This document shows, piece by piece, positions 1 to 38,326 of a stretch of 38,326 nt of DNA. A program made the position numbers and the translations under genes. Origin of the DNA: a virus. The notes beneath the pieces are model-generated. The model was given only the letters and a program-made list of their open reading frames with translations. It ran no database searches and had not been told where the DNA came from. Every line of letters starts with the position of its first letter. Within the stretch, counting starts at the first letter, position 1. Location of the stretch: positions 1-38,326 of the IMG/VR virus record IMGVR_UViG_3300034284_003267. One strand, given 5' to 3'.

Positions 1-858
1 ATGTCGCAACTCAAGGAGCGGGGGACGATCAGCCTGGAGGAGGACTTCAGCGGGATGACCGTGGAGCGGGCGGTGGCGTTGTTCGACGCGCAGTATGTGG
101 ACTACTCGAAGTCTCACCGCGAGAAGGTGGAGAAGGTGACGCGGTGGATCGCGGAGGGGATGCCGGGGCAACTCAAGGGGATCACGCCGATGCGGTGCGT
201 GGAGTGGTTCAAGAAAATCCAAGGGGTCTCGACGTCGAGGGCGACGGTCTACCGATACGCTCGCATGTTTTTTAATTGGTGCGTGAAGACGGACATGCTG
301 GACAAGTCGCCTTGGCGGGCGGTGGCGTGTCCCGACTCCACGCCGGGGCGGAATATTCTGACTCCGGAGGAAATGAAAGCGGCATTGGTAGACGAGGAGA
401 TTCCCGACTACCTGCGGGCGGCGATCCTCCTTGGTGGCTTTGCGGGGCTGCGCACGGTGGAGGTGCGGCGTCTGCGGTGGGAGGACATTGACAGGGGGCA
501 AATCTACATCTCGCCGGAGACGGCGAAGCAGAAGAAGAAGGGGAACCGGGAGCGATTGGTGGACATGACGGAACCACTCAAGCGCCGGGCGAAGTTTTTC
601 AAGGGGCGGACCGGGTTGGTGGTGCCGGTCTGCGAGGCGGCATTTTACAGGGAGCGCCGGAAATTGGCGGAGCGCCTGTGCGGCTGGGATGATTTTCCGA
701 CGAATTCCCTGCGGCACTCGTTCGCAACCTACCACCTCGGGCAGTGCAACAACCCGGCGCTCACCGCCTACCAGATGGGGACTTCGACGCAACTGGTGAT
801 CAACACTTACGCAGTCCCGGCTCGGAGGGCGAACTGGAAAGCCTACTGGAGGATTTGA
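1..858 (+). CDS. int: Tyrosine recombinase (phage integrase), 285 aa
   Basis: Site-specific recombinase that would integrate and excise the phage. Residues 20-110 look like the helical core-binding domain; residues 118-285 form the catalytic domain. Visible catalytic positions are R151 (in GLRTVEVRRLRW), a lysine cluster at 176-180, R238 in SLRHSFAT and the nucleophile Y270 in INTY. The first His of the usual HxxR box is Asn (N235) and the second conserved His/Trp is Thr (T261 in MGTS), so two of the six textbook residues are substituted. The window opens exactly at its ATG, so no upstream ribosome site can be judged. The next gene follows after 3 nt. No attachment site could be identified. 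Integrase assignment is secure; activity with these substitutions is inferred. Confidence 0.93.
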   Translation: MSQLKERGTISLEEDFSGMTVERAVALFDAQYVDYSKSHREKVEKVTRWIAEGMPGQLKGITPMRCVEWFKKIQGVSTSRATVYRYARMFFNWCVKTDMLDKSPWRAVACPDSTPGRNILTPEEMKAALVDEEIPDYLRAAILLGGFAGLRTVEVRRLRWEDIDRGQIYISPETAKQKKKGNRERLVDMTEPLKRRAKFFKGRTGLVVPVCEAAFYRERRKLAERLCGWDDFPTNSLRHSFATYHLGQCNNPALTAYQMGTSTQLVINTYAVPARRANWKAYWRI

Positions 859-861
859 CTT

Positions 862-1044
862 ATGCCCTACGCGAACAAGAAAACCCAAAAGAAATTCATG
901 GCGCGGCAGTATCGGGAGCGTTACCAGACGGATGAGAAGTTCAAGGAGGCGGAGAGGGACAGGAAGGCGGATTGGTATCAACGGAACAGGGAAAAAGTGA
1001 TTGCGCGGGTCATGGAGAACAAGGCAAAGAGAGTGAAAAGGTGA
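862..1044 (+). CDS. Small basic protein of unknown function, 60 aa
   Basis: A highly charged, Arg/Lys-rich helical peptide with no membrane segment. The pattern QYRERYQTDEKFKE followed by WYQRNREKV resembles the basic helical lead-in found in front of some phage HNH nucleases, but no HNH catalytic residues follow, so I assign no function. It starts 3 nt after the integrase stop, with GGAGG about 10 nt upstream of the ATG inside the end of the integrase gene, so the two are probably cotranscribed. It could be an excision or DNA-binding helper; this is only positional inference. Confidence 0.6.
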   Translation: MPYANKKTQKKFMARQYRERYQTDEKFKEAERDRKADWYQRNREKVIARVMENKAKRVKR

Positions 1045-1056
1045 AAAGGATTCTTT

Positions 1057-1590
1057 ATGTTTGATTTTACCGAAGAAGAGCTGACATGGGAAATAGTTGG
1101 GAAGTGGACGGCAAAAGATACTGACCTTGATTACAGCATCATTGTTAAGTATCAGCCGATGATTACAGTTGATGGATATTTAGGTTATCCAAGTGGAAAA
1201 CCTTACAAATTGATGTTGATGTATTTTCTAAAAGGATCGCATCTTTTTATTGCCACACTTCCAACTTATCGAAATGAAAAAGATGTAAAAGATTTTGAAA
1301 GCAAGAGCCTTATTGATTTAAGAGAATGTTCACTGATGACAAAAGCGTTTATTGATCGAAAATCTGTTGGAATTTTTTTTACAAAAGAAAAAGCGTTCTA
1401 CATCGGAGAAAAGTTCTTTTTTGCAAGCAACTCCGAACATGGTTTTTATGCAGATATGCTTCCATATCGGCACGCATTCACACTTCGTTTTCCGGAAAAA
1501 AATTGTCATTCCGATTGGCAAGATGCCATGAAATTTTCTGATGCGATTAAAAAGCAGATTTTTCTCTCCCAATTAAAAAGCAACGAATAA
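1057..1590 (+). CDS. Unknown 177-aa protein in AT-rich island
   Basis: I do not recognise the family. The product has no signal peptide or clear membrane helix; it is rich in Phe, Tyr and Lys and looks like a mixed alpha/beta soluble protein. An AAAGGA ribosome site lies just upstream of the ATG. The DNA is strikingly AT-rich (runs such as AAAAGTTCTTTTTT) beside the GC-rich integrase and the later phage genes, so codon use differs sharply from its neighbours. That, and its position next to the integrase, suggests recently acquired cargo. It ends 11 nt before the ClpP-like gene, which shares the same composition, so the two were probably acquired and expressed together. Confidence 0.75.
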   Translation: MFDFTEEELTWEIVGKWTAKDTDLDYSIIVKYQPMITVDGYLGYPSGKPYKLMLMYFLKGSHLFIATLPTYRNEKDVKDFESKSLIDLRECSLMTKAFIDRKSVGIFFTKEKAFYIGEKFFFASNSEHGFYADMLPYRHAFTLRFPEKNCHSDWQDAMKFSDAIKKQIFLSQLKSNE

Positions 1591-1601
1591 AAATCACTAA
1601 A

Positions 1602-2270
1602 ATGGAAACATTCATTCGCTTCATGGCTCCTGTAAATGGAACATCAGCAACAACATTGATGAAGTGCATTGATGAAGCGCTTTCAAAAAATGTGGATCAC
1701 ATTCATTTGATGCTGTCTTCACCTGGCGGAAGTGTTTTTCATGGACTTTCTATCCATAACTTTTTAAAAGGCTCTCCCGTTGATGTTACCACATACAATT
1801 TTGGAACCGTTGATTCGATTGCTACGGTGATTTTCTGTGCGGGATCGACAAGACGCTGTGTTCCTCATGCGCGTTTTCTCATCCATGGCGTGAGTTTGAC
1901 TTTTGAAGGGACAACCCGCATGGATGAAATAGGCCTTGAAGAGCATTTGAAACTCATCAAGATTGATTATGAAAATATCGCTCGCGTGATTGCCGACACA
2001 ACCGGAAAATCAACCGAAAATATCGTCAAAGCCATGAACGACAGAACGACTCTTTCTCCGATGCAAGCCAAAGATTATGGATTGGTTCATGAGATTTCTT
2101 CCGATTTGTTCCCGAAGAATTCTGAGTTGATGGTCATCATGGAAGATAATACCGCTCGGCAAGTCACTCCTGGTTGCTATCAACTTCCCTTGATCACTCA
2201 GCACCAAAGCTCGCAACTTCCAAAAATCGAATCGAATTCCACGGCGTTATCGACCGGTTCGTATTGGTAA
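1602..2270 (+). CDS. ClpP-like serine protease, 222 aa
   Basis: Belongs to the ClpP/crotonase-fold protease superfamily. The expected Ser-His-Asp triad is visible: S72 in GTVDSIATVIF, H95 in ARFLIHG and D147 in MNDRTTLSPMQAKDYGLVHEI. Spacing matches ClpP within a few residues, and SSPGGSVFHGL (39-49) matches the Gly-rich oxyanion/substrate strand. Residues 175-222 are an extra polar tail. Phage ClpP-like proteases usually mature capsids and sit beside portal and capsid genes. This one lies 11 kb away, next to the integrase in AT-rich DNA, so it is more likely cargo acting on a host or intruder protein, perhaps with the preceding 177-aa protein. The start is the first ATG; no Shine-Dalgarno sequence is visible. 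Confidence 0.85.
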   Translation: METFIRFMAPVNGTSATTLMKCIDEALSKNVDHIHLMLSSPGGSVFHGLSIHNFLKGSPVDVTTYNFGTVDSIATVIFCAGSTRRCVPHARFLIHGVSLTFEGTTRMDEIGLEEHLKLIKIDYENIARVIADTTGKSTENIVKAMNDRTTLSPMQAKDYGLVHEISSDLFPKNSELMVIMEDNTARQVTPGCYQLPLITQHQSSQLPKIESNSTALSTGSYW

Positions 2271-2497
2271 ATCTCCCGACTTGCACCTTGGCCCGGGCGC
2301 GATGTCTTGGAACATTGCCTTATTGTTTATGATGGCATGGCTGGATCGTTTGCTTTGGCTTTTTGAAAAACCTCTCACGTCAAGCATCCATGCGGGTTGG
2401 CGGCAGTGTTGTTGGTTTTTATTGTGGTTGCGTGATGAGTCTGATCGCCCGCGGAGCGTCTGTTTAAGCGGGTGAAAATTTATTTTGGCCTGCGGAG

Positions 2498-2510
2498 CCA
2501 TTGCCAATGG
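2498..2510. promoter_or_regulatory. Perfect 6-bp inverted repeat, possible operator
   Basis: CCATTG and CAATGG are separated by a single C. It lies about 100 nt upstream of the two small DNA-binding-like genes. A repressor or autoregulator site is inference from position and symmetry only. Confidence 0.35.
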
Positions 2511-2577
2511 GGTTGTCAAGGGTTTTTATTGGGTAGGGTTTCACCTTATTGGAAAAAAATAAAAAAAATGCTTGGCG

Positions 2578-2590
2578 GGTGTCAGACACC
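2578..2590. promoter_or_regulatory. Palindrome GGTGTCAGACACC, copy 1
   Basis: A 13-bp palindrome (6-bp arms around a central A) that ends 17 nt upstream of the first ribbon-helix-helix start codon. An identical 13-mer recurs at 2906-2918 inside the second gene of the pair. Two exact copies bracketing two DNA-binding-type genes suggest an autoregulatory operator; this is not shown directly. Confidence 0.5.
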
Positions 2591-2607
2591 AGACTTAATG
2601 TTCTTCC

Positions 2608-2787
2608 ATGCCTGACAAACGAGCAGCAAACAAAGTCCGGGTAACGGTGCCTATAGAGGACACCTTGCTGGCAAGAATTGAGGAGTTCGCGAAGGAACAA
2701 GGCATCGACCGTGTCGCGGCCATGAAGCTTATGTGCGACTCCTACATGAAAGAAAAAAAACAAACCAAAACCAAAAAACCACGATGA
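2608..2787 (+). CDS. Ribbon-helix-helix-like small DNA-binding protein, 59 aa
   Basis: The strand RVTVPIEDTLLARIEEFAKEQG followed by a second helix VAAMKLMCDSYMKEKK has the beta-strand/helix/helix layout of CopG/Arc-type (RHH) transcription factors, with alternating polar and hydrophobic residues in the N-terminal strand. A Lys-rich tail follows. It would act as a dimer on a short palindrome such as the GGTGTCAGACACC just upstream. Its stop overlaps the next start (ATGA, 2784-2787), so the two are translationally coupled. No strong Shine-Dalgarno sequence precedes the ATG. The family assignment is by fold pattern and not by a diagnostic residue. Confidence 0.65.
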   Translation: MPDKRAANKVRVTVPIEDTLLARIEEFAKEQGIDRVAAMKLMCDSYMKEKKQTKTKKPR

Positions 2788-2972
2788 CAAAAATCACTTT
2801 TCCAATTGAACGCGCCATGAGGGATCAACTGGCGGAGATCGCCAAAAGCGAGCGCCGGTCTCTGGCTTTTATTATGAGGGAAGCGGCGACTATTTTTTTG
2901 GACAGGGTGTCAGACACCCCCGCCAATAAGGCGCATAAAACCACAACCCCTAAGAAAAGGAGGGCGGCGTGA
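2784..2972 (+). CDS. Second ribbon-helix-helix-like protein, 62 aa
   Basis: Starts in the ATGA overlap with the preceding gene. The N-terminal strand KITFPIERAMRDQLAEIAKSE, then SLAFIMREAATIFLD, repeats the strand-helix-helix plan of its neighbour, followed by a basic tail ending KKRRAA. The two are probably distant paralogues forming homo- or heterodimers. A second copy of the palindrome GGTGTCAGACACC (2906-2918) lies inside this gene, where it encodes RVSDTP, so binding here could block transcription through the operon. The coding end contains AGGAGGGCGGCG, which serves as ribosome site for the frame starting at 2972. Confidence 0.65.
   Translation: MTKITFPIERAMRDQLAEIAKSERRSLAFIMREAATIFLDRVSDTPANKAHKTTTPKKRRAA
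2906..2918. promoter_or_regulatory. Palindrome GGTGTCAGACACC, copy 2
   Basis: Exact second copy of the 13-bp palindrome at 2578-2590, here within the coding sequence of the second RHH-like gene. The spacing between copies is 328 bp. A DNA loop or a roadblock are both possible. Confidence 0.45.
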
Positions 2973-3460
2973 TGGGAAAAACTTGGGATGAGAAGGAATG
3001 GGACCGGATGGTGGACCGGCGGTTGGGGCGGCCTGGTCCCGCTGTGAGCCTCCTGGAGCATGGAGCGTTGTTTCTGGCTTGTGTGGCGTCGGGTTTTTTA
3101 ATGGTGACCCTGCCCAATCTGGACAAGGAGGGCTTCCAGCCTCGGGAGCATGTAGCCAAGCAGGATGCCGAGAAGGACGCCGAAAACCCCGATCCAGGCG
3201 CTGCGGTAGGCTCCACGGATTTGCTGGGCGGTGAGGCGGCGTTGCCACTCGAACTGGGCAAGGAGAAACTGGCGGGTGCCTTCGGGGGATTTGCTTTGAA
3301 AGTCGGCGAGTTCGCGGTCGGAGAGGGTGGCGAGGACATTGGGATCGGAAGCGAGGAATCCGGCTTCCTTGAGGGCGGTCTGACGTCGCTGGCGGTCCCA
3401 TTTTCGGAGGACGCCGAGGTTGCCGCCGCGAAACCTGTGACGGAGGCGCCAAAACCATGA
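2972..3460 (+). CDS. Doubtful frame; N-terminus may be real, rest antisense to a better gene
   Basis: The start has a strong AGGAGG and a TGATG overlap with the preceding gene, as in many real genes here, and the first ~45 residues (acidic/basic start, then one hydrophobic stretch ALFLACVASGFLMV) look protein-like. From about 3100 onward the product turns into a Gly/Glu/Ala-rich string typical of a reverse-strand shadow, and it lies fully antisense to the minus-strand gene 3098-3469, which reads far more like a protein. Either a short membrane peptide lost its stop, or the whole frame is spurious. I list it because its initiation signals are good. Confidence 0.3.
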   Translation: MGKTWDEKEWDRMVDRRLGRPGPAVSLLEHGALFLACVASGFLMVTLPNLDKEGFQPREHVAKQDAEKDAENPDPGAAVGSTDLLGGEAALPLELGKEKLAGAFGGFALKVGEFAVGEGGEDIGIGSEESGFLEGGLTSLAVPFSEDAEVAAAKPVTEAPKP

Positions 3461-3469
3461 GGGCTTCAT
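3098..3469 (-). CDS. Minus-strand small membrane protein, 123 aa
   Basis: One of two minus-strand genes in an otherwise plus-strand phage. A basic N-terminus (Trp/Arg-rich, residues 1-30) is followed by TLSDRELADFQSK, an amphipathic region EWQRRLTAQQIRGAYRSA and a hydrophobic membrane span WIGVFGVLLGILLGYML, then a short tail. The same order (LTDEEL motif, polar helix, membrane span) occurs in the minus-strand gene 3662-3889, so the two are probably paralogues. No clear ribosome site is seen for the start at 3469, so a shorter start nearer the TLSD motif is possible. A lysogen-expressed membrane role such as superinfection exclusion is conceivable but only inferred from orientation. Confidence 0.6.
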   Translation of the reverse strand: MKPSWFWRLRHRFRGGNLGVLRKWDRQRRQTALKEAGFLASDPNVLATLSDRELADFQSKSPEGTRQFLLAQFEWQRRLTAQQIRGAYRSAWIGVFGVLLGILLGYMLPRLEALLVQIGQGHH

Positions 3470-3525
3470 CGGGGAACGAAAATGTCAGGCCGGAGGTGGC
3501 GGCGCAAGACAGAAGGGGTGGCGGC

Positions 3526-3783
3526 GTGAGCGTGGAGAATGATTTTGCGTTGAACCTCGACGCGGTGGAGGCGGTGCGGGCCGGGGAGGACACGATGACG
3601 AGCTGGGCTGTGCTGAAGAGTGGCCGGGAGCTGCGCTTGTCTCCTGGGGAGGCGGGGGTGGTTATCGAAGCACTCCTAACAAGGAAAACAGAGCTGCAAG
3701 GACAGAGGCCAGAAGGACAACCCACCCTGTCCAGCGGGGAAGGAAGTTCGCTTGGATGGATTTTTGCAGGGAACGCCGGTTGA
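3526..3783 (+). CDS. Small unknown protein between the minus-strand pair, 85 aa
   Basis: I chose the GTG at 3526 because the sequence before it (GGGGTGGCGGCGTGAGCG) repeats the context of the GTG start at 3943. An ATG at 3457 in the same frame lacks a ribosome site. Residues 1-60 look genuine: DFALNLDAVEAVRAGEDTMT, then SWAVLKSGRELRLSPGEAGVVIEALL. The last ~40 codons run antisense to the minus-strand gene 3662-3889 and read as low-complexity shadow, so the true end may differ or the two genes really converge and overlap. I do not recognise a family. Confidence 0.4.
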   Translation: MSVENDFALNLDAVEAVRAGEDTMTSWAVLKSGRELRLSPGEAGVVIEALLTRKTELQGQRPEGQPTLSSGEGSSLGWIFAGNAG

Positions 3784-3889
3784 TCTCGGAAAGGACAAGA
3801 CTATGACCATATTGACTCAAATTTTTATTCTCCAACTCGGCGGCGAGTTCCTCGTCGGTGAGGGTTTGGAGGCGTTCAAACAAGGCCAT
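3662..3889 (-). CDS. Minus-strand small membrane protein, 75 aa
   Basis: Reads ALFERLQTLTDEELAAEL, a polar helix SEINRRSLQKSIQ and a membrane span WTGWVVLLASVLAALFSLL. This is the layout of the minus-strand gene 3098-3469, and several positions align (TL-S/T-D-x-EL; RR; W-x-G before the span). Probably a shorter paralogue. No good ribosome site precedes the ATG at 3889. It converges on and overlaps the plus-strand frame ending at 3783. Minus-strand transcription from near 3.9 kb would be opposite to the early operon, as expected of a gene expressed in the lysogen; that is inference. Confidence 0.6.
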   Translation of the reverse strand: MALFERLQTLTDEELAAELENKNLSQYGHSLVLSEINRRSLQKSIQANFLPRWTGWVVLLASVLAALFSLLGVLR

Positions 3890-3942
3890 GCCGGGAGCGT
3901 GGGATTTTCAACCGGCGCTGGCAAGGCGGAAGGGAGGGCGGC

Positions 3943-4146
3943 GTGAGCGATGAACTGACAACGGGTCAAGCGGCAACGCTTATGGGGGTCTCGACGAAGA
4001 CCATTTATCGTCTGCTGGCAGCAGGGCAGATCGAGGGGGCGCTCCCGTTTGGGAAGCGTGGCGGCTACCGGGTGAGCCGCTCGGTGCTGGAGCGTTGGTA
4101 TCGCCAGCGAAAAGAATCCTCAACGAACAACAGGAGGGCCGCGTGA
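3943..4146 (+). CDS. Excisionase-like helix-turn-helix protein, 67 aa
   Basis: The sequence LTTGQAATLMGVSTKTIYRLLAAGQIEGALPFGKRGGYRVSRSVLERWYRQR is the classic MerR-like/excisionase winged-helix motif: helix-turn-helix at residues 5-25, wing with R/G-rich turn at 36-45, C-terminal helix carrying W. Such proteins bend DNA at att sites or act as repressors. The GTG start at 3943 is preceded by GGGAGGGCGGC. The stop overlaps the next start (TGATG at 4144-4148). With the integrase at the window start this is a natural candidate for the recombination directionality factor, though a transcription-regulator role is equally possible. Confidence 0.82.
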   Translation: MSDELTTGQAATLMGVSTKTIYRLLAAGQIEGALPFGKRGGYRVSRSVLERWYRQRKESSTNNRRAA

Positions 4147-4256
4147 TGAACCACCAGGAGGTTCTTTGGGTATTGCAGGCGGGCATCGATGCGGTGTGGA
4201 CGCTGGGGCCGCTGGCGGCGTTGGGGGTCGCGGCATGGAGGGTGGCGCGATGCTGA
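4146..4256 (+). CDS. Tiny single-span membrane peptide, 36 aa
   Basis: A 36-residue product of the form MNHQEVLWVLQAG, then a hydrophobic span AVWTLGPLAALGVAAW and a short basic end RVARC. It starts in a TGATG overlap with the HTH gene, with AGGAGGGCC 8 nt upstream, and overlaps the next gene by 7 nt. The coupling and good ribosome site support it despite the length. Function unknown; one transmembrane segment with a basic cytoplasmic end is all that can be said. Confidence 0.55.
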   Translation: MNHQEVLWVLQAGIDAVWTLGPLAALGVAAWRVARC

Positions 4257-4405
4257 CGGGCTGGGAGGGGGTCGCTCTGGCGGTGCTGACTTTGGGATCG
4301 TGCTACGCGAGCTACCGGCTGGGGCAGAGGTCGGTGATGGATGAGTTGCGCCGGTCGCGGGAGATGCGGAGGCGTTGGCGGGAGTTTGAAGATTTCGAGG
4401 ACTGA
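4250..4405 (+). CDS. Small membrane-anchored coiled peptide, 51 aa
   Basis: An N-terminal hydrophobic segment (GVALAVLTLGSCYASYRLG) is followed by a strongly charged helix (ELRRSREMRRRWREFEDFED), giving a membrane anchor plus cytoplasmic coiled-coil layout. It overlaps the preceding tiny gene by 7 nt, with GGAGGGTGG upstream. The plan of one span plus charged helix recurs in the small genes at 9165-9875. I recognise no family. Confidence 0.55.
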   Translation: MLTGWEGVALAVLTLGSCYASYRLGQRSVMDELRRSREMRRRWREFEDFED

Positions 4406-4426
4406 ACGGTCCTCACCACAAGAAGC

Positions 4427-4456
4427 GGCCCCGAAGGACGGCAATCCAACGGGGCC
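4427..4456 (+). other. GC-rich hairpin ahead of the recombination genes
   Basis: GGCCCCG (4427-4433) and CGGGGCC (4450-4456) form a perfect 7-bp stem with a 16-nt loop, 34 nt upstream of the RecT-like start. No T-run follows, so it is not a canonical terminator; an mRNA leader structure is possible. Confidence 0.4.
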
Positions 4457-4490
4457 AAGTCAAAACCACAAGAAAAGCAGTATTAACAAA

Positions 4491-5300
4491 ATGAGTAACA
4501 CACAACTGACTACACAAGTCAACACACAAGTCGCCTTGGGCGACATGCAGGTGATGGCCTCGGCCATCGTCAAATCGGGTCTCTTCGGCATGAAGACCCC
4601 GGACCAGGCGCTGGCCTTGATGATCGTGGCGAGCGCCGAGGGGCGGCACCCGGGATCGGTGGCTGCGGACTACCATATCATCCAAGGCCGCGCTTCTCTG
4701 AAGGCGGATTCGATGCTGGCGCGGTTCCAGCAATCTGGGGGGCGCGTCGAGTGGCACGACCACACGAATGAGAAGGTGGCGGCGACATTCTCCCACCCGG
4801 CGGGGGGATCGCTGCGGATCGATTGGGACATGGCGCGGGCGAAGGCGGCGGGGCTGGGGTCGAAGGATAACTGGAAAGGCTACCCGCGGCAAATGCTGCG
4901 GGCGCGGGTGATCTCGGAAGGGGTCCGTGCGACCTTCCCGGCGGTGCTGAATGGCATGTATACCCCGGAGGAGGTGCAGGAATTCGACGCTCCCCGGCCA
5001 GTGCGGTCGGTGAAGGTGGAAGTGACCCCGGAGCCGGTGGCGGAAGCGCCGAAGGTGGTCGAGGCGGAAGTGATCGCGGTATCAACTGATACTGTGCCGG
5101 AAGCGGATTGGGCGGCGGAATTGGAGAAGCGGATCTTTGAGCACGAGAAGGCGGTGAATGCGTTTCTCGTGGCCAAGGGCCAGATCACCGAGGGGCAGAC
5201 TTTCCGGGACATCGCAGATGAGGGCTACCGATCCAGGGTGATGAGCAACACGCCGAAATTCCTCGACGCCGTTCTGGCGGCAACGAAGGAGGCGGCATGA
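4491..5300 (+). CDS. RecT-like single-strand annealing protein, 269 aa
   Basis: Promotes annealing of complementary single strands during phage recombination. The stretch ADYHIIQGRASLKADSMLARFQQSGG (residues 60-85), the aromatic/His segment VEWHDHTNEKVAATFSHP, GKDNWKGYPRQMLRARVISEG-type central core (SKDNWKGYPRQML in this copy) and a C-terminal MYTPEEV are typical of phage RecT-related proteins that precede an exonuclease gene. The tail (180-269) is Glu/Pro-rich and variable. ATG 4491 has only a weak purine run upstream. The next gene, a PD-(D/E)XK nuclease, starts in an ATGA overlap, which strongly supports a recombinase/exonuclease pair. The tail contains a copy of the dispersed element (5079-5092). 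Confidence 0.78.
   Translation: MSNTQLTTQVNTQVALGDMQVMASAIVKSGLFGMKTPDQALALMIVASAEGRHPGSVAADYHIIQGRASLKADSMLARFQQSGGRVEWHDHTNEKVAATFSHPAGGSLRIDWDMARAKAAGLGSKDNWKGYPRQMLRARVISEGVRATFPAVLNGMYTPEEVQEFDAPRPVRSVKVEVTPEPVAEAPKVVEAEVIAVSTDTVPEADWAAELEKRIFEHEKAVNAFLVAKGQITEGQTFRDIADEGYRSRVMSNTPKFLDAVLAATKEAA
5079..5092. repeat. Dispersed element, palindromic form (in RecT-like gene)
   Basis: GTATCAACTGATAC is a perfect dyad of 6-bp arms around AC. It aligns with the intergenic element GTTTTGACTGATACC at 11 of 14 positions. Read in frame it encodes V-S-T-D-T, as does the copy at 33345. Confidence 0.5.
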
Positions 5301-6310
5301 TCCGGCATTCGGCACTTCCCAAGTTGGCGCAATGCCCCTGTTACGAATCCAACCCGGTCGCGGGACCGGCGGCGGAGCGGGGATCGCGGCTTGATGCGGC
5401 GTTTCGGGCGCTTCTACAAGGCAAGCCGGTGGAGGGGGAACTCTCCACCGAGGAACTGGAGGCGGTGATGTGGGCGGTGGATACGGCCCGCGACATCGCG
5501 GACGGGGCGGACATCGAGGCGGACGAGGCGAAGCTGAAGGTCACGACCCCTGGCATGGATCATGAGGGGACGGAGGATGCCCGGTGCGAGAGCGAGGCGG
5601 TGAGTTTCGACCTCAAGACGGGGCAAATCCGGAGCTACTACGAGCAGATGGCGGCGTATGCGCTGGGGAACATGGAGCGCACTTTCGAGGAGTCGTGGAC
5701 TTGCGTGTTGCTGTTCTGCGACCAGCGGGAGTTCACGCGATTGGAGTTTAACCACGCTCAGGCGTCGGCGGTGGTGGCGGATGTGGTGGCCGGGGCGAGC
5801 GATCCGAACCGGCAACCGAATGCGTGTGACTACTGCGCGTGGTGCCGGAAGTCGGATACTTGTGTCGCCCGCACGGCTCCGGTGGTGGAGACGCTGGCGA
5901 CGGTAGAGTCGTCGGTGTCGCTGGCCGATGTGCGGCAGGGGATTCTGGCTGACCCGGATCGGCTGGGAAAATTCCTCAAGGCGGCGTCGATCTTTGAGAA
6001 GGAATTACTGAAACCTCTCAAGGATGCGGCGAAGGAAATCCTCGCGGCAAGTTGTGAGGTTCCCGGATGGAAGCTCCAGCATCAAAGCGGGAGTGAGTAT
6101 TTTGACCGCATTGCCATCGTCTCGGCGGCAGTGGCCGGGAAGTCGGGCCTCGATGATCTCGTCACGGCAATGGGTGGGGACATGGGCGGCAAGGCTTTCC
6201 GCGAGTGGTGTGCGAAGATGCGGCTGCCGGTGCAGGAGCAGCACGCCCAACGCAAGGCCGACATCGTGAAACTGGTCGAGGACAAGCCGAAGAAAGCGAG
6301 GGCCAAATGA
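5297..6310 (+). CDS. Cas4/RecB-like PD-(D/E)XK exonuclease, 337 aa
   Basis: Nuclease partner of the preceding annealing protein, expected to resect double-stranded ends. The nuclease core is seen as EGTEDARC (D94) and VSFDLKTGQ (D105, K107), followed by the helix YYEQMAAYALG with the Q/Y pattern of RecB-family enzymes. Cysteines C177, C180, C183 and C189 in CDYCAWCRKSDTC, with C13/C15 near the N-terminus, could hold an iron-sulfur cluster as in Cas4 and AddB. The C-terminal half is helical and probably phage-specific. It starts in an ATGA overlap and ends in another (6307-6310), so it is translationally coupled on both sides. Confidence 0.82.
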   Translation: MIRHSALPKLAQCPCYESNPVAGPAAERGSRLDAAFRALLQGKPVEGELSTEELEAVMWAVDTARDIADGADIEADEAKLKVTTPGMDHEGTEDARCESEAVSFDLKTGQIRSYYEQMAAYALGNMERTFEESWTCVLLFCDQREFTRLEFNHAQASAVVADVVAGASDPNRQPNACDYCAWCRKSDTCVARTAPVVETLATVESSVSLADVRQGILADPDRLGKFLKAASIFEKELLKPLKDAAKEILAASCEVPGWKLQHQSGSEYFDRIAIVSAAVAGKSGLDDLVTAMGGDMGGKAFREWCAKMRLPVQEQHAQRKADIVKLVEDKPKKARAK

Positions 6311-6606
6311 CCGGCGAGGAACTGCGCGACCGGGGCATCCTGCAAGTGGATGCCAACACGCCGGAGGATTGGAAGGCGACTGCGGATCAAGTCATTCAAT
6401 GGCTCGCACGGAACGGGGCGGAATTCACGGCGGAAGATGTCCGCCCGTGGGTTCCGGAGCCGCCGCACCCAAACGCCATGGGCGCGAGGTTTGCGGCAGC
6501 GGTGAAGGCAGGAGTGATTCGTCACCTCTGCTACCGGAAGGCGAAGCGGGCGCAGGCCCATGCCCGGGTGCTGGCGGTTTATAGGGGGGGTGGACATGCA
6601 AATTGA
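6307..6606 (+). CDS. Phage winged-helix-like protein, 99 aa
   Basis: Begins in an ATGA overlap with the exonuclease gene. The segment FTAEDVRPWVPEPPHPNAMGARFAAAVKAGVIRHLCYRKAKRAQAHARVLAVYRG follows a pattern I know from small phage proteins in replication regions (HPNA-x-GA-x-F-x-A-x-x-AG-x-I, then HAR); it looks like a winged helix with a basic wing. Function is not established. The neighbours, recombination upstream and replication downstream, suggest DNA metabolism. The last bases contain the purine-rich ribosome site for the next gene, which overlaps it by 11 nt. Confidence 0.7.
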   Translation: MTGEELRDRGILQVDANTPEDWKATADQVIQWLARNGAEFTAEDVRPWVPEPPHPNAMGARFAAAVKAGVIRHLCYRKAKRAQAHARVLAVYRGGGHAN

Positions 6607-6805
6607 ATTCAATTTCTCCCCAGTGTGTCCGGTGCGCGTGGTCAAAAACACTTGGTCCGATCTCTGGCATGTCATGCGTGGTCACTATGTGTGGCCGGAA
6701 GACACGGAGCAGAAATGTTTCGAGTCCATCGAGGAGGCTGTGGCCTTTGCAAAAAAGCATGGGGCAACCCCGCAAGTCGGGAGGGAGGCGTTCCATGGCC
6801 GGTGA
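6596..6805 (+). CDS. Small unknown protein, 69 aa
   Basis: Preceded by AGGGGGGG 5 nt from the ATG. The product has a strand-rich N-terminal half (IEFNFSPVCPVRVVKN) and a helix SIEEAVAFAKKHG, consistent with a compact alpha/beta domain. I recognise no family. It overlaps the upstream gene by 11 nt and the replication-initiator-like gene by 11 nt, so it is part of the same tightly packed operon. Confidence 0.6.
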   Translation: MQIEFNFSPVCPVRVVKNTWSDLWHVMRGHYVWPEDTEQKCFESIEEAVAFAKKHGATPQVGREAFHGR

Positions 6806-7469
6806 CTGGATCAAGGTGGAACATGCCACGCCCGACAAGCCGGAAGTTTACACCATGGCGACGATCTTGGGCATAGACCCGGACGCCGTGGTGGGCAAGC
6901 TCGTCCGATTTTGGGCTTGGTGCGACCAGCAGTCTATTTCCGGTAACGCTCTCACCGTTACAGATTCCGTTCTCGACCGTATCACCCACCAGCCGGGTTT
7001 CTCCGATGCGCTCCGCAAAGTTGCCTGGCTTGAAGTCCGCTCCGGCTCGCTTCAAGTCCCGCACTTTGATCGGCACAACGGCCAAACCTCCAAGGCCCGT
7101 GCGGTTTGCAACAGGCGAGTCGCGGAACATCGTAACAAATGTAACGCACCGAGCGTTACAAATGTAACGCCGCAAGCGTTAGAAAAACCGTTACCAGAGA
7201 AGAGAAGAGAAGAGAAGAGTAATACTACTTCTTCTAACGAAGAAGTAGGCGCTGATCGCAAAAAATCCTACCTGCTGGATGAGGAGTTTTGGGCGGAGAT
7301 GCGGCGGCACTATCCCAACATCGAGGTCGAGGCCGAGTCGCGAAAAATGGATGCGTGGCTCCTCGCCCGCCCGGGCCGCAAGAAGACCCGGCAGTTTGTA
7401 ATCAACTGGCTGAACAAGGTGGAACCGGCGCTTGCGCCTGCGAAGGTGGAGGAGGTGGAGACATGGTAG
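6795..7469 (+). CDS. Replication-initiator-like protein, 224 aa
   Basis: Residues 1-110 (AGDWIKVEHATPDKPEVYTMATILGIDPDAVVGKLVRFWAW cut in two halves, then LEVRSGSLQVPHFDRHNG) resemble the N-terminal winged-helix domain of phage replisome organisers. A polar linker (about 112-155) is followed by a helical C-terminal part with WLLARPGRKK and FVINWLNKVE. ATG 6795 was chosen for the GGGAGG 10 nt upstream; an upstream frame extension overlaps two other genes. The next gene is a DnaC-like loader, which fits a lambda O/P-type pair recruiting host helicase. The linker DNA carries iteron-like repeats (7131-7248), as lambda O does. Family assignment rests on domain plan and context. Confidence 0.65.
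   Translation: MAGDWIKVEHATPDKPEVYTMATILGIDPDAVVGKLVRFWAWCDQQSISGNALTVTDSVLDRITHQPGFSDALRKVAWLEVRSGSLQVPHFDRHNGQTSKARAVCNRRVAEHRNKCNAPSVTNVTPQALEKPLPEKRREEKSNTTSSNEEVGADRKKSYLLDEEFWAEMRRHYPNIEVEAESRKMDAWLLARPGRKKTRQFVINWLNKVEPALAPAKVEEVETW
7131..7248. other. Candidate replication origin inside the initiator gene
   Basis: The 13-mer ACAAATGTAACGC occurs at 7135-7147 and 7158-7170, spaced 23 bp or about two helical turns. The second lies in a perfect dyad GCGTTAC-AAAT-GTAACGC (7153-7170). Partial copies follow (GCGTTAG 7176, CCGTTACC 7188). Next come a GAGAA purine repeat (about 7197-7219) and a 9-bp-stem hairpin CTACTTCTT/AAGAAGTAG (7225-7233/7240-7248). Iterons, then an easily unwound asymmetric tract, within the linker of the initiator gene match the plan of the lambda origin. 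Function is inferred. Confidence 0.55.
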
Positions 7470-8158
7470 CCACGGTGCAAGCGTGTGCGACTGAGTTGTG
7501 CTTCAACTCGGTGCCGGTGCCAACGGGGGATTTTGTGCGCTTCTTCCCAGGAGTAAAAATCCTCTGCGATGAGTGCGACCTCAAGCGGGTCGAGAGGCTC
7601 CAGCAGGAACAGGCTGCGGAGGAGCAGGAGAGGCGGCAGGAGGCGTTCAATGCCCTCTGCCCTCCACTCTACCGCGAAAGCGACCCCGAACGCATCCCAG
7701 CGGCGTTTCTGCGCGAATGCGAGGCATGGGAGTATTCCGCGCAAGGTCTCGGCTTTGTCGGTCCTGCGGGGACGTGCAAGACGCGGGCGGCGTGGATGCT
7801 GCTCAAGCGCCTGCATTTTGAGGGGATGCGTGTCTTTGGGATCACGGCGACGGGCTTCGCGAAAGCCTGCGCGGATCAATTCCATGACAACCCGCAGGCC
7901 AAGGCGCTGGCGGAGGACACGCTGGAGCGTTGCCGCCGCACGAAGGTGCTGCTGCTCGATGACCTCGGGAAGGCGAAGATGACCGAGAGGTCAGAACTGG
8001 AACTCTTCGATCTGCTGGAGCATCGGTCTTCCCATGCTCTCCCCATCTTCTGGACGGCGAATGCCGAAAAGGGGGCGCTCAAACAAATGCTCTCGCCCGA
8101 CAGGGGCGAGCCGATCCTCCGGCGGTTATCGGAGTTTACGAAAATTATTAAGACATAA
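7463..8158 (+). CDS. DnaC-like helicase loader ATPase, 231 aa
   Basis: AAA+ ATPase expected to load the host replicative helicase at the phage origin. Walker A is GPAGTCKT (100-107), Walker B VLLLDDLGK (162-170), sensor-1 Asn is in WTANAE (N200), and an arginine in ILRRLSEF (R220/R221) could be the finger. An N-terminal Cys pair plus CDEC (C8, C13, C35, C38) could bind zinc. The ATG at 7463 overlaps the end of the initiator-like gene by 7 nt, with GGAGGTGGAG directly upstream. After its stop a 53-nt gap carries the dispersed element, so this is probably the end of one transcription unit. Confidence 0.85.
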   Translation: MVATVQACATELCFNSVPVPTGDFVRFFPGVKILCDECDLKRVERLQQEQAAEEQERRQEAFNALCPPLYRESDPERIPAAFLRECEAWEYSAQGLGFVGPAGTCKTRAAWMLLKRLHFEGMRVFGITATGFAKACADQFHDNPQAKALAEDTLERCRRTKVLLLDDLGKAKMTERSELELFDLLEHRSSHALPIFWTANAEKGALKQMLSPDRGEPILRRLSEFTKIIKT

Positions 8159-8166
8159 AAACCAAA

Positions 8167-8180
8167 GTTTGACTGATACC
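8167..8180 (+). repeat. Dispersed element before 8212 gene
   Basis: GTTTGACTGATACC, one T shorter than the consensus, lies 31 nt upstream of the ATG at 8212. The remaining leader is A/C-rich with no Shine-Dalgarno sequence. Confidence 0.6.
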
Positions 8181-8211
8181 AACCTCCCAAACAACAACAA
8201 CCAAACAACAC

Positions 8212-8688
8212 ATGACTACACACGAACTCGCAGACAAACAGAACCGCTATGTGACCGCCGAAGGCAAATACATCGCGAAAGTAAAGCAACCAGGCAACGG
8301 GTGGCTGGGCACGACGAAGACCGGCACGGATTTCATCCGCGTCCCGCTCCTCATCGATGACCCGGAGAGCGACCAGCACGGACGGGAGATCGTCTGGCAG
8401 GGGTGGCTCTCGGAGAAGGCAATCAAGCGGACCTGTGACACGCTCGACGCTGCATTTGGACGGGAGTGGGACATCAAATCGCTGGACGCTGGCAAGTCGC
8501 CGTTTCTCGGCCAGAAGTGCCGGATCACGGTGGAGGCAGAGGAATACAACGGGGAAATGCGCCACAAGATCAAGTGGCTCAACCCGCTGGAGTCCAAGCC
8601 ACGGGAAACCGAACCGCTCTCCACGGATCGCCTCGCCACGCTCAACGACCGCCTCCAGGCCGCAAGGAATGAAGAAGAAACATTCTAA
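8212..8688 (+). CDS. Putative ssDNA-binding/DUF669-like protein, 158 aa
   Basis: Contains a beta-rich core: GKYIAKVKQPGNGWLGTTKTG, FIRVPLLIDDPES, IVWQGWLSEKA, then a helix AIKRTCDTLDAAFG and strands KCRITVEAEEYNG and HKIKWLNPL. This looks like an OB-fold phage ssDNA-binding protein of the DUF669 kind, which suits its place between helicase loader and resolvase. No diagnostic residue proves it. The C-terminus is acidic (NEEETF), as in many ssDNA-binding proteins. No Shine-Dalgarno sequence; the leader is A/C-rich and carries the dispersed element. Confidence 0.55.
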   Translation: MTTHELADKQNRYVTAEGKYIAKVKQPGNGWLGTTKTGTDFIRVPLLIDDPESDQHGREIVWQGWLSEKAIKRTCDTLDAAFGREWDIKSLDAGKSPFLGQKCRITVEAEEYNGEMRHKIKWLNPLESKPRETEPLSTDRLATLNDRLQAARNEEETF

Positions 8689-8863
8689 CCGAGGGAAGGT
8701 CGCCCAAGGGGCCGCAGGGACTCAAACCTGCGGCTCCGACCGGCTCGATGCGTGGTGGAGGCTGCTTTCACAACAGGTGGGGGATGCGTCGAGGCGCTTC
8801 TGGGCGGCCACACCGGAGCGTCGGGAGATCGAGGCCAAACGCAAAAAGGATTTTGTTATATGA
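8669..8863 (+). CDS. Small basic protein, 64 aa
   Basis: Overlaps the preceding gene by 20 nt and the next start in an ATGA (8860-8863). The N-terminus is Lys/Arg-rich; the rest (DAWWRLLSQQVGDASRRFWAATPERREIEAKRKKDF) is a tryptophan-rich amphipathic helix. Possibly nucleic-acid or membrane interacting. I recognise no family. Only a weak AAGG precedes the ATG, so translation probably depends on coupling. Confidence 0.5.
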   Translation: MKKKHSNRGKVAQGAAGTQTCGSDRLDAWWRLLSQQVGDASRRFWAATPERREIEAKRKKDFVI

Positions 8864-9168
8864 AATTGACCACAGAGAACACAAAGGACACGGAGAGGGC
8901 TACACCGGAGACGGATGCGCTTGAGCAGAAGCAATCAAGCGAAGGATGCCCACAATGGAACGACATGATGAGGTGGGTTAGAGAACACGCATCTTTAGCT
9001 CGCAAGTTAGAGCGCGAGCGCGACGAGGCGCGAGAGCAAAACGCAAAGCTTCGTAACATTGCAAAGAGGGCGATTGAAGCAATCCCTCATACAGAAGGAT
9101 ACGGAGAGTTTTCGTATGCAGCGGCAATCCTCCGCGCTGAACTCAAGCAACTCAAGGAGGAAAAATGA
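8860..9168 (+). CDS. Coiled-coil small protein, 102 aa (copy A)
   Basis: Starts in an ATGA overlap. After a polar N-terminus with TPETDAL comes a charged coiled coil ARKLERERDEAREQNAKLR, then RAELKQLKEEK. The gene at 9872 shares TPETDAL, KLERERDEA-x-x-QNAKLR and L-x-x-EL-x-QLK. At DNA level 9004-9059 and 9950-10005 differ at 7 of 56 bases, so the two are duplicates. Such proteins are common between replication and packaging genes of phages and have no settled function. Its first codons contain a CACAGAGAACACAAAGGACA stretch resembling repeats seen in bacterial genomes. Confidence 0.65.
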   Translation: MKLTTENTKDTERATPETDALEQKQSSEGCPQWNDMMRWVREHASLARKLERERDEAREQNAKLRNIAKRAIEAIPHTEGYGEFSYAAAILRAELKQLKEEK

Positions 9169-9326
9169 TCGAGGCAATTATTACTTTTGTCGTCGTCATG
9201 GCAATTATGTCCCCTATCTCTTGTGCTTTCTACAACAGGGTCTTAGAGCAAGAGCGGAACGAGGAACTGCGACGGCAGGTAGATGAAATAAAAGAACTCT
9301 TGAAAAAGCGGGAGGGCGGGAAATGA
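9165..9326 (+). CDS. Tiny membrane-anchored coiled peptide, 53 aa
   Basis: Start lies in an ATGA overlap behind AAGGAGG. An N-terminal span AIITFVVVMAIMSPISCAF is followed by a charged helix LEQERNEELRRQVDEIKELLKKR ending EGGK. The tail codons GAGGGCGGGAAATGA are also the ribosome site and start of the next gene. Same plan (one span, short charged tail) as the genes at 9323 and 9696, but without their EAVKRGFA motif. Confidence 0.6.
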   Translation: MIEAIITFVVVMAIMSPISCAFYNRVLEQERNEELRRQVDEIKELLKKREGGK

Positions 9327-9505
9327 GCAAACTTGAAATCGAATGGATTATGATCCTATCCGCTATTTGTTTGCTAATCTCATCTTTTGGGGCTGCTTGG
9401 CAACGCGATGAATTGAAGGCGGAAGCGGTCAAGCGAGGCTTCGCGCAGTGGGTCGTCGATACTAGTGGCGATACGACTTTTCAGTGGAAGGAGGGCGGGA
9501 AATGA
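9323..9505 (+). CDS. Small membrane protein with EAVKRGFA motif, 60 aa (copy A)
   Basis: One span (WIMILSAICLLISSFGAAW), then ELKAEAVKRGFAQWVVDTSGDTTFQWKEGGK split by a short turn. Small phage membrane proteins with an (E)A-I/V-K-x-G-x-A-x-W tail are frequent in environmental phages; function unknown. The gene at 9696 is a clear paralogue with the same tail. It begins and ends with the identical GGAGGGCGGGAAATGA junction, so its expression is coupled to both neighbours. Confidence 0.65.
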   Translation: MSKLEIEWIMILSAICLLISSFGAAWQRDELKAEAVKRGFAQWVVDTSGDTTFQWKEGGK

Positions 9506-9699
9506 GCGTCCAACAAACATCAGAGAGCGCGGCGGAAGTAACTGGGAAAAAGCATTTTTGCACCAAAGTTAAAAAAGATTCCCTACGCTGGAAGCGAGTC
9601 AGCTTTGACAAGCTTATATTAGAGCAGGCGAGTTGCTGCCTAGAATGCGGGAAAGTGAGTTGGGAGGAAGTGCCAACTATCGAGGAGGGCGGGAAATGA
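9502..9699 (+). CDS. Cys-rich small protein, 65 aa
   Basis: A soluble peptide with four cysteines (one in HFCTKV, then CCLECGK), so a small metal-binding site is possible. It lies between the two EAVKRGFA paralogues and is joined to both by the GGAGGGCGGGAAATGA junction; its last residues EEGGK are dictated by that junction. I recognise no family. Confidence 0.55.
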   Translation: MSVQQTSESAAEVTGKKHFCTKVKKDSLRWKRVSFDKLILEQASCCLECGKVSWEEVPTIEEGGK

Positions 9700-9875
9700 A
9701 GGATTTTTTTATGGCGTTTGTGATGGTATTAACTCTTACGCTTTTATGGACTTGCGTCGCGAGCGTTTGGAAGAACAAGGAATTGAAAGTCGAGGCGGTC
9801 AAGAGAGGTTTTGCCGAATGGGCAGTTAGTGAAAATGGCAGCACGACATGGCAATGGAAGGAGGGCGGGAAATGA
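9696..9875 (+). CDS. Small membrane protein with EAVKRGFA motif, 59 aa (copy B)
   Basis: One span (FFMAFVMVLTLTLLWTCVASVW), then ELKVEAVKRGFAEWAVSENG and TTWQWKEGGK. The tail matches the 9323 gene closely while the span sequences differ, as expected of a duplicated gene whose anchor is free to drift. Start and end use the GGAGGGCGGGAAATGA junction. Confidence 0.65.
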   Translation: MKDFFMAFVMVLTLTLLWTCVASVWKNKELKVEAVKRGFAEWAVSENGSTTWQWKEGGK

Positions 9876-10120
9876 GCGAAACGCCTGAGACGGATGCGCT
9901 GGCATTAAGCGAGTCGCGCACAGATCATAATTGGAGGCAACTATGCCGCAAGCTGGAGCGCGAACGCGACGAGGCGCGGAAGCAAAACGCAAAGCTCCGT
10001 GACATGTTTGAGTCAGCCATTGGGAACGCTGAAGAACTGACAATGTATGGCCGCGACCTTTGCAGAGAGTTAAGGCAACTCAAAGGAGCAACCAACCATG
10101 CCGGTAACCTCAAAAAATGA
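9872..10120 (+). CDS. Coiled-coil small protein, 82 aa (copy B)
   Basis: Paralogue of the 8860 gene: TPETDAL near the N-terminus, a coiled coil CRKLERERDEARKQNAKLR and LCRELRQLKG near the end. It begins at the fourth copy of the GGAGGGCGGGAAATGA junction and ends in an ATGA overlap with the RusA-like gene. Function unknown. Confidence 0.65.
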   Translation: MSETPETDALALSESRTDHNWRQLCRKLERERDEARKQNAKLRDMFESAIGNAEELTMYGRDLCRELRQLKGATNHAGNLKK

Positions 10121-10536
10121 ACTGGACCTATGAACAACTTCGACAACTTGGCTACCGGCAAAATCCGGATGGCTCATTCTCTCACTCTGCAACTGCGGGG
10201 GTATCTCACGCCAAGCCTCAACCGGCTTCTCGGCCAGCATTGGTCGCTCCTGCAAAAAGAGAAGGTCCGCGCAAGGCTCGCACTACTCTCATCATTACGA
10301 GGCACGCTTGCTCGCTCCTCGATGCCGACAATTACGCAGGCGGTTGCAAGCCTCTCATCGATCAACTCCGCTACGCGAAGCTCATCGAAGACGACGACCC
10401 GGAAACGGTCGAAATCCTCTTCCGGCAAGTCAAAGTCAAAACCAAGAAAGAAGAAATGACCACGGTGGAAATCACCCAAGGAACGGGGGATTATAAAAGG
10501 GGGGACAACGATCTTGTCAAGACAAGTTTTGACTGA
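10117..10536 (+). CDS. RusA-like Holliday-junction resolvase, 139 aa
   Basis: The C-terminal half shows the RusA signature: LLDADNYAGGCKPLIDQLRYAKLIEDDDPETVE in two parts, with D69, D71, K78, D82 and the D92-D94 cluster as candidate metal ligands, followed by a basic strand FRQVKVKTKK. RusA enzymes cut four-way junctions during recombination or packaging of branched DNA; a place just before terminase is typical. Residues 1-50 form a basic, Pro/Ala-rich extension longer than in the classic enzyme. The start is in an ATGA overlap; the stop codon lies inside the dispersed element (10526-10540). Confidence 0.75.
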   Translation: MNWTYEQLRQLGYRQNPDGSFSHSATAGVSHAKPQPASRPALVAPAKREGPRKARTTLIITRHACSLLDADNYAGGCKPLIDQLRYAKLIEDDDPETVEILFRQVKVKTKKEEMTTVEITQGTGDYKRGDNDLVKTSFD

Positions 10537-10540
10537 TACC
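10526..10540 (+). repeat. Dispersed element before terminase
   Basis: GTTTTGACTGATACC, exact consensus. It contains the stop of the RusA-like gene and ends 9 nt before the ATG at 10550. No Shine-Dalgarno sequence is present. Confidence 0.75.
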
Positions 10541-10549
10541 ATCAACACT

Positions 10550-10915
10550 ATGAAACTGAACCCAAAACAAGAGGCGTTTTGCCAAGGTGTCGCCAGTGGT
10601 CTCTCGCTCACGCAAGCCTACATCCGCGCTGGCTACTCCGAAAAGGGAGCCGGACAAGGAGGTGAGCGCCTGTTGAAAAATGTTGAAATCAGTAAACGGG
10701 TCGAAGAACTCCGCGCCAAGAGTGAGGCGAAACTCAACTACAAACGCGAGACCTACCTGGAAACGCTGCGCGACCGCTTCATGGAAATGCCCCCGGAACT
10801 TCCCTCCACGGCGAAATACGGGGAAATGCTCGCGAAGGCGATGGGCTGGAACGAGCCGGAGAAGATCGAGGTGGCTGGGGCCATGGACATCAACATCCGC
10901 ATCGGTGGCCATTAA
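10550..10915 (+). CDS. terS: Terminase small subunit, 121 aa
   Basis: The N-terminus LNPKQEAFCQGVASGLSLTQAYIRAGYS is the helix-turn-helix DNA-recognition motif of the terminase_2 family, followed by a helical oligomerisation part (ERLLKNVEISKRVEELRAKSEA). It selects phage DNA for packaging with the large subunit that overlaps its end by 11 nt. I chose ATG 10550 because the family starts a few residues before the NPKQ motif; an upstream in-frame GTG would run into the RusA-like gene. The start lacks a Shine-Dalgarno sequence and follows the dispersed element by 9 nt. Confidence 0.9.
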   Translation: MKLNPKQEAFCQGVASGLSLTQAYIRAGYSEKGAGQGGERLLKNVEISKRVEELRAKSEAKLNYKRETYLETLRDRFMEMPPELPSTAKYGEMLAKAMGWNEPEKIEVAGAMDINIRIGGH

Positions 10916-12227
10916 CCTCGACATCATCCCGCGACCGCAACTCGCGAGCTACCTGCACCGCACGCAGCGCTGGTCGGTAATGGTGCTGCACCGCCGCGCC
11001 GGGAAATCCTTCGTGTGCATCCAAGACTTGATTGCCAAGGCGCTCTCGCACAAGCGCAGCGGGCCGCCGCTCCGCTACGCCTATGTGGCTCCGACCCGCG
11101 AGCAGGCGAAGGACATCGCGTGGAAATACCTGGTGCAATTCACCAGCCAAATCCCCGGGGTGGTGATCAACAAGGCGGATCTCGCGATCACCTTCCACAA
11201 CGAGGCGACGATCCGGCTTTACTCGGGCGAAGCCTACGAGCGCCTGCGCGGTATTTACCTCGATGGCGTGGTCATGGACGAGGCCGCGGATCTCGATCCG
11301 GCAGCGTGGGACAATGTCATTCGCCCAACGCTCACCGACTACCAAGGCTGGGCGACATGGGTCGGCACTCCCAAAGGGCGAAATATCTTCTGGCGAATGT
11401 GGAACCGGGCATGTGCGGACAATGAGTGGTTCACGCTCATGCTCAAAGCCAGCGAGAGCCACATCATTCCCGAGGAGGAGCTTGCCGATATTCGTCGGGG
11501 GACCACGGAGAATGCGTTCCAACAAGAATACGAATGCAGCTTCAACATCGGTCGCCCGGGAGCGATCTATGTTCGCAGCTTGGAAAAGGCCCGCTCCGAG
11601 AAGCGGATCACGAACGATGTGCTGTGGTTCAAGGAACTGCCGGTCTATACGTCGTGGGATGTGGGCGCTCCGCTCAACCAGAAGGTCTGGGTGTGGCAGA
11701 TGGTTGGCGACCGCATCAACTATCTGGAATCTCTCTCCGGGTCCGACGAGTGCAAGACGCCAGCGGACTGGGCGGCACGGCTCAAGGAGCGGCAATACGG
11801 CTATGGCGGGCATTTCATTCCCCACGATGCCGCCGCGGAAGTGGGCGGACTCTGGCAGGAGGCGCTCGGTCGCAGCGGGCTGATGGGCGTCATTCCCGTG
11901 CCTCGGCAGATTTCGGTTTGGGACGGGATCAACCTGGCCAACGATGCGTTCCCGCGCATCTCGATGAACGAGGCCGGGTGTGCCGATGGCATCGAGGCGC
12001 TCGACGCCTATCACTCCAAGGAGGAGCGCGATGGGGTGACCATCAAGGATGTGCCGGTCCACGATTGGTCATCTCACTTTGCTGATGCGTTCTCGCTCTC
12101 CCACCAAGCAATCAAGCGGGGGATGGTGATCGACCGCTCGGCGATCCCTCGCAAACCGGAGCGCCATGAACCCACCCGAGTGATGGCGGGATTCCGGGGT
12201 GGGGGATTCGGAAAGGTGAGACGGTGA
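10905..12227 (+). CDS. terL: Terminase large subunit, 440 aa
   Basis: Packaging motor. ATPase: Walker A LHRRAGKS (28-35), Walker B GVVMDEA (121-127) with catalytic E126, coupling motif GTPKG (154-158). Nuclease: D252 in TSWDVGAP, D308 in IPHDAAAE and D394 in FADAFS fit the RNase H-like acidic triad. I chose GTG 10905, which keeps the usual short lead before PQLASYLHRTQRW; longer frames run through the small-subunit gene. The overlap with the small subunit and the GTGA overlap with the next gene (12224-12227) indicate coupling. About 440 aa is within the usual range. Confidence 0.95.
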   Translation: MAINLDIIPRPQLASYLHRTQRWSVMVLHRRAGKSFVCIQDLIAKALSHKRSGPPLRYAYVAPTREQAKDIAWKYLVQFTSQIPGVVINKADLAITFHNEATIRLYSGEAYERLRGIYLDGVVMDEAADLDPAAWDNVIRPTLTDYQGWATWVGTPKGRNIFWRMWNRACADNEWFTLMLKASESHIIPEEELADIRRGTTENAFQQEYECSFNIGRPGAIYVRSLEKARSEKRITNDVLWFKELPVYTSWDVGAPLNQKVWVWQMVGDRINYLESLSGSDECKTPADWAARLKERQYGYGGHFIPHDAAAEVGGLWQEALGRSGLMGVIPVPRQISVWDGINLANDAFPRISMNEAGCADGIEALDAYHSKEERDGVTIKDVPVHDWSSHFADAFSLSHQAIKRGMVIDRSAIPRKPERHEPTRVMAGFRGGGFGKVRR

Positions 12228-12613
12228 AGCGCGAACTGGAACTGCAAATCCTCGACCTCTACCGGCGCTACCCGCAGCCGCGATCCTTCGCCGAGGAGGT
12301 GGAATTGACGGCATGGAATGGCGTGGTCATCAACACCGAAGACTTCTTCATGCTCGCTCGCCCGGTGGACATTCACGACCCCGAGGAACGCTGGCGCGAT
12401 GCCGCCCATGTATACCACCGGTTGTGTCATAACTGCTGGCTGATCACTATATATTGTGGTATCAGTCAAAATAACCCTTGCAATTTTGCCCCTTATCGGT
12501 TGCCTTACATCGCATGGAGTCGGCGAGATTGCCCGCTCCGGATTTACGAAACCAGCAAACTCCAAAAGCGATGCGACTTACTGACCCCATTGAAAATCCG
12601 ATCCTATCACTAA
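12224..12613 (+). CDS. Small protein after terminase with suspect C-terminus, 129 aa as read
   Basis: Begins at a GTG overlapping the terminase stop. Residues 1-65 (ELELQILDLYRRYPQPRSFAEEVELTAWNG, then FFMLARPVD and DPEERWRDAAHVYH) look like a genuine small phage protein. From about 12425 the reading passes into AT-rich DNA containing a dyad and a reverse copy of the dispersed element, and the residues become Cys/Trp/Tyr-rich and then overlap the next gene. I think the natural gene ended near 12.43 kb and its original tail was replaced or frameshifted. Function unknown. Confidence 0.5.
   Translation: MKRELELQILDLYRRYPQPRSFAEEVELTAWNGVVINTEDFFMLARPVDIHDPEERWRDAAHVYHRLCHNCWLITIYCGISQNNPCNFAPYRLPYIAWSRRDCPLRIYETSKLQKRCDLLTPLKIRSYH
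12434..12472. repeat. Reverse copy of dispersed element within imperfect dyad
   Basis: GGTATCAGTCAAAAT (12458-12472) is the exact reverse complement of the copy at 16190-16204. With TGGCTGATCAC upstream (from about 12437) it forms an imperfect hairpin around TATATATT. The block is AT-rich against GC-rich flanks. It could be a terminator-like or regulatory structure between terminase and the head genes. Confidence 0.5.
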
Positions 12614-13026
12614 CCACCGCGTGGTTTGGAGGCGGCAAGAAGGGGCCGAGCAAATCGGAGCAGCAGGCCGCACAGCAGCAACAACAGCAGATGCAACAAG
12701 CGGCTGCACAGCAAGCGGCATCCCAACAAGCCGCGCAGCAACAAGCCGCCGCGCAAGCCGCGCAGCAACAGGCCGCGCAGCAGCGCCAACTCGAAATCAT
12801 GGAGCAGCAGCGCAAGGACGCCATCTCGGCACAGAACGCGCAAATCGAGGAGATGAAGCGCCAAGCCGAACTCAACCGTCCCGCGCCCGCCGCGCAAGTG
12901 GTCCAAGGCGACACAGAAAACGACATCCGCAAGCAGGCCGCGCAGCGCCGGGGGATGCGTCGGTCGATCCTTGCCGGTGAAAGCAACCAGACTCCCATGA
13001 CAACCGGCTCATCAACTCTCGGCTGA
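12571..13026 (+). CDS. Gln/Ala-rich coiled-coil head protein, 151 aa
   Basis: After a short N-terminus with WFGGGKKGPSKSEQ comes a long Gln/Ala-rich helix (residues about 35-110) and a C-terminal part RKQAAQRRGMRRSIL ending TTGSSTLG. Small proteins with a coiled coil and an RRG...(L)LG tail sit next to the portal in many podoviruses; the role is unsettled (ejection or head assembly). Longer starts at 12478 (TTG) and 12514 (ATG) are possible, but their codons overlap the AT-rich scar region. A weak AAAAG precedes ATG 12571. The low-complexity DNA (CAGCAACAACAG) is prone to slippage. Confidence 0.65.
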   Translation: MRLTDPIENPILSLTTAWFGGGKKGPSKSEQQAAQQQQQQMQQAAAQQAASQQAAQQQAAAQAAQQQAAQQRQLEIMEQQRKDAISAQNAQIEEMKRQAELNRPAPAAQVVQGDTENDIRKQAAQRRGMRRSILAGESNQTPMTTGSSTLG

Positions 13027-13030
13027 CGAA

Positions 13031-13045
13031 GTTTTGACTGATACC
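13031..13045 (+). repeat. Dispersed element before portal
   Basis: GTTTTGACTGATACC, exact consensus, 4 nt after the preceding stop and 2 nt before the portal ATG. With this spacing it cannot serve as a promoter for the portal gene. Confidence 0.8.
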
Positions 13046-13047
13046 AA

Positions 13048-14715
13048 ATGACCGGCAAAAATCCCGAACTCGTGGAGAAGGTGATGCAGCGCCACCAGGA
13101 AATGGTGATGCAGCGCACGACGTGGGAAAACCTGTGGGAGGACATCGCGAAGTATGTGATGCCGCGCAAAGCCGGTCTTTTCACCCAGCAGTCGCAGCCC
13201 GACATCGCGGACGAGACGATGCTATTCGACGGCACGGCGGTGCGGGCGAACATGATTTTGGCCAACGGGCAACTGGCGTGGATGACGCCGATGGAATCAC
13301 GGTGGTTCTCGATGGACGCACCGAAGGAGATGGAGAGCGAGGACACCATCGAGCAGTGGTTCAAGCGGTGCACCGAGGTGGTGCAGGCCGAACTCACGCG
13401 GAGCAATTTCTACACGGAAATCCACGAGCTTTATCTGGACCGGGGCGCGTTCGGCACGGCGGCGATCCTTGTCGAGGCCGGTCGCAATGCCGCGCTCAAC
13501 TTCACGAAGCTCGACATCGGCACGTTTGCCATTGCGGAAAACGACGAGGGGTATGTGGACACACTCTCCCGCGAATACGAGATGTCGGCACGGCAGGCCG
13601 CGCTCAAGTTCGGCGTCGAGGCGCTCTCCGAGGGGATGCGAAAGGAACTCGATGCTCCGAAATCCTCGCGCAAGTTCACCATCGTTCACATGATCTATCC
13701 CCGGGGACCGGGCGAGATCGAGCTGGGAAAGAAGGATGCGAACAACAAGCCGTATGCCTCGGTCTACATCGAGAAGACCGGCAAGCATGTGCTGCTGGCG
13801 AGCGGCTACGACGAGCAGCCGTTTTTTGTCACCCGCTACCTCAAGTGGAAGAACTGCGAAGCCTATGGCTACTCGCCTTCGTGGACCGCGCTGCCAGAGG
13901 CCAAGCAACTCAATTTTCTGGAAAAGCAACTCGACAGCCTTGCCGAACTCACCGCGTTCCCGCGGATCTTGATCCCTGCGGGATTCGACGGGGACATCGA
14001 TCTGCGGGCCGGTGGCGTCACCTACTTTGATCCGAACAACCCGCAGGCCACGCCGAAGGAGTGGGGGACGCAGGGCCGCTACGATATCGGGGTGGCCCGT
14101 GCCGAATGGAAGCGCAATGCGATCAACGAGGCGTTCCATGTGGACCTCTTCAAGATGTTCGCGATGCTGGAAAAGCAGATGACCGCCCGCGAGGTGGCCG
14201 AGCGCAGCGCCGAGAAGCTCATCCAGTTCTCTCCGACCTTTGCCCGGATGACGACCGAGCTTTTCAACCCGCTCCTGCGCCGGGTCTTTGCGATCCTTGC
14301 CCGCCAAGGGAAATTCCCGCCACCGCCCCAGCAACTGGAGATGGTTGGATTTGTCCCCGAGCCGGACATTGCCTACAACTCCCGAATCGCCCTGGCGATC
14401 AAGCAGCTGGAGAATGCCGCATTCGTCCGCACCAGCGAGATGCTCTTGCCCTACGCGCAAATCAAGCCCGACATGCTGGACAATTTCGACTTTGACGAAA
14501 TCTGCCGCGACATGGCCCGCAACGATGGCCTGCCTGCCAGATGGCTGATGGAGGAGGAACTAGTCGCGCAGCAACGCGCTGCCCGCGCCCAAGCCCAACA
14601 GCAGGCCATGCAGGCCGAGCAGATGGAGCGCACCGCTGCCGCGCTCGGGAAGGCGGGAGCGGTCAAACAGGATTCCATGTTGGCCGGGATGCTCCCGGGA
14701 ATGTCCGCTGCATGA
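13048..14715 (+). CDS. T7-like portal (head-tail connector) protein, 555 aa
   Basis: Dodecameric portal of the podovirus head-tail connector family (T7 gp8-like). Recognised by the N-terminal WENLWEDIAKYVMPRKAG, LFDGTAVRANMILANGQLAWMTPMESRWF (in two stretches), YLDRGAFGTAAIL and C-terminal helices ELFNPLLRRVFAILARQG. The Gln-rich end (520-555) is typical. It makes the ring through which DNA is packaged by the terminase upstream and on which tail tubular A docks. No Shine-Dalgarno sequence; the ATG follows the dispersed element directly. The stop overlaps the next start (ATGA). Confidence 0.93.
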   Translation: MTGKNPELVEKVMQRHQEMVMQRTTWENLWEDIAKYVMPRKAGLFTQQSQPDIADETMLFDGTAVRANMILANGQLAWMTPMESRWFSMDAPKEMESEDTIEQWFKRCTEVVQAELTRSNFYTEIHELYLDRGAFGTAAILVEAGRNAALNFTKLDIGTFAIAENDEGYVDTLSREYEMSARQAALKFGVEALSEGMRKELDAPKSSRKFTIVHMIYPRGPGEIELGKKDANNKPYASVYIEKTGKHVLLASGYDEQPFFVTRYLKWKNCEAYGYSPSWTALPEAKQLNFLEKQLDSLAELTAFPRILIPAGFDGDIDLRAGGVTYFDPNNPQATPKEWGTQGRYDIGVARAEWKRNAINEAFHVDLFKMFAMLEKQMTAREVAERSAEKLIQFSPTFARMTTELFNPLLRRVFAILARQGKFPPPPQQLEMVGFVPEPDIAYNSRIALAIKQLENAAFVRTSEMLLPYAQIKPDMLDNFDFDEICRDMARNDGLPARWLMEEELVAQQRAARAQAQQQAMQAEQMERTAAALGKAGAVKQDSMLAGMLPGMSAA

Positions 14716-15008
14716 TGGCACCCAACGACAAGGCCGAGGCACTCCGACGCGAGCGCGAGCGCCAAAAGATCACCAATGCCTACCACCGGGTGTTTGGCGG
14801 CAAGGAGGGAGCTGCGGTCCTCGCGGATCTCAAGACGCAGTTTGCCACCGAGTCCCAAGTGTTCCTTCCCGGCTATGACTTCAACCCCGTGGTCGCCGCC
14901 CTGCGCGATGGCCAGCGTGGAGTGATCCTCCACATCGAGGCGGTTCTGCGGCGTCCGCTGATCGCCGACGCCAACATCGAAGAACCCAAACGAAAGGTCA
15001 AAAAATGA
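14712..15008 (+). CDS. Small head protein, Bbp19-like, 98 aa
   Basis: Starts in an ATGATG overlap with the portal stop. Sequence features AYHRVFGGKEGAAVLADLKTQF, then DFNPVVAALRDGQRGVILHIEAVL recall the Bbp19-type small structural protein (F-x-x-x-x-G-x-x-VL-x-DL, then GQR-x-V) found beside podovirus portals. Its function is not known to me. It is followed by another tiny gene in an ATGA overlap. Confidence 0.65.
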   Translation: MMAPNDKAEALRRERERQKITNAYHRVFGGKEGAAVLADLKTQFATESQVFLPGYDFNPVVAALRDGQRGVILHIEAVLRRPLIADANIEEPKRKVKK

Positions 15009-15181
15009 GTAAGAAATCCGAACCAAAAACAGACATCCCGCCGCGCCCGGAAATGGACCCGATGCTTGGGGACAAAACTATTGAACTGGTGGAGTGGCTG
15101 CGCGACTACGCGCCCGAGGAATTCCAAAAGACCTACGCAGGCCGGGAAACCCATCTCGGTTACCACCCGCATCAAGACTAA
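15005..15181 (+). CDS. Small protein before scaffold, 58 aa
   Basis: Starts in an ATGA overlap. Polar and Pro-rich at the N-terminus (KTDIPPRPEMDPMLGDK), then a helix TIELVEWLRDYAPEEFQKTY. Coupled translation and position suggest a structural accessory protein. No family recognised. Confidence 0.6.
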   Translation: MSKKSEPKTDIPPRPEMDPMLGDKTIELVEWLRDYAPEEFQKTYAGRETHLGYHPHQD

Positions 15182-15185
15182 CACG

Positions 15186-15200
15186 GTTTTGACTGATACC
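15186..15200 (+). repeat. Dispersed element before scaffold
   Basis: GTTTTGACTGATACC, exact consensus. It begins 5 nt after the preceding stop and ends 4 nt before the scaffold ATG at 15205. No Shine-Dalgarno sequence is present. Confidence 0.8.
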
Positions 15201-15204
15201 ATTT

Positions 15205-16095
15205 ATGGAAGACACCACCATCGACACCTCCGGTGAGACCTCGCTTCTCGCCGCAGCCGATAACGCCTCCCCGGAGGCACCAGGGCAGCCCTCACCGGCT
15301 GCGGAACCACCCGCCGACCCCGCGCAACCCTCGACTCCCTCGACGGGCTGGGTGAACCCGGACGGAACCTTTGGCGACAAGTGGCTCGATGCCCTGCCCG
15401 AGGATGCCAAGGAATACAAGGACACGCTGGCGAAATACAAAAGCGTCCCAGACATGGCCAAGGCGCTCGCAAATGCGAATGCGCTGATTGGAAAAAAGCT
15501 CGGCGTTCCCGGCGAGAAATCCACGCCCGAGGAGGTCGCCGCTTTTCGCCGCGCCATGGGTGTTCCCGAGTCGCTGGAGGAATACAAGTTTGCGCCCGAT
15601 GCGCTGCCCGAGGGACTGACGTGGAGTGACGAGTTTGCGAAGCCCTTCGCCGAGGTCGCTCACAAGCACAACATCCCGCCCAATGCGATGAAGGAGTTGG
15701 CCAACCAGTTTGCCAACTACGAGCGGCACAAATTTGACGCGATCCAAGCCACCTACGAAAAGCAGCGCACCGAGGCTGTGCAGACGCTCCAGAAGGAGTG
15801 GGGAGGGGATTTTGGAAAGAACATCGGACTCGCAAAGCAGGCGGCGAAGATGGCTGGGGTGGATTCCAATTCCCACGGGTTTTCCGATCCCGAGGTGGTG
15901 CGCGGATTTGTTCGCATGGCGCACATGATGAGCGAGGACAAGCTGGGCCGCTCGATGGGCGGCACGGAGTTCCTTACCGGCGCGGCCCGCGCCAAGGACA
16001 TCATGTCCAACCCCGATAACGCTTGGCACAAGCGCTACATGGAAGGCGACCGCGAGGCGGCCACGTTGGTTACCTCCCTGCTCAAGCAGGGATGA
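15205..16095 (+). CDS. Capsid scaffold/assembly protein, 296 aa
   Basis: T7 gp9-like by position and composition. A Pro/Ala-rich disordered N-terminus (1-50) leads to WVNPDGTFGDKWLDALPEDAKEY, a helical body with KKLGVPGEKSTPEEVAAFRRAMGVPES and LPEGLTWSDEFAKPFAEVAHKHNIPPNAMKEL (split by turns), a coiled coil YEKQRTEAVQTLQKEWG and a C-terminal helix. Scaffolds guide capsid shell assembly and then leave. Position between portal and capsid genes supports this. The start lies behind the dispersed element without a ribosome site. A tRNA gene begins 5 nt after the stop. Confidence 0.85.
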   Translation: MEDTTIDTSGETSLLAAADNASPEAPGQPSPAAEPPADPAQPSTPSTGWVNPDGTFGDKWLDALPEDAKEYKDTLAKYKSVPDMAKALANANALIGKKLGVPGEKSTPEEVAAFRRAMGVPESLEEYKFAPDALPEGLTWSDEFAKPFAEVAHKHNIPPNAMKELANQFANYERHKFDAIQATYEKQRTEAVQTLQKEWGGDFGKNIGLAKQAAKMAGVDSNSHGFSDPEVVRGFVRMAHMMSEDKLGRSMGGTEFLTGAARAKDIMSNPDNAWHKRYMEGDREAATLVTSLLKQG

Positions 16096-16100
16096 GATTT

Positions 16101-16171
16101 TGCAGGGTGGAGAAAAGGTATCTCACCAGATTCATAATCTGGAATTCCGGGTTCGACTCCCGGCCCTGCTA
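16101..16171 (+). tRNA. tRNA with CAT anticodon, initiator-like
   Basis: Cloverleaf: acceptor TGCAGGG/CCCTGCT (6 pairs with T1:T72 mismatch), D arm GAGA-AAAGGTA-TCTC, anticodon stem CCAGA/TCTGG with loop TTCATAA (anticodon CAT at 16133-16135), variable loop AATT, T arm CCGGG-TTCGACT-CCCGG, discriminator A, no encoded CCA. The unpaired 1:72 position and the A11:T24 pair are bacterial initiator hallmarks, but the three G:C pairs of the initiator anticodon stem are absent. It could also be an elongator Met or an Ile tRNA with modified C34. It sits unusually between scaffold and capsid genes. Confidence 0.85.
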
Positions 16172-16189
16172 GTTTCTTTTTTAAAAAAT

Positions 16190-16220
16190 ATTTTGACTGA
16201 TACCGCGCCATGCGGTATCA
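16190..16220 (+). repeat. Dispersed element extended into a perfect hairpin
   Basis: ATTTTGACTGATACC (16190-16204) overlaps a 9-bp stem TGATACCGC (16198-16206) / GCGGTATCA (16212-16220) with loop GCCAT. This is the only copy with a longer exact inverted repeat that could fold as RNA. Confidence 0.7.
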
Positions 16221-16328
16221 CGCATCCTGTCAGAGCAGACACCTCCTTTGTTGAGCCTGCTCCCTAAAACCCGCCGCCGCTGACCCCGTTCGGGACACTC
16301 GGAAGCGAAGGGAGCAACTAAACCATCA

Positions 16329-16343
16329 GTTTCGACTGATACC
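16329..16343 (+). repeat. Dispersed element before capsid gene
   Basis: GTTTCGACTGATACC, 25 nt upstream of the capsid ATG. With flanks it shares a 19-nt identity (CAGTTTCGACTGATACCAA) with the copy inside the giant gene at 33345. Confidence 0.75.
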
Positions 16344-16368
16344 AAATCACTCAACCAAAGGAGATACA

Positions 16369-17274
16369 ATGGCAGACTTAAACGGGGTTCTCACAAACGT
16401 CCCCAACCACTACACCACCCAGTTCGATAGCAACTGGAAACACCTCGTTCAGCAGAAGAATTCCAAGCTGAAAGAATACGTCACCGTCGATTCCATCGAG
16501 GGCAAGGAGAAATCCTACAACCAGATCGACACCACCTCGATGACGCAGATCACGGATCGCTCCCGCGATACCCGCATCAGCGACCAGGTGATGGCCAAAC
16601 GCTGGATTCGCCCGCAGCAATACGACTGCGCGAAGCTCATCGATGAATGGGACGAGCAGCTTCTTGGAGAAGTTGTGCTGCCCACCAGCCCGATCATCCA
16701 ATCCCACGCTGCTGCCTATGGCCGCACCTGCGACACGATCATCATCGGCGCTCTCGGCGGAACCGCCTTCACCGGCGCGACCGGAACGACCGCCACCACA
16801 TTGCCCGCTGGCCAGAAGGTCGCGGTCAACTTCGTGGAGTCCGGCACCGCCGCCAACTCCGGCCTTACCATCGCGAAGCTTCGCGCTGCGAAGTTCCTCT
16901 TCGACTCCAACGATGTCGATGAGGAGGAGGAGCGCATCATCGTGGTTTCGGCCAAGCAGCTTCAAGACCTGCTCCGCACGACTGAGGCGACCAGCGCTGA
17001 CTACAACACGGTTCGCGCCCTCGTGGACGGCAATCTGAACACCTTCATGGGTTTCAAATTCCGCCGCACGCAGTTGCTGCCGAAGACCAGCACGGTTCGC
17101 AGCGTCTACGCCTACGTGAAGTCCGGAGTGATCCTCGCCGAGCGTGGCCTCAAGACCCACATGGATGTTCGCGCCGACCTCTCGCACTCGCTCCAAATCC
17201 GCTCGGTGGCATCCCTTGCCGCCGTCCGCATGGAAGAGAAGAAAGTCGTCGAGATCGCTTGCGACGAAGCCTAA
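16369..17274 (+). CDS. Major capsid protein, 301 aa
   Basis: Forms the head shell; HK97-fold by context. Sequence features of phage capsid proteins of this length: N-terminal arm VPNHYTTQFDSNWKHLVQQKNSKLKEYVTV (split), the segment DQVMAKRWIRPQQYDCAKLIDEWDE, a Gly/Thr-rich loop GATGTTATTLPAGQKVAV and a C-terminal domain with RALVDGNLNTFMGFKFRRTQLL and SVASLAAVRMEEKKVVEIACDE. It has the best ribosome site of the late genes (AAAGGAGATACA before ATG) and a strong terminator behind it, as expected for the most abundant virion protein. Confidence 0.9.
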   Translation: MADLNGVLTNVPNHYTTQFDSNWKHLVQQKNSKLKEYVTVDSIEGKEKSYNQIDTTSMTQITDRSRDTRISDQVMAKRWIRPQQYDCAKLIDEWDEQLLGEVVLPTSPIIQSHAAAYGRTCDTIIIGALGGTAFTGATGTTATTLPAGQKVAVNFVESGTAANSGLTIAKLRAAKFLFDSNDVDEEEERIIVVSAKQLQDLLRTTEATSADYNTVRALVDGNLNTFMGFKFRRTQLLPKTSTVRSVYAYVKSGVILAERGLKTHMDVRADLSHSLQIRSVASLAAVRMEEKKVVEIACDEA

Positions 17275-17288
17275 TTCCCGCACCCCGC

Positions 17289-17323
17289 TGGCAGACCGGG
17301 AAATGTCTGCCACCCCTTTTTTT
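17289..17323 (+). terminator. Rho-independent terminator after capsid gene
   Basis: TGGCAGAC (17289-17296) and GTCTGCCA (17305-17312) form a perfect 8-bp stem with an 8-nt loop, followed by CCCC and seven T. It would limit read-through from the highly expressed capsid gene into the tail genes. Confidence 0.85.
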
Positions 17324-17344
17324 CAATCCGAAGACCGCGCCTAA

Positions 17345-19546
17345 ATGACCGACGTCCAAATCTGCAATCTGGCCCTTGCCCGACTCGGGGATGCGCGGAT
17401 CACCGCGCTCACGGACGCGACCGCCCAGGCGCAGTATTGCTCTCTCTTCTACGAGCAGACCCTTGGTGAACTTCAAAGCGAGTTTGACTGGCAATTCTGC
17501 CGGAAGCTCGCCACGGCCACGGCCACCACGGCCCCGGCGTTTGGTTATTCCTCGGCTTACACGCTGCCCACGGATTTCCTGCGCCTGCTTCGGGTCAACG
17601 GCATCGACGAGGACGAGAATTTCGGCAAGTGGGAGATCGTCTCGGGAACGCTCCACACCTCCCTGCCTGCGCCGATCCAGATCGACTACATCGCCCGGGT
17701 TACCGACACGACAAAGTTTCCTCCTGTCTTCATCGAAATCTTTTCTTCGAAGCTGGCCACGAACCTTGCGATGCCGCTCACCGGCTCAAAGGAACTCTTT
17801 TCCCAGATGGCCGAGGTGTTCTCGGCCAACATCCAGCGACCTGCCGTCAAGGCGCTCATCCTTTCAGAATCCTCGCCGCGCCCTGCGGCCACGCTCACCG
17901 AGGATGAACTCTGCCGCCAAGCGATCCTGCGCGTGGGGACGGCGGAGCAATTTGGCCCGTCTTCGCAAGCGATGCTGCTGGCCAAGTCGCTTTACCCGCA
18001 GGTGCGGGACGCGCTGCTACTGACCGGCTCATGGACGTGGGCGATGAAGTCCACCACGGTCATTGAGACGCTGCCCCGCCCGGAATACAAGTGGGCCTAC
18101 CGCTACGCCATTCCCTCCGACTGCCTGCGCGTGTTCCGCGTGAACGACTACGATGCCACGAGCGAGTCGGCGTGGGAGGTGTCTGGCAATTTCATCCTCA
18201 CCAATGCGGACTCGGGATCTCCGGCGTGGGTTGCTGGCCGCTCTTATGAGGTCGGCAATGCAGTCTCCAACAACGGGGCGGTCTACCGCTGCGTGGTCGC
18301 CGGATCGACCAAGGAACCGGGGGTCACGACCGGCTGGCAATCCGATTGGGATGTGTGGCTCGGCTCGGCCATCACGCTGGAATATGTCCGCAAGGTCACC
18401 GAGGTAACCCTCTTCGATTCCCTCTTCATCGACCTTCTCACGGCCAGCCTTGCCGCGAAGCTCGCCATCCCTCTGACCGGCGATGCGGGCAAGGCAGGGA
18501 TGCTCGCCAAAGAAACCGAAGTCCTCGGCAAAAACCCGGCCATGCGCCGGGACTCGACCGAGCGCAAGCCCAAGATCAAACCGGCGTGGACTTCCTCCAA
18601 GCTGGTTTCCTCCCGCTCGGGTGGTGACGGGATCGAATCCTCCAAGGTCAACGGCGGTGGCCCCGCAGGCGGCATCAGCTATCCGTCCCTGCTTGTGACG
18701 GTCGGCAGCGTCACCAACCTGCCCTCCGGCTCCACCCCCACGGTCACCAACACCGGCACGAACGACACGGCGGTTCTGAATTTCGGACTCCCGCAGGGAC
18801 CGGCTGGCACTGTCAATGTCGGCACGACCACGACCGGGGCCGCAGGAACCAATGCCAGCGTCACCGCCACCGGCACCCCGGAGAACCGGGTTCTCAATTT
18901 CACCATCCCGCAGGGCATCCAAGGCATTCAAGGTATCCAAGGACCGCAAGGAACAACGGGAGCCACCGGCCCCGCGAACACTCTTTCCATCGGCACGGTC
19001 ACCGCTGGTCCCACCGCTGCGGCGTCGATCACCGGCACCGCCCCGAACCAGACGCTCAACCTCACCCTCCAGCAATCCGCCCTCCTTTCCTCGGCGAAGA
19101 CCACGCTGACCGGCAACGGCACGCTCAAGACCTTCTCCGTTTCGGGACTCAAATCGAGCGACCCGAACCATGTCATCGTCTCGATCAACGGCGTCGTGCA
19201 GGAACCGACGACCGACTACACGGTGTCCCAAGGCGCTGGCACGATCACGTTCACAACCGCGATCCCGAACGGCGCAAAAATCGTTGTTGTCGCCCTCGGC
19301 CTCTACTCGCCCACCACCCAGCGCGATCCCGACAACTACATCCACGCTTTCGCCCTCAACACCGCTGGCACTTTTTCCTACTACGGCCTGCTTCTCAATT
19401 CCGACATCCCGACCACCGGCTCCGCCGCTGCCGTGGCCAAGTGGATCATCACCCGCTCCGCCCTGTCCTCCGCCGGAGCCGTCACTGCCACCGCCCAAGC
19501 GACCAATGTCGCGTGGAACAACCGGGAGACCGCCACCTACGCATGA
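17345..19546 (+). CDS. Duplicated tail tubular A protein fused to a collagen-like fibre, 733 aa
   Basis: Residues 1-175 are a T7 gp11-like tail adaptor (ICNLALARLGDARITALTD, ...LPTDFLRLLRVNG, ...IEIFSSKLATNLAMPLTG). Residues about 183-425 repeat the same domain (CRQAILRVG, LPRPEYKWAYRYAIPSDCLRV in part, LFIDLLTASLAAKLAIPLTG) with a carbohydrate-binding-like insert WVAGRSYEVGNAVSNNGAVYRC (about 293-340). A Thr/Gly-rich stretch with collagen-like GIQGIQGIQGPQGTTGATG (about 520-545) joins a beta-rich fibre module (560-660) and a C-terminal tag KWIITRSALSSAGAVTAT. An adaptor fused to a fibre is unusual. It follows the capsid terminator, so a promoter or read-through is needed; none was assigned. 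Confidence 0.85.
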   Translation: MTDVQICNLALARLGDARITALTDATAQAQYCSLFYEQTLGELQSEFDWQFCRKLATATATTAPAFGYSSAYTLPTDFLRLLRVNGIDEDENFGKWEIVSGTLHTSLPAPIQIDYIARVTDTTKFPPVFIEIFSSKLATNLAMPLTGSKELFSQMAEVFSANIQRPAVKALILSESSPRPAATLTEDELCRQAILRVGTAEQFGPSSQAMLLAKSLYPQVRDALLLTGSWTWAMKSTTVIETLPRPEYKWAYRYAIPSDCLRVFRVNDYDATSESAWEVSGNFILTNADSGSPAWVAGRSYEVGNAVSNNGAVYRCVVAGSTKEPGVTTGWQSDWDVWLGSAITLEYVRKVTEVTLFDSLFIDLLTASLAAKLAIPLTGDAGKAGMLAKETEVLGKNPAMRRDSTERKPKIKPAWTSSKLVSSRSGGDGIESSKVNGGGPAGGISYPSLLVTVGSVTNLPSGSTPTVTNTGTNDTAVLNFGLPQGPAGTVNVGTTTTGAAGTNASVTATGTPENRVLNFTIPQGIQGIQGIQGPQGTTGATGPANTLSIGTVTAGPTAAASITGTAPNQTLNLTLQQSALLSSAKTTLTGNGTLKTFSVSGLKSSDPNHVIVSINGVVQEPTTDYTVSQGAGTITFTTAIPNGAKIVVVALGLYSPTTQRDPDNYIHAFALNTAGTFSYYGLLLNSDIPTTGSAAAVAKWIITRSALSSAGAVTATAQATNVAWNNRETATYA

Positions 19547-19878
19547 CGACCATCACCGAGACCAACATCACCCAACAACTGGACCTTACCCAGTTCCAAA
19601 TCGTTTTCCCGGACGATGCGAACCAGGTCGTGGAGTATCCCGCCAAGTCCGCTTTCCCGGAGACAGGTCGCGACCGCCGCCTCTACCTCGCGCAGGACAA
19701 CGGCACCCTCTGGCGCTGGACGGGCGACTACTACCAGCAAACCGCCGACTTGCCCCCTGTCTTTTCCCAAACCCCTCCCGCGCACCCCTACACCGGGCAG
19801 CGCTGGACCACCCCTTTTGATCTCACCACCTACGAATGGTTCGCGGGCGCGTGGGTCGAAAAACCAACCAACCACTAG
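19543..19878 (+). CDS. Small tail-associated protein, 111 aa
   Basis: Starts in an ATGA overlap with the fusion fibre gene. Segments FQIVFPDDANQVVEYPAKSAFPETG, RRLYLAQDNGTLWRWTGDYYQQ and YEWFAGAWVE form strand-rich repeats of the phage fibre-cap type (x-LY-x-A-x-D-N-G-x-x-W-R-W-x-G). It probably decorates the fibre or helps assembly. No Shine-Dalgarno sequence. Confidence 0.65.
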   Translation: MTTITETNITQQLDLTQFQIVFPDDANQVVEYPAKSAFPETGRDRRLYLAQDNGTLWRWTGDYYQQTADLPPVFSQTPPAHPYTGQRWTTPFDLTTYEWFAGAWVEKPTNH

Positions 19879-19889
19879 AAAACACCACC

Positions 19890-20801
19890 ATGGCAGCTAT
19901 CACATTCCCAAGTTCACCAACCCTCAACCAAGTCCACACGGTCGGCGACCGTAGCTGGAAATACAACGGCACCGCTTGGAAACTCGTTCCTCGCACCACC
20001 GACGCCGTTGTTGAGGGCAGCAATAACCTCTACTTCACCAACGCCCGCGTGGCCTCCGCGCCCGCCGTGACCTCGCTGGAATCCCGCGCATCGGCCATCG
20101 AAGGCGATATCACCGCCATCGAATCGGCAGCGACCAGCTTGACCAGCCGTGTCGGCACCGCCGAAGGGGAAATCGATTCCCTCCAATCCGGCCTCTCCAC
20201 CGCCCAGAGCGACATCACCGCGCTCAATGGTCGGGTGGACAATGTCCTCTCCAATGTCGATGCCGAGGCGATTGATTCGCTGACAGAGGTTGTCGCCGCT
20301 TTTGAGGCCGCCGACAGCAACTTGAACGGAGCGATCACCAGCCTCGCCTCCAGCGCCTCCAGCGCCTTGGAAGCCGCCGTCACTGATCTGGAAGCCGCCG
20401 ACAGCGCGTTGGATTCCAGACTCTCGACTGCCGAAGGCGAGATCGACACGCTCCAATCCGACCTCGACGCCGCCGAGTCCGCCGCCAGCACACTCGCGGG
20501 CCGCGTGACCACTGCGGAAGGCGACATCGATTCGTTGGAAGGCCGCGCCTCCTCTTTGGAGAGCGATATGGCCGCTGCCGAAGGACGCCTCGATACCATC
20601 GAAAGTGCTGCATCGACCTTGGCTGGTCGGGTGACGACTGCCGAAGGGGAAATCGACGCGCTCGAAAGCGGCAAGCAGATCAAGGATGTCATCAGCGCCT
20701 CCGCTCCTTCGCATGTTGAGGGACTGCGCTGGGTCGATAGCAACGACATGACCGAGTATCTCAGCTACGGCGGAGCCTGGGTCGAACTCGACAAGCAGTA
20801 A
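19890..20801 (+). CDS. Long coiled-coil tail fibre protein, 303 aa
   Basis: The N-terminal module FPSSPTLNQVHTVGDRSWKYNGTAWKLV recurs in the next gene. Residues about 55-275 are an Ala/Ser/Glu-rich heptad coiled coil with internal repeats of TAEGEIDSLQS, SAASTLAGRVTTAEG and similar; the DNA GCCGAAGGGGAAATCGA occurs twice (about 20159 and 20639). A short C-terminal globular part follows. It should form a trimeric shaft. The repeats make length variation by slippage or recombination likely. No Shine-Dalgarno sequence; the leader is AAAACACCACC. Confidence 0.8.
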   Translation: MAAITFPSSPTLNQVHTVGDRSWKYNGTAWKLVPRTTDAVVEGSNNLYFTNARVASAPAVTSLESRASAIEGDITAIESAATSLTSRVGTAEGEIDSLQSGLSTAQSDITALNGRVDNVLSNVDAEAIDSLTEVVAAFEAADSNLNGAITSLASSASSALEAAVTDLEAADSALDSRLSTAEGEIDTLQSDLDAAESAASTLAGRVTTAEGDIDSLEGRASSLESDMAAAEGRLDTIESAASTLAGRVTTAEGEIDALESGKQIKDVISASAPSHVEGLRWVDSNDMTEYLSYGGAWVELDKQ

Positions 20802-20810
20802 TCCACACCC

Positions 20811-21203
20811 ATGGCCGCCCTCGCGTTTCCAAGTTCACCGTCGGTCAACGACATTTTCACCTCCAGCAATCGGAAGTGGAAGTGGACTGGCACGCGCTGG
20901 GCGGTCGTGGCCTCCTTCATCGCGCCCTCCCGCCTCTCTGGCGAGGGGGCCATGGTGGGTGACATCTTGGTCTTCGACGGCGAAGCGTGGGCACCTGTCC
21001 CTCTCGCCGAGGGCGGGTCCACCATCGCCCGCGCCGATTGGGATGATCCCTACCACTACTACGGCACCGCCCCCACCGGCACCGCCGAATCTTCCACCGG
21101 CTGGACAATCACCCGCATCACCACCGACTCCGCCGGGTCGGTCACGGCCACCCAATCCGCCACCGGCCAGTGGTCAAACAAGGAGAACCTGACCTATGCT
21201 TAG
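20811..21203 (+). CDS. Tail fibre module protein, 130 aa
   Basis: Built from two modules found elsewhere here: the N-terminal FPSSPSVNDIFTSSNRKWKWTGTRW matches the start of the 19890 gene, and the C-terminal GWTITRITTDSAGSVTAT...WSNKENLTYA matches the end of the 733-aa adaptor-fibre (WIITRSALSSAGAVTAT...WNNRETATYA). It may cap or link fibres. Overlaps the next gene by 8 nt; no ribosome site. Confidence 0.7.
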   Translation: MAALAFPSSPSVNDIFTSSNRKWKWTGTRWAVVASFIAPSRLSGEGAMVGDILVFDGEAWAPVPLAEGGSTIARADWDDPYHYYGTAPTGTAESSTGWTITRITTDSAGSVTATQSATGQWSNKENLTYA

Positions 21204-21996
21204 TCCCCTCTACGGCCAACTCTCCCCCCTCCGCGTGCCGACCAAGGCGGTGCGGCAGGTGCAGGATTCGGACGCGCTCGCCTACATTGCCGCAGTCGAG
21301 ACAGCAGACGGGCAATCGTTAGAAGCCGCAGTCCAATATGCCTACGAAGATTTTATTCTCGGATGCAAAGGCGACGGTATCTGGAGCGCTATCAAGGCAT
21401 CTTGCATTTTGGCGGGGGCGAGGACTCTCTCGGGAGCTCTGGTGCCGCTGATCGGTTCGGCACCAACAAATTTCAATTTTGTTACCGGCGACTACAATCG
21501 CGAGATCGGTCTCATTGGAGACAAATCTACAAAATACTTAAACACGCATCGCGCTGGAAATGCTGATCCTCAAGACAATTTCCATCTTTCTGTTTATTCA
21601 TCAATAAAGCCGACAGGAGGCTATTTAATTGGCGAGGGGGGGACTAGTGGATCAATTTCTCAACTTATATCCAATTTTGGAGTCATGTTGAGAAGCCCTA
21701 GCGTTTGGATGGCTGTTAATGTTGGGAATTTCCCAAGCGGCTTTATGGGGGGATCGCGCAGTGCATCAAATAGTTCAACCTTTAGATACAGTGGGGCTAC
21801 ATATTCCGCCTCGCAAGCCAGCTCATCCCCAATAAACGGAGGCCCTATCTTTGTATTCGCTCGTTCTTACAACAACAGCAGAAACTTGCCGACCGACGCC
21901 CGCCTCTCCTTTTACTCCATCGGCGAAGCCCTCGACCTCGCCGCCCTCAACACCCGCGTGTCAACGCTCATGACCGACCTCGCCGCCGCAATATGA
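21196..21996 (+). CDS. Receptor-binding tail tip candidate, 266 aa
   Basis: N-terminus with AVRQVQDSDALAYIAAVETADGQSLE and a C-terminus DARLSFYSIGEALDLAALNTRVSTLMTDLAAAI of a kind common at the ends of phage tip proteins; between them is a Ser/Gly-rich beta domain (residues about 95-215). The central DNA (about 21470-21830) is clearly more AT-rich than both ends, so the binding domain was probably exchanged while the conserved ends remained. Such a layout fits a receptor-binding protein. It overlaps the next gene by 4 nt (ATGA). Confidence 0.7.
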   Translation: MLSPLYGQLSPLRVPTKAVRQVQDSDALAYIAAVETADGQSLEAAVQYAYEDFILGCKGDGIWSAIKASCILAGARTLSGALVPLIGSAPTNFNFVTGDYNREIGLIGDKSTKYLNTHRAGNADPQDNFHLSVYSSIKPTGGYLIGEGGTSGSISQLISNFGVMLRSPSVWMAVNVGNFPSGFMGGSRSASNSSTFRYSGATYSASQASSSPINGGPIFVFARSYNNSRNLPTDARLSFYSIGEALDLAALNTRVSTLMTDLAAAI

Positions 21997-22310
21997 CACT
22001 CGCCGACCTCATCCAACAACCTGTGAGCTACGAGACCGCGAAAGACCTCGCTCTCGTTTTCTCGCCCGAACTCGCCGCGCAACTCGCCGCCGTCCAGAGC
22101 GAGCACGGCAACCCGCGCCATGTCGCCAGCCCCGTCGATCTCACCGATGGCCGCAAAATGCTCTGCGCCGACCTCCTCACCGAAATCGCCCCAGGCGGCC
22201 TATACTCCGGCGGATTCGCACATCTGCCCGCCGAGCTTTTCCCCGCCGTCGAAGTCCTCCCGATGTCACAAGTCCTCCCGCTCCTGCCCCAGCCCGAAGA
22301 AGAAATCTAA
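21993..22310 (+). CDS. Small tail protein, possible fibre chaperone, 105 aa
   Basis: Follows the tip gene in an ATGA overlap. Helical N-terminus (LADLIQQPVSYETAKDLALVFSPELAAQLAAV) and Pro-rich C-terminus. Small genes directly behind tip genes often encode assembly chaperones; this is positional inference. No family recognised. Confidence 0.6.
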   Translation: MTLADLIQQPVSYETAKDLALVFSPELAAQLAAVQSEHGNPRHVASPVDLTDGRKMLCADLLTEIAPGGLYSGGFAHLPAELFPAVEVLPMSQVLPLLPQPEEEI

Positions 22311-22322
22311 CCAACCAACACC

Positions 22323-23015
22323 ATGCTCGAACAAGTCTCCACCTCCGTTAAGTTCCTCGCTTTTTTCACCGCCAGCAAACAAGGCAAAACCGGCCTCACC
22401 GTCACCGTAGATATCTACGACCCCAGCGGCAGCCAGATCGTCACCGGAGCCAGCGCCTCGGCTGTTGGCGGCGGGTTGTATAGCTACACGCTATCAAGCA
22501 ACAACAGCGCCGAAGGCGAATACGCTGCCATTTTCAAAACAACGGACACCACCGTGGACGCCCAGCACATCCCGAGTCTGTGGGTGCTCGGACGCGCCGG
22601 AGTCGAAAACCTCGACGCCGCGACCAGCTCGCGCCTCGCCTCCTCAAGCTACTCCGCCGCGCCAACCGTCACTGCCATCAGAACGGAGTTGGATACCAAC
22701 TCGACCAAACTGGCAAACCTCGACGCCACCGTATCCAGCCGCCTCGCGCCGTCCGGCACGCTCGCCCGCGTCACGCTCGTCGATACCGCAACCACCCTCA
22801 CCAACGCCCCGGCATCCGTCACGCCAACCGACATCTGGAGCCACGCGACCCGCACGCTCACGAGCGGGTCAGCGCCCACGGCCTCGGCGGTGGCTGATGC
22901 GGTGTGGAACCGCCAAACCTCCGCGATCACCACGGCTAACTCGATTGGCGAGCGGCTGAAGAATACAGCAACGACCTCCATTGTGGGGAACCTCCTAGCC
23001 CAAGCTAACTCTTAA
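22323..23015 (+). CDS. Ig-like tail fibre protein, 230 aa
   Basis: The N-terminal half is a beta sandwich of the phage Ig-like kind (TGLTVTVDIYDPSGSQIVTG, GGLYSYTLSS, EGEYAAIFKT). The second half is a repeat-type linker: NLDAATSSRLA and NLDATVSSRLA, then DIWSHATRTLTSG and VADAVWNRQ. The gene starts behind an A/C-rich leader without a ribosome site and overlaps the next by one base (TAATG). Confidence 0.7.
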   Translation: MLEQVSTSVKFLAFFTASKQGKTGLTVTVDIYDPSGSQIVTGASASAVGGGLYSYTLSSNNSAEGEYAAIFKTTDTTVDAQHIPSLWVLGRAGVENLDAATSSRLASSSYSAAPTVTAIRTELDTNSTKLANLDATVSSRLAPSGTLARVTLVDTATTLTNAPASVTPTDIWSHATRTLTSGSAPTASAVADAVWNRQTSAITTANSIGERLKNTATTSIVGNLLAQANS

Positions 23016-23197
23016 TGACCACAGACAACCTCAAAACCGCAGCAACTGGAATGCTCGGCAGCGCGACTAGCATCGGAGCGGCGGTGTATTCCCTGCTTCC
23101 CCACTTGGAGGCGTGGATGCGCCTTGCCTCGGTGGTGGTCGGTCTCGCCGTGGGCATCGTGACGCTCATCAAAATCCTGCGCGATCTAAAAAAGTAA
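23015..23197 (+). CDS. Holin-like small membrane protein, 60 aa
   Basis: Two hydrophobic segments (MLGSATSIGAAVYSLL and WMRLASVVVGLAVGIVTLI) separated by a short turn, with a basic C-terminus RDLKK: the pattern of a small two-span holin. A second such protein lies at 37908. Its place within the tail genes is unusual for a holin; a tail-associated membrane role cannot be excluded. Confidence 0.6.
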   Translation: MTTDNLKTAATGMLGSATSIGAAVYSLLPHLEAWMRLASVVVGLAVGIVTLIKILRDLKK

Positions 23198-23198
23198 G

Positions 23199-26100
23199 AT
23201 GCCGAAATTCGACTTCTACCCATCGTTCAATGCTGGCGAGGTGAGTCCGCTCATCGACGCCCGCACCTCGCTGGAGAAGTATCGCAGCGCGTGCCGCACT
23301 CTGGAGAACTTCCAAATCCTCCCCTATGGGGGCGTGATCCGCCGCCCGGGGACGCAATTCCTCGGCGGGGTGGCGGTGCCGACCAGCAGCTCTCCGGTGC
23401 GTCTGATCGGGTTTAACTTCAGCGTCACAACCCGGTTTGTGATCGAGGCGGGGGTGGGATACATGCGCTTTTGGAATCCCACCACCGGAGCGCCGGTGCA
23501 GACTGCCGCCCCGGCCTCATGGGCGACCGGCGTCATTTACAAAAAAGGCATGTTTGTGCGAACCGGCACCACCAGCCAGACGGCGCAGTTTTACTACTGC
23601 CTGGCCGACCATACGGCTGGCACGTTTGCCACCGATCTCGCCAGCAACCTCTGGCGGCAACAATCGGTTCACGAAGTCGTCACGCCTTACACCGCAGCGT
23701 CACTGCGCGAACTCCAGTTTGCCCAGATCAACGACATCATGTATTTCGCCCACGGGGATCACCCGCCGTCCAAGCTGACCCGGGTGGCGGACAACAACTG
23801 GACCTTTGAGGCGCTGGTGTGGGATTACCCGCCGCTACAGGATCAAAACGCCACCGATGGCACGATCAATGTGACTCAAGGCAGCACAGCAATCCCGCGG
23901 TGGACGGCTGGCACGACCTACACCAAAGACGACTGGGTGCAGCCTCCCGCATGGACGGCGAGCACGGCGTATGTGACCGGAGACATCGTGGAAAATGGCG
24001 GCACCGCCTACAAGGCGACGGCCAACCACACCTCGCCTGCATCGTTTACCACGACCAACTGGGCGGCCCAAGCCAACAGCAGCATCGGCCTTTACCGTTA
24101 CAGGGCGCTCACCACCCACATTGCTGGCAATAATTTTGGCGCGGATGTCACTGCGGGACGGTTTAGTTCACTCCCGCTGCCGCTCAACCGCATGGGTCGC
24201 CATATCATCAGCGGTCCGGCCAACACGTTCCAGGCCGCCTTTGAAGGCCAGCAGATGGAACTCAAGTGGCCGACATCGTTCACCGGCTTTGGTTCGGGTG
24301 GGGTGTCCGTCTTCGGGACCAGTGCCGACATCAATGTGCCGATCACGGCGGACAATGTTTCCCGCGCCATCGAAATCGAGGGGGAATGGGATTTGACCAC
24401 CAACGGCAAGTGGAGCGCGGCCATCCAAGTGCTGCGGATCGACAACACCAAAAGTGGACTCACTGCCGCCACGGCAACGCGTAGCGGCACCACGGTGACG
24501 GTCTACCACCCAAGCCACGGGTGGAGCAACGGGGACGCCATCTGCGTGGGAGGGGAGCCATCGATCACTGCCGTGCCGTATTACACCCGAGAGGCGAACA
24601 TCACGGTCACCGGGAGCGATAGCTACACCTATACGACGGCGGATGCGACCAACACAGGAACACTGGACATTTACCCGATCAATCTCACGAAGGCCGAGGT
24701 CGTGGCCGAATTCACCCGCGATACCAATAATGGCGGCGACTCCAATATCCTCTACTCGGGGAACCAACTCAAGCAGGCGACCTACCTCATCCGGGTAATC
24801 AACTGGCTGGCGAGCACGAACACCCCCGGGGTGCCGATGGCCCGCATCCAGCCGCGCAAGTCGGTGTCTGGTGGGTTTGCCACGATCTTGGATGTCCTAG
24901 GTTCATCGCAGGCGCTCATCCGGGTGGATTCCTACCTCGGGGCGAACCGCCACCACCTCCAAACGAACACGAAGCTCTGGTCGCTTCCGGCCTTCTACGC
25001 TGGCAACTACCCTCGGTCGGTGGCCATGCACGAGCAACGCATCTGGTGGGCGGGAACGAGCCGGGAACCGACCACCCTCTGGGGGAGCGAGATTGATAAT
25101 TTTGAGAGCTTCCGAACCGGAGCGATTGCGAGCGACTCGGTGAAAATCAGCCTCGCCGCCTCGGAGGGCAACCGGATCACATGGATGCACTCGCAGCAAA
25201 ACAGCCTACTCATCGGCACGACCGGCGACGAGTGGACGGTGAGTGCCGCCGATGTCGCCTCGGCGATCTCCGCCTCCAACTTGGAGGCCAAGCGCCAATC
25301 CAGCTACGGCAGCAAATACATGCGGGCGGTCATCGTGAACGATGTCCTGCTTTTCATCCAGCGCAACGGGCGCAAGGTGCGTGAGCTTGTCTACGAACTC
25401 AACAAGGACGGCTGGGTCGCGCCGGATCTGACCTTGCTGGCCGAACACGTCACCTCGGGCGAGATCGTGGAGATCGCCTACCAGCAACAGCCCGATGCCG
25501 TGCTGTGGTGCGCCCGTGGAGATGGCACGCTCATTGCCATGACCTACGAGCGCGACCAAAAGGTCGTGGGCTGGCATCGGCACATTATCGCGGACAATGC
25601 CGTGGTCGAGTCGGTCGCCACGATTTACGGCAATGGCACCGAGGATGAGGTGTGGATGGCCGTGAAGCGCAGCGTCTCCGGGCAGGACTACCGCACCATC
25701 GAGCGGTTCCCGCTTCTCTGGCGCAAATACATCGATGAACAGACAGCTAAGGACTCCCGCTACCTTGACGGCCATGTCTCTTTCGCCTCTGGAGCGGCCA
25801 ATCGCTCGATCTCCGGCCTCGCGCATCTCAATGGCAAAACCGTCACGGTGGTGCAGGAAGGAAGCGCTCCCGTGACCCGCACGGTTTCCGGCGGGGCGAT
25901 CACCGTTCCCCAAGCCGCCGCAGGCTACCTCGGCCTGCCCTACACCTCGACGCTGCGGCCTATGAAGCTGGATGCTGATTACGAGGATGGCACGGCGCAG
26001 TCGCGCAAGAAGCGCATCCACCAGGTCGTCGTTCGCACGCTCAAAAGCCGGGGAGGGGAGGTCCGCACCAATAACGGATCGTGGTATGCGCTGGCCGACA

Positions 26101-26240
26101 CGCTCACCACCGGCGACCAAAAAATCATTCTCGGCGGTGCGTTCGGAATCGACGCGGACGTGGATGTGAGGCAAACTGCGCCTTATCCCATGTGCATCAT
26201 CTCAATCCTTCCAAAATGGGACGCTTACGGCAATGAGTGA
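23199..26240 (+). CDS. Tail tubular B (nozzle) protein, 1013 aa
   Basis: T7 gp12-like tail nozzle. The N-terminus FYPSFNAGEVSPLIDARTSLEKY, CRTLENFQILPYGGVIRRPGTQFLGG (two parts) is a signature of this family in podoviruses. Later segments ISASNLEAKRQSSYGS and AVIVNDVLLFIQRNGRKVRELVYE are also typical, as is WHRHIIADNAVVESVATI. Two carbohydrate-binding-like inserts (near residues 105-150 and 235-285, W-x-A-x-T-x-Y-x-x-G-D-x-V-x-x-x-G-x-x-Y-x-x) may touch the cell surface. The stop overlaps the next start by 8 nt. Confidence 0.87.
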   Translation: MPKFDFYPSFNAGEVSPLIDARTSLEKYRSACRTLENFQILPYGGVIRRPGTQFLGGVAVPTSSSPVRLIGFNFSVTTRFVIEAGVGYMRFWNPTTGAPVQTAAPASWATGVIYKKGMFVRTGTTSQTAQFYYCLADHTAGTFATDLASNLWRQQSVHEVVTPYTAASLRELQFAQINDIMYFAHGDHPPSKLTRVADNNWTFEALVWDYPPLQDQNATDGTINVTQGSTAIPRWTAGTTYTKDDWVQPPAWTASTAYVTGDIVENGGTAYKATANHTSPASFTTTNWAAQANSSIGLYRYRALTTHIAGNNFGADVTAGRFSSLPLPLNRMGRHIISGPANTFQAAFEGQQMELKWPTSFTGFGSGGVSVFGTSADINVPITADNVSRAIEIEGEWDLTTNGKWSAAIQVLRIDNTKSGLTAATATRSGTTVTVYHPSHGWSNGDAICVGGEPSITAVPYYTREANITVTGSDSYTYTTADATNTGTLDIYPINLTKAEVVAEFTRDTNNGGDSNILYSGNQLKQATYLIRVINWLASTNTPGVPMARIQPRKSVSGGFATILDVLGSSQALIRVDSYLGANRHHLQTNTKLWSLPAFYAGNYPRSVAMHEQRIWWAGTSREPTTLWGSEIDNFESFRTGAIASDSVKISLAASEGNRITWMHSQQNSLLIGTTGDEWTVSAADVASAISASNLEAKRQSSYGSKYMRAVIVNDVLLFIQRNGRKVRELVYELNKDGWVAPDLTLLAEHVTSGEIVEIAYQQQPDAVLWCARGDGTLIAMTYERDQKVVGWHRHIIADNAVVESVATIYGNGTEDEVWMAVKRSVSGQDYRTIERFPLLWRKYIDEQTAKDSRYLDGHVSFASGAANRSISGLAHLNGKTVTVVQEGSAPVTRTVSGGAITVPQAAAGYLGLPYTSTLRPMKLDADYEDGTAQSRKKRIHQVVVRTLKSRGGEVRTNNGSWYALADTLTTGDQKIILGGAFGIDADVDVRQTAPYPMCIISILPKWDAYGNE

Positions 26241-26655
26241 CATCCACATCCGCCACTACGACCCTTCCGACTACGAGATGCTCTCGGAGTGGTGGCACGC
26301 CCACGGCAAGCATCGCCGCCCGGAGCCGATGCTCCCGAAGTGCGGCGTCGTGTGCGAGATCGACGGCAAGCCAGTCTCCGCTTTGTTCCTCTACATGGAC
26401 AACTCCTGCGGCATGTGCATGGCCGAACACGCCGTGAGCGCACCGGGCCTTTCCTTAAAAACCTCCCTGCTCGCCTTCCGGCACTCTATCGCCTGCCTTA
26501 AAAAAATCGCTTTGGACCTCGGCTACCACACGATGGCTGTCTTCACTTATCCAGGCATCGCCCGGGTGCTGGAGCGGCAGGGATTCCGCGAAGGAAACCG
26601 CAATCAAGTTTTTCTAATGAACTCACTACAGGAGGAACCGAAAAATGGGTGCTGA
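26233..26655 (+). CDS. GNAT-fold protein, counterpart of T7 gp13 by position, 140 aa
   Basis: Resembles an acetyltransferase: HIRHYDPSDYEMLSEWW start, CGVVCEIDGKPVSALFLYMD beta pair, LAFRHSIACLKKIALDLGY helix, and the end ARVLERQGFRE where GNAT enzymes carry the last helix-strand. The acetyl-CoA P-loop (R/Q-x-x-G-x-G/A) is not evident, so activity is uncertain. It sits between tail tubular B and the gp14-like gene, where T7 has gp13, so a virion or assembly role is likelier than a metabolic one. Cys-rich centre (SCGMCM) is odd. Confidence 0.7.
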   Translation: MSDIHIRHYDPSDYEMLSEWWHAHGKHRRPEPMLPKCGVVCEIDGKPVSALFLYMDNSCGMCMAEHAVSAPGLSLKTSLLAFRHSIACLKKIALDLGYHTMAVFTYPGIARVLERQGFREGNRNQVFLMNSLQEEPKNGC

Positions 26656-27595
26656 TGGCGGCGCATCAATAATGATAGCGGCATCAATCCTTGCCACTGC
26701 TGCTTCGACCGGCGTGGCCATGTATTCCGCAGACCAGCAGTCGAAATCGCAGGCCGCGATTGCTGAATACAACCGGATGGCCAACGAGCAGAACGCCGCG
26801 TGGCAGCGCATGGCTGCGGAGCGGGCCGCGCAGTCCGAGCAATACAACGCGCAACTGGCGATGTTCAACGCGCAGGCCCAGCAGTCCCAAGCCCAGTTCT
26901 CAGCACAGACGGCTCAATTTCAAAACGAGCAGCTTCGCCAGCAGTCGCAGTTCAGCGACATGCAGGCGCAAATCCAGAACAATACCGCAGAGATGATGCG
27001 CCAGCAGGCTGCTGGCGAGGAGCAGCAGGCTCGCGAGCAGGCCAACCGCATTCGCGCCGAAAAGGACCGCATCCTCGGTCTCCAGCGCTCCCAATACGCC
27101 AAGGGTGGGGTGACAACGGAAGGCTCTCCGCTTGCAGTTTTGGCTGATACCGCCAGTATCTACGAAATGCAGGTTGCCGACACCCGACTCCTCGCCAATC
27201 TGGAGGCGAACAAGAAACGCTACGAGGCGGAAGTGACCGATTTTAATGCGGGCATCACCGCGCTGGAGGGGAAAATGATGCGCGACCAGGCGGGGATCAA
27301 CGACACCGCCATTGGCTTCAATTTGTCGCAAGACCTCTTCGCTTCCAACATCAACCTCAATTCCGCAAAAATGTCTTACAACGACGCGCAGTTTGCCGAG
27401 AAGGCCGCCGGGGCCGGATACCGGATCGCCATGCGCCAAGCGGCCATCGAGCAGATGGCTGGCAACGCCACCTCCCGCGCCACCGCCATGGGAGGCTACT
27501 CCGCTCTGGCCAGCGGCATCGGGAGCATGGCCAACACCGGGATGAGTGCTTATGGCTACAAGAGGTCCACCACCAAACAAGGAGCAATAGGATAA
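26645..27595 (+). CDS. Internal virion (ejection) protein, gp14-like, 316 aa
   Basis: A hydrophobic N-terminal helix (ASIMIAASILATAASTGVAMYS) is followed by a long Gln/Ala-rich coiled coil (about 25-160) and a C-terminal part ending in Gly/Ser-rich helices. This is the plan of T7 gp14-type ejection proteins that insert in the outer membrane. Preceded by AGGAGG. The copy of the dispersed element at 27137 lies in its coding sequence. The stop overlaps the next start (TAATG). Confidence 0.75.
   Translation: MGADGGASIMIAASILATAASTGVAMYSADQQSKSQAAIAEYNRMANEQNAAWQRMAAERAAQSEQYNAQLAMFNAQAQQSQAQFSAQTAQFQNEQLRQQSQFSDMQAQIQNNTAEMMRQQAAGEEQQAREQANRIRAEKDRILGLQRSQYAKGGVTTEGSPLAVLADTASIYEMQVADTRLLANLEANKKRYEAEVTDFNAGITALEGKMMRDQAGINDTAIGFNLSQDLFASNINLNSAKMSYNDAQFAEKAAGAGYRIAMRQAAIEQMAGNATSRATAMGGYSALASGIGSMANTGMSAYGYKRSTTKQGAIG
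27137..27151 (+). repeat. Dispersed element variant in gp14-like gene
   Basis: GTTTTGGCTGATACC differs from the consensus at one base and encodes V-L-A-D-T in the gp14-like frame. It may be chance alone, but the phase equals that of the other intragenic copies. Confidence 0.4.
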
Positions 27596-29652
27596 TGCCC
27601 GCCATCCGACTCGCCGAAATTCCGAACGCAGGACCACGCGCAGCAACCGCCAGCACCGCAGGAATTGCCGCGCCGTCTGTTCCAAGATTTCAAGTAAACC
27701 CGGAGGTGGCAAAGCTTGGAGGGGCGGCCATGGTGGACTCGGGGTCCATGCGGAACGCCGCGCAGTCGATGCTCACGCAGACGCTGGAGCTTGACGCGTT
27801 CTCTCAAGAGGCCAAAGCCGCAGCGAACTTCGCCGACTCGATCCAAGGAATCGGGAATGTGGCGATGGAATGGGGGCAAAAGTTTGCGAGAGCCAAAGAC
27901 GACGCCGACATCGAGCGGGCACAGACGATCATGCAGGCGACTTGGCAGAAACAACTCACCGAGCAGGAAGGACTGCCTGTGGAAAAATGGCAGGAAAACT
28001 GGGCGAGAAATCAAGAGCAAGCGCAGCGTGCGCTTGGAGAGATCAAGTTTTCCCAAAACGCTGCCAGCCGACTCGGCCCGGAGCTGGATCGCTGGTCAAC
28101 TATTTCCTCCGTAAACATCGACGGGAAAGCCAAGCAAAAGCAGGTCGAGAGCTTCCGACTCGATGCCGAGGTCGCCTACAAGCGCGAGCTGGCCAACGAC
28201 AACCTCGGGGGTGCTTTTTCTGTCATCGACCGATTTGAAAAAAACGGAACGCTCTCGGCGGATGATGCCGAAAGATTCCGTTTCAATGTAGAACTGGAAT
28301 CGATAAAAAAATCAAAGGCGGAGCGCAACGCCAACATTGAATCTGCCATCATTCTTGATCCCCAAAAATGGGAGGAAGACCTCACCCAAGGCATCAAGAG
28401 CGGTTCCAGCAAGCTCCAGACCGATCTCTCCAAGGAGGAGATGCTACGTTTCCTTGGAAACGCCCGCCAGCAGTCCCGATTTGCCGAGGTGGAAAAACTC
28501 TCCGCCGTTGAAGATGTCATGCTCAAAGGGGAATTCCAGAGCGTCGAGGAACTCGAAAAAGCCCTCGACCGTCCGGACCTCATGCCCAATGTGAAGCTCC
28601 CCGAGCGGGCGGTTCAGTCCCTCAAGGCATCGTTCCTGCAATCCCCGGAGCGCCAAGCCGAATCTATCAAACTCCTCCCGGCCATAATCCAGAAAATCGA
28701 AGCCTTCGATGTTTCCTCCGACTCCAAGCTGGAAAACTATTTCGATCTCGCCAGCGAAATCCGCTCTCTCCCCGAAGGCTACCGACGCGAACCGCTTGAC
28801 TTGCTCTACGACAAATTCCGCCAATACAAGGATGGCCGGAAACCCGTTCCCGCCACCGCGCTTGGCCAAATCAAAAAGCAAGCCGCCGACGATTTGAAAA
28901 ATGGCGGATTTGGAAAATGGAAAACCGGAAAGGATGGTGCGATCCCAGACGATCAACGACCAGGCTACATCGCCGCCAACCTGCGGTTCAGTCAAGAAAT
29001 GACCTCGCTAGAGAATTGGGCCAAAGCCAACCCGGACAAAGCCAAGGTCGATACCGAGGTCTACAAGGCTCACAACGAGATCATCACCGAACTCAATAAG
29101 GTCGATGCCGCCGCGGGCCGTCCCTCCACTCGCCGCCCGGTGGAAATCCCATCGATCTCTAAGCCGCCAGCCAATCCTTCCGGAATTCCCGATCCCGACG
29201 AAATCCTCCGCTCCGCGCCCGCAGGCGCATCCGCACCGGCTACGATCCGGCACAACAACCCCGGGGGCATCTACCCGAGCGGCCTAGCTTCCAAATACGG
29301 ATCCACCGGATCATCCACCATCGGAGGCGGCCACAAGATTGCTTCGTTCCGCACGCCCACGGATGGGGCCGCTGCCCAATTTGCCCAACTCAACCGCCCT
29401 CAATACTTGGGCAAGCCCCTCCGCGAGGCGATCCGCACCTGGAGCGGCGGGAATTCCGTGGATTCCTACCTCGCCACGATCCAGCGCGAGGCTGGCATTT
29501 CGCCGGACACCGTCTTGACGCCTGCCCTGTTGGCCGACCCAGCAGTCGCCATCCCGTTGGCCAAGGCCATGGCTCGCCATGAGACAGGACGCCAGTTCCC
29601 GCTCGACGACACGGGTTGGAGGCAGGCCCATTCCAGAGTTTTTTCCACATGA
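27595..29652 (+). CDS. Internal virion protein, gp15-like, with wall-hydrolase-like C-terminus, 685 aa
   Basis: Residues 1-520 are a helical ejection-core protein (long charged helices, WGQKFARAKDDADIERAQ, WAKANPDKAKVDTEVY). Residues about 548-685 form a separate domain starting IRHNNPGGIYPSG and including FRTPTDGAAAQFAQL, LREAIRTWSGG, YLATIQREAGI and KAMARHETG: the plan of phage virion-associated peptidoglycan hydrolases. In T7 the wall-cutting domain is on gp16 instead. It overlaps the giant gene in an ATGA (29649-29652). It would be ejected into the periplasm. Confidence 0.78.
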   Translation: MPAIRLAEIPNAGPRAATASTAGIAAPSVPRFQVNPEVAKLGGAAMVDSGSMRNAAQSMLTQTLELDAFSQEAKAAANFADSIQGIGNVAMEWGQKFARAKDDADIERAQTIMQATWQKQLTEQEGLPVEKWQENWARNQEQAQRALGEIKFSQNAASRLGPELDRWSTISSVNIDGKAKQKQVESFRLDAEVAYKRELANDNLGGAFSVIDRFEKNGTLSADDAERFRFNVELESIKKSKAERNANIESAIILDPQKWEEDLTQGIKSGSSKLQTDLSKEEMLRFLGNARQQSRFAEVEKLSAVEDVMLKGEFQSVEELEKALDRPDLMPNVKLPERAVQSLKASFLQSPERQAESIKLLPAIIQKIEAFDVSSDSKLENYFDLASEIRSLPEGYRREPLDLLYDKFRQYKDGRKPVPATALGQIKKQAADDLKNGGFGKWKTGKDGAIPDDQRPGYIAANLRFSQEMTSLENWAKANPDKAKVDTEVYKAHNEIITELNKVDAAAGRPSTRRPVEIPSISKPPANPSGIPDPDEILRSAPAGASAPATIRHNNPGGIYPSGLASKYGSTGSSTIGGGHKIASFRTPTDGAAAQFAQLNRPQYLGKPLREAIRTWSGGNSVDSYLATIQREAGISPDTVLTPALLADPAVAIPLAKAMARHETGRQFPLDDTGWRQAHSRVFST

Positions 29653-32600
29653 CCAACCTCATCGACGACGAGACAGCATCACGTTATTGGGCCGAGCGCG
29701 AATCCGCTCCCGAGGCCGAGCGTGAATCCCGCAACACCGCCCTCATGGATTGGGCGAAAGCCAAAAAAGCCGACCAGTTCCGGGCAGAGCAGGAGCAGGC
29801 CGAACGCGCCTATACCGACCTTGATGGATGGTGGAAGGAGAATGGCGCAGGCCATGTGTTTGAAAAAGACGAGGACCGCTTGGAAGTAGCCAACCGCCGA
29901 TATATCGCAAATCAGTTCCAGCAGACTCCAGACCAGCAGGGCCGCTACTACCCGACTTACCGCGACGAGTATCTGCAAAAAACCTTTGGCAAATCCGGAC
30001 TTTCCGAGACCGAGACCTTCAACCTCATCCGCGATTCGCTCACCGCCCGCAAGGCCACCGAGGACGCCCTACGCGAACTCCCTGGTTCATTGGCCAAAGG
30101 GATGTTTTCCAATGTCGCCGAAGGAAAGACCCTTGATGAGACCGATTCGTGGTTCCTGTTCCAAGACTGGAAGGACCGCCATGCTGACAAGCTCGCCACG
30201 CTACCCGATGGCTGGGAAGCCGCCATGCTTGACCGTGCAGTAAAGCTCCAAGCACGCACCGAGACAATGATGCGCGACCTTGCGCCGGAATCCAAACGTG
30301 CCTTCGACACCCTCCTCGCGTTCACTCGCCCGGAGGATGCTGCGGGCCTCCCGCCCGCCGACCGCGCCGATGTCGAGAACCTCTCCAAGGAATTTGCAAA
30401 GCTCGACCCGCAGCAACGCCAAGACATCTACTCCACGCTCTACTATGCCGCCGAGGCCGAGGGGGCTGGTATGGGCAAGGGATTCTTTGAAAAGGTGGGC
30501 GAGGGGATCGCCCGAGGCGGGGTGAACATCTACGATGACATGGCGATGGTCGCCGAGGATCGCAACGCCCGCGAAAACCTCCGCCGCCTCCGCTCTGGAG
30601 AGATGGTCTACTCCGCGCCGAACAACATGGTCCGACGCGCCGATGAGTTTATCCAACTCGGAGCAGCAGAGCAGGGCGCTCCGCTCAACGAGGGCGTTCC
30701 CGCCGATGCCACCCCGCTCACCGAGGAGCAAAAAACCGAACTCATCGCCCAGAACGAGCAACGCCTCTCCGAACTCAAGGCGCTGCGCGAAATCCGCCAG
30801 ATCGCCGATGGCACCATCGACCCCATCAAGACCGAGATGGACGGCGTCATGGGAGAAATCGTGCAGGGTGCCTATACCATTTCGCAATCACTCCCCTACA
30901 TGGCAATAGCGGCGGTTCCCTACGTCGGCCTGCCCGCAGTGATGGGCGCACTCACGAACAGCAACTACCTCCGAATGCTCGATGCCTATCAGGACATGGA
31001 CCCCGATGCCGCGCTGACCATTTCAGCCGCCATCGCCGGCCCGCAGGCGTTCATCGAGCGCTTTCAAGCCAACGCCCTCATCGGACGGTCTCCCGCCCTC
31101 AACGCCCTCATGCGGAAGATGACCGATGTCCGTATTCCCATCGCTGCACGCCTTGCCATCGGATACGGGGCCAATGTCGCCTACCAGACCGGGCAGGAAT
31201 TCGTGCAGGAGGCTATGCCGGTCCTCGCCGACCAGATCGCCGCCGCCATCCGCGAGGATATGCCGGAGTTCGACGCCGGGAAGGCATGGGGTGCTTACGT
31301 CGATCAGATGCCAGACATTTTCTACTCCATGCTCTGGGCGGGACTCATCGGCACCGGAGCCAGCAGCTTCCGCGAACTCAAGCGCAACGGCCAATACGAA
31401 CGCTCGCTGGGCGAACTTGAAATGGTCGGCATCACCGGCGAGGCCGCGCAGGACATCGCCGCCGAGCAAGACCCCGATGCCGCCACCTCCAAATTCCGCG
31501 AGGCATGGGACAAGCGCACCCCGGAGGACATCCAGGCGGGCATCGCCAAGCGAGCCGCCCAACTGGGAGCCGCACGCTCCACCCAGCAAAACCCCGAACT
31601 TCCCGTCCGCCGCATCGAGCAGAACCAAGACGGCACACTCACCCACATCATCGAGCGCCCGGATGGCACCGTCCTCTACCGAACCAATGATTCCGACGCC
31701 GCCGACATCGCGCTGATCGAGCAGACGCGCCGGGTTGTTGCAAATGATTTGCAATCAGACATTTCCATTGTCACCGAAGTCCGCGACCAATGGCTTTCGG
31801 AAGACCCCACCAATGTCGCCATTGAGTCCGACACAACCACCGCTCAGCAAAAACTGGAGCAACTCCAAGCCGCCGGAAATGTCGCGCAGATCGAGGAACT
31901 CCACCGCCGCATCGCCACCTCCCTATACAAGGACACGCCTTACGACCAGATCAACATCCTCGGAGAGGCCACCGTCGAAGACCTCGGGGAAATGGTTTTC
32001 CGTGGCGTCATCACGCTCAACCAAAATAGCCGCCCCGAAGATGCCCGCGAAGAGATTCACCATGTCGCCGTCCGCAAGGCGCTGATGAAAGGCTCGGTCA
32101 CGCTCGAAACCCTGCGCGGTTGGCTCGACGCCACCGAAACCGCCCTGCCCGACAAGTTCCCCGGCCTCGTTCGCGACAACGAAAACGACATCGTCGAGTC
32201 CCTTGCGCGTGTCCAACGCGCCTACGAGGACGGCAAAATCAACGCCGAGGAGGAAACAAACCTGCCAGCCTCCTTTGTGGACTACATCAAGCGAATGCTA
32301 AAAGTCTTCAAAGAAGTCCTCCAGCGGGCCGTGGCACTCCGTGGCGCTTTCAAGCAGGGAATCCTTCCTGGTGATTACGAAGCCTTCCTCGCCGAATCCG
32401 TGGGCCTCAACCAGCAGACCATGGTGGACACCACCCGGGAACGGGTAGTTGGGGATATTTTGACCAACGGTGGGCAGATGCTCATGGACTTCTCCATCGG
32501 CTCCCGCGCCAGTGCGGTATCAAATGATACTCCCTCCATCCGAGCCAGCAACGCCACGATCACCGGCCCTGCGAACTACAGCATCGGCGCATTCCACGGC

Positions 32601-35600
32601 ACCCCGCATAAAGTGGACCGGTTCAGTATTAAGAAGGTAGGCACTGGAGAAGGCGCACAAGTTTATGGCTGGGGGCTGTATTTTGCTAAAAACCGAAAAG
32701 TCGCCGAGGAATACCGCAACCGTCTTACCAGCGACACTTTAATTCTTGATGGCATCTCCGCCATGCAGAAGCGGACCGAAACTGGGAATCAAATATGGGG
32801 ACACGCAAGTCAATATTTTGCCGACGGAGCTAAAACTAAAGAACAGCTTTTAGCCAAGATTAAGTCAGCCCGTGAGTTTGAAAAATCCCGTGGCAATAAA
32901 TACTTCAGCGACGAGAATTATGCGGAAGTAGAAAACGCAATTTCTAAAACAAACGAAATTGCAAAAGGCAATATGGGGAACCTCTACACCGTCGAACTCG
33001 ATGTGGACGACGCTGACTTGCTGGATTGGGACAAGACGCTAAGCGAGCAGAGCGAGAAGGTGCGCGGCATACTTGAGAAATGGGCCGATGACAAAGAGCT
33101 TTGGGAGTCCATGAAAACATGGAAAGCCGATTCATTTTATGGGGCTAATCTCAAAGATGATGCAGCAAAACAGAAAAGTGAGTTTTTACTGCGTCTTGGA
33201 ATTCCTGGAATCCGCTACCTTGACCAAGGGAGTCGCTCTGAAGGCCAAGGAACCCACAACTATGTGGTTTTCGACGAAAACCTCATCAAGATCACCGAGG
33301 AAAACGGCAACCGCATCCCAGCCTCAGAAGCTCTCGCTCAAACAGTTTCGACTGATACCAACTATAGCATTGGAAAAAAACAGGACGCCGACTACCTCGC
33401 AGCCGTTGAGCGTGGTGACATGGAGACCGTCCAAAAGATGGTGGACGATGCGGCGAATTCGGCGGGGTATTTGCCTCATGGAGATTTTAGAGATTCACAC
33501 ACAGCGCCATCCGCCGCAGGATCGGATGAAGAGGTAAAGAATGGAGACGCTGACGCTTCGCTTGTTCAAGTTGCGCGAGGTGTTCATATTCAGCCGGACG
33601 ATTATTTCGACCCCCGTGTTGGGCCGCGATATTACTCCTATCAAGACAAGGCTGGAATGGAGGCATTTAAGGCAATCCGTGCCGCTATGGATGAAATCCA
33701 GCAAGGTAAAAAAGCACTGGTCACAGTTTTCCGAGCGGTCCCGAATGACATCAAAGGCACTAAGTTGGAGAACCGCGATTGGGTGACTCCATCAAAAACC
33801 TACGCTGTAGATCACGGAGAGGCTCGTTTTGGTGAAGGTGAATATCGAATTATCAAGGAATCTGTTCCGGCTGAAAATCTCTTCTGGGATGGGAACGATA
33901 TTCGCGAATGGGGCAAGGATGACGGCAAGGACTACGCCTACAAAAACACGAAAAACAACCGCAAGCTGATTGACCCGGTCACCTACGACGAGAACGGCAA
34001 TGTGATCCCGCTCTCGCAGAGGTTCAATCCAAGAAGCGCGGACATCAACTACAGCATCGGCATCGCTCCCAATGGGAAACCCAGCAACCTCAAGCCAGAG
34101 GAGCAGGCGTTGGCGCAGTCGCCGGAATTCATGCAATGGGGTGGAAATTGGGAGGTGCTTGCAGAAGATGCGGCATGGAAGAAGACAGTCGAAGATTATT
34201 ACTCAAATCCAAATCAACGCGAACCATTAAGGATAGGCCGCGTGCCATCAGTGCTTCGCGCTGTTGGAGTGTCTGATGCTCCAATGGTTATGCCTCCATC
34301 GGTGATTCAAAAGGTAACTGTAAAAAAACACACGCTTACCCGCGAAATGGTTGAGCAAATTCCATCTGCATTGCGTGATCCAATTTTTGTTTTTAATTCA
34401 GCAACAGAACCTAATTCTGTAACAATTTTAACGGATATTCGACATCAGGGAAAAAATGTTGTTGCCGCCATTCATTTAGATAGGCCAGCGCCTCGTAAAC
34501 CAGCAAACCTTATTGTCAGCTTGCATGATCGTCCAGCGTCGCAAATTGAAAATTGGATTAAAGACGGGTTGATTCTTTATGCTAATCAAGGAAAAGCCCG
34601 CGCATACTTCCGGTCAGCTCGGCTGCAATTGCCGAGGGAGGGAAGCAAGGCGGGCAACAAAAAACTACGCACAGAGGCCGATGTTGTCAATCGATCCGTC
34701 AACCCCGAATCCGTAACCGTCAAAACCGACGAAAACGGCGAACCGCTTGCTTCGGAGATAGCTCGCTTCCGCCAAGAAACCGAAACCTCCAGCTACTCCA
34801 TCGCAAGCCAGCGCGAGATCGACCGAGTAAACGCCGCGCTCGGCGGCATGAACCGAGGCCCGGACGAGCGACTCAAGGTCTATGAGCGGGCGAAGCAGAA
34901 ATTCTCCAAGCTCATGGCTTGGAATTCCGATGAACTCGGCGCGATGGCCGACACCGGCTCCGACGAGACGCAAATCCGCCGCACCCAACTCCTGCAAGGG
35001 CTGGGCGAACTCGACGCGATCCTCTCCACTCTGCCGCCCGAGGTGCGCGGTCGCGTGGGCGGCTACACGAAACTCGCCAACATCGCGCCGATGGATGTCT
35101 TCAAAGACGGGGTGAAAGTCTCCGAGGCCAAAAACATGACCGGAGCAATCATCTCGGCATGGATGAAGGAAGGCCAGAACATCGGCCAGGCAGGCAAGCA
35201 AGTCTCGCTCCCTCCCGGCTACACGGCCAAGGAAAACCTCGCCAGCAAGCGAGCCGACAAAGCCCTCGCCGACTTCTTCCGCGACCGCATCAAGAAGATC
35301 GACATCGAACTCGAAAAGGTTCTCGCCCGCGAATACCGCACCGCGATCCTCGACCTCGTCAAAAAGTCGCGCCCGAAAGCCGGTGACAACAATGTCCGCA
35401 AATCCACGCTGGGACCAGAAACCCAAAAACTCGCCGACATGGTGCAACGCGCCACGCTCATGGACGAGGATGCCGTGGCCGAGCGAATGCTCCAACTAGA
35501 GCAATCCATGCAGTCCTCCGATGACAATTCCGCCTTGGTCGAGGAGTGGGGAATCCTCAATACCTTTGGTGATCTCGACAATCGTAATTCCGAAACGCTC

Positions 35601-37865
35601 GCGCAGGCATATCAATGGTTCCGCGACCAACTCAAGGCGGGCCGCGAATCGTGGAGAATCAAGGAGGAGGCTCGGATCGCCGAGAACCGGGAACGCTCGC
35701 GCAAGACCGTGGAATGGCTTGGAGGAGCAACGGCACAAGATAGATTCCGCAACCGCACCCTCAAGGAACGCATGGCGGATTGGGCGAACAACTTGCTTCT
35801 TGATCACGCCAGTTTCGAGCAGTTCGTCAACGCCCTGCTTCCGCCAGAGATCGCTGCGGATTTTGCAAACCGGCTTCGCAAAGCCGATGTCGCTGCACAA
35901 AAAACCGAGATCGACCAACGCGAGGGAATCCTCAATGCCCTGCGCGACGCAGCCAAGGCCGCTGGGACTACCACCGGGAAAGCCCTTCTCTCCCTCAAGG
36001 CGGAGGTTCCAAGCGCGGTTCGCTACCTTGATGGCCGCAAAGTCAAAAACACCAAGCTCACCATTGAGCAGGCCGAAAAGATTGTGCGCGGGGAAATAGA
36101 CCGCGGCGATTTGACTGATACTGATGTCAGAAACCTTGCCGACGAACTTGCGGACCTTCCCGCCGACACGCGCAAGGAGAACATCACTCTCAAGCAGGTG
36201 GTTTACCCGGGCAAGGAAGTGCGGCTCCCGATGACCCGTGGCAAGGCGATCCAGCTTTTGCTTTCATGGAACCAACCCGATGTGCGCGACAAGATGATGC
36301 GCGAGGGGTGGACCGAGGACAGCCTTGTCGATCTCCGCGAGCTGACCTCAGACCCCGTGTCTCAAGGCATGCTCACCCACGCGCAGGAGCTTTATGGGAA
36401 AGGCTACGCTGTCACAAATCCGGTCTATGCCCGGATGTTTGGAATGAATATGCCGCAGGCGAAAAACTACGCGCCGACCCGGTTCAACCACTCCAATGAT
36501 GTGAAGGATGTCGGCCTCGACGGCTCGCCGGTTGCCACCGGCACGACTCCAGGGTTTGCCAAGTCGCGTGTCTCACACTCGGCGGAGATCGCTTCGGAAG
36601 ATGCCTTGAGCGTCATGCAGCAGCATATCCTCGCCCAATCCCATTGGGTGAATTTTGCCGAGCTGGCTCGGGAATTTCGCTCGCTCATCACCAACCCGGA
36701 GGTTCGCAAATCCATCAAACAAAAGCATGGGCAGGCAGTTCTCAAGACCGCCGAGCTTTGGGCGACCCAGATGGAGCAACGGGGCGGAAACCAAGCCCGC
36801 GAAGCCGCATGGGTGAACAATATCCTCGGTGCGGTGATCGGCGGGCAGTCCGTGGCATCGCTCGGATTCAACCTCAAAACGCTGGCGATGCAATTGGACA
36901 ACGCCGTCCGCTTTGCGTTGGCGCTTGATACCAAGCAAATCATTTCAGCCATGCAGTCCCCGGATCAATTGATCCAAGACATCAAGACGGTCTTTGAGAG
37001 CGATGCCTTGCAAACCCGCCTGCGCGGTGGCGCAACAGCGGAAGCAAGGTTCCTTTTTGAAAAATACGGAGGACGCCCCGGCAAAGCAGCAAAGGTTTCC
37101 GAAGTGGCCATGTCCGCGATCAATTGGATGGACTCCGCGACGACCAGCTTCTCGGCGGCGATTGTCTACCGAGCAAATCTGAACCAGGCACTCGAATCCG
37201 GAATGCCGGAAAACCTTGCCCGCGAAACCGCATTGGATGCCGCCGCCGCAGCGATCTATCGGTTCGCGCAGCCGGTCAGCTTCGGGCAGAAGAGCAATAT
37301 GGAAAACAGCGGCAACATTTATCAAAAAGCATTTTTCCTTTTCATGTCCGACCCACGGCTCAAAGCGTCCATCATGGCCGATTCGATTCGCGGCCTAGCC
37401 ACCGGTCACGGAGACAAGTGGACGCACATCCGCCGATTAGTGTCCATAGAACTCATGGCCGTCCTTTCCCATGTGGTCGCCTCGGCTTATCGGGACGCTT
37501 TCACCGATGACGACGACGAAGAAATCTGGTCGCCGGGAGGATGGGCGCGGGCGCTTTTGTTGGCTCCCGTCCAAGGCTATCTGTTCCTTGGAACCATGCT
37601 GGATTCCGTGTTCTCACAATTGACCGGCGCAGGATTTTTCACGCCAACACAAAACCCTCTCCTCACCATCTCGCAGACCGGAATCCGCGCTTTGAAAAAC
37701 GCCGATGACATCTTGGCATTCGATGATCCCGACGCGCTTCTCAAGGAGTGGGTGAGCATCGCCAGAATGCTTGCCGTCAACCCGACGATGGCCGCTCCCG
37801 CCGTCCTGCTCAACATGGTCAAACCGGTATATGGCCTCTACGAAAACGCCACTTCCGAAGAGTAA
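29649..37865 (+). CDS. Giant ejection/polyvalent protein (gp16-like) with ART and MuF-C-like domains, 2738 aa
   Basis: ATG 29649 is used because it lies in an ATGA overlap; an in-frame start 33 nt upstream has no ribosome site. Residues 1-940: helical, with a hydrophobic stretch about 415-440. At 947, 976, 1238, 1467 and 1715 recur D/N/S-Y/F-S-I-G/A motifs. Between them: ART domain (981-1225: AFHGTPHKVDRF, EGAQVYGWGLYFA, IPGIRYLDQGSR, NYVVFDE); a linker DADYLAAVERGD; a second ART (about 1298-1465: R1362 in VTVFRAVP, DWVTPSKTYAVDHGE); and a MuF-C-like domain (about 1485-1680: PLRIGRVPSVLRAVGV, LRDPIFVFNSAT, VVAAIHLDRP). Residues 1716-2738 are a helical core ending in hydrophobic segments. Probably ejected into the host, carrying effector domains. 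Confidence 0.85.
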   Translation: MTNLIDDETASRYWAERESAPEAERESRNTALMDWAKAKKADQFRAEQEQAERAYTDLDGWWKENGAGHVFEKDEDRLEVANRRYIANQFQQTPDQQGRYYPTYRDEYLQKTFGKSGLSETETFNLIRDSLTARKATEDALRELPGSLAKGMFSNVAEGKTLDETDSWFLFQDWKDRHADKLATLPDGWEAAMLDRAVKLQARTETMMRDLAPESKRAFDTLLAFTRPEDAAGLPPADRADVENLSKEFAKLDPQQRQDIYSTLYYAAEAEGAGMGKGFFEKVGEGIARGGVNIYDDMAMVAEDRNARENLRRLRSGEMVYSAPNNMVRRADEFIQLGAAEQGAPLNEGVPADATPLTEEQKTELIAQNEQRLSELKALREIRQIADGTIDPIKTEMDGVMGEIVQGAYTISQSLPYMAIAAVPYVGLPAVMGALTNSNYLRMLDAYQDMDPDAALTISAAIAGPQAFIERFQANALIGRSPALNALMRKMTDVRIPIAARLAIGYGANVAYQTGQEFVQEAMPVLADQIAAAIREDMPEFDAGKAWGAYVDQMPDIFYSMLWAGLIGTGASSFRELKRNGQYERSLGELEMVGITGEAAQDIAAEQDPDAATSKFREAWDKRTPEDIQAGIAKRAAQLGAARSTQQNPELPVRRIEQNQDGTLTHIIERPDGTVLYRTNDSDAADIALIEQTRRVVANDLQSDISIVTEVRDQWLSEDPTNVAIESDTTTAQQKLEQLQAAGNVAQIEELHRRIATSLYKDTPYDQINILGEATVEDLGEMVFRGVITLNQNSRPEDAREEIHHVAVRKALMKGSVTLETLRGWLDATETALPDKFPGLVRDNENDIVESLARVQRAYEDGKINAEEETNLPASFVDYIKRMLKVFKEVLQRAVALRGAFKQGILPGDYEAFLAESVGLNQQTMVDTTRERVVGDILTNGGQMLMDFSIGSRASAVSNDTPSIRASNATITGPANYSIGAFHGTPHKVDRFSIKKVGTGEGAQVYGWGLYFAKNRKVAEEYRNRLTSDTLILDGISAMQKRTETGNQIWGHASQYFADGAKTKEQLLAKIKSAREFEKSRGNKYFSDENYAEVENAISKTNEIAKGNMGNLYTVELDVDDADLLDWDKTLSEQSEKVRGILEKWADDKELWESMKTWKADSFYGANLKDDAAKQKSEFLLRLGIPGIRYLDQGSRSEGQGTHNYVVFDENLIKITEENGNRIPASEALAQTVSTDTNYSIGKKQDADYLAAVERGDMETVQKMVDDAANSAGYLPHGDFRDSHTAPSAAGSDEEVKNGDADASLVQVARGVHIQPDDYFDPRVGPRYYSYQDKAGMEAFKAIRAAMDEIQQGKKALVTVFRAVPNDIKGTKLENRDWVTPSKTYAVDHGEARFGEGEYRIIKESVPAENLFWDGNDIREWGKDDGKDYAYKNTKNNRKLIDPVTYDENGNVIPLSQRFNPRSADINYSIGIAPNGKPSNLKPEEQALAQSPEFMQWGGNWEVLAEDAAWKKTVEDYYSNPNQREPLRIGRVPSVLRAVGVSDAPMVMPPSVIQKVTVKKHTLTREMVEQIPSALRDPIFVFNSATEPNSVTILTDIRHQGKNVVAAIHLDRPAPRKPANLIVSLHDRPASQIENWIKDGLILYANQGKARAYFRSARLQLPREGSKAGNKKLRTEADVVNRSVNPESVTVKTDENGEPLASEIARFRQETETSSYSIASQREIDRVNAALGGMNRGPDERLKVYERAKQKFSKLMAWNSDELGAMADTGSDETQIRRTQLLQGLGELDAILSTLPPEVRGRVGGYTKLANIAPMDVFKDGVKVSEAKNMTGAIISAWMKEGQNIGQAGKQVSLPPGYTAKENLASKRADKALADFFRDRIKKIDIELEKVLAREYRTAILDLVKKSRPKAGDNNVRKSTLGPETQKLADMVQRATLMDEDAVAERMLQLEQSMQSSDDNSALVEEWGILNTFGDLDNRNSETLAQAYQWFRDQLKAGRESWRIKEEARIAENRERSRKTVEWLGGATAQDRFRNRTLKERMADWANNLLLDHASFEQFVNALLPPEIAADFANRLRKADVAAQKTEIDQREGILNALRDAAKAAGTTTGKALLSLKAEVPSAVRYLDGRKVKNTKLTIEQAEKIVRGEIDRGDLTDTDVRNLADELADLPADTRKENITLKQVVYPGKEVRLPMTRGKAIQLLLSWNQPDVRDKMMREGWTEDSLVDLRELTSDPVSQGMLTHAQELYGKGYAVTNPVYARMFGMNMPQAKNYAPTRFNHSNDVKDVGLDGSPVATGTTPGFAKSRVSHSAEIASEDALSVMQQHILAQSHWVNFAELAREFRSLITNPEVRKSIKQKHGQAVLKTAELWATQMEQRGGNQAREAAWVNNILGAVIGGQSVASLGFNLKTLAMQLDNAVRFALALDTKQIISAMQSPDQLIQDIKTVFESDALQTRLRGGATAEARFLFEKYGGRPGKAAKVSEVAMSAINWMDSATTSFSAAIVYRANLNQALESGMPENLARETALDAAAAAIYRFAQPVSFGQKSNMENSGNIYQKAFFLFMSDPRLKASIMADSIRGLATGHGDKWTHIRRLVSIELMAVLSHVVASAYRDAFTDDDDEEIWSPGGWARALLLAPVQGYLFLGTMLDSVFSQLTGAGFFTPTQNPLLTISQTGIRALKNADDILAFDDPDALLKEWVSIARMLAVNPTMAAPAVLLNMVKPVYGLYENATSEE
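32517..32530. repeat. Dispersed element, palindromic form, in giant gene
   Basis: GTATCAAATGATAC, perfect 6-bp dyad around AA, encodes V-S-N-D-T. It lies 43 nt before the NYSIG seam preceding the first ART domain. Confidence 0.5.
32574..34061 (+). repeat. Direct repeat AACTACAGCATCGGC flanking the ART cassettes
   Basis: The 15-mer occurs exactly at 32574-32588 and 34047-34061, encoding NYSIG, and in a variant form (AACTATAGCATTGG) at 33360. The copies bound the two ADP-ribosyltransferase-like domains, so they could serve as recombination seams for domain exchange. Confidence 0.6.
33345..33359 (+). repeat. Dispersed element at a domain seam of the giant gene
   Basis: GTTTCGACTGATACC encodes V-S-T-D-T and is followed at once by the codons for N-Y-S-I-G at 33360. 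With flanks it matches 19 nt of the capsid leader (CAGTTTCGACTGATACCAA). Confidence 0.65.
36108..36122 (+). repeat. Weak dispersed element variant in giant gene
   Basis: GATTTGACTGATACT has two differences from the consensus and encodes D-L-T-D-T. Could be coincidental. Confidence 0.3.
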
Positions 37866-37891
37866 ATACCTTTGACTAAATTGCCTTCATA

Positions 37892-37906
37892 GTTTTGACT
37901 GATACC
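37892..37906 (+). repeat. Dispersed element before terminal holin-like gene
   Basis: GTTTTGACTGATACC, exact consensus, one base before the ATG at 37908. A shorter look-alike (ACCTTTGACTAAATTGCC, 37868-37885) precedes it. No Shine-Dalgarno sequence. Confidence 0.8.
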
Positions 37907-37907
37907 A

Positions 37908-38081
37908 ATGAAAACCATCGATTACCTCCTCGCCCGGCTCTCCGAGAACTCCACATGGAGGGGGGCGATATTGATCGCGACCAGCCTTGGGGTAGTTCTC
38001 GACCCGGCCCTTCAAAACCACATCGTGGCGGTGGGGCTTGGGGCTGTGGGCCTCATCAATTTTTTCCGCAAAGGGAAATGA
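37908..38081 (+). CDS. Holin-like two-span membrane protein, 57 aa
   Basis: Residues TWRGAILIATSLGVVL and HIVAVGLGAVGLINFF are two short hydrophobic spans; the N-terminus is polar and the C-terminus basic (RKGK), as in small class II holins and pinholins. It directly follows the last ejection gene and overlaps the lipoprotein gene in an ATGA, which supports a lysis cassette. A free endolysin gene is not in the window. It starts one base after the dispersed element. Confidence 0.65.
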   Translation: MKTIDYLLARLSENSTWRGAILIATSLGVVLDPALQNHIVAVGLGAVGLINFFRKGK

Positions 38082-38326
38082 CTCCGGCACGGATCACTGC
38101 CGGTTTGCTTCTCATCGCCTTCGCCTGCCTAGCGATGGCTTTACTCACCTCCTGCGCGAGCATTCCCGTGCCGCCATTCGGTGAGCGCCGCGGCGAACTC
38201 GGCAACCTGCAAGTCGGCGTGACCGTCAAATATATCCCGGCTCAAAATCCCGACCTCCCCGGAGACAACAATCTGTCCTATGCCTGGTCGAAATTCGGCG
38301 AGGCCAAAGCCCTCAAGGATAAATGA
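38078..38326 (+). CDS. Small lipoprotein, possible outer spanin, 82 aa
   Basis: A signal peptide (TAGLLLIAFACLAMALLTSC) ends in a lipobox with Cys26; the mature part is ASIPVPPFGERRGELGNLQVGVTVKY and a polar tail. Position behind a holin-like gene suggests the outer-membrane partner of a two-component spanin, but no inner-membrane partner is seen and the mature part is not obviously Pro-rich like Rz1. It could also be a lipoprotein altering the host surface. The window ends on its stop codon. Confidence 0.65.
   Translation: MTPARITAGLLLIAFACLAMALLTSCASIPVPPFGERRGELGNLQVGVTVKYIPAQNPDLPGDNNLSYAWSKFGEAKALKDK

Follow-up and report, generated by a model that had tools for sequence, protein, structure and literature searches.

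We analysed a 38,326-nucleotide stretch of viral DNA (the window; IMG/VR record IMGVR_UViG_3300034284_003267) in which an open reading frame (ORF) at positions 17345–19546 of the plus strand encodes 733 amino acids in one frame; both coordinates and reading frame were checked and are correct. The ORF is located between the capsid and nozzle genes, as are adaptors of the phrog_394 family. The portal gene (13048–14715; Head-tail_con PF12236, phrog_332), the gene for the major capsid protein directly upstream of the adaptor ORF (16369–17274; PF19821) and that for the nozzle/tail protein (23199–26240; phrog_376) are all on the plus strand and, judged from their families, are of the BPP-1/T7 type. 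The nozzle protein contains a module resembling carbohydrate-binding module (CBM) family 5/12 at residues 251–285, which scores 25.7 bits, just below the Pfam cut-off of 26.2. An integrase-like protein is encoded at the left end of the window (1–858) and RecT-like and exonuclease genes lie at 4341–6310, so the phage is probably temperate. A tRNA-Met (CAT) gene (16100–16172) separates the presumed scaffold gene from the capsid gene. Further right, an ORF of 2749 residues (29616–37865) has as its sole PHROG match the ParB C-terminal-domain family, over residues 1289–1438.

The adaptor ORF begins with two domains of the same fold. Residues 1–164 match the tail-adaptor family phrog_394 in a profile search (E 1e-43) and, when the second half was searched alone, residues 190–418 matched phrog_394 as well (E 6e-30), the match being interrupted by an insert. 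The halves are 22% identical to each other (BLASTP, E 4e-11). AF2 models based on a 41-row alignment give both the element order helix–helix–six strands–helix–helix, and a four-helix bundle with a β dock is present in the predicted secondary structure of each. These two family matches and the common order of elements bear out the tandem duplication of a gp11-like adaptor proposed in a preliminary description of this DNA, and the possibility raised there that the second half might not be an adaptor fold is answered by AF2 and phrog_394 alike. The first domain, A (residues 1–173; 17345–17863), comprises α1–α2, the six-strand dock and α3–α5; this half matches the folds of the Carin-1 connector (Z-score 18.8), the LME-1 adaptor (16.1) and T7 gp11 (13.1). 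A linker of 12 residues with low pLDDT (residues 174–185; 17864–17899) leads into the second domain, Z, whose first part (residues 186–291; 17900–18217) covers profile positions 8–111 of phrog_394 and whose second part, with α3–α5 (residues 340–400; 18362–18544), covers positions 109–182. Z ends in a canonical C-terminal adaptor tail, ..RRDSTER..W..S.LVSSR (residues 401–425; 18545–18619), corresponding to the embracing region of T7. The AF2 model of the two-domain chain had a pTM of 0.48 and gave no usable placement of the domains relative to each other.

Between the two parts of Z, in its dock, lies the insert that had been described as carbohydrate-binding-like (residues 292–339; 18218–18361). 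Its fold match to the CBM5/12 of chitinase B agrees with that description (Z-score 6.5, r.m.s.d. 1.4 and 35% identity over 43 residues, a short match); by sequence it falls under the Pfam CBM_5_12 cut-off (20.5 versus 26.2 bits). With CBM-like modules in both the nozzle protein and adaptor Z, two parts of the tail may bind polysaccharide.

Matches to fibre families follow the adaptor tail, in keeping with the proposed C-terminal fusion to a fibre-like part. A linker and collagen-like segment (residues 426–575; 18620–19069) precedes a DUF4183-like segment of a kind frequent in phage fibres (residues 585–648; 19097–19288; Pfam 22.2 bits, cut-off 25.1; phrog_18673, tail fiber) and a C-terminal module (19289–19546) that ends in WNNRETATYA before the stop codon. 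The collagen-like repeats that had been noted are present but shorter than implied: there is one Gly-X-Y run of seven triplets (residues 524–544; 18914–18976), and the Pfam Collagen match is weak (E 0.04, 14.1 bits versus a cut-off of 27.2). Among relatives the same family reaches 24.8 bits in L160, and some, for example L086, are without the collagen-like part. A separate ORF of 130 residues (20811–21203) ends in WSNKENLTYA, resembling the fibre end of the adaptor ORF; a common C-terminal module may be exchanged between these fibre genes.

Duplications are common in phages, and their general frequency favours a reading in which the two domains arose by recent duplication, or by an error of assembly, and play no structural part. 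The full fused ORF was found again in tens of IMG/VR contigs, in several of which, from different metagenomes, it has 80–86% best-segment identity. Ratios of pN/pS are mostly 0.12–0.34 in A, Z, the linker and the fibre part, indicating purifying selection; the short CBM insert is the one exception, with higher values of up to 0.5 in two comparisons. Recurrence together with purifying selection means that the fused ORF is not an artefact, and rules out the sequencing error joining two genes that the preliminary description had named as a possible refutation. Neutral redundancy is likewise extremely improbable, given copies that are as diverged as 22% identity, selection on all regions and, as described below, domain positions that are orthologous across many contigs with the first and last always retained.

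At the same locus, just after the capsid gene, the number of adaptor domains in relatives is 2, 4, 5, 6 or 7. They are spread over one to three genes that are translationally coupled, with up to four domains within one chain. Six and two are the commonest copy numbers. Two domains in one ORF are found in the window and in 25 other distinct complete arrays, and six, distributed 2+3+1 over their genes, in 27. Four domains are arranged 3+1 and five are arranged 4+1, the latter seen in two arrays that are complete at both ends (L127 and L128); seven domains (3+3+1) come from L153 and L150, Z end cut by the contig end. The domain period is ∼183 residues inside genes and 188 across gene borders. AF2 of a four-domain relative returned four adaptor folds, the last stopping after α3 (pTM 0.33, no usable domain placement); the fold matches are solved adaptors for domains 1–3 and a tail-barrel chain of crAss001 for domain 4. 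Two BFVD entries, A0A516L4P3 (583 residues) and A0A516M5L4 (1139 residues), gave structural matches over >400 columns at 16% identity and are possible tandem adaptors in distant phages.

A two-domain form that is not fused to a fibre is encoded, with an integrase, on a contig from a Verrucomicrobia metagenome-assembled genome (L227, L248). Further left the same contig holds genes from another phage (ClpP-type prohead protease), and for this reason Verrucomicrobia as host is suggestive only. Weaker matches were present in 33 further genomes of 388 sampled from Verrucomicrobia, mostly in single-domain-sized frames.

A tree of 149 domains and five single-domain outgroups groups the domains by position and not by virus, with slot A at the start of the array, Z at its end and F, B, C, D and E in the middle. 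The order of slots is fixed, A-F-B-C-D-E-Z, and A and Z occur in every array. The window is A-Z; the other arrays seen are A-F-E-Z, A-D-E-Z, A-F-D-E-Z, A-B-C-D-E-Z and the complete A-F-B-C-D-E-Z. Deep branching is weak (support for the placement of Z is 0.19), so the order of the duplications is not settled. The adaptor fold is retained in slots B–F. In some long arrays slot D carries a dock insert of ∼80–90 residues (L131:5466-6827, L150:6645-8000 and L153:3105-4379), near the position of the CBM-like insert in Z, and that of L131 has no Pfam match; the outer side of the dock may serve generally as a site for decorations.

The two ends of the array keep different features of the canonical adaptor. 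We scored each slot region by region against 18 adaptors of other phages (MAFFT --add). The loop between α1 and α2 scores 29.9 bits in the outgroups and 23.5 bits in A, with all other slots at −15 to −26 bits. For the C-terminal tail the scores are 36.8 bits in the outgroups and 8.2 bits in Z, where its occupancy is 98%, and ≤1.6 bits in the other slots. Dock segments b3-4 and b6 reach 22.1 and 20.2 bits in Z, close to the outgroups (24.2 and 24.5), with 10.6 and 13.1 bits in A and <7 bits elsewhere. The canonical loop and tail are never in the same domain, the loop being in A only and the tail in Z only; the pair has both. In T7, nozzle contact is made by the α1–α2 loop, and portal contact by the dock together with the C-terminal embracing helix (PMC6702177). 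Read by these contacts, A looks nozzle-facing and Z portal-facing, a division that fits stacked rings and not a single ring of equivalent positions.

Such a single ring would place the tandem domains side by side in 12 positions, the window protein supplying six two-domain chains, and hence six fibre chains, with A and Z as two alternating conformations matching the 6-fold nozzle. On the nozzle of T7, successive adaptors indeed switch between two conformations (PMC6702177), and copy numbers of 2, 4 and 6 divide 12, with 6 and 2 the commonest; a pseudo-12-mer built from such chains was at first attractive for this reason. We abandoned it given the arrays of five (L127, L128) and seven (L153) copies, which do not divide 12. 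Moreover, every position of such a ring should touch both portal and nozzle, yet the loop is found only in A and the tail only in Z. We consider the arrangement quite unlikely. The pseudo-24-fold symmetry suggested in the preliminary description is not supported either, since A and Z are not equivalent in loop and tail, and five and seven copies fit stacked rings better.

We favour instead a two-ring adaptor with an end fibre, in which dodecameric rings are stacked, A sitting next to the nozzle and Z next to the portal, with the fibres at a head-proximal collar, and put its probability at roughly 0.6. From the features kept at each end we infer that twelve chains would be aligned around the portal, their N-terminal A domains forming a ring seated on the hexameric nozzle; the position of the gene among its neighbours is in keeping with a 12-mer ring between portal and nozzle. 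The Z domains would form a second ring above A, with the portal clamped by the C-terminal tail, and the CBM-like insert would be shown on the outer dock of this ring. Fibre chains would exit at the head-proximal end as a collar; twelve of them are compatible with the data. Two considerations weigh against this arrangement. By the topology of T7, both ends of the bundle would face the portal, so that the 12-residue linker and α5 must climb ring Z, which would be tight. The fibre collar, for its part, would hold twelve collagen-like chains, which make four trimers at best, a mismatch to a 12-fold ring.

In another reading, only one domain, A or Z, would occupy a canonical ring and the rest would be rigid spacers pointing outward and holding the fibre away from the tail; the fibre is at the C terminus of the window protein. 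Vibrio VP5 and K300 adaptors have C-terminal appendages, and copy number along such an arm would be free to vary, five and seven included. However, the canonical contacts are divided between A and Z, and one of the two by itself would not bridge nozzle and portal. Two-domain arrays of 428–447 residues without a fibre (L017, L199, L205, L208 and L227) show that the tandem needs none and that the fibre is an optional part of A-Z arrays; these unfused forms keep the Z tail, which is hence more than a linker to the fibre. It would also be odd for an arm to have its genes split within domains, as described next. We regard this arm as unlikely.

In arrays of four or more domains, gene borders lie between α3 and α4 of a domain, and in 30/30 cases the downstream protein opens with ∼32 residues homologous to α4–α5 of unsplit domains, at 12–23 bits against a shuffled maximum of 6.7. 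With the border inside a domain, the downstream protein starts with helices that would complete the preceding domain; on this homology, the donated helices would complete the ring below. At the borders, either the two genes overlap in ATGA and differ in frame, or a TAA in the same frame precedes the ATG, immediately or with one codon between. Because they are mixed, with TGA or TAA and in or out of frame, no single readthrough or frameshift mechanism fits, and termination–reinitiation is the simplest account suggested by the border sequences. An alternative genetic code or stop readthrough at the borders was considered and dropped, as border types are mixed and all three stops are in ordinary use: other genes of the window stop with TGA, TAA and TAG.

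Extended to the relatives, the stacked-ring reading suggests that these phages lengthen their tails by stacking more rings. Relatives would have gained two to five extra ring domains between A and Z, producing taller barrels, and the longer arrays would have been divided, within the α3–α4 loop of ring domains, between two or three coupled genes. With its first helices, each downstream protein would then complete the bundle of the ring below, leaving the stack interlocked. We give about even odds to the wider proposition of an adjustable-height barrel of concatenated rings, two to seven among near relatives, in which borders inside domains interlock the rings in order and tail height evolves by gain and loss of slots between fixed nozzle-side and portal-side rings.

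The closest parallel is the tail barrel of φcrAss001 (R1–R5; Nature 2023, PMC10172136), where four paralogous adaptor-fold proteins, encoded by separate genes, form five stacked 12-mer rings. The ring at its muzzle end binds and adjusts through residues 15–26, and its fibre hubs are at the portal-end rings; its authors noted in 2023 that a single such ring was all that had been observed in other podoviruses (PMC10172136). Both systems have paralogous adaptor-fold domains specialized by position, genes ordered from the muzzle side towards the portal and fibres at the rings nearest the portal, which in the phages described here are predicted from sequence. In φcrAss001 the ring genes are separate and single-domain, whereas here one to three coupled genes encode the domains as concatenated chains and have their borders within a domain, copy number varies from two to seven among close relatives, the last ring domain carries the fibre as a fusion and portal, capsid and nozzle are of BPP-1/T7 type. 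In apparently unrelated podophages, the array would thus correspond to the crAss001 tail barrel in concatenated form.

Single-ring adaptors provide the other comparison. T7 gp11, the Carin-1 connector and the phrog_394 adaptors (BcepC6B gp11, HTVC010P, Baldr) have the fold of the window domains, and phrog_394 is also the same sequence family, but each has one domain per chain, forms one ring and lacks a fibre part, whereas the window protein joins two domains to a fibre. Tail tubular proteins of the Vibrio VP2/VP5 type resemble it in having an N-terminal adaptor domain on a long appendage chain; their adaptor is single, no tandem or CBM insert was found in them and the appendage is annotated as Ig-like (VP2). 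The statement in the preliminary description that fibres are separate proteins is hence not universal, as the Vibrio VP5 and K300 tail tubular proteins, of ∼750 residues, carry a single adaptor at their start.

We found no paper describing tandem adaptor arrays in the open-access literature searched, and the multi-ring tail design has so far been seen mainly in crAss phages, there as separate genes. If the stacked-ring reading is true, a further group, apparently unrelated to the first, in which rings are concatenated and their number varies naturally through 2, 4, 5, 6 and 7, would show how the single-ring T7 plan gives rise to multi-ring tails. Tail height would become an experimentally countable and evolvable trait, and the array proteins would supply natural split-domain ring proteins.
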